Part shown: positions 1-64,000 of the stretch, one piece after another
Position numbering within the stretch: the first letter of the stretch is position 1
Layout: every line of letters begins with the position of its first letter
Assembly: GCF_021917145.1 (NCBI RefSeq)
Contig: NC_061061.1
Span: forward strand, 10,714,494 to 10,778,493
From: Hypomesus transpacificus
Lineage: Eukaryota > Chordata > Actinopteri > Osmeriformes > Osmeridae
Direction of reading: 5' to 3'
Length of the DNA stretch: 64,000 nucleotides
Notes under the pieces: model-generated
The model's input: the letters and a program-made list of their open reading frames with translations, nothing else
What the model was told of the DNA's origin: nothing
Databases searched by the model: none
Program-made: the position numbers and the translations under genes

Positions 1-1309
1 AAGGGTCAGAGGACAAGACGGAGGTGAAGAAAACAAGGGGGAAGAAGAGGAGAAGCGCATGTTGACGTTCTGAACCCATACTCACACTATGAACACAGGG
101 AACCTTTCTATCAAACCAACTACGAGCCCTAACAAATCCATTTCTCAGGAAGGATGTTGACTTTCACTCCTCCTGAACTGCTCACAGAGAGTGTGTCTTA
201 CTCACAGACGAACGTATTGGGGCGCTGAAGTCTGACGGCCCTCCTGGAGCGGTGATAATAATAAGAGGCCCAGCAGGGGAGGGCGGACGTGCAGGCAGCC
301 ATGCAGGCTGGCCCACGTAACACAGTGGCTGCTCTGATTCCAGGCCGCTCCCCAGTCTGTCCCCTCTCCCGACCCGCACCCTGCAGGACAGAGCCTTCCA
401 TGTTTGCTCCCAGATAATGCTATCAGAGCCGATAACCACCTCTATCCCTTTCAGCCCTCAGCCTTTAGTCCCAGCCCCCCAGCCTCCCGTCTTCAGCCTC
501 CAGCCCTCGGACCCCAGCACCCTGACCTCCAGCCCCCATGGTTAGTCCCCAGCTCGGCCTCACGCAGTTACTGGTGTTCCAGACAGGGGGATTTAGACGG
601 GTGAAGGACAGTGGCATGCATGACCCCCCCCCCCCCCCACGTCCTCAGCCCCTCCACCCCTCCCCGTCTGAGCAGGGCGAAGCCCGAACCCCGCACCCCT
701 CTCTTTGCCCCCGTTGCCAAGAATCTCCCTTCTGTTTGGATAGCTGCTGATGTCATGCCTGACATTTTTCGTCCAATTAGGCCCGAGATTGAGCGGCCCA
801 ACGGGAGCTTAATCTGAATATCAAAGTCTGGCTGATGGTTCAAGAATTAGGGAACATGCCCCCTCTCTCACATCCAGCCTGTATCCCCCCCCCCCCCCCC
901 CCCCCCCCCCCAGTGTTTTTTGAAGTGATGGAGAGTTGAGTCTGAGGTCGACCGACCAGCTGCCGGGGGGTGTGGAGGTTTGGGGACGTGGGTGGGTTGG
1001 AGGGGGGGGGGGGGGGGGGCGGTACATGGGATGCCTAATGGTAGGATGATGGGTTGGGGTTGGGAGAGGTTAGGGGGGGGACGGTTTAGGGGCTGGGGGT
1101 GGGGGGATAATGATCGTGTGATGGGGATGGAGTTGGGAGGGGGGGGCTGGTTCTGGGAGCTCCGGGTCCATCGTGGAGGAAAGCCCTCTGTTGCCTAGGA
1201 TCGGACAGAAACATTTGTAAATATAGACGTCCGGCATTCTAGAACAACCCGCTGATAGACGCCTATTTATGTAAATGGTATTGAGTGTGGACTCTGCTTC
1301 AGTATGACT

Positions 1310-1311
<2 letters not shown>

Positions 1312-1357
<46 letters not shown>

Positions 1358-1361
1358 ACAC
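1312..1361. repeat. (CA)n microsatellite
   Basis: About 50 bp of CA dinucleotides ending in CACGCACACGCACACA variants. It is one of many CA/GT tracts in the window. Confidence 0.95.
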
Positions 1362-1856
1362 CATTTACCTCTTGATGGACCCCTGTCAGTCCAGCCTTTC
1401 CCCAGGAAATCCCCTGATGTCCCCCCCCCCCCCCCCCAGTCCCCAGTCAGCAGTAATAGGCCCCGTCTCTGTTATTGAGTGTGTCAGTTTTACAGCTCGT
1501 CAGGACGGTTCTCATGATCTCACCTCCAGAGGCTGGGGGCTCCAGGCAGAGTCGGCCCAGTCCTGGAGTCAGCAGGCTGCTGCAGGAACATCCAGGGTGA
1601 AGAGCTGACACAAGGAAACCTGCATGGAGCATCACACAGTCCCCTCTGGAACACCAAAACCACAAATGTTGCCCGGCAACTGAGGAAAAGTAGCCAAGAA
1701 GTAAAGCGTAATAGGGTCCTGAAGGGGAAGTGGTTGAGCCTTGATTATCCATTGTGGAATCAGTGAACCAACAGAAATCAACCCCTGGTTGTGCCAACTC
1801 CCCTGTTCTTTGTGCTCTATGTGCCTGGTCTGCTGTATTATTGTATTATGTATGTA

Positions 1857-2133
1857 TGTCTGGACTACAGGGTAAGGTTCTATATGTGTCTGGTCTACAG
1901 GGTAAGGTTCTATATGTGTCTGGTCTACAGGGTAAGGTTCTATATGTGTCTGGTCTACAGGATAAGGTTCTATATGTGTCTTGTCTACAGGGTAAGGTTC
2001 TATATGTGTCTGGTCTACATGGTTATGGTTCTATATGTGTCTGGTCTACAGGGTAAGATTTCTGCTTTGTAAGTGTCTGGTCTTTAGGGTGAAGGTTCTA
2101 TATGTGTCTGGTCTACATGGTTAGGGATCTATT
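1857..2133. repeat. 30-bp tandem repeat (minisatellite), about nine copies
   Basis: Successive units start near 1857, 1887, 1917, 1947, 1977, 2007, 2038, 2075 and 2106. Each carries GTCTGGTCTACAGGGTAAGG followed by TTCTATAT. The first five are nearly identical and the last four are degenerate, so divergence increases to the right. Because the period is 30 bp, several frames stay open and give repetitive peptides of the type VSGLQGKVLY. I do not regard these as protein coding. Confidence 0.95.
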
Positions 2134-2276
2134 CTGTTCTGTGTGTGTCAGATTTGTTCTAGGCTGGTAGGGGGGAGCAGTGTGGATGTTGGAGAGAGCT
2201 GCCTTATTATCAGCCTAATCCTGAAATGGGAGATGGTATTACTGCCTGGCATGTCATGCAAGGGTGGGATCTGTCT

Positions 2277-2357
2277 GTCTGTGTGTGTGTGTGTGTGTGT
2301 GTGCATAATGTGTGTGTGCATAATGTGTGTGTGCATGTGTGTGTGTGTGTGTGTGTT
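2277..2357. repeat. (GT)n microsatellite with GCATAAT interruptions
   Basis: GT repeats interrupted twice by GCATAATGT blocks, then by GCATGT, about 80 bp in total. Confidence 0.9.
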
Positions 2358-4180
2358 GACTACCATCGCTTCCAATTAGACAAAACATTTCCTCAATGTG
2401 TAGCAGGTCATGCTAATACCCCAGGCCCAGGACCTGGCCACAGAGAACAGGCCCATTATGGCTTAATGAGATCTCAAGGTGATTCTAAGCAAACGTCATT
2501 CCCCCCTCTCACCTTTGACCCCGCAGGGTTGTTTTCCCATAGTTCCATGAGTAATATGTGTGGATATTACCTCTCAGTGGTGTCAGGTGACGGGGTTCGG
2601 CGTTGGTTGGGACTCTGGCCTGTCACAGCAGCTAGACAAGCCTATGGAGTCATCTGTTTTTGTACATTAATTCAATTCTGTCCCCAGACCGGGGTCGGAC
2701 ACCTGCTTTCCATTGCGCCCGAGCCAAATCAAGCGGGCCAGGCCAGGATGGGACACCTGCTGGTGTTGTTACAGTAGAGCACCTAGACAGAGCTGCTTAG
2801 AGGACACAAGGTGAGAGACATGGACTCATACACTCGTCTCTGACACACACACTCAAACAGACACACACAGTCATGTATCAAACACACACACACACTCCAA
2901 TGTCCCTGCTAGTCCCCAGCCAGTGTCCCAGGTCTGTCCTTAGTTTAACCTCAGTAGGTCTGGTATCTCCCTCCTCTCCATTCTCCCTCATGTTGTTCCA
3001 GTTCTGTGTTTAGGTAGCGTGTTCTCTGCAGCCTGTACAAACATGCTGCCCTGCGTGGGCTCATGTCTTACCTGCAGCAGCCCGGGAGGAGGTCTGGACA
3101 TGTGCATTGCTGGGACTGTGTTAGCAGCAGAACCAGGCCCAGACCCCCAAAGCTCCAGAGAGTTCTAGAATCCTGACATTTCCTCTCAGAAGGTGACGAC
3201 AGCTCCACTTCTAGAACTCGACAGACGTTCTATTGTTAGCTGGGCAGCATGCAGCTCTCCCCAGTGGAGTGGGGGGTGGGGAGGGGGGTATTTAACCCTA
3301 TACTGCCCCCCGGTGCCCTGAGGGGTCTATGCCAGGACATGCAAGGTGAAACCAGAGCTTCACTGCTGTTCAGACTGGACAAGCTGGGAGGGAGGATCTG
3401 TGTTGCAGTCCCTGTTCCACTCACACACACAGGTTAGCTGTCAACATGAACTCACACGTTAACGTATAGTACATATGGATCGGCCAATCAGAAGTTACCT
3501 GCAGCTAGAAACTCAATAGTCACACGTCTGATTGGAGTCTGGCTGTGCTTAGCAGCCTGGTCCCAAGTTGCCCGACTGGTGTGTGTATATGTGTGTTCTT
3601 GCATGTGTGTGTGTTCTCGAGCATGTGTCCTCAAGCAGTGACTACGAGGTGTAAAATTGAAAGGTGTGGTTTGAATAAAACTACCAGACTTGCCAAACGA
3701 TGGGAGTTGGAGGTCAAGTTTGAGGTTAATTTTTTTTACATGGTGTACCACATGTTCAATCAAGGCTCCCTTTCCAATCTTCGTCTTCCAGCTGTACAAA
3801 CAGGATCGCCTTTGTGTCAGCCCTCTCCCTCCAATCAAGACCCAGCGTAGATGAACAGGAGGAATCGATAGGGGTAGACCATGTGCACAGTAAGCGGTGA
3901 CAACACCACCACTGGCTTTGACTTCTTGATGTGGTTCCATCAAACTCCCAGAACGCACAGGTTTTCTCTTACACATTTGTTGCGGTGTTGAGGCTCCTAT
4001 CAGGACAACTCTGGTCCTGGAGTATGCTCTCCTTAGTTACCGCACGGTAACACGCAGTCGTCAGCCGCCCCGGCTAGGCTGGTGGCCACAGGCCTCTGAT
4101 CAGTAGCATCAGTGAATGAAGCACTTTCACAGTCAAGGACTTTGCTATGGAAATACATTCAGCCTGGCTTCGCTTTGAAG

Positions 4181-4680
4181 NNNNNNNNNNNNNNNNNNNN
4201 NNNNNNNNNNNNNNNNNNNNNNNNNNNNNNNNNNNNNNNNNNNNNNNNNNNNNNNNNNNNNNNNNNNNNNNNNNNNNNNNNNNNNNNNNNNNNNNNNNNN
4301 NNNNNNNNNNNNNNNNNNNNNNNNNNNNNNNNNNNNNNNNNNNNNNNNNNNNNNNNNNNNNNNNNNNNNNNNNNNNNNNNNNNNNNNNNNNNNNNNNNNN
4401 NNNNNNNNNNNNNNNNNNNNNNNNNNNNNNNNNNNNNNNNNNNNNNNNNNNNNNNNNNNNNNNNNNNNNNNNNNNNNNNNNNNNNNNNNNNNNNNNNNNN
4501 NNNNNNNNNNNNNNNNNNNNNNNNNNNNNNNNNNNNNNNNNNNNNNNNNNNNNNNNNNNNNNNNNNNNNNNNNNNNNNNNNNNNNNNNNNNNNNNNNNNN
4601 NNNNNNNNNNNNNNNNNNNNNNNNNNNNNNNNNNNNNNNNNNNNNNNNNNNNNNNNNNNNNNNNNNNNNNNNNNNNNNNN
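4181..4680. other. Assembly gap (500 N)
   Basis: Exactly 500 unspecified bases, a typical scaffold-gap placeholder, so the real length is unknown. The right flank reaches a long (GGGA)n tract within 180 bp, which probably explains the assembly failure. Confidence 0.99.
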
Positions 4681-4860
4681 GGAGAGAGTGGGAGTGAGCC
4701 ATAACTTTGCTAATTGACAGTGATGGGTGTGACGGAGGTGCCCTGGCATGGCGGGGGCAGTGTGGGGCAGCAGCAGCCTCGGTGGACCTGGCTGGTGGGC
4801 GTGAAGGGGAACTTAACACATTCATGCGGAAGATAGATGAGGGGTGGAAAGGAGAGGCAG

Positions 4861-4987
4861 AGGGAGGGAGGGAGGGAGGGAGGGAGGGAGGGAGGGAGGG
4901 AGGGAGGGAGGGAGGGAGGGAGGGAGGGAGGGAGGGAGGGAGGGAGGGAGGGAGGGAGGGAGGGAGGGAGGGAGGGAGGGAGGGAGG
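4861..4987. repeat. (GGGA)n microsatellite, about 31 units
   Basis: About 127 bp of uninterrupted GGGA repeat followed by a purine-rich tail to about 5090. Runs of three G every four bases give high G-quadruplex potential on the plus strand. Long low-complexity frames read through it on both strands and are not genes. Confidence 0.97.
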
Positions 4988-6164
4988 AGGAGAGGAAAGG
5001 GGGGGAGTGGTGGAAGAGTGAGGGAGAGATGGAGAGATGGAGAAAGAGAAACAGATGAGAGGGAGAGGCGCGAAAGAGAAACAAACTCTCCAAAAGACGA
5101 CTTCCTTTGTTCTGCGGCAGCATGTGCAGTGGGTGGATAGTCGTGTGTTCAGAGTTCCCATAACACACTTGACGGCGATGCACGGTAAAGTTTGTTTACC
5201 CAGTGCCAAATGACCCACTCAGCTTAATAGATGGAGCGTCCCCACTCACACATTACGCAATATGAATAACTTACACACACCACTCTCCCAGTCTTTTAAG
5301 AAAACAAAAGTTACTTCAATTTGAGGGGACGCCGCCCACATCCGCACAGACAAGTGCTCCGACTGACTGTTTATTTGGAGGACAGATGACTTGATTCCAG
5401 ATTTAATTGGAGGAAAGTGGGATGGCGTTTCAAACGCCGAATTAGCTGAAGCACCATTAGTCAGATCAGAGCCGAAACAAACATACCACCCTGCTCAGAG
5501 CTGAGGGCAAAACACCTCCAGTCATTTAAGAAAAGATCCACTTCATTTATTTCACCTTCCATCAGCGTAGAGCACCTTTTCAGAAAAATCACAAATTGTG
5601 TTTTTGGCAGATTCTATTTTCAAGTGTCGTCTCATCAAAACTGAGTATTGATTTGAAGGATTCTTGCCTTGTGGTTTTGCTCTGTCAGCGAGCTGTGTAT
5701 TGGAAGATATGAGGCTTTGTTCCTGTAAGGAATGCAAACGAGGTGGCATGACTTCCGTACTTTCGCCATGACAAACACAGCTACTAGAAGGGTTCTCTCT
5801 CCCCCAGGGACAGGCGAGTAGGTCGGACCGACTCCAGACTATATTTTTCTATGAGGTCCTAATCTGAGGTGCTAAATCACAAGAGGTGACTGCCAAAACA
5901 AAAGGTGATTGATTCAGACTTCTCAGTGTTGGAAGAAGCAGATAGGAGGAGAGGAGAGGGGGCAATAGGAACGGAGGGGAGAGGAGAGGAAGGGTGCAGA
6001 GGATAGAAGGGGAGAGGAAAAGAAAGGAGAGAGGCAGAGGAGCGGAAAGGAGAGGAGAGAATAGGGGAGGGGAGAGGGGGGGGACAGCTTGGGCTTATTA
6101 CCTCCAGGTGAGGTTCTTCTCTGGCCTTCACGAGCATCACAGGGCCTGTTAAATCTGCACTCAC

Positions 6165-6275
6165 TCACACACACACACACACACACAAAGACACACACAC
6201 TCAGCCACACACACACACACACAAAGACACACAAAGACACACACACTCAGCCACACACACACAAACACACACAGA
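6165..6275. repeat. (CA)n microsatellite with AAAGA and TCAGC interruptions
   Basis: CA blocks separated by AAAGACACA and CTCAGCCACA. The same two interruptions recur in order, so part of the tract was itself tandemly duplicated. Confidence 0.9.
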
Positions 6276-9200
6276 CCCAGAGTGGATCACCAGCAGAACA
6301 GTTCAGTTATGTGTTTCACACACAGCTGGGGATAAGGATGAGGCTCTTTTATGATATTTTCCTTCTGGATGTTAATGTGTGTTTTTGCAGGCCTAGATGA
6401 GGGACACTGAGGTTGCATGGGCACATATTAAAGTTAGGCACAGGCATTTTGGGGATATGTACAGGATATGTGTGTGTGCAAGTTGCTTCCAACTCATAAA
6501 CCCAGTTTGAAATACAGTTTCCTTAAATATGGATTTCTAATCCACGAACGGACACAATGCAAACCATGTTTATGTGCTGCGGCATACACACACACACACG
6601 CACACAGAGAGAGCTCTTTTTCCTAATTCCGCTTCCTGCATGTTACAAAGCCCCAATTTCCCTTTGGGGATCAATAAAGCACCGACTAGTCCTGTCACCG
6701 ACACAACGACTATTTACAGTAAGATATCACAGCATACACACTTTTTCTGGGAAGGAGGAATGATGTCATCAAACGGGGGGGCTGAGTGCGGTCCGGAAAG
6801 CACCGCTCTTCAGCCCAAGGTCAGAGCAGTGGCCTGCTTTCACAGGAAGCGGGGATGACACAAGGGTGATGACGTCTGATTGGTTGTGAAGTATAGCTCG
6901 GCCGAGAGACGCTCAGTGTTGTTGGTGAGCCGGGAAACGTCATCTGTCCAAATGATTATTTGAATAGTAATAGATGGTAGGCAATCACACACGCACAAAC
7001 ACACACACATACACACAGAGAGATACACACAAAAAACAGACACACACAGACATACACACTTGCACACAAACACACACATCGGCAGATCAGAGATTCAGAC
7101 AGTGTGACTGGGAGGCAGACGAGCCTCATCCCAACAGACACACACAAACACACACACACACGGGCAGAGGAAGTGTTCCATCGGGGCTGGACAGGGACAG
7201 AGGAGGTAAATATTTCCGACTGGAAGCTTTCACAGACAGAAGAACAGAAGCAGGGAGCCGGCAGAGTTTTCTATTGCGCGCTATGAAGACCAGGCTACAC
7301 AACCACAGTTTTCAGCTGCCTTACCTGCAAGCTGTGTGTGTGTAGACAGTGTGTGTATCTATCTGTGTGTGTGTGTGTGTATAGTGTGTGTGGGGGCTGC
7401 AGTCAGGGACAGCTCCGCAGAGACACCGGGAGACAGGGTATATTCACAGTGAGGCTGATCAAGTCTGCATAGAAAACGACTTCCTCACTATCTCTCACCT
7501 CACTGTCTCTCTCCTCACTATCGCCCCTGTTTCCCTCTCTCCGTTTACAGGAGTGGTGCGAGGATATTAACTGTTCACTTGCACTAATTGGTCTTGGGTT
7601 GGAGGATTCGCACTTGCACTCCATGCATTCACAGCCTGGATACAGCATGTGTTTTAGTGCCTAATGCAGAAACTAGCTGTGGAGTAGAGAGGCGATAACG
7701 TGTTTGTGTTTCCTAACGAGCAGTTGTGGGCGGGAGGATTCGTCTCCCTTGGTTTCTCATTTTTATCTCTTTCTCACTACTTGGCGAGAAACACAAACAC
7801 CTCATGAGCATGGGCTTAGCGTGGCGCGTCATCTCGCCGAATCAGGAAACAACAGGTCGTTCTTCCTGCATTTCGAAAGGCACCTGGTGGCCGAAGCCAC
7901 CCTCGAGCTTTTCTGTGTGTGTTTGGGGGGCCTGTTTGTTTTCCATCCATCTCACGGTCCACCCTGTTTTTTCCCCGCGGGAGTATGCTAGCAGGGCGCC
8001 ACCGGCCTCCACCACCCTGCCCCCCTCCCTCCTTTACCCCCCCCCTGCTTCATGCCCCCCACCCTCACCGCTCACCCTTCCTGTTGAGTGAAGCCTCTGT
8101 GAGATCATGCGGAACAGTAAACCCCCCTGGAAGGAACCAGCAGGCGTGTGTCCATGACTCTGCTTGTGTGCGCGTGTGCCTCTGTGTAAGTGAGTGTGTG
8201 TATGTGCACGCGTGCGTGTGCACGTCCTCTAAGGACGTCAGAAAGCCATCTTGGTACCTAACCAAGCCTGCAAAAAAACACCTGAGAGGTGCTGGGAAAG
8301 CAAACCACAGAGAACCAAAAGTGTGATGCTTCACCAAGGGGGGGCGTCAGACCCCAGTCAGCAGCACCCTGACCCCTCCCTGGCCTGTGATGCTCACGTT
8401 ACCTTAGCAACACCCAGGAACAGAGTTTATTAGATTCAGATTGCTTTGTTTGTTGTTTTTGCACACAGGGCCAATCAGCTGGAGTAATGAGCAATCAGTG
8501 GAGATGAATGGCGTGTAAAAGACATGAGGCAGTTCTGAGCCCGCTCTTTGTGATGGTACCCCTGGACAGACTGAAGGTCCCTACAGCGGGGGTGTGTGTG
8601 TGTGTTTGTGTGTGTGTGTGCATGTGTGTGCAAATAAAGCCTGTCTCTCAAGATCACCATGATGGATGGTGTGAAATGGACATCACACACCTCAGTCTGT
8701 CACTGTGGGAGCTGTAGTCAGCACATGGTGATACAACACCCACACACACCCACACACACTCACACTTACACACACTCACATACACACACTCGCACACTCA
8801 GGTAACATTATATTCTACATCAACAATGCCAGGCAGCCCTTCTGCAGCAAAGACGACACTCTGCTGTGATAGAAAGTGGAGCGGGGGGATACTTGGCTGT
8901 TGCGACGACTCTCCGCTGCTGTATTTGAGAGTGGGGGGGGGGGGGGGGGGGGGTACAGGGCTGTTCTGACTACCCCCACTGCTGTGCCCGAGAGTGGCTG
9001 GGCTCAGCCTTGTTCTCCTGAGGGGGTCAGATGAGAGGTGTGGAGCTGCGCTCGGTGACACGCGGCTGGCTGGGAGGCGAGCTGGGGGGATGAGTGTCCA
9101 GCAGAGGAGATAATCGGTGTGTTTGGAGGAGCGTGCATGACCCTCTCCTGGCCCACTCCTGGTTCTGTTCCGTACCTGAGATCGCGTCTCCCGTTCCTAT

Positions 9201-9804
9201 GCGTTATTCAACTCAAGCCAATGCCCTTTTGCTCTCTCTCTCTCCCTCTCTCCCTCTCTCCCTCTCTCCCTCTTTCTCTCCCGTCCCAGTGCTCCACCGG
9301 TCCACTCTCCATCCCTCCATCACAGACTCGTTCTCTCTGCTAACATATCCAGAGACACTGAAACCATATCCCTTTTCTGCTGTCACCCATCTATGCCACC
9401 TCCTCCTACCCTCTCATCCACGCCGAGGCGGAACCCACCTCTCACCAGTCCTTCTGCGGCTCTGGGTAATCACCAGAGGCTTCAGGACTCCACTACATAC
9501 ACCTCCTGTGTGTGATAGCCAAGGTGCAGCGATTATTCTATTGACTGTACGTGCACGATAACAGAGAGATTTTCTAGAAGCCCTTGACACTGGCTTTGAT
9601 TATACAGTAGTAGTAGTAGTGGTGGTGGTAGGCTGTTGAGTCACGGTGGCCTGTTGTTCTTTCAACAGAGAGATAGTCATCCAAGCCAGGCTTTCTGAAT
9701 GTGGGCATAGCTGTGGGGAGGCACAGAGGTAGCTACTATGTCAAATATATTACAACATTTCAAGGATCATAATGTGCCTCCGGCACATAACGTGCCTTTT
9801 CTCC

Positions 9805-9824
9805 ATCTCTCTCTCTCTATCTCT

Positions 9825-9886
<62 letters not shown>
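9805..9886. repeat. (CT)n microsatellite
   Basis: A nearly pure CT dinucleotide tract with a few interruptions at its left end. Confidence 0.95.
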
Positions 9887-9889
<3 letters not shown>

Positions 9890-10430
9890 TTGGTTTCCCT
9901 CCTTCCAATGTCTGTTTTAAATGCTAATGAAGCCCACATCCACCCCATCTCTCTCTCTCTTTCTCCCCCTCCAGCGTAACTGAATGTGACTGTTCCATCA
10001 TACTGGTCGAGTTAGATGCTTGACTCCTGGCCAGACTCAGTGAGACAATGATCATGGCTGTCACAAGCCCTGACCTCACAGCAACAGCAGTTAAGAGCTC
10101 GTTCTGGTGCTGTGGGCGTCCTGTTGACTTCAGCCGTACAGTGTGTGGATTTATAATGGAGGGGTTCAGGTGCTGTGGTGTATTCACATGCACTGCCTCT
10201 GTGTAGCTCATTTAGCCGTGCTGCACTTCTTTGGTTCTATCGTTTCCTCCTTCTCTCTGCCTTGTTCCCTTCCTTCCGTCTCTGCCTCTCGGATTCTCTC
10301 TCCATCCAGATCGGGGAAGACATGGCCTGAGAGAGGCGTGTCAGAGGCAGTGACAAGCTGCTTATCTCTCCGCATCTTCCTCTCTCTCCTTCTCTCCCAC
10401 TTCCTCTGCCTTCCTCTTTCTATCTCTTTC

Positions 10431-10490
10431 CCTCTCTCCCTCTCTCCCTCTCTCCCTCTCTCCCTCTCTCCCTCTCTCGCTCCCTCCCAG
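10431..10490. repeat. (CTCTCCC)n-type short tandem repeat
   Basis: About seven copies of an 8-bp CTCTCCCT unit within a longer pyrimidine-rich segment (about 10370-10490). Confidence 0.85.
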
Positions 10491-13400
10491 CACTGCTCCT
10501 AAAGACACCCCGCCCATCCCGGGGAAGGGAGACCGTTTCCTAGGGAACAGCGAAACGCTAAATTGTGATGACTCGTCCTCCTCCGGGTAGGGTGGAATGA
10601 ATCCATGTCACATATATCAGGAAATATCATCTCTCTCCGGCAGGCTCCTCTTTCATGTGTGTTTTAACAGAGGTAGCGAGCGTGGAGACGGTGTCTCGGT
10701 GGTTCCCTCAGGGAGATGAAGGCAGCTCGTTCTGTTCTCAGGAGCACGCTGGGGTGTGGCTGGGCGAGGAAGAGCCCAGGAGAAAGACTCGGAGATGCAC
10801 ACTCTAAAGAGGCAGAGGCAGGCACAGAGGCAGCAGGAAGCAGAGATCGAGGCAGGGACAGAGCTCGGGCCGAGGTGGAGGCCAAATTAAAGGCCAAGAC
10901 GGAGGCAAAGGTTTTAATAGCATATTGATCCCACGGACCTTATCTGACCGTCAGGCCGACGTTTGTTTTCATTCTCATTTTGTTCTGGGATTAACTGCTA
11001 GCCTCCGCCTGTCTGGGAGCTTACTGCTGTCTCCCCATCTCCCTCCATCCCTCACAACCTCCCTCCCCCCCTTCCCCCCCCCCCCCCCCCCCCCCTCCCT
11101 CCTTCCTTCCTTCCTTCCTTACCTCCCTCCATCCTCCCAGCCTCTCCTCCTCTTCCTCCCACCAGGCCTCTGTGTGGGACGGCATGTAACAGGGAGTCAC
11201 TTGGCCCCAGTCTCACCCCTCTCCTTCAGAGGAGCAGATTAGTGAACCCGAAGGTGACGGGCGTAAGTGAGTGGCGTTGATCTGACTGTGGGGAAGGCGT
11301 GCTCCTCTGTTAGACTCTACAAAGGTCTTTATTTACCCACATTTAAACCTCAGGATGGGCTGAGAGCAAACTTTGAATCTCATCTCACACATCACACACA
11401 CACAGACACACACATACACGCAAACAAACACACACACACACAGAAACACACACACAGTAGAAATGTTGAGAGTTTGTTTTCTGGCAGATATTAAAACCGT
11501 TTTAAACTGTCCTCAGAGCTGAACCATCAGGTCTTAGAAGGGGCTTGATTTTTCATGCTGCTACTGCGGCACATTTCCAGCTATGTAAACAAAAGCACAC
11601 CCTCTCCGCTAATCTGTTTCTTTCTTTTCCTCCACTCGTCTTTAAAACAGAGCTACGATGAATTAAAAGCCATAATCACCCAGTTTTGTGTCGGGAATTG
11701 GTTTCAACTTGCTACTTCAGCTCAACTCCGCCACCCCCCCACTTTCCCCCCTTGCACCCCCCCCCCCCCTTTTCTATGCCCTCCACAATCCCCCACCCCC
11801 CTCACCCCACTCCGCTCCCCAGACTCAGAAGTGGTTGCACCTCACAGCACCAAATCTTCTCCAGTGATATGATTGAAGTGCCGCAGGCTCCTTGACGACG
11901 GATGAGGCCATTGTTTTGATGAGAAATGTAATCAAGATACTGTCTGTTAGGTTGAGCAGACCTGGAGCTACTGGGGGAGCCCGATGGGGGGAAAAGGAAA
12001 GGGGGGGGGGGGTGACCGTGGTGGTGGAGGCGGGTCAACTGCCTCACAAACTCCCAGACAGATGCCGTCGACACACGCGCACAGCGTCGACACACACTCT
12101 CCACTCAGAGAGACCGAACCCCTTTCTCACCGGGGAGCTCGATGGCGATGGAGTTCAGTGGAGTGTGTACAGAAAATACACACGCAAACACACACACACA
12201 CACAATTTCCCCTTTATCTGGAGGCATGCAGCCCGGAGCTGTTTTCCAAGTCTACAGAACTCGACTAGATCTGTTCTCTCTAAAAACTCAAACAGAAACA
12301 ACGGTGGAGGGACAAAAGCGAGGCTGCTTGATGTTGAGAGAGGCAGGCTCTGTATCCAGCTGGTTAACGCCTGAGGGACTTCCTCTTATCACACACACAC
12401 TTCATTATGAAGCTGTTCCACCGAGTGGGACTCGTCATTCCTTTACAATGCTACCATGACTCATCTGGGCTGTGAATGAACCAGCCGGCCAGCCAGCCAG
12501 TCAAACAGACAAGCCTCCAGACGGCTTGCTAGCAAGCCAGTCAATCAACCAGCGAGTGAGCTGGGCACCTAATCAATAGCTGGGTCTTTCTCCTGGACAT
12601 GCGAGGTGGTCATTAGAGGGGTTCAATGCAGCCATCAGTTCCTCCTGCGCCGACCCGGCAAACACGTCGATAGACATGTCACAGCAGCAACCCAGCGCAT
12701 CTCTGATCCATGCTCCTTCAGATCTGCTCGGACTGCGATCAACTTGCCTACTTGTTCCCCTCCCCCCATCAATGGCGTGTGTGTGTTTGTTACATCTGCG
12801 TGTGAGCATGTGTGTGTACGTGTAAATATGTGCGCATGTGGGTGTGTGTGTTGATGGTCCTAGGCCAGAGAAATCCACAGCTCGACCTCTCTGGCCAGCG
12901 CTGAGTCAAGAGAGGGAAGGCGGAGAGAAAGAAAGATAAGGAGAGACTGACAGTGAAAGAGAGAAGACTGGAAGGAGGGACTGAGAGAGGGAGAGATGGA
13001 GGGAGAGAGCATTAAACTGCATTCATTATCAAAATGGGCCGCTATTGCATTACAATACGTATAATAATTACGGACTATATTTCTTTTGGAGAAAGCCATC
13101 TCTCCAACCATTTTAAAAGCTTTCCCAACGATAGCTGTAAGGTGAGCCTGGCTTCTCCAGAACAGACGTTGTTTTTTATTACATCTCCACATCGTGTTCA
13201 GCATGATATCCCATTCCGTCCTAGGGGGCAGCTTAGGCTATCCTGACTGAGATATCCCATTAGGTGTCCTTCTAATTGCATTGCTTACCATTATAGTTGC
13301 ATTACTTAGTTTGATTAAAGGGTTAGCGTTGTTGTGGAGACTGCTCTAAGCTATTCCAAGCTTTGCTGTTATGTTGTGGTCTGAGTGCATTAGAGTTGGT

Positions 13401-13798
13401 CCCGGTCAAGACACACGCCAGCTTTTTGAGGAAACAAGACAAGCTGAATGTCATCACAGCATTTGGCTTCACATCTTCCACCAATAGCATTTCTTCACTT
13501 GAACAGTTTCCAAAGGTCATGCTCCGCTGTAATGTGCTTATAGAAGTGTAGAGTCCTTTGTTGATAAGCCAAGCTCACAGACTGATGGATGAACCAGTCT
13601 GTTTGCTTCCAGCCAAGGTGGGTCGGTTTGGGGATCAGCCAGGATATGGTGGTTATTTTTGCTGAAGGGCAAAGTGAACACACACTAACACATCCTAATG
13701 CCAACTGGAAGGTGGATAGTGAGTTTCTGACAGAGAAACCTGCTCCTTATTCACCCCCCGCTAGAGACTAGCCTGAGAGCCTGCAGCATGTTGCGAAC

Positions 13799-13842
13799 AC
13801 ACACACACACACGCACGCACACACACACACACACACACAAAC
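13799..13842. repeat. (CA)n microsatellite
   Basis: CA repeat with internal CGCACG variants, just left of the 13.9-kb minisatellite. Confidence 0.9.
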
Positions 13843-13884
13843 ACTTCTATCAACAGTGAGAGAACATCATTACTTTCTCTGACT

Positions 13885-14232
13885 CTCGCACACCTATGCA
13901 CTGTGTCTGGAGGGCTCTCTCTCGCACACCTATGCACTGTGTCTGGAGGGCTCTCTCTCTCTCACACACCTATGCACTGTGTCTGGAGGGCTCTCTCTCT
14001 CTCGCACACCTATGCACTGTGTCTGGAGGGCTCTCTCTCTCTCGCACACCTATGCACTGTGTCTGGAGGGCTCTCTCTCTCTCGCACACCTATGCACTGT
14101 GTCTGGAGGTCTCTCTCTCTCTTGCACACCTATGCACTGTGTCTGGAGGGCTCTCTCTCGCACACCTATACACTGTGTCTGGAGGGCTCTCTCTCTCTCG
14201 CACACCTATGCACTGTGTCTGGAGGGCTCTCT
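13885..14232. repeat. Minisatellite of 35-40-bp unit, nine copies
   Basis: Nine copies of a unit containing CACACCTATGCACTGTGTCT, then GGAGGGCTCTCT and a variable number of CT pairs. Copies start near 13888, 13924, 13964, 14004, 14044, 14085, 14125, 14160 and 14199. Unit length varies only by how many CT pairs separate the constant cores. The open frames across it encode repeats of the type CVWRALS and are very unlikely to be translated. Confidence 0.95.
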
Positions 14233-16377
14233 CTCCCCTCGGTGGCAGCCTGGGGAAATAGATTTCTGTAACAAAGAAATCAGTGGTTGCATGTGTGTGT
14301 GTGTGTGTGTCTGTTTGTATGTGCAAAAACATGCACACACACACCACAAAGGCACAGTGATGAGAGACCTACCTCTCTTAAAACAAACTAGAAGCGGTTT
14401 AACATGAAATCTCCTCAGGTTTGAATGATCTTTCAGAGATATCCTTTGTGTGAGTCCTTTAAGGGAACCACGCTGCTCAGTGAGGCAGGCGCATCAGAGG
14501 TGACAGGTTGGGGAGTCTGAAAGACAAGGATCCTAGGCAGACTGAGGCGCTGGAGAGACTCGAGAAATGCCAACGGACTCTGCCAAACGATGCATTCACT
14601 CCTGCGAGACTGAGAAACAGCACACCAGCTATGTTGGCGTGGTGTTTACAACCACCGAAAAAGCAGAAGGCGCCATCTGCTTCTGTTAGATTTCACGCTG
14701 GGTGTGCTGCAAAGGATTGTGGGTCTGCTGCCCAAGATGGAACTGTTATGATTCAACGCTAAACTTTCAATATGCCCCTCAAAAGTGGGAATGTGCTGCA
14801 AGACATTGGAGATGTTTGTTGGCATAAATAGAACAGTGAATTATTCTATTATTTCACACTCAGTGACAACACATTTCAATACTAGTCCTGAGGCATGATT
14901 CAATAAGCACATTTACAAATCATTATGAATCACCACACTAGGTCTCACAGCCTAATAGGGATGTTTGGTCGATTCTTTCTGGGCCTGTTTCTTCCAAGCG
15001 CAGGATGTGCAGTGGAGTGGAAACATAGTCATACTGGCTGACGTCTAGCAACAGGCAGCTGTAATGAAGCTAAACGGGAAGGCTCGAGTCTTTGGTTAGT
15101 CTAATCCCCCCCCCAAGCCTGTTGTTGCCTTCCCTGGTCAGTGGAGCAAGGAGGACTGCGGCCTCGTTCTCCGCTCCTCTTTCTTTTCCTCCCCTCCTCT
15201 CCTCTGCTTTTAACCTGTCCCATCCTTTTCCTCCACTCTCGTCTGTCTTCCCCCTCTCCCCCTCTCCTTCTCCTCCCCTTCTCTCCTCTCTTCTCCTCCC
15301 CCCCCCCCCCTCCTCTCTCTTGCATGTGGATTTGCTGACTCCCAGGTCCTGCTGATGACACGCATCTGGAAGGAGTTGGCCAACGACGGGGAGGATGAGC
15401 TCCCTGAGAGATGACATCCTGGAAACTGAACAACCCTGTTGCAGGCTTCAAACCTTTTAATCACCAGCATTCGCTCTCTTTGTCTCCCTGTTTCTCTATT
15501 TCTCCTGTACTCATTTACAATCTCTAATATGCTGTGCTTCGACCGGCAACATCACTTGTAGAATTCTTATATTTGATTAGATTTTCTGGTAGAATTGGGA
15601 TCATGTCAGTACAAGCTAACGTGTTTGGGAGTTGGAAACCCGAAACAGAACCCAGACAGAACCTATCCCGTCTTACATGCCGAGGAACAAAACCCACAGA
15701 ACTAACCATGTGATGGTGGCCGGACGAGGCTCGTTACGGCAAGACTTCCAAACCCTGTGTCAGTGAGCAGGCTCTCCTGGTCGAGGGGAAAGGCTCTAGG
15801 CTGATTCAGCTTGCAGCGCCAGGTGGGTTTACGTAAAAGGCTATTAGACACAGCAGACACGGTGCCATCCCTTCATTTAAAAACGAATCAGGCAATTATC
15901 ATCAGTCTCCACTGCCGCTGGCGATGAATGCGGCCTCGCTTTCTCTGAGGACGGATGATGGCAACGCGTCACGGAAAAGGGATGGGGCGGGGGGGGGGTG
16001 AGAAAGGGAGGAAGGAGGGATGAGAGGAATGAGAGCTGGAGGAGGGAGGGGTGGGGCGGGGGTGATGGAATGAATGAACAAGACGACAGCTCATTAAGAA
16101 GATATTGACAAAGCTTTCACGCATGATGATGCCGCACAGAGCTGAACCTCTGTTGGTTTGAACAGTGGAGGAACCTGATTTATTTCCAGTGTGTGTAGAT
16201 TGACTTCTGTAGGAATGAAGGAGACACGAGACAAAGTGAGACCCCGGCTGGGGCGGCAGGTCTTTGATCTTCGACAGTGTTGTTGTTGATGAGGTGAGAC
16301 GCTGCTGGAGAGCTCCTTCAAGGGGAGATCTCAGCGTGGAAATCAGGACCAAGAGAAAATAGAGAGGGAGACATATA

Positions 16378-16514
<137 letters not shown>

Positions 16515-19500
16515 GACTAATCTCGTCCTGGCATTAGTTTACATCCCCTGGCAGAGGGTGTTTTTCCCCTGGGTGGGTTTGCTCTGTGTGTACAGCCCAG
16601 TGCATTAGACTCAGCAGACCAGCCCAGATTCTGAGGTCTCTGCCACTCAGCCATTAATTGACGTGCCGGGTCTTGAACCGGAGCGTCGGCAGGAATACAC
16701 AAGCTATCTGTCCTCTGTGAAGCCAGCCAGGGTCAGGGGGCTGCTAGTGAGGAGAAGCTGTCTCCTCCCTTCTTCCTCAGGAGGGGCGGAGGGGGCGAGG
16801 GAGGAAGGTATGTGGTCTGCTCAGCTCCAGTCTCAGGCCTGATTGGTCCACTGTGAATTGGAATTTGGGTGCTCAATCAAGCAGGGTGCTCCTCAGGGAT
16901 TAAAGATGATTTGGCTGACGATCAAACAAAACAGACAAATGTAATTTTGGAAACCCCAAAAAATTGCTTACTACCTCAACTCTCTTTCCTATTTTGGTGC
17001 TTATAATTCCAAACTCGCTCACAGTCGAAATGCTATACATCCACTGTACACAAGGGTTGCTGTTGACAGTCTGAACATCAATAGATAATCTGTAGGGCGT
17101 CTAAAAATAAAGTGTGCCAGGTTGCTGGCTTTTAAACAGTCGTGAAATCTCCATTACAACTCTGCACTGGAGCACAAATGCACTTTCAACATTTCTGTCC
17201 GCTTTGCTGGCCTAGATCAGCAGTGAAACGTCTCTCCACACAGAAGTACCATGACTCATGCACAGGGGTTGGTCGCTCTGGGAGAAACATTAACTGTCAT
17301 AAGCACACAACGTCTAGTTCCAAAGTCACTGGGAATAAAACACTTTATTAAAGCAAAAACCATTTGACTCAGGAAGATGACTGAATTAATTTAACTGGAT
17401 AGAAAGACAGACTAGCTGGCAAGTCTTTTTAAAAGCTTTTCTAAAAGTTCAAGTGTATCTTGATGTGCGAAAAGCAGTGTTTGTTTTTGCTTCCCACTCG
17501 CAGTCATACAGAAAGTCTTCTATAGGTGCGGCATAAAAAATATACCCGCTTTCTATACATAGACGCCTACAGTATATCTATACACACTTGGAATATATGG
17601 AGTGATAATTGGTGTTAACAGCACTCCATAGATAAACACCAGAAAGATTCTTATTTCTATAAGTGGATCATGTGACAGTACAGCGGGAGGCAGACAGGGA
17701 GAGGAACATCCAAGAGGATGGCTATCTCCTTCGTCTGCTGAGGCGAGTGGAGTGATAGAGGCAGATGGCCATGTGTAATAACAGAGGACCCTTAGTAACA
17801 GACTCCACACCGGCTCATCTCAGTAGCCTGGAGACTCTGCCACGGTGCTACCGGCTCCAGTAACCTCTCCATTAGCGACAGCTCGACACAATAAACAGTC
17901 TCTCGCTCCGACTCGACCCACCATGCAAAGCCTCGGGAACATTGAGTTCCCGCCGCTTCACGGACGGCAGCTCGATGAGAAACGGGGCTCCGCTCTTTTC
18001 CTCTTTCTCTCTTTGTTCCTTTTGTCAGTCTCTCCTTCTCTTTGTCTCTCGTCCTCCCCTCACACTTTATCCATCTGTCCTCTTAACGCTTTCTCTTTCT
18101 CTTGCTCAACCCAGTGTCTTTGTCTCTCTCCCTCCTTCCCTCTTTTTCTCTTTCTCTCTGCAAACTCTTTCTCTCTCCAAACTCTCTCCCTCTCCCTCTC
18201 TCTCCACTCTCTCCCTCTCTTTCTCTGTCTCTCCAAACGCTCTCTCTCTCTCTCTCTCTCTCTGATTTCCAGGTGATTGTAGAGCTGATAGATCCTCTCC
18301 TATATTTAACGCTGGGTCGTTACGGCTGTGAAGAAGGGAGACAAGCAGCACACATCTGCTGTTCTTCTCCTCTAATGACTAAACAAACGTCTGCTGTGTT
18401 GGTGTTTGTGAGTGTGTGTGTGTGTGTGTATTTGTGTGGCACATGCCAGAGAAAAGCAGGGCAGACTTATTCATTTATCTTCACAGTGAGTGGCTAATGG
18501 TACAGGTGAGACACACACACACAAACACACACACAAACACATCTCCATCTTCCCGTAGTCCTTTCAGCATGACCTGTCCTTTCTGTCTCCAGCCAGACAG
18601 CATCCTGAGTAATCCTCCTACTGGCCAGTCTAGACAGCCCTCCACCTCATTCGGAGGGCCTTTCAGAGTCATTCCCCTTACTTATTTGTTTTCATGAATA
18701 ATTCAGTAATTAACTTTGACTGTGTCTTAGGAATTGTGCTATTTAAAATAAGACAGAACGTACCTAATTGAGGATTGTTGGCAAACGGCTAGCTCCCACA
18801 ACTTGGTTTGTTATTTCTTCCGTTCCCAGGAAATCCTAAAAGGTATATTGGTTTTGTTCTTTTTTTGTTTGCTGGTGAATGTCAGCCTTCACATTACATT
18901 AATCCATGTCTGGTGCTCTTCAGACTCCTTTTCTATTTTGAACTTGTTTATTTAGGGTGTTTTATCATTAATTTTTTTGATTAAAATTAAGAATAAGTTC
19001 AAACATTCACCATTGGCTTCTGAAATCAATGCTTAAACTTGCACATGTTGTTGTCAGCACAGTAAGTCCTCTCCATTTTCTGAGTCATTTGAACATTACT
19101 GCTGGTCGGAGAATGTTTACGTGCATGTCTGTCTAAAAAGATGAGTGTTCTGTGTAGTACTTGACTCGTTTTCAGTTTATCTGAATGACAGGATCGTGTG
19201 AGCGACATGAGGGCTGTACTGGAAACACAATCTTCAGGTATTCAGTCTACAGTAGAATTCCATTACACGGATATGTTCATGGTGGATATTGTGAGGGTGG
19301 AAGGACAACAGAGAAGCTCATTCCTGCTTCTGGGTTTCACTCAAACTGAACACTCTCGGCTTTCATGGAACAAAAGTGTTGTCAGGCTCCCTCAGTAAAC
19401 ATTCTCTCTGATCCTCCTCCGGGTTGATTATCTCACTTCAGTAGTCAGAGGTCACCATTGGGATCTCGATGGGAACAACAACCCTTCCCCCCTCTCTTCC

Positions 19501-19750
19501 TCTTCCTCCTCCTCTTCCTCCTCCTCCTCCACTCCAGCCCTGCCCGCTCCCAGTCCCACAGTCCGTTCACATCAACCTCATGACCTTTCCGATAAATAGT
19601 GCATGACTGACTGAGTCAACATAATCAATGTTTGACTGGGTGTATATGGGACTTGACAGCTACATCGTACCCTGTTTGAAGCTGGCTATGACATGATTTT
19701 TGACACAAAAGTATGCTTCTTGATGTCTGTGGATTCCTGTTCCTTTCATT

Positions 19751-19783
19751 CATTTTCATTTAGCAGATGTCTTTATCCAAAGC
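19751..19783 (+). repeat. Short teleost interspersed repeat fragment
   Basis: The segment contains CATTTAGCAGATGTCTTTAT followed by CCAAAGC. From memory this resembles a motif dispersed in many fish genomes (CATTTAGCAGACGCTTTTAT type). A second copy lies at 40224-40274. I cannot assign it to a named family without a repeat library. Confidence 0.5.
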
Positions 19784-19816
19784 TTTACCCAACCCATCTG
19801 TTGATCACTTGTGCTC

Positions 19817-19822
19817 TTTATT
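19817..19822 (-). promoter_or_regulatory. Candidate kcns2 polyadenylation signal
   Basis: AATAAA on the minus strand, about 480 bp beyond the kcns2 stop codon. It is the nearest canonical hexamer I saw. Another lies near 18946. The real site needs transcript data. Confidence 0.4.
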
Positions 19823-20298
19823 AAGAACAGTTGGTTGAGTGCATACTCTTTTACACGTTGTACAAACAGTTACACAGGCCTATTGGGTGCAACATTATAA
19901 TAACAATGCATCTTTAACATGGTTTGTTACAGCAGCACAACAGTGGAGAATCAAAAGACACGATTAAAGCTATACTTTTGGACATTATCACAACACCCTA
20001 GTACACAGCAAGGGTACAACTTCAGCCCATGACCTCCAACACTATTGCATTTACACTGTCGGTCTCCTTCATCAGAGACTTTTAACAAACACATGGGGTA
20101 ATGTCTGTTACATTTTTAAAAAGAAAACGTTTGGAACGATAGTGTATATGCACAGTCACGTTAGCCGCTCAACTACGACGTCAGAACGCTGGACAGCTCC
20201 CCCTGCTCTCTGGTGCCACACAAAACAATCATGTCCTCAAAGCCTCTCTCGCTTGATTTGGCCGTTGGCTCCGAGCAGCGACACAACTCTCTCAGCTT

Positions 20299-21732
20299 TC
20301 AGTGTATTGATTCATTCAGACTGTGTTCACTGGGTGAACTCCGACTCATGTTGGAAAGACTCGCCATGAACGACTTCACTTTGTGAGCGTAATAGTTCCG
20401 TAGGTTGACGGAGGGAGGCACCTCTTTGATCCCCTCGTCGAAATCGCAGCTCCTCATGGCGATTTCCAGCTGTTTCTGCCGCTTGTAGAAGAGGGAGAAC
20501 TTATTAAATATGAGCGTTATCGGAAGCACGACCACCAAGATGCCTGCGAGGATGCACGCCGACGCGGTCAGTTTCCCCGCGATAGACACCGGCACCACAT
20601 CTCCGTAGCCAACGGTCGTCATGCTTACCGTAGCCCACCACCAGCACGCCGGGATGGTGGAGAGATCCTCGCTGTCTTCTTTCTCCACGGTGTAGGCCAT
20701 CACGGAGAAAAACGACACCCCCACCGCCAGGTAGAGGAGCAAGAGGCCCACCTCCTTGTAGCTGTTCTTCAGGGTGGCGCCGAGGGAGCGCAGCCCGGTG
20801 GAGTGACGGGCGAGCTTCAGGATGCGGAAGATCCTGGTCAGGCGCAGCACCTGCGCCACGCGCCCGAGGTTGGCCAGGGCGGGACTGCTCTCGGCCACCA
20901 GGTTGATGACGAGCGTCAGGTAGAACGGCAGGATGGACACCAGGTCGATCAGGTTCAAGGGGTGCTCGAAAAAGTGGACGAGGTCAGGCGCCACGGTGAA
21001 CCTTGTGACCAGCTCGAAGGTGAACCAGCCGATGCCAAAGTACTCCACGGTCTCAAACCTGGGGTCCTCCAACAGTTGGCCCTCGCTGTCCCTCGAACTG
21101 AACTCCGTCATGCTGTTCATGCACATGGTGGCAATGGAGCCCAGTACGACGAGAATGGACAGGATACTGATGACCCGGCTAGCTATGGAATAACCCGGAT
21201 TATCCAGCATCAGCCAGATGCGCCGCCGGGCGCTCCCTAGGGGCTGCTTGTCGAACTTGGTGGCGTCGTTGTAGAATTCGAGGATCTCGTCAAAAGAAGA
21301 GGTGGTGCTGCCTCCGTCCTCGCTTCCGTCCCAGTCGTTGCAGTCTGTGTCCATTTTCCTGCAGTGGTAAGCGTTACTGCAACAGGAGTCTATGAAGAAC
21401 TCGTTGATGCCCCAGTACTCGATCTCCTGGCTGAAAGAGAAGATACAGAGTTCGGCCATGACATGAAGACGTCCAGTGTTGTAGAAATTCAACACGTAGG
21501 GGAACAGAGCGGGATTCCTGTCGAAATAAAACTCTTTCTCTGTGTCATCGTAGTCGTCACACAGTTCCAGTATGGACTCTTTTGATTGGCAGAGCAGCAG
21601 GCGGGCCAGACGAGTCTCGGGGAAGCGAGACAGCATGTTGGACAGCAGTCTCTTCTTGAACCCGCCGACGTTGATGCGGATGGCATTGTCCTCGTATGCG
21701 CCACTCAGCTCCTCGAGACTCTGTCCGGTCAT
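20299..21732 (-). CDS. kcns2: Voltage-gated K+ channel modifier subunit Kv9.2 (KCNS2)
   Basis: A 477-aa electrically silent Kv subunit that modifies Kv2-type channels in heterotetramers at the plasma membrane. The coding region is one uninterrupted exon and the length matches the mammalian protein. Residues 17-118 form the T1 tetramerisation domain and include the zinc-binding pattern HX5CX20CC (His90, Cys96, Cys117-118). S1 lies about 184-206, S2 231-250 and S3 258-280. The S4 arginine series begins at 291, S5 is about 324-350 and S6 about 385-412. The selectivity filter TVGYGD is at 373-378. S6 has Pro-Ile-Thr at 404-406 in place of the Pro-X-Pro gating hinge of Kv1-4, a hallmark of silent subunits. 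The start MTGQSLEEL matches my recollection of KCNS2 orthologues. A splice acceptor at 21767-21768 implies an upstream non-coding exon. The assignment over KCNS1/KCNS3 rests on recalled sequence plus synteny. Confidence 0.97.
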   Translation of the reverse strand: MTGQSLEELSGAYEDNAIRINVGGFKKRLLSNMLSRFPETRLARLLLCQSKESILELCDDYDDTEKEFYFDRNPALFPYVLNFYNTGRLHVMAELCIFSFSQEIEYWGINEFFIDSCCSNAYHCRKMDTDCNDWDGSEDGGSTTSSFDEILEFYNDATKFDKQPLGSARRRIWLMLDNPGYSIASRVISILSILVVLGSIATMCMNSMTEFSSRDSEGQLLEDPRFETVEYFGIGWFTFELVTRFTVAPDLVHFFEHPLNLIDLVSILPFYLTLVINLVAESSPALANLGRVAQVLRLTRIFRILKLARHSTGLRSLGATLKNSYKEVGLLLLYLAVGVSFFSVMAYTVEKEDSEDLSTIPACWWWATVSMTTVGYGDVVPVSIAGKLTASACILAGILVVVLPITLIFNKFSLFYKRQKQLEIAMRSCDFDEGIKEVPPSVNLRNYYAHKVKSFMASLSNMSRSSPSEHSLNESIH

Positions 21733-22183
21733 GGCTGGCGCGAATGGCTGGTCAGAGTCGCAAATCCTGCGAGGCAGACAAAGACTTTAATCAGAGACCG
21801 CGGTACGGGGGTTGGAATCGTTCTGGAAAGTGGGCAGTAAACTGAGGCTATTCAGACTTGACGACGAGGACCGAATGCTGTCAGATTAACAAACGTGTTC
21901 GAACGTGTACAGTGTCTTTGTCTCCTCAGCGATTAAATAATAGGCTACTATCCAGAATCAGTATTTTGTTATGTAAAATGACTGAGACCAAAACCAATAC
22001 TACAGGATATGCTTGGAGTCAGACGACACAATAAAGACTGCTTCTGGAAGAGTACCTTTCATCAATTGAACTTTGCATCAATTACACCACGCTTGTGGTC
22101 AATGAGTCTTGTTGACAATTAAACCTTGGCTAATAAAGAATTCAATTTTTTATTATGTTGTATCTTCTGTAAAGACAACTTAC

Positions 22184-22710
22184 TTTCGTATACGCCCTTT
22201 TGGCACTCTTCGTTTACACAGCGTGTCTTTTTTGCTGTAACTCCGTTGAAGGCATTGTATTCCGCGGAGTTTGCGAGTAAATTCAGATAGGCTACGTAGA
22301 TTATTTGTTTCTCTGCGACGATAAATAACTGCTCTCTAAAATCTGTCACGCTTTATTGCCTGGGTAGACAGGGATTTCCCGGCATCCAGTACGATGATTT
22401 CCCTCAGACATGAAAGATGTGTCCTCCCCCAGATTTCCCTACAGGCTGTGTATCATTAAAGCCTTCACCAGCATCCGCGCGCCTCGATCTGAAGTAGAAA
22501 GCCGTTCCAAGTGCTTCGATTTTCAGAGGGAATTCCTCGGGTCTTCGATCTAACCTCTCTCTTTTGCTGCGCACCAACACGTACGCACCGCCCTCCGACT
22601 GATCTCAACACCTCCGTGGAGCCGAAAGGGACAGCTCCAGGAGAAAAAGTGTGAGAGAGAAAGAGAGAGAGTCACGAACGGTCTCAGGCACGCGCGCGCC
22701 TGGCGCTATA
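22184..22710 (-). promoter_or_regulatory. Putative kcns2 non-coding first exon and promoter
   Basis: On the minus strand, GTAAGT follows position 22184 and pairs in principle with the CTGCCTCGCAG acceptor ending at 21767. The 22480-22710 stretch is richer in G+C and CpG than its surroundings, with CGCGCGCC near 22690. The right boundary and the start site are guesses. Confidence 0.35.
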
Positions 22711-25700
22711 GGTCGACCTCGTCTCGAAATTAGAAAGCCTAACCAACCATGGCAGTAGAAGAGGAAGACAGATGACTCGTCATGTAAAGGTTAGGATTGA
22801 TTAGTGAGAATGAAAATAACGAGTTATTTATCAAACCATTTGACAAGTGTACTAGATAAACAGGATGGTGAGTATTCCAGGTATGCTCTATTGATTGGGC
22901 CTACAGTAACATGGATATAGTAGTTTTAATGATAAGATATTGAACTACATGAAGTAAACAACAGAAACCTACTGGCTTGGTTCCTGCAGAATGGAAGACC
23001 CATCTAATGTGTAACCATGTCAATCAAGCATAGCAAAACTAAAACACAGATTGATGTCACACTAGCATACACTCCTTAAAGATTCCAAGTCACGCTTGAT
23101 GTGTGCTTGCATGTGTATACATGTGCGTGCGTGTGTTCAGAACGTATTTCATCAATGAGGCCACTGTATATATAATCCGAACACCACACTTCTTGAGTAA
23201 TTGTGGAGAAATGAGTCTGTAAACCAATATGAATGAACGTGTGAATACATATATGAAGAGCTTCAACCTCTACTCTCCCAACAGACAAGCACTGCAGACA
23301 GCAGGGATCTGAAGACATCTCATTAAGTGCTTTCAGAGCAGCTGTCTCTTCAGGTGATCTTACCCAAGTCATAGTCATATCCCGTTAAAAGGAATAATGC
23401 CAAGTTTTCTGATAAGCCACTGTTTTTGTTTACAGAATACCGAGAAACGCGACGCAATTCTGGCAGACACAGCGCAGGTCGTGTAATGACGGGGATGATC
23501 CAGGGTACGTTTTTCCACGGCTGCTTCTCAGAAGACACGCTGCGTGAGGGGAACGTCTCCATCAACTTACCAAGACTGTGAATTTGAGGAACCAGCACCC
23601 CCCCCTGCTGTGTTCCAAACCATCAGTCATTCACATGCAGCTCGTTCCTGGCGGGGCTTCAAACACGCTTCAGTCTCAGCGGAGGCTGAAAGGAGGCCCG
23701 ACACGGTGAGGTGACCCAGTAAATTCAGCTGTGAAAGAAAAGACAGCTTTATTGTTTTCTTCCAGGCAGGACCAGTCCAACAAACGAGAATATAAATGTC
23801 CTCAGTATCGAGATGATCAGTAACCAAGATGTTTGGCCTGACCTTAAATCATTACAAATAAACAGTTTGGCCCCTCACATAGTTTGAACCCACAGACAGC
23901 CAGGATGTATATAACACCAGATTTCTCTCTTCTTTCAGCCACGAGGCACTTGGAATGAGCTACTTAGTGCATGGGGAGTCATTGACTAAAGTCTCAAAGC
24001 CAATCCTTCTCCCTTAAGTCAATTTCCAGAAGCGTAGTTAAGGCAATTTAGAAGGTTTGATATGTTTGGGACTTGCAGTCAATGTTTCAGAAACAGGGGA
24101 TTTTGGGGGGGGGGGGGGAGCAGATCCTCTAAGTCTTTTGTAGTGCATAATAAATCAAGTCGCTTGAAAAGTATTCCTCCTTCACTCTAAAGCCATTCTT
24201 CCCTTGAACGATTTTGTTTTCTAATCCCGTCTTCCTGCTTGAGGGAAGCCAAATCATCAGCTTCCTCTTTCAGGACTCTGAGATGATGTTCCCTTCTGCG
24301 CCTGTCAATTGTGTAGGGAGGGAGGGTACCTCCTTCGTTCTCCCTCGCTCTCCGACTGTCTTCCTCCCTCCGAGCCTGAGGGGCAGGCATGGCAGAGATT
24401 GTGTGTGCAGTGTGCGTAGGAGTGCTTCTCCCCTCTCTGTCTCTCTCTCTGTCTGTATGTCTGTCTGTCTGTCTCTGTCTGTCTCTCTCTCTTACTCTGT
24501 CTGTTTTCACTCTCAATCTGTCTCTCTCGCCATGTCTCTCTCAGCCTAGAAAAGGCAATTTGTCAGAGGTCAGACAATATGCTGACCTCATCCATGGCAG
24601 CAACCATCAGGTGGTCATTTCAGGGTTCATATTCTGCCCCACGACGGGACACTGACCACGGGGAGATTGGCCTGTTTAAGGCCCCCCGGTGCATGATAAA
24701 CTCTGTCAATAAAGTTGGCCATATGTTGAAGTCTGAATGTCTGCCAGCGGCTCACATCGTTTGGAGCTGCTGAGGGAAGCCGTGGCAGAAGACTGAGCTG
24801 CAGGGGCTTCTGGGAGATTTATGACAGGCGTATAGAGGAATCTGTTAAGTCATGCAACTGAGACTAACGACTGAGAAATAAAACATGCCGTGTGACTTCT
24901 TCCACTTCTCTTCTTCATACAAAGATAATCACCTGGACTCTGGCATAGATGGGGTGTCAGATGAGAAAGTCTGCAGAAAGCAGAACTCACTCATTGTTGA
25001 TTCAGCATGGGATTAAATGACTCAAATAAACTCAAGTACCACAGGATATATTTGCAATTGAAAGAGAATTTTGGATATAATCCATTAATGTTTGTGTCAA
25101 GATTAGTTCAGCGTTCCAGTTATTCTGTGTGTGCTTGTGCACATGGATCAGTGTGTGTGGGTCTGTGTTTTGTGCGTGCGTGGGTCTGTGTGTATGTGTT
25201 TGTGTTGGAAGGTGTTTGCTTTTGAAACACGGTGCCAATCCATCTGTGCAGGGTATTTTATATATGAAAGCTAGCCAGAACAAAACAGTGACTGTATCTC
25301 TCCATTGTTATGGATGAACGCTTATTAGAAGAGGGGGAAAAAAGACTTGAGACCAGCCAGGAGGAGATGCCCATCCTTTGACCAGCCATGCAGGTGGGCT
25401 AAATGTAATCAAATGACCATCATCATATCGAAATCAGGCATTTTTGTTCTCCAATGTCCATCATCACCAGGATTCATTTTTCTATTTGTTTTCTGCAGCT
25501 GTTGAAGAGCCTGCCAATGACAGAAGGATGAGAAAATGATCATCCTTTAGTGTTGTTCGTGGTGTAGGTGTTGGTACCGTATATGATCACCTCTCAACTC
25601 CAATTGATGTAAGACATAACATAACGATGTTTTTTTCACATGATCGCTGACTGTTATTGCATTTTTTTTTTACCTCGTTGTCCGTTTCAGGTATTTAAGT

Positions 25701-25712
25701 TCCCCAAACCAT

Positions 25713-25727
25713 CCGCTAGATGGCGCC
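25713..25727 (+). promoter_or_regulatory. CTCF-like motif
   Basis: CCGCTAGATGGCGCC closely fits the vertebrate CTCF core (CCASYAGRKGGCRS type). It lies about 600 bp upstream of the nipal2 start, between two divergent genes. Motif only; binding is not shown. Confidence 0.45.
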
Positions 25728-26317
25728 TACTTTCCCGTGTTCAGGATTTAAGTATTCTTTGAGAGGGCTGTCATGCTGTCGACCTTGTGTACATGTGCCG
25801 TACTGGTAGAGCAGTGCTCTAAGGATGCGCAATTGCACAGCTGTTTTAATTGATTGTTTTGTTTGGTGCATTTCAGTCGTAATCGATTGCGCATTTCCGC
25901 AATAAACACAGTCATTGACAATTATGTAATGTAAACATGATGTAAACATGTTTCTTTTTGACTTTGTAAAAATAGTTTTACTCATGTGTTTTGGGGGTTT
26001 TACTTTTACAATTAATGCCACGAAAAAAATAAAAAAAATACTTTAGTAGCATTGCCCCTCTATTCTATTCTACGCATTTTGTCATGCTTTTGTTTGAACA
26101 AGTTGGGAGGGTATCAGAGCTGTCTATTGGCTAGATCTGATAAGTACTTGTCACAAGTGCGCCACTATCCCATTCAGTGGACACACCTGTCCAAGCCTTG
26201 TGAGACTGGACGGAAGACGTGAGTCTTTCCACTCTGACACGAATGAGACACACCTGCGAGATGTCCCGGCTGGAAAGCCGGCAGAGATGCAAAGTGTGCA
26301 GTTGAGTTGTCGAATTG

Positions 26318-28117
26318 ATGGCCATGGACAGAATACCGGAGGAAAACATGACGAACTCAACTTTTGATAACTTTATTACTGAGCGAGTAGGACATAATGC
26401 TTCTAAGTTGAGTGATATCCGCGACCCGTTTTTAACGGTAAGCTCCTTTCTATGTCTTTTTTTACCACGTTATGGTCGCTTAGATATTTTTCATAAACTT
26501 TATAGCAAAAATATATAATCTGTATGCATGTATTTGAGATTAAATACGTGATGTGGTCATAGATCACATGACGCAAATTTATTTAGACTTTATTCCGTAT
26601 TCCCTATTTTGGGGGGCTTTTAACAACAACAAAAAAGTGACGTTGCAATACCTTTAACTTTTTATACTGAGAATGTTTTGCCTATTCAGGAACTGCCTAC
26701 TGCCCTTTCCCAAAGCTTTGTTGGAGCAGGAAGTTACTGATCTCTGCCAATCTGATAATAACAAACCAAGGTCTTACAGTTCTGGAGTGGCTGGTGCTGG
26801 ATATTTGTGGGACTTACATTCTAGAGTACATCCAAAGACATAACCCTCAATCTCTGAACATTTCTTTCTTTTTTCTTTTCTTTCTTTCTTTCTGTCTTTC
26901 CTTCCATCATGATAATCTCCTAACCTCCTTCACTTTAACTCTCTGTGTTCTCTGAGGCACGTTTCTGTGACCTCACCAGGCCTGGGAGAATAGAACCAGT
27001 GTGTGTGTGTGTGTTAGAACAGGCTGCCTCTGAGGCATCTCCACACCACTGGTCCCCACTGCCCACTGCCCTCCTACCTCAGCCTGCCCTAGTTCTCTCC
27101 ACGCTGGCTGTCTATTCCCAGAACCCTCCATCCCCCCTACCTACCATCAGGCCATCCCAGGAACAGATCAGCATTGTCAGGGACAAAGGGAAAGCCTGTC
27201 TCCCTGGAGAATGCCCAGAGGGAAGGGAACAGTGTTGTCACTCCGTCACTTGTTGCTCCTCTGACTGCGTTCCATCACTGCAGTGAGACCACAGAGGGAG
27301 GGAGAGAAAGGAGGAGGGGAGAGAAAGGGAGAGTGGTTGGTAGAGGTTATGTATAGAGAAGGGGAGAGATGGACAATAAGTGTGTGTAGGGGACAATAAG
27401 TGTGTGTGTGGGGGGGTGTATGTCCAGAAGGCACCAGCCATGACAGTGTGACGCTTGTGGGATGATGTTGAGCTCTCCAAGACACACAGGCATTCACACA
27501 CAAGTCCCTATGATTACATTTTCTCAGGGTGTTTTCGAAGTAGTAAATTACTGTGTTTAACTACAGGAGGAAAATATCCTTAATCATCTACCTAGGACCA
27601 GTGGTAAAAGTAAACAGTGGACCAGTAAAATAATTCCACTAGAGAAAGAAGATTAAAATATCAGATTGCTTTCCAATGGTTCTCACACAGTCTATTGTTC
27701 CTATGCTCGTATCCGTTGTTAGTAGACCTTACAGTTGAATTTAATGTTGTACCGTAAGTGGTTGATGTGTATTGAGAGATTTTCAGCCCACAACTCCTCC
27801 AATAAACATTAATGAAGTGTTAGGTTGTTCTAACATTAGAAATCACAGAATAACTATGTGATACAGCAGCATCTGTGTTCACTGTACTCGCTATTACTGA
27901 AATGATGACAGATTGTGATGTCTCTGCTGTACATCACTGTGCTATACTCCACTGTAAGAGGAACAGGATGCCCATGTGACCTTAAAGGACCTGCCTGAAT
28001 GGCAAAGTGGGTAATGTTTGCCAAGCAAGCAATGCAAGACACTCCCAATATGCCAGCCTGTGCCCTTTGTTTGCACTTCCTGAAACAGGAAAACTCTCTC
28101 TCTTTCTTACTCTCTTG

Positions 28118-28193
<76 letters not shown>

Positions 28194-28505
28194 CTCTCTC
28201 TCTCTCTCTCTACCTCTCTCTCTCTCTACCTCTCTCTCTCTCTACCTCTCTCTACCTCTCCCTCTACCTCTCTCTCTACCTCTCTCTCTCACTTGGATAG
28301 ATGTATTGATCTTGGTCCTTGTGCTGGTGAAATGTGTGTGTGTGTGTGTGGGGGGAGGGGGATGGGGGACACGGTGGTTGGATGGTGGAGGGGGGGGGGG
28401 GGGTTGTGGATGAAGGAGCCTCTTGTACCTGTGAATCACCTCCCTGGACACAAGTTGACGGGAGTGTGGTCTATCTATTGGCTGAGGGAGCATCTGTGTG
28501 GAAGG

Positions 28506-28544
<39 letters not shown>

Positions 28545-31500
28545 CAGGCACACACCTTTTCAAACCCATTTACGGGCAGCCACACCAACCCTGGTGTGAG
28601 ATCTGCCTTCTCCAGGGAACTCATCATCGTGGTACAGTCGGACCGTGAGAACAGAACACAATCTTGTAACAGTGAAGAATGAGTTTGTGTGTGTAGGCTG
28701 TTTGTGTGTTCAGTCTGTGTTGTGTTTTTGCGACTGGTGTGCGTCTGTGTGCCTGGTGTGTCTGTGTTTGTGTGTGTCTACCTCCTTCACTCTGTCTTCG
28801 TAATGATTCTTAATGGGGAACCCTGAGATGAGCATCGTTGTTCCTGTCTGCTTCACTGTGATTGAGTTCTCCTCTCAGGTATTCAACCCCCCCACCCTGA
28901 ATTACCCATCTCTGTTATATTTACCCAGTATTGACTTGGCTGCTGGGTTTGTTTTAATGGTGGGAACCTGGTATATTTTAAACACTGTCTGAATTGCTCT
29001 CATAAGCTCTCATTTGTGTTTCATCAATTATACTGCAATTATAATTCACTGAATGATGTCTGCAAAATGAGGTGAATGATTCCCTCTGGATTCAGAGAAG
29101 CTCAACCATGGTGTGTGTGTGTGTGACATTGAGACTGAACTGGGGTGTATCTCTGTGTGTGTGTGTCTGAACCATGGTGTGTGTGGGATTGAGACTGAAC
29201 TGTGGTGTATGCCTCTGTGTGTGTCTGAACCATGATTGTTGATAATGGAATGATGTGGACGCCTAATGTTTGTGTCTAATGGGGTGTATCAGGATGATGG
29301 TCTGTGTCCAAGGCCTGTCAGTGACACAGGAGGAAGTGCTGTGCGCGTGTGTGCGCGTGTGTGCGTGCGTGCATTTGTGCATAAATATCAACACAGCTAC
29401 TGTCCTAGATAAGATCAAGAGGATCTGTGACTGTCATCTTTCTTAATGGAAACAGCAACAGTTCTGTTTTCCTGCACGCACATTGTCATCCTATCCCCCC
29501 CACTGGCCAAAACAGCAAGCCACATTGATGTACTAATGTTCTGTGTTGTTGTGGTGAGCAGCAGGGAGGGCTGTGGGGGTGTTATGGGGTGTTTATGGAA
29601 AGTGTGGTCTCACATGTTTGTTGTCGTTTTGTCCGTGCAGACGTATCTCGTGGGAATCCTTGTCTCTATATGTGGGAACTTCATCATCAGTGTTTCACTG
29701 AACATACAGGTGATGGTGTGTTGGTGTGTAAGGATGTGTTGGTGTGTGGAGAGATTCACAAAAGCATTCATTCAATGATTATAGTTTCCATTGTAAACTT
29801 CCTAAAGAGTTTTATTTATTTATATACATATACATATATATATATATATATATATACATATATATATACGTATATATATTATAGTTTCGATTGTAAACTT
29901 CCTAAAGAGTATATATGGAGAGTATATTCCTAAAGATATATATATATGTGTATGGACTTAAGTAATTTCATGTTTACCAATTATTATCTATTAATTGTAT
30001 GTATATGTGTGTGTGTTTGTGACTGTGCTCCCGTGACAGAAATACGCCCACATGCGCCAGTCTGTGCGTGGCTCCGAGCCGTACTATACCTCTGTCCTGT
30101 GGTGGTTTGGCGTCATGCTCATGGGCCTCGGAGAACTGGGCAACTTTGCCGCCTACGGCTTCGCCCCCGCCTCCCTCATAGCCCCTCTGGGCTGTGTGGC
30201 AGTCATCTGTAAGCCTGTTAACCCTACGTTACTTTATGTTTGTGAAACCATCACCCCTTTGAAGACAAATACATTTTAATATTGAAGCTGAGCCCTGGAT
30301 TTGAAGCCTCGGGTAGCCACAGGGGTTCCTTTCTCCACCCAGTAAACTTTATAACATCATAAAAAATGGATGCCAAATAAAGGTCAGGGTGGTGGCCTCC
30401 CTTCCACCCAATCAGATGGCTTTATGATGGTGACTGAGTCTGTTCCTAGCCAGTCAGACAGACTTGGCAGGTCCTAGTGCCACTACCACCTGTTCAGAGG
30501 AAACATTGTAATGGCAGGTTAAATATTGAGCCAGTTCAGGTCATCCTTCCCTCTCCCCTCCCTTCTCCTCCCCACCTTCTCTCCTCCTTTCCTTTCCCCT
30601 CCTCCCCATGATGACTCATGTTTATTAATGACGGCTATTAGCCGACCTGGCAGGTTTTGTTCAGTTGGGAGGCGGGGGAAGGGGGGGGGGGGGGGGGGCT
30701 GGTTTATCAGTACTGAATACTGAAACGAATCTGGGTGCGCAGGAAGACATTCAAAGTCGCATGGCTCTAAAGGGATGATGTCATTCCCAGAGCCTGCGTG
30801 CTCAGTGTCTCTCTGGCTCTGCTTAGCCGAGGCACCGCATTCATCTGAGAAGGAAGGTTCTGTCAGCGGATCGTCTCTCAGAGGGAATACACACACACAC
30901 ATACACACACAGGCGGAGGCTAAGATCATGATGGGTGATGTGTGTGTGACAAGATCCTGGTTTCCCCCCCACCCCCCCACCCCCACCCACCACTTCTCAG
31001 TCAGCTGCTCCGACCTACTTCACTGTGTGTATTATGGCGTTGCCATGGTAACTCGTTAGTCCTGACCTGGTCTCTGAGGTAAAGGGAGGAGGGCTACATG
31101 TGAGGCGTTGCTACTGGAGTGACTGAATTACAACTATGGGAGATATTATGTGTGGGGGGCCATTTCTACCCACGCAATCTAATACACCTATGCACAGTTC
31201 AATTGCATCCATTATTGACAGACCTCTTCTAGAAGAATAGATTTCTAGGAATGAATTCTTCGAGGAAGACTGAGCTGTACTACATGCGAGGGCGTGGTAA
31301 TGACTTTGTTTCTCGCCTGCAGCCAGCGCCGTCATATCTGTGGTGTTCCTCAAAGAGACGATCCGCGCCTCCGACATCATCGGTAAGTCACATGACCTTG
31401 ACACCATCCACAGCCCGCTGTCAACCAGAGGGAAGGACTCCTGAACGGAGAACGGTGATTTCAGATTGTGTCGCTCCCTAGCTGTCAGGAAACATTATGT

Positions 31501-34500
31501 TGAGATGACTTGAAGTGAGGCCTTGGATCAGAGAGAAATGAGTCAACAGGAGGAGTTTGGTTCTGTTAGTGGTGATGTAGCTGGCGTCTGGAAGATTCAA
31601 ACCAAACATTTACTCTTCAGCTTACGGCTGATTAAACAGTGAAGTAACATAGAGCAGTAATGTGATCCAACACAGCCACACTAATCGTGTTTGCCATTAA
31701 TGTTTGTGATCACTGCGTTCTTGGAAGGGGCCTTTCACTCTTAGGACCTCTCTCACACGAGCCAAACGTAAATGTTTAGGAATCGAACCAACAACCTGTG
31801 TACTGGAAGTGGAGCTGAATCTGATCGCCCTGTGATTGGTCCCTGCTCTCCCCTCAGGCGGTACTCTGGCGGTGACAGGGACGTACATCCTCGTGACCTT
31901 TGCCCCCCACGCCTCCAGCCACATCACCGCCAGCCTGGTCCAGAGGTACGCCATGAGCTGGCACTTCCTGATCTACGGGGTAAGTGCCTCTCTGACTCCG
32001 CCCCCCCCCTCGGGGCTTACCCAAAGTCTCCCAAATCTCTTCCTGTTTACCTGAGGCGTGCTCCACCTGCTACAAAGCAGGATCACTGGGTGTAGACAAG
32101 GTTCTTATGACGCAAGACTCACTCAAGACTATTCTTGAGGCTAAAGTGATTGGCGTTGCTTAGAGACCAAGTTACGAGCAACATTTGTTAGTTCTCCCTT
32201 TTGGGCAGGTTGTTTGTTGTCATAGAGAGGAAGCAGTCCTGCATACTCTGTCCTGTCATCAGTCAGGTGATCTCTCAGTGCTGCGAGGCCCGTGGTGTTG
32301 ACCATGTTCGTTTGCCTCCTATGTGATCCTCATTCTGCTCACAGTCACCCATTAGTCTCCTGAACCATTTCTAATGTCGCTTCCACACCCCAGAAATGTG
32401 TCTGTGTTTACCATGCCCCTAAGAGCGCTGAGGTGCTGAAATAGATTTCAACAACATCAAAAGAAAGGCAAGAAAGACACGTGTGGTTTGAACAAACGGC
32501 TGGAGATCAGCAGATGGATGTTTGAGCTCTGCAAACTCTTGTCTTCAGCCCCGGTGACAGGGGTGATGGATGGGGGTCTAAAATAAAACGCTCTTTTCCA
32601 AACCAGGGGATGAATGGATAAACGAACGGATGCCTTCAGAATCCTCATTAGCTTACTCCTCAAGCAGCAGGAGACGCTGATGATTCGTTTAGAAGAATGC
32701 AGGGAAGAGACCGATGTTGTCCTCACATCTGCATGAGAAACGGAGGGTTGGCTCCACCCCTCTGGGAATGACTCCTTCTGAATATGAAGCACACCTTTCG
32801 CCTTTCCATAGTGTGTAAGGGCGGTTTAAGATTATAGCATGGCTTTTTCATATCTCTGTATTGTCAGGGAGGTCTTTGGAAACCATGAAAAGAAACCATG
32901 GAAACGCATAGAGCAGCCCAGATATGGGACGACATCTCGGATCTCATGTACCTCTCACAGAGACAAAAGGATGATAGCGTTCGGTATTTCTGGCATTCAC
33001 CTGTTTCTGGTGCCTCTGTCTGACCATGTTTTCTAATAATGGTTCCTCTAATAGCTGAGTACGGCTAGCAAACTCCCAAGGACAGACTGGAAACCGTTCT
33101 CATTAACGAAGCGGGAAAATCATTTCATCTCTCGGTCAGGGCCATTTGTTTCAATTAGAGCATGGTGTTCGCTGCCCACTTTGTTACGCTGAGAAGACAT
33201 TTATGCCTGGTCGAGGTTGGAGACTAGAGGGGAATTTCAATGTAATTCCTGAGAGTGTTGGCAGGGCCTGGAGGGTTTCGCTGTGACTGAGTTACACGTA
33301 GAGACGGTGTCCCGAGAGGATCACACAGTCCCAGAGAGGGACCATATCTCTGACTTGACAGGAACTTGGAAGAGGAGTATTTTGTTTTCTTCCTGTATTT
33401 CATTCATTTTTGTCCTTTTGCCCTCTCTCTGTTCCTTTGGCCTCTTCTCCTCTGCTCGTCCCATCCTTCTCTCTTTCCCTCGCCCCTCCTCCCACGACTC
33501 CCTCTCTCTCTACCCCATCTCCCTCCTACGCTGCCCTCGCCCCAGTTCATAGAGGTCATCCTGTTTTGCATTCTGCTCTACCTGTACAAGGTCAGCAAGA
33601 TGAAACACATCGTCATAGTGATGCTGCTGATTGCTCTGCTGGGTAAGATCACACAGTCGATACCAGAGTCCGTCACAGAACCAGGGCCCTTCAAACGGGC
33701 TCCATGTCAGTGTTTAATGATCACATGCTCTCCTCTGGTTGCAGCCTCTCTGACGGTGATCTCAGTCAAGGCGGTGTCTGGGATGATCAAAGAGTCTGTG
33801 AAGGGCTACATGCAGCTCACCTACCCCATCTTCTACGTCATGCTTGTGGTCATGGTGGCCTCCTGTGCTTTCCAGCTCAAGTTTGCCTCTTTATTTTATT
33901 AAATTCAAAGACATGTATAAAAAAGTAATATTATTTATGGTTTCTCATTCTACTGTGGAACCATCATTGGATTAAGTCCAATTTTGAACCTTACAACGAT
34001 GTCCCCTGAGATAAAAAAAAATTAAAATCTATTTTGTTGTATTTGAAGAAATGGTGTGCAGAAAAAAAGGACACCGTGACCTTGTCAGTGTAAAGCTGCA
34101 TTTTAGATTGACGATGATTCATCCATTCCCAGATTGCCCCCGCAGAGGAAGGCCATGGTTTATTCATATCATATTGGAATAGACGTGTGTGACATTTGTG
34201 ACTCTTATTTCTCTACCTCTGTCATCCCAGGTTTCTCAATCAAGCCATGAGAATGTTTGACGCAACTGAAGTCGTCCCCATCAACTTTGTGTTTTTCACT
34301 GCCAGTGCCATTATAGCAGGTGTGGACAATCACAATATCACACTGTCTGATTATGGCTTTCAGAAACAGTATTGTGTTGAGTACCATACCACATCATCAA
34401 TATATTCTTTATCCATTCATTTAGATTTGTTTTTCAGGAATAGTATTTTACCAGGAGTTCTATGGATTGGCTTTGTTGAACATATTCATGTTTCTTTTAG

Positions 34501-35281
34501 GGTAAGTGAGCAATGAAGTAAGCAAGTTAGCAATCAAACTACCCAAATGACTGGGACCAAGCCCATTTACAACTGTTTGAACCCATCTGCCTGTAACCAT
34601 AGAGATATGATAATGAGCCCTGGCCAATATTGTAATTCTGAGTTTGATGTGTGTGGGTGTGATGTGTGTTGGACTGCAGCTGTCTGCTGTCTTTCCTGGG
34701 TGTGTTCCTCATCGCCAGGAATAGGCCAAAGATCAAAACGCCAGACCGCAACTTCATAGCTATGGGCCAAATCCCTGGTAAGTAGTCAGTTCACTCCAAA
34801 CACACAGTACGACCTTATCAACTTCACTTCTCTTTAGCCATTTTAAGGAACGTGTTGGCTTCCCTCGAGTGAAACAGAACACATCAGTATGACGCATGCT
34901 TTATCTTACCTAAATATTTGCATTACATCAACCAAAACCCAAGTCCAAAACCTAAGTCTTGTGTGGTAAAAAAACGGAGCTGAAGAGATCCTCAGTAGAA
35001 TCATTCAGATTCTGTATGTGGCTGGAGATGCTCGACACAGATGACCAGCGTGCAGTGATGGATCTACAGCAGCGCTGTTTGTCTGGGCCTCGTACGGGCT
35101 CTGCTCCAGACTCTCCTACCAGACGGGTGAGAAAGGGAGGGATGTCAGTCAGGTGACCTGAGAGACAGATGTGTTTGTGCCCACAGGAAGGAGACAGACG
35201 GACAAGGTCCAGCCAGACAGCACGTATGGATCGCTGGCGGCCAAACTTTGTAGCGGAAGCCAAAAGATTGAGGATTCGTAA
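26318..35281 (+). CDS. nipal2: NIPA-like domain-containing protein 2 (putative Mg2+ transporter)
   Basis: Eleven exons join in frame to 372 aa: 26318-26437, 29641-29709, 30040-30208, 31323-31382, 31858-31979, 33546-33642, 33745-33880, 34231-34319, 34438-34501, 34680-34777 and 35187-35281. All have AG acceptors and GT donors and compatible phases. The family consists of multi-pass membrane proteins of the drug/metabolite-transporter fold; NIPA members are reported to carry Mg2+, while transport by NIPAL2 itself is inferred. The short N-terminus has possible N-glycosylation sites (NMT, NST, NAS). Recognisable blocks are SLNIQ ending exon 2, GNFAAYGFAP in exon 3, LTVISVKAVSGMI in exon 7 and the tail IQPDS-type motif, here VQPDSTYGSL. 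The exon 7 donor is weak (AA/GTTTGC). ATG 26318 gives MAMDRIPEEN; the ATG at 26324 is an in-frame alternative. The gene converges on pop1. Confidence 0.94.
28091..28291. repeat. (CT)n microsatellite grading into TACCTCTC repeats (nipal2 intron 1)
   Basis: About 110 bp of pure CT, followed by CT blocks regularly interrupted by TAC. A G-run at about 28389-28403 and a CA tract at 28508-28541 follow in the same intron. The long frame across it (about 28000-28680) comes from the repeat. Confidence 0.95.
29778..29910. repeat. Direct repeat of about 33 bp flanking a TA-rich microsatellite
   Basis: ATTATAGTTTCCATTGTAAA continuing to CTTCCTAAAGAGT at 29778-29810 recurs with one mismatch (TTTCGATT) at 29878-29910. 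The two copies bracket an ATATAC/TA microsatellite at about 29818-29877. It sits in nipal2 intron 2, between exons at 29641-29709 and 30040-30208. Confidence 0.9.
31779..31789 (-). repeat. Pol III B-box, probable tRNA-derived SINE remnant
   Basis: The minus strand reads GGTTCGATTCC, an exact match to the tRNA B-box consensus, preceded by GGTTGTT. A clear A box or cloverleaf is lacking, so this looks like a decayed SINE rather than a tRNA gene. It ends about 70 bp before nipal2 exon 5. Confidence 0.4.
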
Positions 35282-35730
35282 CTTGAGCACTACTAACCCT
35301 CACACAGTTAAACACAAACACATCCACCACACACACACACAGACCGACACACACTGTTAGCACCCAGTTTGTCCTCCTGGGTTGACTGGTAAGGAGCACA
35401 TGGACAACCTGACTGCCGCCAGAGGAGAGAAATACGTTGTGATGCAACAGGCGATACTGGAGAGAATCCTCAGGATCAAATACATTCACCAAAGCAATCC
35501 AATACTCTGGTTGAAGTTAGTTTTGGTTTTTATGCCCTTCATGAAATTGCACTCATGTTCCTGTTAGCAACTTACTCAACTCACCTCTGGATATTCCTCT
35601 CTCAGAACTAAAGCATGTGGTTAGATAACATATTTGTTTAGACTGTCAACTCAATAATTGTTTTATAAACTGTGATTATTTAAATGTCCTGTGAGTGGCC
35701 TGAACGCAGCTTGGCAAAGCCAGAGCACCA

Positions 35731-35744
35731 GCGCCCTCTAGTGG
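35731..35744 (-). promoter_or_regulatory. CTCF-like motif
   Basis: GCGCCCTCTAGTGG on the plus strand reads CCACTAGAGGGCGC on the minus strand, a full match to the CTCF core. It lies at the nipal2/pop1 boundary, five bases before the candidate nipal2 polyadenylation signal. Confidence 0.5.
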
Positions 35745-35748
35745 TATA

Positions 35749-35754
35749 AATAAA
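35749..35754 (+). promoter_or_regulatory. Candidate nipal2 polyadenylation signal
   Basis: AATAAA about 470 bp after the nipal2 stop codon. It is the first canonical hexamer I saw downstream. Confidence 0.5.
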
Positions 35755-36072
35755 CAACTAATGCCGATGGACACTTCTGTATTTCAAACTGTCATTTTAA
35801 TTCAATAAGATGGAGCACTGAAGCCATACACTTGATATCCAGCTCAACAGAAGCATTATAACGACCCATTATTTTGAATCAGGTGTGACTATAGGCAATA
35901 TTGCAGAGTAGAATGACATTCTGATTTGCTATCAAGTAAAGAGACAGCTGCTTCTTCACGTTCCTCTTTCACTCTTCCAGCTTGTCCTTTTCAATTCTCC
36001 CCTTTTCCCTTCAACTTCCTCCCACTTGGCAGGCCTTGCAGACATGTGATATTTAGAGTACAGAAGGGACAT

Positions 36073-36078
36073 TTTATT
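36073..36078 (-). promoter_or_regulatory. Candidate pop1 polyadenylation signal
   Basis: Minus-strand AATAAA about 555 bp beyond the pop1 stop, still short of the nipal2 signal, so the two convergent transcripts need not overlap. Confidence 0.4.
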
Positions 36079-36632
36079 GGCATTAAACAATTACTCTTAT
36101 ATAGAGCTGTAACAGAAACCTGTACAAATTCACAAACGGGTGATTCTGGCACCCAAACCAAAAGAACGGTCATGCGAGACTAAATGAGGATCATCAGGCA
36201 AGAAGGTCAGAAAAGAAATAACCACCATCCCTGTTCAACTGAAACATCTGCCATCTCAAGACATTTCAATTTCAAAGCAAACATTTTCTTCATTTTCACG
36301 CTAGAAACATCCCGAATGCCTTTTTTCCGACGGCCCCCATACCCATAAATAAAGAAAACGTTGATATATTGCTTTTCTATGACATAAATGCAGGAAGGAA
36401 TCTTTCACAAGGCACACAGGAATGTTTTTGATTCGAGATCACTTTCTCTCAAGTGTCACGCCACGGTCGGTCTGGCGCTGTGCAGAAACGGGACGACACA
36501 TGCTGTGCAGCTGACAGAGCCACACCCACACCCACCCACCGCTCTCTCCCACAGCACACCTCTATCAGGTGGAGCAGTAGCAGCACAGTCCTGGAAGCCT
36601 CTCCCACCCTCCAGGAGAAGCTGCGGTCCGTA

Positions 36633-39600
36633 TCACACCTCGATGTTGACCTTGGCCAGGCGGTACTGCAGGGAGGAGGGGTTGCGGAGCAGGACCAGGC
36701 CCCGCTGGTCCTCGGGCTGCCCCAGCAGCATGTGCAGGAGCCCGGGGAGGCTGACCAGACCCAGGGCCTCCCCGCACCCGGACACCAGGGAGAAGTCCCC
36801 CTGGGAGACCCAGCCCAGCGTCACACGGGAGCAGTGGGACGAGATGCTGGGCAGGGGCTCCGGCCAGAGGCCCAGGATCAGGTCAGAGGTCGGGGAGGAG
36901 GAAGGTGGGGTGAGGCTGGGAGCAGGGAGTGTGGTGGAGGGGAGGGGGGTGGGAGAAGATAGGGAGGCAGGGCCAGGGGTGGAGGGGATGGTGGGGGCAG
37001 AGCCGGGGTCGGGACCAGGGGTGGAGGTAGAGGTAGAGAGGGGGGCAGACCCAGACAAAGAGGAGGAGGAGGTGGGCTTGGCCTTGGTCTTGCGGTGCTT
37101 CTTGAGTTGCTTCAGCTTGCTTCTGAAGTGGTCTGTGTGGAGCGGCTCCAGGGGCCCGCTGCAGCGAGGCTGCCCACGCTGCCCACGCAGGTCCTCGGGG
37201 GCGGGCACACACACCTGGGCATGCAGCTCCGGTTGGCCCTTGGACAGCAGAGAGAGGCGGACCCACACCAGGCTCCTCCAATTGGAGGCAAGGAGAGATG
37301 CAGCCACTGCTGGACTCAGCGGCGGGACCGCCCACTGGCGCTGTGACCTCTGACCTTTAGAGGATGTGGGCCTGCACCAACCAGAAAGCAGCCTCAGGGA
37401 CTTCCTGTTCCTGGAAAGCACAATCACAAAACCAAAATGCACGGGTCAAATGAATGAATGGTCCCTTTGGACTCCAATGAAATAGTCGGAGGGCAGTGAA
37501 CTGTTCTTTTTAACCGGCAAACTATTCCCTGCGGTTTGACAAATCAAATCAATTTCACTTTGGAGCTCATAACGTTGGCCGTGTGTAAGTGATTTGCTGA
37601 TGTTTTGGGGGATAGCCGGCGCTCCCTCTCCTGCTAATCGGGCTCATTCATTACAGCGAGACGTTCCCGGGATGTTCCCATCAGCCACATCATCATGACA
37701 GAGTGGGGGGCTGGACCACAGCAAGCATCAGCCCTATCACACACACACACACACACACACACCTCTCCTACTAACATGAACAAGTTAGGGGAAGTTGGGG
37801 GGGGGGGGGGGGGGGGAAACCCTGGAGTGGTCTTATGGTTGAAGAGACATATAGAGGGTTTTGAATAGACTTGATCTATACGAGCTACCTCAAGACAGTG
37901 AAGGCCACGTCCCCTTGTGATGTCACTTCCCCCGCCTTTGGCACCAGGAGCTGAGCTAGGCTCTCTCTCCTTCCTTCTCCCTTGGCCTCCTCTCCTCCTG
38001 TCACCGCCTCCTCCCTCACTATCAGCTCCCACTCCTCCGCCAGCTGTTGCCAGGGGCAACGGAACGGAGCCAGGCAGCCATGTTTTATGTAATTGGTCCT
38101 CTTGGCAGGTGGACGCCTACAGGGGGGCAGAGGGTCAAACTCTTGTCAAGCTGTCAGGGCAGATCACCAATTTATGCACCACATCAAGGCTGGGGAGCGG
38201 TTGGTGGGAAACAGGCAGTCGGGTTTCTTTCAGAGTGTGGAGCTGTGAGGTGTTTATGACTGGAAATCAGCACCGGGATGCACAAGGTTTGTCTCAGCAA
38301 CCTCCCCCATTAAGAATCTCAACAACAGATACTCACAATAATTGTCACATATCATGCTGGATTGAACTTTTATGTCCCAGAACATCATGATAAAATACGA
38401 CACAGAATGTTATTCTAAACACACTCAATGAGGATCCTTTTAGACAGACCCCACTGAGTGCAGTGGGTTGCTGACCTTTTGAACTTGGCCAGCAGTTCCT
38501 CTTCCTGCTCCTCCTGGAAGCGCTTCCCCGCAGGGCAGTCTGGGTAATCATGGGGGAAGTGCGGCGTCCCTTTGTTCTGGGAGTGTTTCAGCGCCATGTT
38601 CAGCCCCCCCACACGCACCCCTCGGTACACCAGAGGCACCCAGAAGGCCATGCCCCAGGCCTTGGGCAGCAGCAGGTCCCAGCCCACTCCCCAGGACGCC
38701 TGCTCCTGGCCGGCCTGTTTGCCAGGCTGCTGCACCAGCAGGACGGGCACCCTGCCCTGGGGGAGGGGCGGCAGCCTGGAGCCTGGCACCAGCACCTCGC
38801 TACGCATCCGGTTCAGCTCCTGCTCGGGGAGCTTGTGGGCCGTGACGTTGTCTCGGACCGAGCGCTCCCACAGGGGACTCTGGCTGCAGTCCTCGGGGAC
38901 GCCCTGCAGCGTCAGCTCCCTCCTGCTCGCCTCGTCCACCTCTGGAAGACACACACCCCCCCCAGCACAGGACACACTCCTGCATGACCAGCGATGGGAC
39001 TTGTAGTGACTCCCTGTACCCACGCTACACGTGAACAAACTGAAGGGTCTGAAAGCCCCAGTCAACCCTCTGATCTATACCCTGCAGCCTGTGAGGGAGA
39101 GTTAAGAGGTGGAAGCAACATGGCAGACCATGTCAACCAGATCAGATTATTGAAACCTAATTAAACTTCCATACTACTTATACCGATATGATATCGCCTC
39201 AGATCGGTGTCTGGGAGACAGTCCATAGGGTTGACTGGTTTAGGGTGGAGTCTGGTGGTACCATGCCTTATGGAGCGGGGGATGGGACTGTGTTGGGCTC
39301 CGAGGGCCTGGCCTGGGGCACAGGATCCTGCCAGGATTCGAACCTGGGACATCTGCATGGGTGGGCAGAGGCTCCCCAGGAGCACAGGACCAGACGTGAC
39401 AGACAGAACCAGCCTCGGGCCCGCTCGTGTGGGGCCGGTACCACAGAACTACAGTACAGTGGCAGGACTGGTACGGTAGAACTGGGACCATGGATACATT
39501 AGGAGAGGATGGGGGGGGGGTCTCGAGGTTACCTTGGGCCTGCTGGATGCTGGGCATGGCCTTGCCCCTGATCCTGGGCAGGGTCAACCTGGGGTCATCA

Positions 39601-41765
39601 ACAGTGAGACCCAGCACGGAACCTGACGGAACTTCCGCTGTGGAGTAGACACCTGAGGAGGGGAGAAACACACACACGATGACCATTCAGAGAAACTACA
39701 ACATCCACAACTAAAACACTTGAACTGAGGAACCAAGGCTTTCAAACTGAAGACCTAAATCCCTGCAGGCAGAGCAGACCTTTGAGCAGATTCAAGATGT
39801 CCGCCTGTTTTCGATGGAGCGACATGTTCCTCTCGTCCTTGCAGTGCTCCGGCCACCAGAAACAAGCCTGCTGAGACGGGCTTGAAGCCTGAAACCCAAA
39901 CGAAACCTCCCTGAAACACTGAACGAGCCCTTAACCGTCCACTAACAGGTCATGAACTCTCCTTGCAGAGATTCCTCTGTGGTTCTTACGTCACACTCTG
40001 TGGCAGGTTCCAGGGTCTCCGTGAGGACTGAGTGCGACAGCGGTCCAATTAGACGATAGCGCACAATTTCCATTGTGAGGTCGCTACAACAGAACAACAT
40101 GAGGTCAGCATGAAAACAGCAGAACATGCTGTCCACCACAGTCCATTCAACACTGACTCAACCTAGCGTGATTTTTGTGCTTTGTGTGACACCCCTTTCA
40201 TTTATGCTAGTCGACTTGTTGGATATTTACATGTATTCATTTAGCAGACACTTATCCAAAGAGACTTCCAAGGGAGAGCTTTATGCAGAAGGAAAGACCT
40301 TTCCAGACACACCTCAGGACTATCCCAGTAGTGCTGGACCTCCAGGTCACAGGGGTGGTGGGAGATCTGGTTCCATCCCCCAGGACCTTCTTGGCAGGGG
40401 GCCCGGTAGTTTCAGTCTCCCCCTGGGAGCGCTTTCTCTTGGAGGCTTTGGTCCGGTCAGACTGAGGCCCCTTGGTCTCTGTGTCCGGGGCTAGGGCTTG
40501 GGCTGGACCAGGGGGGGGCTGAGAGGCGGGGGCTGGGGCAGGAGGCATCTCCTCTAGGGTTGGCGGAGGGGGCACAGCCTCAGAACACTGACACACGGCC
40601 CTCAGCTCAGGCAGCAGGTCCTGGTCCACGGAAGGACGTTCAATATGTTAACATTCAATGAGGTGACATCATACACATGCATCATCAATGGATAAGGATT
40701 GAGTTCAGTCGATCTCCTGTCTCACCTGTTTGAGTGTGGGGTGGATCCAGAGCCACAGCTGTCTGTGTGTGGAGTCCTGTGTACGGGGTCTCCACAGAAA
40801 GAGCACAGGGCCCAGGGGCTGGGCAAGGGCCTGGCCCGCTCGGTAAACCAAGGTACTGCCCTGCCTGCGCCCCGACAGGCTGGCTGCAGCTGCAAACGTC
40901 GGCCCTGCAATCACAGAGCCCGGGTCAACAAGGCAGGTTAACACGTGGTCAAATCCAGACCCAGGTTTTTACAACAAACCCAAAATAGAAGTATCTAACA
41001 AGCGGTCTCAGACTTATGGACCAGGGTTTCCGCAGGTTTTTTATTTATTTATAGCAATATCCTCCGTTGTCTTATTTTCTCCCTTCCATTCCAAACCGTG
41101 ACCAACGCCAGACTGCCATCTCTGCAGAACGCATTAGTCTATTGCACAAAGTACACATCACATACACAACACACATGAAAAGCCCCCACATCCGCAAAAC
41201 CCAAACAAGCGTCCCGAGCACACGTCCGTGGAGCTGACCTGAATCCTTGCAGGTCAGCTGGGCCAGGGCAGCCAGGAGCAGGCCCTCCTCCCCTCGGAGC
41301 TCCAGGCAGCAGTGATAGGACAGGTCCTGGGGAGCCAGAGCACAACAGCAGCCTCAGCAGGACCGACATCACCCTCAAAAGGTCAACAGGTCTAAAGGGC
41401 GGGAGGGCTTCTGACCTGCAGCAGGCAGTGGCTGCTCATGGCGCGGTAGCAGGCCCGGTAGCACTTGTAAGTGGGCCGTTCCCCCAGGCAGTAGCCCCAC
41501 CTCTTTGCCATGTGGAAGCGCTTGGCGTGCCAGATGTGCGTCTCCAGCCACACGTTCCGCCGTTGGCGCCGGTTGAAGTCCAGGAGCAGGTTGCCGTGGC
41601 GACGGCGGGCCTTGCGGCTCTTGGTCTTGGACTGGGGCTTCTTCTCCTTCTGCCCCAGCTTCTGGCTCTTCTCCAGCTGACAAGGCAAAAACAGGCGGAG
41701 GCTCGAGTGAGCGTCCTTCTCGTTCTGCTGACCTAGATCCGATTCCAACTTGATCCACAGTGTTT

Positions 41766-41799
<34 letters not shown>

Positions 41800-42543
41800 C
41801 AGCCGTACCATCCTGTTAGCCACCTCCCTCAGCCTGCAGGGGAGTCTCTTGGTGTTGTGGCTCATGGCCCTCCTCCTCATGTGCTTGGGCAGCACACCGA
41901 ACGCATGCACACTCCCCGTCGTCTTGGTAACCGCCTTGAGCATGGCGTTCACCTCGGCGGCCCTGGCCTTGATAAACCCTGAGGCTGAGGGGGGGGATTA
42001 CATCCATGTAAATACACTTTTTCTTATTAATATTTGTGATAGCACTGGAGTTGTTAACAAGCTCTCTATAAACTTGAACATGTTGATCATATGGAGGACA
42101 CCAGTTTCTCTTTAACAACGCAGAGCCTGAAAGGAGCAGAAAGCCATGGCTTTACCTGTGATGGCTTTGGGGAGCTCCTGACCATAGGCCTTCCCGTCTC
42201 TCTGGTGGCCCCGGACCCAGCCACCTCCGTGGATGGGGTGAGAAGACCCCCGGTCTCTTGCCGGCGATGGATCATGACCACGACCTGCAGAGAGAGAGCA
42301 GGGTAGTGAAATAGAGCTAATGGCAGATAACCTTACCGGTCAACGGTTGGTCTGTCGGCTAAGACAGACTTGAAGAATGATCTGGATGTTTCACACTCGG
42401 ATAGAGCAGTTACCGTGTGATGGACCCTCTCCTCCGTTTCTGCAGTGCGAGCTGCCAGAGCCGACTCCAGGGGAGGTATACGTCACACTGCTGGGCTGAT
42501 TTTTCAGCTTCTTATTGCGCATCCTTTCTTTGGCTGACGACAT
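36633..42543 (-). CDS. pop1: Ribonuclease P/MRP subunit POP1
   Basis: Thirteen coding exons give 1021 aa (about 1024 in human), in order: 42414-42543, 42156-42284, 41809-41984, 41416-41676, 41239-41326, 40726-40904, 40313-40620, 39990-40083, 39780-39888, 39533-39652, 38476-38941, 37889-38116 and 36633-37410. All phases agree and all introns are GT-AG. POP1 is the large protein scaffold of nuclear RNase P and RNase MRP, which process pre-tRNA and pre-rRNA in the nucleus and nucleolus. Exon 1 begins [12 protein letters not shown]. Exons 3-4 carry the conserved basic block ([37 protein letters not shown]). Exon 11 carries the POPLD region ([26 protein letters not shown]). Exon 12 restores [18 protein letters not shown]. 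Exon 13 has a Ser/Pro/Thr-rich insert before a conserved end ([26 protein letters not shown]). A minus-strand GTGAGT donor at 42781-42782 suggests a non-coding first exon. Confidence 0.96.
37739..37817. repeat. (CA)n plus poly-G tract in pop1 intron 12
   Basis: CA repeat at about 37739-37763, then a G homopolymer at about 37798-37816. The G run has quadruplex potential and is a likely place for length error in the assembly. Confidence 0.85.
39331..39347 (-). repeat. tRNA-like T-arm/B-box, probable SINE in pop1 intron 10
   Basis: The minus strand has CCAGGTTCGAATCCTGG: a perfect 5-bp stem around the TTCGAAT loop of a tRNA T-arm, containing the B-box GGTTCGAATCC. Upstream (about 39348-39440) are hints of an anticodon-like hairpin (CTGC/GCAG), but I could not fold a full cloverleaf. 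The surrounding sequence, about 39290-39440, is probably a tRNA-derived SINE in the same orientation as pop1. Confidence 0.45.
40224..40274 (+). repeat. Short teleost interspersed repeat fragment in pop1 intron 7
   Basis: ATTTACATGTATTCATTTAG followed by CAGACACTTATCCAAAGAGA resembles the copy at 19751-19783. It ends about 40 bp from the pop1 exon 7 donor at 40311-40312. Confidence 0.5.
41768..41799. repeat. (GT)n microsatellite in pop1 intron 3
   Basis: GT repeat lying about 10 bp beyond the exon 3 donor (minus-strand GTACGG at 41808). Confidence 0.9.
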
Positions 42544-42868
42544 TTATCCAGCTATCAGAGACGGAATAGTTTGGGCGTAATGGCATGCACTGTATCCTCA
42601 TTCACTTACTAATGCACACTGCTAGCTAGCTAGCTAACCAACGCTAGCTACTGAAGCCTAACCAGTTTATCTTACTTATTAAGCTAGAACCAATGTCATG
42701 ATTGTGTATTAATAGTAGTTTAGTATCGGCTTAAAGACCTTACTGCTATGTAGATACAAAATAACGACAATAACACACTCACCTTAAAGTTTTAAACAGA
42801 GGAATGCTATTCAAAACGCACGCTGTCACATTTCTATCGGCATGTGAATTTTCAGCAAGTTGTCACTA

Positions 42869-42876
42869 ACTTCCGG
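42869..42876 (+). promoter_or_regulatory. ETS/GABPA-like site
   Basis: ACTTCCGG, the canonical ETS core, in the pop1/rida divergent promoter, 15 bp from the ZNF143-like motif. Confidence 0.5.
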
Positions 42877-42890
42877 ATACTTGGTGTTCA

Positions 42891-42903
42891 TGGGATATGT
42901 AGT
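42891..42903 (-). promoter_or_regulatory. ZNF143/SBF-like site
   Basis: The minus strand reads ACTACATATCCCA, fitting the ACTACANNTCCCA core of the ZNF143 (Staf/SBF) element common at bidirectional vertebrate promoters. Confidence 0.5.
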
Positions 42904-43026
42904 TCAAGAATATATTGAGATAGCACGCATTGCGTTCGAACCGGACTCAGCGGTCATTTGACGTTTCTCAGCCACGCGGTTCCACCTGTTTCGTTGAACT
43001 GTTAGTTGACTATTTGGGTTCCAGCC

Positions 43027-44761
43027 ATGTCTGCCATCATCAGGAAGATAATCAACACAACAAAGGCTCCTGCAGCCATCGGTCCATACAGGTAAAGAAA
43101 TAACACCCGGTGCATGCTAGAATTTTGTATTATTACTTAGAGGGGGTATGCAATTTCATTCAGTTAACTTTTAGTGTCTAATGCACGTCTTGGTGGTTAA
43201 AGGTCCGTTTGTTCATAAAAAAATATGTGTTCAGGTCGTACGTAAACAGATCCGTGAACCGAAATTTGTATAGTAATGGAGTTCTGAATGGAAGTTTTTG
43301 GAATGGGTGTCACCCTCTGACCCAATAGCAATGGAGAGGGTGGGGCAAAGTGCATGTCAGCTATAACCGTGGTCAGGGTCCGGGTGAAAGTACTGGCTTT
43401 TGGCTAATGCCTTTATCCGTTGCATTATGTCTACCGATTTGCGTGGATTGGCAATATTCCTAAACCTTCTTGCAAATGATATTTGTACCTCTGTAGAACT
43501 ATTCCCATTCCTACTTTTTTCTGTGCCAAATATAACTAAAATGCGAACAAAAAGGTTTGGCATCTCTTATGAATCTGATCAAGGTTGTTACTGCGTTTAA
43601 CCACGAGGTGGCGTTATAGCATCATGTTTCAAGAGTGTGCCCGTACTAATGGTGGTTTCATTTTGTTCCAATACAGTTGGATCTGTAGTTAGTTTCTGGG
43701 ACTAGGTTTCACATATTCCATGAGTAGACATGTTTAATGAGAGAGTCTGTCTTCCAGCCAGGCGGTGATGGTGGACCGGACCCTGTATGTCTCCGGGCAG
43801 CTGGGGATGGACCCCACCTCTGGACTGCTTGTGGATGGAGGAGTGCAGGCCCAAGCCAAACAGGTGATGTTCAGACACACACACACACACACTGTCTCTC
43901 GCAAGCAAGCATGCACGACCAAACCAAACAAGTGGATTCTCAGTCACCTTCGGGGAATGTGTTGATGTGTGCTCCCCCCTCCCCTACAGGCTCTGATCAA
44001 CATGGGTGAAATCCTCAAGGCAGCAGGGTGTGGCTATGACAACGGTGAGGACTACACTGCCATGGAGACGGTTGAACCGTTGTGGATGTCATGTAATAAT
44101 GTGATTAATAAACGAGTTCCTCTTTGTTTCAGTTGTCAAGACCACAGTGCTTTTGGCTGACATGAACGACTTCACCAATGTCAATGACGTTTACAAACAA
44201 TGTGAGTGGTCTTGATCCATTACTTTGGTGGCTACAGCACTACAAACCTATTGTTGTGCATCATCTTGAAAGGATTGAACGATCTTGCTTAGTTGACCCA
44301 CCAGATGGCGCTGTTGCTCAACAAACAACTGTCCCAGCATGTATGGGAGATGTGTGTATGTGGCACTCCAAAAAAACATGGAGTTCTACTCAGTAACAGG
44401 AACTACAGCCTCTCGACAGAGAGCTTCTCCCTCAGGATACATATTCATCCATGGGTTTCCTTTGCTCTCATATGCATCATCAGATATTTACTCAAGCATC
44501 GTATGTAATTTTAAGTATAGGTAGATCTGAGACCTTGTGTGTGTGTGTCTAGTTTTCAGCACCCACTTCCCTGCTAGAGCAGCCTACCAGGTCGCTGCTC
44601 TGCCCAGAGTGAGTGTCGCTTTGACATCTTTAACCAACCTATTGTCTTTGTTCAACGTTCAAACAACATTTACTCTCTCTCCCTCCTTTCTCTCTCAGGG
44701 GGGGCTTGTGGAGATTGAAGCAGTCGCGGTCTCGGGCCCTATAACGGATGCCTCCTCCTGA
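43027..44761 (+). CDS. rida: 2-iminobutanoate/2-iminopropanoate deaminase RidA
   Basis: Six exons encode 137 aa, the length of human RIDA: 43027-43091, 43758-43863, 43990-44044, 44133-44201, 44553-44608 and 44699-44761. All junctions are AG/GT and in phase. The protein belongs to the YjgF/YER057c/UK114 family, small trimers that hydrolyse reactive enamine/imine intermediates from pyridoxal-phosphate enzymes and so protect metabolism. Conserved signatures are IGPYSQAV (Tyr21), YVSGQLGMDP, NMGEILKAAGC, KTTVLLADMNDF and FPARAAYQVAALP. Arg107, the substrate-binding arginine, falls exactly at residue 107. The C-terminus lacks an obvious SKL-type peroxisomal signal. Start ATG 43027 gives MSAIIRKIIN, as in vertebrate orthologues. 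It is transcribed divergently from pop1 and converges on erich5. Confidence 0.97.
43601..43616 (+). promoter_or_regulatory. CTCF-like motif (rida intron 1)
   Basis: CCACGAGGTGGCGTTA matches most of the CTCF core on the plus strand. Weaker than the copy at 44298. Confidence 0.35.
44298..44312 (+). promoter_or_regulatory. CTCF-like motif (rida intron 4)
   Basis: CCACCAGATGGCGCT is a full match to the CTCF core CCASYAGRKGGCRS on the plus strand. It lies between rida exons 4 and 5. Confidence 0.5.
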
Positions 44762-45284
44762 AGGAAACACCAATCAGCACACTGGAATTGGAAGAATAGA
44801 ACATGTGCCAGCCAATCACAGTACCTGTATACATTCTTGATCTGTACAACAGATGTTCCAATCAAACTGTTGACTTCACTTAGGGACTTCAAGATAATGA
44901 TTATGATGTGACATTTTGGGGATATGAATTGACAGTTAGCTTTACAGTCAGATGCCTGAATAGTGGCGGTTGGTTGGAATGAAGGTGTATGGATGGGTCG
45001 TGTGTGAGTCACGGAGCAGTCATCTGTTTTGCTTGCATGGCGCCTGCCCATGCACTTTCACCAGCATAGTTAACTTTAATGAGGGGTGTTCAGAGCCTCC
45101 GGCATCAGACAACAACAATGAGCTTAATATTCCCCACGGCTACTGTTTTTGCTTAGTTTTATGGAGTACAACCGAGGACTACCTACTGACCAAGCCCTGC
45201 TTTGTTTATTGCATTACTCTTAAACCAGCCTGGTCTTGACTCTCCTTTTCAGTCCTAACAGCTACTGTACTCTGTCATGGCAAG

Positions 45285-45290
45285 AATAAA
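45285..45290 (+). promoter_or_regulatory. Candidate rida polyadenylation signal
   Basis: AATAAA in the context CAAGAATAAAGATGG, about 525 bp after the rida stop. Confidence 0.6.
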
Positions 45291-45465
45291 GATGGAGCCT
45301 GGTTCCTGTGTCGTGTATTTGGTAGCTACGTGGTCCTTAATGGATATGGATGATGTGGAAGGTGGAGGGGTTGTGGAAAGTCTTCATTCCTGTGGAGATG
45401 GGTGATGTATACCTGAGAGGACAGATGAACTGGCCTACACCCTCTTCCTTGAGGGCTGGGACGAT

Positions 45466-45503
<38 letters not shown>

Positions 45504-45537
45504 ACAGGTAAACCAGTCTGAGTATTAGTAAGCAAGA

Positions 45538-45543
45538 TTTTAT
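45538..45543 (-). promoter_or_regulatory. Candidate erich5 polyadenylation signal
   Basis: Minus-strand AATAAA about 1.6 kb beyond the erich5 stop and 250 bp from the rida signal. A closer non-canonical signal is possible. Confidence 0.35.
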
Positions 45544-47146
45544 TTGGACTGTACACTAAAACATTAGCACATCACATACACAGCTCAGAAATAACATACG
45601 ACAGAAGAGTGATCGTTTCTGGGCCTTGCATAGAAAAAGAACATGGAAAAACATTTGATCCCGCTACCCATCGTCATCATACGAACCAACATTAGACAAG
45701 CAGGCACAGTCTTTCCCAACCATGGTATGAGGTGAGACTGAGCCTTCAAAACTGTCAAAGGACCAGACACTGGAGTCTGAACATGTCAAATTCCCTAAGC
45801 CATTTTATAATGGTCTTCATTCTGTTATGTTTAGGGTTAAAAGGATCAGTTTCTGTAGGAGGTGCACCGCAAACCCAGTGTTGTGTTGGTGTGTTATGTT
45901 GTAAAGCCTGAAGGAACAAGAGGATAAGAGTTAATGGATCCGCTAATGGAAGCTTTCTTGACTTTGATCCTTGTCCTCTGGATGAAAAAACATGATCACT
46001 GACTCCTGTAATATTTGATTTACAATACATAACCTCCTCCACACCAGCCTCACTCAGTCTGCATTTGGTACAATGTACTGTTTCCTTAGCGTAGATGGTC
46101 ACCTAAACAGAGTAACTTCCATTCATAATTGCTTTTTAATGACAAACTTATATACACAAGGCGACAGGAAAGAGAAGCCCTAACATGCACGCAACACACA
46201 TAAACTCATCCCATCGTATATCAACACTCTGCTCTACAGTTAAACCTTTAGTATTCACATACCTACATGTACTTGTCAACCCTTTTTGAATTCATCATTA
46301 GCGAGGTTTAGATTACCATGGAAAGGGTGTGGTGAGTCCATCTTCCTTCGCCTGGTTGAGCGCGCTAGGCTAACATGTAACATGTATTTGCATTCACAGT
46401 TGTTATAATATGTTTGGCTTGTATTCCTCATCATTGGAGCAGCTAGTTAAGTAGTAATGAATCTAGGTAGCCTTTCCACGCGAAGCTGATCCGCACCACG
46501 GCCACTCCACCCTGATGTTTCGAAAGTGACAGTGTTGTCCTGTAGCCTGTTCACAGTTGTGCTCTGGTATCCATCGTCGTGCATCATCCTGCTTCAGCAC
46601 AGCAGCTAACAGTCTGTTTGAGGGAGCTGCGAGGCTCAAGGCACTTCTTTCAGTAACAATGCCAGTACCAGGAGTGAGAAATATTATATGTACAAATGGA
46701 GGAAACAGTGTGATCTTTCTGGAAGAACAGGTTATGAAGGCATCCTGGTGTAAGAACTCACAGTAAAAATCGAATGGAGCTGGTCTGCAGCTAGTTAGGC
46801 ATGTGTGTGTGTTTGTGTGTGTGCGTGTGCTTTTACAGTAAAAGTGTGTGTTTGTTTTCCAGTAGCCTTTTTCTCGTGCATCTTTGGGTTTGTGCATTAT
46901 TTCCTCATATATTCATCATTTTCATTCCACTTGGCGCTGTAAGAAAAAGGGAAAAATGACTTAGACTTCATATCCTACAAATCATTTAGCAACAAACATT
47001 CAAAAGCATGCAGCTCTGACGCCCTGTTGCCATGCAGACATTTAATTGGCAACAGAGCGAGAAGAGCTCTTTCAGAGTGAGGGGCAAGGGGGTTCAATGA
47101 GTACGTTCGTCTCACCAGAGGCCTCTTCATGTTGGGGTGAGGACCT

Positions 47147-47320
47147 CTAGTCCTTTTTGGCCTTCTGTGCTTCCTGTAGGACCACTTCAGCTGCCTGCGC
47201 CGCCACTGTCTCCAACACATTCACTGGAGACAGATCATATGACACAACCAGGAAGTCAGACATTGGCTGGCATTTCCATGCATGAAACATGACATTCTGA
47301 CATGAAGTGTGGGGGAGGGT

Positions 47321-47351
<31 letters not shown>

Positions 47352-50300
47352 GGGTGGGGGTAGTCTTAAGTTCTTTGACATGTTTGAATGATGAAGGAAC
47401 AACTTCATCGTCAGCTACACTAAAGAAACATCAACACATCAACACAGCCGCAGCACACACAGTCCCTACATGGGAAGTGTCAACATTCCAGTGCCGTCAG
47501 TACATCTTGTACCCCCGCAGAGCCGGTTTAGTGAATAGAGCTGACCTGTGCTGTGTTTCTCAAACACACATACATGAACAGGGTGTGGGTAGGCCTTGCA
47601 CACACACATCTCAGAGAGAGAGAGGGGTGGGAGGGTGCCCGAGTTATGCGACTCCTCCCCTCAGCCAGCACTTGCACGGGTAGGCTGAAGGGGCCTCCTT
47701 TCCCTAAAAGTACAGTATGTTCTTTCCCTGTTTGAAGAAGGGATATATAGAAAGACTGCATTTGTGCTGTTCCTCCAGCAAAAATTAGCATTAGAATAGA
47801 TGCCCTTGCACAGAATACTATGTCCTAGACACCCGCTTCATTAAATGAGAAGTTACTGATCGTTTATTACCTGATGAAGGCATTCTATAATAACTGTATG
47901 GTTTAAGAATCAATACATCTTTACGGTGTGTGTGCTTGTTTGTGTTGGAGAGCTATATGCTCCAGCCATGACAACAGCCTCTTGTGTGAGTCTCTGTGGT
48001 CAGTGAGAGGCTGGTCTTCTCTCAAACTATACGGAGACCAAGACACACATACTACTGAATCAAAACAGACAATGGCTTCATTCTCCACTGCCACATGTAC
48101 AGCTCTATTTAACATGCCATTTACATTCGTAGAGACGGGGGGGGTCCGAATATTTACATGTGTTATGTAATCCCTAGTAACAGTGCATAAGTCTATGCAG
48201 GCACAGAGAACAATGAGGGAGTGTATGTTGTCGATAGCAAGACACAGAAGCCCCAACCACACACTGGAGAGTGTCTCCTTCAGTCCGAGGCAGCATTGTC
48301 TCACACACTGCCTTGTCTGTCCATCGCATTAAAAGGACAAAACCGTCCTATTAATCTGCCCCCCCTCCCTCACCCTCCCCAGTGCTGGTTCAGTCTATAT
48401 GCAGGGTTATTCATTACCAGGACAGCTGGTCACCAAAGCTGACCCATGAGGAACCAACACTGGGCCTGTAGTGTGTTGGATACTCTAGTCTTGGTTACCG
48501 GGTGTTAATGATGTCATTAAGGCCTTGGGGGTCGGCCTTCATTAGCCTTGACACTCATATGTAACCAAGAGAAGCTAGGTTCGACACTGCAACTCACTGT
48601 TTGACAGTGTGGGTCAATGTGTTTAGGGTTTGTTTTTATAATGCCTCACACGGTAACTAGGTCCAGTTGATCCTTGGGGATAAGGCTTGTGGACAAAGGG
48701 GAGCTGGCCTTGGTAACAAGGACGTTAATGAGTTAGTTTGCCCAACACCCATACACGCCAGAACCTGAATACACAGAGAAGACAGATGTTCCTACCTCAG
48801 TCCTTCTTAACCAGGATTGCTGAACGTCTGTTTTTCACTCCGCAGGCTCTTTGGTGATTTGTTTTTACTAATTGAATCTCTATGCTTGTTTGCACATGCT
48901 CAGACACACACAAACACATGCTGTGTCCCAAATCGCATGCTATAACTTTTAGTTACTTTCAGTAGGCACTGCGGCTTCCATTATAATGTAAGTACTGTTG
49001 CATACTACTTCGTCATGTAACTAAAAATGGAACTGGCCCAGATACGTATGTATCAGTCCCCTATTGAACAGTTGACTGTGGTACAAAGGGTTTTTGGTCA
49101 GAATAGCCAGAAAGGCATGCTGGGCTCGCACACTGCAAAATGCTACTGGATGTAATACATCCTGGTATTTTTGGCATCCTTTATTAGACATTCTATGTCT
49201 CTATCAAAACCCTTTTTTAATCATAAAAAATGGTATGGTATGCACCTACACAACTCTAATTTGAATGCATGTTTGCATGGGTGACTCAGCTATGTGTTCA
49301 TTTTCAGGGGCAGGTTAGCCTGATCAGACATGAAACCGTTTCTTCAACTCATTTTACCACTGAAGCAACAGGTATTTCAGGAAGCCATGACAACACCCAA
49401 TGAGATGGAACCAATACGCCCTGCAGGCTGGGTTAGGGCTGATAATGTCTGTCAGGAATCCAGTTATGAGACATTAAATAGATATTTGTCATGTGACCAC
49501 TCCATTTAGTGATATATAGGTTTGGTTAAAAGCCCATTTACGTGTGGACATGTAATATCTCAGCTGATAAGAGACAGATCAGTTTTAGCGAATGAGAGAG
49601 AGGCCTGCTGTGAATACATACCTCCAGCTTGGAGCACAAAAGCAGGGGTAATGACTGGAGCAGGGGTAATAGCAGGTGTAGGAGCAGAAGCCACAACTGG
49701 AGAAGGTGCAGGAGCAAGAGCAGGTTCCAGAACAGCGACTGGGGCAGGTTCAGGAGCAGGGGCAACAACTGGAACAGGGGCCGTAGCAAGGACCGGGGTA
49801 GGTTCAGGGGTAGGGACCGGGGTAGGTTCAGGAGCAACAACAGGCTCAGGAGCAGCAACAGGTTCAGGGGTAGGGACCGGGGTAGGTTCAGGGGTAGGGA
49901 CCGGGGTAGGCTCAGGAGCAGCAACAGGTTCAGGGGCAGGAGCAGGGACCGTGGTAAGTTCAGGGGCAGCAGCAGAGACGACAACAGGTTCAGGGGCAAC
50001 AACTGGAACAGGGGTAGTAACTGGGGCCGGGGTAGGTTCAGGGGCAGGAACAACAGCAGGTTCAGGGGAAGGAGCAGGGACCAGGGTAGGTTCAGGAGCA
50101 ACAACTGGTTCAGGAGCTGAAGCAGGGACCGAGGTAAGTTCAGGGGCAGGGGCTGGTTCTGGGTTAGTGGCAGGAATGGTAGTAGGTGCGTGAGCAGCCG
50201 GTGTGGGTTCAGGGGCTGGGTCTGCACCTGAGACTGGAGCTGGGGCACCCTCCACTGGTGCACTGGGGGCTGCTGCTGGAGCTGGCTCTGCTACGGCTAG

Positions 50301-53300
50301 AGATGGTTCTGCTGCTGCTGGAGCTGGTTCTGCTACTGCTGGGGCTGGAGCTGGTTCTGCTACTGCTGGGGCTGGTTCTGCCACTGCTGGAACTAGTTCT
50401 GCCACTGCTGGAGCTGGTTCTGCCACTGCTGGGGCTGGTTCTGCTACTGCTGGAGATGCCTCTGCTACTGCTGGGGCTGGTTCTGCTACTGCTGGAGATG
50501 CCTCTGCTACTGCTGGGGCTGGTTCTGCCACTGCTGGGGCTGGCTCTGCTACTGCTGCTGCTGGAGCTGGTTCTGCCACTGCTGGGGCTGGCTCTGCTAC
50601 TGCTGCTGCTGGAGCTGGTTCTGATGCTGCTGCTGGAGTTGGGGCAGCAGACTCAGCCTCCTTCACTGGCTCCACCACTGCTGCAGGGGGCATCACCACC
50701 TCCAGGGCACTAGGGGCATCTGCTGGTGGTGCAACCTCCATGGTTTCTTGGGTCTCCTCCACAGCTGGAGGCTGGGGCTCAGGGGCTGAGATCTCCTCCA
50801 TAGCCACAGGAGCCGGAGCTGCCTCTGCCTCCGGGGCGGGTTCGCTCGCTGCAGGGGGAGCAGCAGCCTCCACAGGGGCAGGGGAGGCCTCTACTGCAGC
50901 CACATCCACTGGCACAGCCTCAACAGCAGCTCCAGGTTCAGGGTCCACTTCTGGTGCAGCCTCTACCACCACAGTCTCAGGGGCCTCCAGTGGGGCGAAG
51001 CTCTCTGGCTCTGCCTCTGAGATCACCACAGCCAGGGTCTCCTCCTCGACATCCATCCCCAGGCTCTCGTCTGCCTCCTGGGCTATGGCCACCAGCTCAG
51101 CCTCTTCATAGGTTCCAGGCTGGAAGTCGTCCAGCAGGGCGCTCTGCACCGGTAGCTGCATCTGGTCCGCAATGGTCTCTGTGTCCTCTGCAACGATGCC
51201 ATTTTTGACAACTAGAACGACACACACACACACACAAAACAAGGGAGAAAGTAGCCAGAGAGAGGTTAGTTCATTTTACCTAGCAATAGAAGTAACAATC
51301 CTAAATTGTGTTCTGCCATGATGTAATATTATTCAATTGCAGAAAAGCTGTGCAAAGATATAATAGAATATGTTCAAGGGTACACTTTTCCAACTGACAG
51401 AACTGTATTCAGTGTGGGAGGTCTCGGAGGATGACAATGCCCTACCCTTACCCTGACCCTTCCTCTCTGCTAAATCCAACAACACACAATGTTAATAATC
51501 ATCACAACGCCATGACAACCCTTTCCACAACAACTCTTTCCCAAGTACCTCTGGTAAAGCACTGCTAAGCAACAGGTCATGTATAGCAAGAGAGGGCAAA
51601 TATTAAAGAAGGATTACAGAGCATTAGTAGCAAATATTTATCTAAAACATACCATGGGTGACATTTCAGATTTTTTTTTTTCGAGTATTCAAGTGGTTCC
51701 CTCTTATGAAGCAGGAAGTAGCAGGGCTACGTTGTGACACCCTGCTCAGTGCTGACTTATGCTAAATATAATGCAAGAGAGAAAGGACCAGTAAAGCTTT
51801 GTCAAGCTGTGAGTATGAAGTATTAGGCATCACTTAGGTGCTTCTGTGGTAACTTTGTTTGTCTCGGTGAAATGTGTTTTCTTCAGTTTGGGTGGAAACA
51901 TGTTCTCCTAAGTTTAACATGATTAAAAAAGACCTGCCAAGATCAGAAACTGTAAATTTGACACCAGGGAGATAGTTTGGCATCTTATCGCTCACAGCCA
52001 CAGTCAAAACAAACATTTCACACAGAGGGGTTCATTCCACAGACTTCCATTGCTGTGACCAAGGTCAGAATTGTAATGAGAAAATGTGCTGTGGAAAGTG
52101 TCCCATTCCCCTGACGGACTTAAGGCAGGTTAATCAACCAATGCATTTCTTTTCAGTGCATGCCAATGTATCTTGGATATGTTGACCTGTATGTATCTTT
52201 TTGGAGTGAATATGGCAGACTGGCTCAATTCTTTTTTTCTTTTTTAGAACTGACTCAATTACAGATTTTGATAAAAAAAAATGTTTTACTTATAAATCTA
52301 TATACCAATCAACCAGTCACTTGTTTAAGCATTAACACACAAGCTTACAGGGACATACTGTAGTCTTAAGCAGGCATTTGTGCTTATGACCTGTCCATTG
52401 AAAGTGTTGCTAAGGGACTGCAGTATTTACCGAAGGTCAAGGTTCACTTGTGGAAAGCTTTTTAGGTGATCAAGTCAAGAAAGTAAACACGAGAGACTGT
52501 AATTCATACAGAACTCCTCTCCGTCCATCCATCCTCCATTTCCGTGGCTAGGAATGTGGTCTAAACCTGTGTCAGACAGAGCAGACTCCCAGGCCTCTAA
52601 AGGAAGTGTGAGTTAACTCTACAACTACTGAAGAAGAAAACCCTTTTACTTTCCACCTTTACCTGATCAGACAACTATTCTGCTTTGGCAGAATCATTGA
52701 ATAATTGTATACTGACTGTGATATACAGTAACCAATGGAGTCAAAGCCCTATTGTTAAAGCGTCTATAAAACATATAGACCTCGGAAACTCGATAAGGAG
52801 GCAGTCCACCATGACAGCCAGACAGGTTAAACTCCTGCACACATGGGACATGATTTCAAAAACAAAGGAACTGTTGACCGGCTCAAAAAAGAGACCAGGA
52901 CTGTCCTATTATTAAACAAGCCACAGCTTGCTCCCTAGCATAGACATTGCCTGTTGTTTCATGCATGACGTCAGCCAAATGATTGAATTAGCAACTGATG
53001 TCCAGTTGGCCGTGATGGCTTCCTGGTTTCATTGGGCTGTCACAAGTTCTGAGAGGACCGGGAGGTGATGGCTGGAATGGTATGTGACGGGCTGGGACCT
53101 AATATGACTGTGGGCCAGGGGCCAGGGGACAGGAACACATTAGGATCCAGCCATCAAGGCCAGCCTCTTTCTGAAGGGGCCATTCTAAAGTGGTATAATG
53201 TACTATGTAAGTTTCTGTGTGTGTAGAGACGGACAGAGCGGCGGATACTCCTGATAGGGGTGCCTTTTGATTGGAGGGGGATGGGGGAGAGACGGAGGAG

Positions 53301-54203
53301 GAAGGGGTCACCAGGCCACCTCTGGATCAGGTTACAGGGGAGAAAAGAGAGATGTTGCACTTCTGGATAGTCGGTCTTTTCAGTCGACTGCACATAGGTA
53401 GACATGTGCTCGCACACCGCAAAACTTGTTCAGAACAAAGGGAACAACTCTGCATTCAGGCCGAGTTTTTCCAGATCCGCCAATTCCAAATGTGCTTGCG
53501 TGTCCCAGCAGCCTTGTTGTGAGATGGAGCTGCTCTGGGCGCGAGTGGCTCTCCTGTGTCAACATGATGAGCAGCCAGAGATGACAGAGATCCCAGTCAA
53601 AACAGAGCCTGGCTTGGATTCCCAGGCCTGGCGACTGGGAGGGGGGGGGGGGGGGGGGGGGCGCTGGCATCTTGGATGCCCTTCAGCTGGTGGTGAGCAT
53701 GCTATACACGCCACCATTCAGCGCCACTGGGCAGAAGGGGCAACATTCATCCCTGCCACACTGACATCAGCACCCTGGGAGCCAGAGACAGCACTCCAGG
53801 TGACCTGACAGGCTGGTTCAACAATGCCCTCCTTGACACTGTAAGGGTCATTGGCCCCTGACAGCATGCACAGACCCAGAGACCCAGCATGTACCAGTCA
53901 GCACAACAGTATGCCTGGTTCTATCTAGGACACTCTTCCTGAACCTCCTGTCATTCGGGTCAATTTTCCAATCTTATTGCTAGTGTATAAATGGGCTTAT
54001 TGCTGTAGTGTAATGGGATCTCAGGTATATCTCACTGTCCCTGGTTGTAACACACACACCAACAGCAGAAGCCCTACACAGACATAACAAGATTTACACA
54101 TGGTTATGAAGCAGTATATTTCCCTATGAATCAATCTGTGGTAAGAAATACAAATAGCCATGAAGACAAGAGGGAGATAAGGAGACAGAGAGAGGGAGAG
54201 AGG

Positions 54204-54280
<77 letters not shown>

Positions 54281-55431
54281 CAGGGGGGACAGTGAGCTGT
54301 ACATGTAGAGATTACATAATCTCAGCTGTGTCCATGGCAGGATCCAGGCCCCATGAATGGACAATATGGCCTGTGTGGTCAGCTGTGGCGCTGTTCCACA
54401 AGCCTGTCCTGCTTCTTGCGTGGAACACATAGGCACGCATGCAAAAACACAGCAAACAAATACTCCTCCATAGCCACTGTGTGCCACTCATCTGTATGCT
54501 ATTGTGTTTTCCCAGAGGAAGGATGGTAGGCTTTAGTAGGCTTTTAGAGGAATGCTGCTGATACAGTTCAAGGAGTTCACTAACTTTCCCTTTATCTGTC
54601 TAATAACTCATATCTGCTGATGTGGGGTAATATCTGGAGTCTAATGAACCGTTAAACACGTTGTCTTTTTCCCCACTTGGGTATTTCAAAATTCAGACAG
54701 CTCGCACTTAACGCGTTGCACGTTCCTTAACAAAGACAATAGACACGCCCCCTAAAAATATATGTTTTTGTGGCATCTTCTAAACTCATGAGAATAAAAC
54801 TAATGATGACGTTTTTTTTAAACGTTTACACCAATTTGACATGAAGAAAGATTATTTTATCGGGGCATTAAGGAGAAGTTGTGGCCGGCCGGTAGCCCAT
54901 TATCGTCAATATGTTGGGTTATACCTCCAGCCTTCACAGCACATTAGGCCACATCGTACCTTACTGAACGTTTTACAGTTGGATGCTTCGATCAAAGATA
55001 CGAATGTTCTCATTACCGCGTTCAGAGGCTTTCCATGTTCTACCTGATATTAGCAGAACTTTGTGACGCTGATACATACACCGACACATCGCATACACGC
55101 AAAGTACACAATGTACTATACTTTGTAAATAATAGACGCTGATTGGAAAAACATATTTGAAAAGCATGGGCTTTGTGCAGGTTCATAAGTAAATATGAAC
55201 TCTACCCCCATGCACCCAAGTTTTCAATAGGTACAAGTTACCATTTCTGTTCTGCAGGTCCGGTGACAGACAGATACATTAAGGACTTTTTTTGATTTAG
55301 TAACACTGAAGGTGCAAATAGTTTTAAGAGAAGGACTCACTGAATGTGGTGTCTCCGTTGCTCTCCTCGTGCTTGGTTCCTGGTCTCTTCTCCTGGTCAA
55401 CTGTCTGCGCGCTGGACGAAGAGCACCCCAT
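47147..55431 (-). CDS. erich5: Glutamate-rich protein 5-like, N-terminal MGCSSS, Pro/Ala-rich repeats
   Basis: Three exons (55341-55431, 49622-51211, 47147-47223) join in phase to 585 aa. Exon 1 encodes MGCSSSSAQT; Gly2 and Cys3 form a classical N-myristoylation plus palmitoylation signal, so membrane anchoring is likely. Exon 2 starts with an acidic, ordered-looking part (TETIADQMQLPVQSALLDDF, then Glu/Ala-rich) and continues into some 400 residues of degenerate repeats: first AEPAPAVAEPAPA type, then APEPTPVPTPEP type. Exon 3 encodes a 25-residue alanine-rich amphipathic tail (VLETVAAQAAEVVLQEAQKA) ending KKD. The function is not established. The assignment to ERICH5 rests on the MGCSSS start and conserved position between rida and matn2; the repeats give no homology evidence. 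The mammalian protein is shorter (about 374 aa) and Glu-rich rather than Pro/Ala-rich. Intron 1 is 4.1 kb. Confidence 0.75.
47337..47353. repeat. Poly-G run in erich5 intron 2
   Basis: A GT tract (47316-47335) passing into a G homopolymer. Quadruplex potential; length uncertain in an assembly. Confidence 0.85.
48921..49290. repeat. Possible MITE or degenerate DNA transposon fragment in erich5 intron 2
   Basis: Starts with CTGTGTCCCAAATCGCATGC, a terminal motif I associate with several fish miniature DNA transposons. I found no matching inverted end, so the right boundary is a guess. Confidence 0.3.
49680..50655. repeat. Coding tandem-repeat block of erich5 exon 2
   Basis: Degenerate repeats of 15-33 bp: GGTTCTGCCACTGCTGGGGC-type units (about 50280-50640) and GGTTCAGGGGTAGGGACCGG-type units (about 49680-50160), read on the plus strand. 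Because units are multiples of three and lack stops, several other frames also stay open, including 302-aa and 223-aa plus-strand frames that I treat as artefacts. Confidence 0.85.
53640..53661. repeat. Poly-G run in erich5 intron 1
   Basis: About 21 consecutive G. Strong quadruplex potential; length may be inexact. Confidence 0.9.
54187..54280. repeat. (GA)n microsatellite in erich5 intron 1
   Basis: About 94 bp of GA with a few GGGA and AAAG interruptions. Confidence 0.95.
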
Positions 55432-55920
55432 CGCGAAAAATAGCAGAAATTAAGGGGGTAGCTGATATGAAGGGATAGACGAAGGGATTTTTTTTCAAGT
55501 CGACGAAGTAAACAACACAGATTGATAAATGCCCGATGATCTGTCAGCACACACACGGGAGGGTTGGTGAAAACATGGACAGTTTTCGGTTTTCTCTTCT
55601 CTAATAGAGGCTATAAGCAGCACTATCTCCCCTGGCCTGGTACTTTGTGCATGGCCTGTCGCCCTCCTAATGCCCTGGATAACGAGACTCAACGAGCAGG
55701 AGCCACGTAAAGGACAGTCACACTGTGTGAAATGAAGACCATCTACTTCACTCTCTCTTTCTTTACGTTATTCACTTGTAGGAAAGGGGCGTGTACATCC
55801 ACCTCCCATGGTCTTCCCGTTATAGAAACTCAGAAATCCGCCTGGTGGTGACATTTATAAGTGCAACGTGTTGAAGGTAATGAGGCTACAGTGTTGCAAA
55901 GAGTTCGTCGAAACAATGTT

Positions 55921-55932
55921 GCCATCTAGTGG
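55921..55932 (-). promoter_or_regulatory. CTCF-like motif
   Basis: GCCATCTAGTGG reads CCACTAGATGGC on the minus strand and matches the CTCF core. It lies between erich5 and matn2. Confidence 0.4.
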
Positions 55933-56042
55933 GGAAAACAGCTAATGCAATACAAAATATATACAAATCACGTAGGCCAACTCGTGTGTATTAAAATCTA
56001 GAACATGTTAAAAAATGTCAACAGAATGACTAAATAAAAGCT

Positions 56043-56048
56043 TTTATT
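56043..56048 (-). promoter_or_regulatory. Candidate matn2 polyadenylation signal
   Basis: Minus-strand AATAAA about 400 bp beyond the matn2 stop codon. Confidence 0.45.
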
Positions 56049-56443
56049 TCGGATGTACAAAATGCTTTTACTTTGACTTGTCATCATACAATCATGTATA
56101 CAAGTATACATTTATGCTTGAGTAGGAAGTGTATTACATTTGTTTTATAAAACCTGTTGTAGATACATTTTCTAGGCCTTACTAACCATACAAAAATACA
56201 CTATGCCAGAATGTTTACAAATATACCATAATTTAACAGCTGTTACAGCAGAAAACGAAGATAATATGTCTCACAGGAAATGTCCAAGTGTTATCCTTAT
56301 TTAACTCCAGGAGGGTTCATTTTACTCGTTGGGAGTTTATAAAGGTCCACACTCATCATAGGAACTTGACATCCTTGAATGTGTTACTCCGTTCCCAAGG
56401 CTTGATGATAGAAACGACTGGGTGTAGCTGCATGAACAGTTCT

Positions 56444-59400
56444 TCACTTCTGTCCCAGGCGAATCTCCAGAGTTTCTAGCTTATTCGACACAAGTTCAAG
56501 TAAACAGGCGATTAAGGAAGATACCGGTAAACAAATATTCAGAAGACTATATAAAGAGATGTCGGCCCGGGGTTTAATGTGTCCCTGGGCTGGAAGTAAT
56601 GATGTAACCTGTGTATTTGATGTTTTTTAATAAATCTATCAATTAATCAATACACGGACTGTGAAGGATATTATTCTGGGCGAGTTTCTTCAGCTTTTCC
56701 GTCACCTGGTTCTGGAACAACAACACGTTCTCACACTTACACATCTCTTCACCTGACGGCTTGTCTGGGAATAAAAGAGAAATAGGCTATCAATAAAATA
56801 TATTTTGGGGAAAATAGACATGGAGGAAAGGATGGTTAAATAGATGTGAAATTGGGTTAATCTCAGATTAATAGACCACAGCACAGCGTCTTTGCTCTAT
56901 TCTCTAACTTTCTACACAAGGCCAATTTAAAACTACAGTGAATTGCTATAGGCCTACTGTAAAAATGCACACGGTTCAACACACCACTTTTTGGATCGAT
57001 GTGCGGACGTGGGCACACTAGGGAAAACAGGATTCAGCCATGCCTTCTACTCTGTTAGCGCTATACATATTTAACCTCCAAGAGGCAGCAATGTTCACAT
57101 TTTCAAAGAACTGAGCGATGGTTGCAGCTACATTTATGTGGAAAATAGTGAGCAGAAGGAAGACCTATCAACATCCAGTGATTCACGATAGCTATATATC
57201 TAAATATATATTAGATTTACCATATCTCAATCAAAATATACATAGGCATATACTATGAGGCAGTAAAGAACATTTGTACTATTTCACTGTGTGTGGTATT
57301 ACATCCGGAAGTAAAATGGCAACTGGCTCATGGAAAAACAGATGACTGTTGACATTTTCCCAAGGCACTGCACATCCTTAAGAAACATTTTAACCGCACA
57401 GAGCATAAATCTGCGACACACTGAAGTTCAGTAGAAGGCGAAGACTCCCCATGGTAGAGGGAGAAACACAACCTATTCTTCAAGAAACCTTTTTCTCTTC
57501 TAATCTGTGTTTAGACTTATTGTAAGTCTTTTAACAATACTAGTAGTCAAGTCGTTGTAAAATTGATTCTTAATAGTTGATTTAAGTACATTTCTCATTT
57601 GTTCAGGAAAAGTATGAGATGGGGGGGCTTGTGGCCTAATGTTCTGTTTAAACTGGTTGTGGTTACCTTTACATATCCTTGACTTCAGTTTGTTAGTTAT
57701 TTCTCCCATGCGGCTGAAGTCTTCAGCATAATACAAATGCTTCTCGTCTGGCTCTGATGCAATCTCTCGGAGTTCCTCCTCGATAGCCTTGCCCACTCCA
57801 AGGGCATAGATGGTGATACCTGCAAGAGGAGAAACAGCAGACTCTTAGACACAATGCTGTGGAACAGTATTCATACAGCTTTCCCAAGCCATTGTGTTCC
57901 ACTTCTAGAATAAGATAAGGAGATATAGTCAACGGTTCTTGTGGCTGAAGTGTTCTGTACTCTTGAAGAATGCGATAGAGTAAGACAGTACTGGTGTTGG
58001 AGTTCAAGAATACAATTAGCCATTTTTCTCAGCATATGTGACAGGTTTGTAAAGGCGACATTTGCTATCTAGTCATCAGTGGCGTAACTATAGGGAGTGC
58101 AAGGAGTGCAGCTGCACTAGGGCCCGTGGCGAAAGGGGGGCCGTCCTCGATCTCACCGTAAAAGTGAGACAACCTGACCGGGCCCCTTAAGGCAATCTGA
58201 CCTGGCCCCTTGCACCGCTGTAATACCGCCAATTGAGGATCACATATGATCTAGTGTTATCAATTCGCAAACATTTCTCAATTATGGTGTCAGTTATTCA
58301 GAATTATGAGCTATCACCTGCCCAATAAACATTTTAAAAACAGTCAGTGTTAACAACAGCAAATAATTAATTTTTCCTCATTTGCCTTTTGCTGAATAAA
58401 ACAAATGTCGTTTTTATTAAGTAATATTGCCCTCGAAAAATAGCAAGGATGTCTGGGTAATATTGTTGTCAAATATTCCCGCCCACCCACAAACGATTGT
58501 TCCCATCCAGTTGTTGGAATACCACAGACAGTTGTTGTTGGGATACTACAGTTGTGTTGCATTAGCGTTTTGAAGCGAATTAGGCTACCCCATGCCATGC
58601 CCTTTAACATAAAAGTGGCTCCAGAAAGCGGCAGGAACGAAAAGAGCAAGATGTAAGGATGGCAAAGCTGTCAAAACTATCCTCATTTGGATTGTGGCGA
58701 AGCGTGTTGAAGAGGACGCTACGTCTGACCCCCAGCCCGGCAACAGCAATGAGTGTGAAACTCAGCCACCAGGGTAGGCTAATAATTACATAACCTTTAC
58801 TGTCTGGTATATGCAGTTGACATGGCTATTAAAAGTCATAAAAATGCATATATAGGCCTAGGCTACCAGGCAGCGGCCAGGTTAGATATAGTAAACTGTG
58901 CAGGATGTAGTCGGAAAATAGCTAAAGCTAGATAGACTAAATGTAAACTAGCATATCTAACGAACATAAAATTAAATATTCACCATCGAAGTGACTGTTT
59001 TTTTTTACTAGTACCCAGATAGCACACATGACAGATCGAAACGTCATTCATAACGTCGGATAAGCCTCGGTAAATGATCAGATTTTCTTCTCATCTCTGT
59101 GCTCTATTTCAAACGTCGCAGATACGTCGGCTCATGACTGACTGTTCCATTATTCTCATTCCGTGTTGTAGCAAGCATAATCTAGAGCCAAAGACTCGCG
59201 AGTCAGAGCCGTTCACTTTTAAAAAACCGTAATCTATCTTCACATAGAAGGAGCAGTCGTTACCCTTAATTGTACATTATGAGTAGCCTAAATTTCCTTG
59301 CGCATCGCTAAACTGAAAACTCAATAATTTCGCCTGACGATAGGTCGGTAAGCGGCCCGTTGGTGAGATCTGCACTCGGGCCCGCCAAGTCCTTGTTACG

Positions 59401-62038
59401 CCGCTGCTAGTCATCCTTGCATGGGTGCCCATCCGGATCACACAGGAAGTCTACCGTTCTGTCCTGACACTTACCGGCGTCCTTAGCCTTGGCAGCCCAC
59501 TTCGAGACGTCATCCTGGGATCTCCCGTCGGTAAACACGATGGCAACACGAGCGATGCCCGGCCTGGCGCCCTCCTTGGTGGAGAAGCTGTACTCAAACA
59601 TTTGACGGATGGCCGACCCTGTCATGGAGCCTCGTCCCATGTACTGGATGGCCGACACGGCCTTCTTCACCTCCTGGCCTGAGGTGAACTGGGCCAGGGT
59701 GAACTCGGTCCGGACCTTGGTGGAGTACTGCAGCAGGCCCACGTGGGTCCCTGCAGCAGACACCTCCAGAGAGTCCACGATGCCGTTGACAAACTGTTTG
59801 ACCAGCTCGAAGTTGGAGGGGCCGAGGCTTTTGGAGCCATCGATGATGAACATCAGGTCCATCACTCCGTCTCCACAGTCTGGCTCTGTCATGAACACAC
59901 ACACACACACACGTGAGCACACGTGCAAGCACACACACATACACACAGCATACAACCAGGCAACCCATGGGTGATAAAAGCATGATGAAAATAACTGGAG
60001 GTTTTGATGGCATAGGTTAAGTAAAAAAAAAAAACATTCCCCATGACAATAACATTGTTGTGTGTTAACAGATTTAGATAAAGCAGTTCAGTACTTTTGC
60101 AGCTCTTGCCGTCCTCCCCCAGTATGAATCCTTCAAAGCACTTGCAGCTGTAGGAGTCAGGTGTGCTGACACACAGATGCTCACAGCCATGGTCCACCGA
60201 CTGGCACAAGTCTAGACCTGGGACAGAGTATAGGAGGAAGGGAGGAGGGGAGGAGTGGAGGACGGGGAAGGGAGGAGAGGAGAAGGGAAGGAGGGGGGAG
60301 AGGAGGAAAGGAGGAAGGGGGGAGGGGGAAGAGGAGGAAGGGAGGAGGAGAGGAGGGGGAAGAGGAGGAAGGGAGGAGGGGAGGAGTGGAGGACGGGGAA
60401 GGGAGGAGAGGAGAAGGGAAGGAGGGGGAAGAGGAGGAAGGGAGGAGGGGAGGAGGGGGAATGGAGGAGGGGAGGAGGGGGAAGGGAGGACGGGAGGAGG
60501 GGGAAGGGAGGAGAGGAGGACGGAAGGAGGGGGAAGAGGAGTAAAGGAGGAGGGGAGGAGGGGGAAGAGGAGGAAGGGAGGAAGGGATGAGGGGAAAGGG
60601 TGGAGGGAAGGAGGGGGAAGGGAGGAGAGGAGGAGGGGAAGAGGAGGAAGGGAGGTTGAGTATAAATGGGTAGTGAGTGGTTATAGTGAGATGGGTATGT
60701 TTTTAGACTGAAGTTTGGTTTGAATACATAATACCTAATTTACTTTCACATCCAAGCCCATCGTGTCTGCTTCTAAACATTAGAGGGCTTACAGTTCAAA
60801 AGTACGACCTTATATAAAAGTTATTTTTCCACACAAATCCCGATAATTTGTCTGTGCCTCGTGACTATTCAAGTAGAACATGCTGTCTCCCTGGTGTTAT
60901 GTCCAGTGTGTATATATCCTGTCTGATGACAAAGAGACTCTAAACTTCCTGTCCTTTTCAGCTGCCCAGCAACTGTCATTCAGAGCAGAATATTCCTCTT
61001 AATCCGTCAAAAAAGCGGGGTCTGGATTGGAGGATTATCGCTGACCTAACATCCCGTCCAATCAAATGACGTAACACATAAGTACCAGGGTGAAAAAACA
61101 CTGGGTGGCAGAGTTTCGGAAGGGCCCGCAGATCCCTGAAGACAGTGTACTTGTTAGACAGTGTGTCAGAGACTTACTTTTGCAGGTCTTCCCATCTGGT
61201 CGAAGCATGTAGCCCGTCCTGCATTTACACTCAAAGGACTTGTTTGTGTTCACACACTCATGTTCACAACCATGGGTACCCAGGGCACAGTGGTCTATCT
61301 CTGGAAGGCAGGATTTAGGAAACAGACATGACATCACAGACGGCAGAGAAAGGACAGGAGGATGAGGGTCAGAGAATCCTCCCAAAACGTTGAGCAGTGT
61401 TCACATTCTCATCTCTCAAACGTCTGTTTAGTTGCTTCAGAGACATTATCTGAGATCTACATTCAGGAGACAGGTGGACGTTTAATAGGCAGGGGCGCCC
61501 AGGAAGGGGAGCTGAACTCACTGCTGCAGGTCTTGCCGTCCAGGTTGAGGACGTAGCCCTTCTTGCAGCGGCAGACGTAGGACTCGGGAGTGCTCACACA
61601 GTCATGCTGGCAGCCATGGTTCCCCAAGTCACAGTAATCTATCCCTGAGGGGGGATGGTTTAGCTCCAGTCCACAAAAAGTGCCAACTCTTGACATAAAT
61701 CCAACTCAATTTTTCAAGCCTGATATACGTATTTGATCAAAGTCTAATTGGGTCAAAGACGGGACTTGGCCAGATCAGACAGTTTATATCCAGTTTACAG
61801 AGTCCTGAGATTCTAGTACAGCCCACATATATGAATTTATAGGACGCCCCACCATTTACTGTAACCCAAAGCCAATAAAACCTTTTATTAAATCAAACTA
61901 ACGCTTTTCTGTTCTGGCTTCTCTGAATTCTGACACCATGAATACACACTCCCCCATATTTCAACAGCTGCTTAGATGATTGGAAAAGCTCACTTCCTTT
62001 AGGAAATCTCTCCCACTTTAGTCGTTCACCCTGGCTTC

Positions 62039-62072
<34 letters not shown>

Positions 62073-64000
62073 AGCAGGAGAAGTTTCCAGCTGGGGGTGG
62101 GTGGACAGGCAGGCCCCACTCTGGCATCACCCTGAACCCAATAATACTATGTTTGGATTGGACGGCTCCAGGGACGTCTACCCTTACAGAGACCTGGTTG
62201 TGTTGATGCCATTACAGCTAGGGTTGGGGTTAGTTACAGCCAGGTACTGTAGCACTACAATGACAGATCTTTGTGTGTACAGTTGGGCGTTCAGTCAGTT
62301 CTAATTACAGGTTCTGCTCACTGGATCAAGAGTAATAGAGAGAGAATAAAAGAGAGAGAGAGACAAGGGGAAGTATATGGGGAACACACGCTGGCTAAAA
62401 GGGGACAAGCCTACGAGGCTGCAATAAAACAATCAATATAAATCTATATAATAGCATGAGACAACGATGGATTTTTCTAACATCATTCTGCACTCCAAAG
62501 TCTCCCACAGAGACAGAAGGAAGGCAGGGAAGCTGCTTGGTTCTCACTCCTGCATGTCTTCAGGTCCTGGTTGAGTTCGTACCCCGGCCGACAGCGACAC
62601 TCGTACCTGGCCTCCGGCAGGTTGGCACAGATGTGGGCACAGCCATGCTCCACCACCGCACACAGGTCCTCCGCTAGGGCACCCCAAAGGCAGACACAGG
62701 GTTACTCCTCCACTCACTGGTCATACTATTATTGGTGTTGTGACGACGACTTACGCCGAACAAACATAGTAACGTTATGTAACACGATGGTTGGGAGTTC
62801 AGGTGACGTTGTTGTCGGGGTAACGCAGTAGGTGTTGCACACCTTTGCAGGTCTTGCCGTCGGGGTTGAGGGTGTAGCCCTTCCTGCAGCGGCACATGTA
62901 GGAGGCCGGGGTGCTCACACAGAGGTGATCACAGCCGTGGTCCACCACGGAGCAAACGTCTGTGTCTACCACACACAAACACACAGAAAAAAGGCTATTT
63001 TTAGTACGTAAGTGGGGCATGAAGAGGGATAGCTTTGGTACTACAGACTGTGGCGACTACCGAGAGAGGAGGGAGTGAGAGAGGGAGAGAGAGAGAGAGA
63101 AGACGGGGAGAGAAGAGAGAAGACAGGAGAGAAAAGATGGAGGATAGTGAACCATCAGGTCCTTCAGACAGAGGACGACCTCCTGACCTCCACACAGCTT
63201 GGACTGGAAGACGGAGGTCAGCGTCTCGATCTGGCTGAAGTTGGCCACCAGGTGGACGTGCTCCGAGTGGGGCTCGCTGCCCATGGCCCTCAGCGTGCTC
63301 ATGTCCACCCTGCCCACCCCGATAGCGAAGATCTGAATCCCCGCCTTCCTCGCCTCCGCCGCCACCTCCTCCACCGTGTCCTGAGGCCGCCCGTCTGTCA
63401 CGATCATGGCGATCCGCGGGATGTGCATGTCGGCCGGCCGCGCCCCCTCCGCCTCGGAGAACGCCGTCTCCATGGCGTACTGGATGGCCAGGCCCGTCAT
63501 GGTCCCCGTGGCCAGGTGCTCCATGGTGCGCACAGCGGCGTCCACCTCGCCGTTGGTGGCGTAGGTGGCGAGGGAGAACTCGTTCTGGACCACGCTGCCG
63601 TACTGCAGCAGCCCCACGCGCGTGGCATCGGGCCCGACGTCCAGGAAGCGCAGGATGTTGGCGATGAAGGTCTTGACCTTCTCGTAGTCGTGGGGACGCA
63701 CGCTGCGCGAACTGTCGATGATGAAGACAAAGTCCAGAGGCTTCCCTTTGCACGGGCTCCCTGGGAGACACATGGAAGGCGTGTTCACGTACACTCACAT
63801 GTACAAAGGCTTGGATAGAAAGACATACACAGTGGCCCACTGTCCAAGCACACGCACAAACACATGACAGGCAGACACACAAACTCACACACACGCACAT
63901 GGTTTATCTGCAGTGTTCCACTCCAACACTAAACACACTTGGTATTACCTGGGCTCCTCTGACCCCCAGGCTTGTTGGTGTCCTCAGAGACCTCCCTGCC
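56444..64000 (-). CDS. matn2: Matrilin-2 (5' end outside the window)
   Basis: Eleven exons seen, from the window edge leftwards: 63949-64000 (partial), 63188-63760, 62843-62965, 62548-62673, 61522-61644, 61178-61300, 60095-60217, 59475-59885, 57667-57819, 56672-56764 and 56444-56499. Matrilins are secreted adaptors that link collagen fibrils and other matrix components. The second exon is VWA1 with intact MIDAS residues (DSSRS, GTMTG, TDGRPQD). Five single-exon EGF-like modules follow. VWA2 is split over two exons ([18 protein letters not shown]), and a C-terminal coiled coil ([10 protein letters not shown]...) is split over the last two. Every internal junction is phase 1. The VWA1 details ([27 protein letters not shown]) fit matrilin-2 better than -4, and the position beside erich5 agrees. 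The last intron is a U12 AT-AC intron. Human MATN2 has ten EGF modules and a linker before the coiled coil; here five modules are visible and no linker exon was found. Confidence 0.93.
56500..56671 (-). other. U12-type AT-AC intron of matn2
   Basis: The intron of 172 bp starts ATATCCTTC (minus strand, 56671 leftwards), ends TTTAC at 56500 and has TTCCTTAAT at 56519-56511 as branch site. The presumed branch adenosine at 56512 is 12 nt from the 3' end. All three elements fit the minor-spliceosome consensus. Joining exons 56672-56764 and 56444-56499 restores a continuous coiled coil ending [10 protein letters not shown] and stop, whereas no GT-AG alternative keeps the frame. Confidence 0.93.
58069..59414. 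mobile_element. hAT-superfamily DNA transposon with 8-bp target duplication
   Basis: The element occupies 58077-59406 (1330 bp) and is flanked by perfect 8-bp direct repeats CTAGTCAT at 58069-58076 and 59407-59414. Ends are imperfect inverted repeats: CAGTGGCGTAACTA on the left, CAGCGGCGTAACAA as complement of the right. Both ends also contain GGGCCCG. The 8-bp duplication and CAG-type ends indicate hAT. It is non-autonomous now, with one recognisable transposase exon remnant. It lies in the matn2 intron between the two VWA2 exons and makes up about 80% of that intron. Confidence 0.9.
58608..58771 (+). pseudogene. Remnant of hAT transposase first exon
   Basis: The plus strand encodes [13 protein letters not shown] followed by [10 protein letters not shown], the basic N-terminal block I know from hAT transposases with a K-S-G-x-x-K-R-K signature, ending near a GGTAGG donor-like site at about 58772. 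A stop codon precedes it directly and no ATG fits, and no catalytic or dimerisation part follows within the element. It is antisense to matn2. Confidence 0.55.
60232..60655. repeat. Polypurine (GGA/GGAA) minisatellite in matn2 intron
   Basis: About 424 bp of almost pure purine on the plus strand, built from GGAGGAGGGG, GAAGAGGAGG and GAGGACGGGG-type units in higher-order arrangement; one block of about 110 bp is repeated nearly exactly (from about 60255 and again from about 60380). It lies between the EGF exons at 60095-60217 and 61178-61300. Quadruplex and triplex potential. Open frames of 182 and 111 aa across it are artefacts. Confidence 0.92.

Follow-up and report, generated by a model that had tools for sequence, protein, structure and literature searches.

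How does the matrilin gene on the minus strand of this locus complete the coding sequence of its C-terminal coiled coil, given that the frame that begins the coil runs into a stop codon before the coil is finished? The minor spliceosome, which contains U4atac, U6atac and U5 in addition to U11 and U12, recognizes the U12-type donor through U11 and the branch site through U12, and a branch site is usually found close to the 3′ end of its intron. The U12-type consensus quoted in a passage of PMC2831892 is a ATATCCTT donor, a TCCTTAAC branch site and an AC end, and according to a passage of PMC7367187, AT-AC introns are recognized poorly by the U2-type spliceosome.

Matrilin genes have a history with this class. 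A passage of PMC6865273 reports minor introns in all four of them, and Muratoglu et al. 2000, cited both there and in PMC1464127, names "conservation of an AT-AC intron in matrilin genes" in its title. Wagener et al. 2000, on mouse Matn3, is cited in PMC2427018, a passage of which describes the matrilin coiled coil as the nucleation site for oligomerization. The earlier note had named such conservation as a feature of vertebrate matrilins, and the PMC6865273 passage together with these reference titles bears this out. Since a U12-type AT-AC intron has already been published for vertebrate matrilin genes, the case described here is ordinary and expected. By a section title, PMC2831892 also reports that fish have lost U12 introns or converted them to another type, so conservation is not to be assumed. 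We set out the signals, the protein and the alternative excisions for the coil region, within a window that comprises the whole 64,000-nt stretch of DNA analyzed.

Results

Splice signals and reading phase

The earlier note had placed AT-AC signals on the minus strand at 56671, 56519-56511 and 56500, and these positions proved exact to the base (Table 1). Reading of the sequence and a coordinate check give an intron of 172 nt, 56671..56500. All eight bases of ATATCCTT are matched at 56671-56664, and the branch-site octamer TCCTTAAT agrees with the published TCCTTAAC at 7 of 8 positions, the last base being T here and C in the quoted consensus. The intron tail reads CGCCTGTTTAC, with its last base at 56500, and the downstream exon opens with TTGAACTTG, so that the intron has an AC 3′ end and a junction that keeps the frame. 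The same donor, a TCCTTAAY branch site and an AC end are given for U12-type introns generally in passages of PMC2831892 and PMC3584512.

The 93-nt exon upstream of the intron closes with CTC GCC CAG AAT A, in phase 1, and the following exon continues with TT GAA CTT to a stop codon whose final base lies at 56444. The upstream neighbor of the 93-nt exon, in which the second VWA domain finishes, ends by eye with AAAG before the donor GTAACC, also in phase 1, and the G completes GAC, the first codon of the 93-nt exon.

Table 1. Coordinates of the intron, its exons and the other features of the window.
Feature	Position	Strand	Observation
U12-type 5′ splice site ATATCCTTC	56663..56671	minus	first 8 bases are the published near-invariant ATATCCTT
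U12-type branch site TTCCTTAAT	56511..56519	minus	final A 12 nt before intron end
3′ splice site AC (TTTAC)	56500..56501	minus	sequence read
93-nt exon, phase 1/phase 1	56672..56764	minus	CKC cysteines and first part of coiled coil
Last exon, coding part, to stop	56444..56499	minus	ORF list and joined frame
AATAAA polyadenylation-signal-like hexamer	56043..56048	minus	3′ of stop
Ordinary GT-AG intron	56765..57666	minus	GT at 57666 by eye; TTCCCAG ends at 56765
Exon with end of second VWA domain	57667..57819	minus	VWA 130-173 of 174 in ORF 57503-57844
Second VWA domain, over two exons	ORFs 59410-60087 and 57503-57844	minus	140.8 bits
Five EGF-type open frames	pattern hits 62954, 62662, 61633, 61289, 60206 (within 59900-63060)	minus	between VWA domains
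First VWA domain	63794..63060	minus	170.2 bits
RIDA-like gene, two pieces	near 43741-43962 and 44531-44761	plus	2 of 3 RIDA motifs matched
POP1	36636-41763	minus	POP1_N, POPLD and POP1_C domains
NIPA-type magnesium transporter	33354-34513	plus	NIPA domain
Voltage-gated potassium channel, KCNS2-like by eye	20302-21786	minus	single 495-aa frame; BTB_2 and Ion_trans

The predicted splice completes the matrilin coiled coil

Without the splice the protein does stop early, as the earlier note had said, since the open frame 56786..56643 ends in a stop codon at 56645-56643. The phase-1 join of AATA to TTGAAC, which the same note had proposed as restoring the coil, yields a C-terminus that covers positions 5-45 of the 45 in the Pfam profile PF10393, Matrilin_ccoil (45.3 bits, E 7.2e-12), against positions 5-29 for the read-through peptide (34.1 bits, E 2.3e-08); with a cut-off of 26.3 bits, both forms pass. 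We also compared both with the coil stretch of 1aq5, a chain named cartilage matrix protein (chicken matrilin-1 coil), and phmmer returned E-values of 6.8e-05 for the spliced and 0.38 for the read-through form. The heptad register was set so as to maximize hydrophobic residues at positions a and d; in that register the spliced form has them at 9 of 12 a/d positions, the read-through peptide at 5 of 9 and the 1aq5 stretch at 8 of 10. The arrangement resembles that of the matrilin trimeric coiled coil (PF10393; 1aq5), with a CxC pair followed by heptads and the spliced form reaching the end of the profile, although many residues differ from 1aq5. Splice signals, reading phase and the completion of the domain can all be seen in the sequence.

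Other excisions in the coil region

With the 1aq5 stretch as the reference, we scored 38,115 excisions in which the last exonic base lay at 56754-56601 and the next exon started as far down as 56401. The unspliced frame scores 55 and the proposed AT-AC excision 84, which is the top score among the 207 AT-AC pairs tried, 19 of them above 55. Other terminal dinucleotides were rejected: GT-AG, where none of 219 excisions beat the unspliced frame; GC-AG (3 of 27 above 55, best 60); GT-AC (6 of 259, best 70); and AT-AG (13 of 167, best 64).

Three further excisions score 84, 86 and 91. All are 172 nt long, shifted by 4, 1 and 2 nt from the proposed one, and their ends are AA-GT, AA-TA and TA-TT, respectively. 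Because these shifted excisions do equally well or better, protein similarity is accurate only to a few bases in placing the junction, and it is the splice signals that fix the exact base.

Chance expectation of the signals

ATATCCTT occurs four times in the window, and at least four copies were present in 4 of 100 shuffles; for TTCCTTRAY followed by a YAC end the window holds two copies, a number reached or passed in 15 of 100 shuffles. Taken singly, the donor and branch/acceptor motifs are unremarkable against shuffles, neither count being strongly exceptional. The strict AT-AC set of donor, branch site and acceptor, spaced 60-5000 nt, is found once in the window, at the junction of the 93-nt exon. 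As a control for the paired signals we used 200 first-order Markov sequences read on both strands, and among these 400 strands a set of up to 500 nt appeared on 1 and a set of up to 5 kb on 7, the former included. Unlike the single motifs, the paired strict signals exceed chance, and they lie exactly where the protein needs a junction.

On the plus strand, strict donors at 14439, 27574 and 57673 have no strict partner within 5 kb. The same strand carries a strict branch-site/acceptor look-alike, TTCCTTAAC...ACAC at 54723-54746, which offers two possible acceptors; there is no strict donor within 5 kb of it, and it is probably a chance occurrence.

Identity and neighborhood of the gene

Pfam and pattern searches find the domains in matrilin order: VWA, EGF frames, VWA again and, at the C-terminus, Matrilin_ccoil. 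The EGF pattern also matched many cysteine-rich simple repeats, which were excluded by eye. Since the window stops at 64000, the first exon of the gene may fall outside it. In mammals, matrilin-2 carries ten EGF repeats, with a unique segment preceding its coil, and matrilin-4 carries four. On general inspection, no exon resembling the unique segment of mammalian matrilin-2 was noticed before the coil.

For the neighbors, ten open frames picked by eye from 162 were searched with Pfam; three had no match and one matched only below the cut-off. POP1, RIDA-like, NIPA-type and KCNS-type genes are present in the window. The two RIDA-like pieces score 32.5 bits (above the cut-off) and 15.6 bits (below it) against PF01042. 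RPL30 motifs (0 of 4) and the STK3 motif (0 of 1) were not found in the window, which is weak evidence of absence. On human 8q22, MATN2 is accompanied by POP1, RIDA, NIPAL2 and KCNS2.

Two other features of the window were recorded. A 571-aa open frame on the minus strand, 49563-51275, has proline-, alanine- and glutamate-rich repeats and no Pfam match at E 0.1; it presumably sits at the position of ERICH5 in the human gene order. A run of about 500 N at about 4180-4690, which appears as X in the open frames, represents either a gap in the assembly or masked sequence.

Discussion

The signals, the phase, the completion of Matrilin_ccoil and the heptad spacing agree, and the GT-AG excisions that we scored failed. 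We conclude that 56671..56500 is almost certainly a U12-type AT-AC intron, lying in phase 1 within the C-terminal coiled coil, and that it is the final intron of a matrilin-2 gene from a vertebrate. Gene compactness suggests a fish, and the vertebrate is probably a teleost. The class that the earlier note had assigned to the intron is upheld by the only strict signal set in the window and by the fact that no GT-AG excision (0 of 219) rises above the unspliced frame. Compared with the vertebrate matrilin AT-AC introns of Muratoglu and Wagener 2000, the intron is alike in type and family, here lying between two coil exons, and no difference was detected in a comparison made by published titles.

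Removal by the major spliceosome through an overlooked GT-AG or GC-AG pair appears extremely unlikely. Eighteen GT-AG or GC-AG excisions keep the frame, and a few GC-AG excisions (3 of 27) improve on the unspliced frame, however, their maximum of 60 is far under the AT-AC score of 84, no GT-AG excision exceeds the unspliced frame, and all 8 listed of the 18 frame-keeping excisions insert intron-derived residues ahead of the coil's second half. We give equally little credence to the idea that most transcripts keep the intron, so that the encoded matrilin-2 would have a shortened coil. The read-through peptide does pass the Matrilin_ccoil cut-off (34.1 against 26.3 bits), and, as a matter of general knowledge, a stop codon within the last intron would not set off junction-dependent decay. 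Against this, the downstream exon finishes the profile and carries the heptads on, and donor, branch site and acceptor occur together at the correct junction. Because the intron is the last one, a retention product could be a stable mRNA, and we regard it as very unlikely, if slightly less so, that retention yields a stable message for a matrilin-2 that keeps the CKC cysteines but lacks the final 16 profile positions of the coil, with minor-spliceosome activity then tuning oligomerization.

The identity of the gene is a separate matter, as the U12-type call is independent of the choice between matrilin-2 and matrilin-4. Matrilin-4, which likewise combines a pair of VWA domains with several EGF repeats, is an unlikely identity for the gene: the five EGF repeats found are nearer to the four of mammalian matrilin-4 than to the ten of mammalian matrilin-2, but the POP1, RIDA-like, NIPA-type and KCNS-type neighbors match the set around MATN2 on human 8q22. 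For this reason, and from the order of the domains, matrilin-2 is the best name for the gene, and the name matn2 used in the earlier note is supported on the same grounds.

For the U12-type intron of matrilin-2, the sequence predicts both that transcripts of this species are spliced at these sites and that the minor spliceosome carries out the removal. The ATATCCTT donor would be bound by U11 and the TTCCTTAAT branch site by U12 through base pairing, the minor spliceosome would excise the 172 nt and join AATA to TTGAAC, and the splice would complete the coil through which matrilin subunits oligomerize. The value for annotation is that gene prediction restricted to GT-AG introns would probably give a truncated or misread C-terminus for matrilin-2. 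As predicted here, the locus would be one more case of a known minor intron that links the minor spliceosome to the oligomerization of an extracellular-matrix protein.
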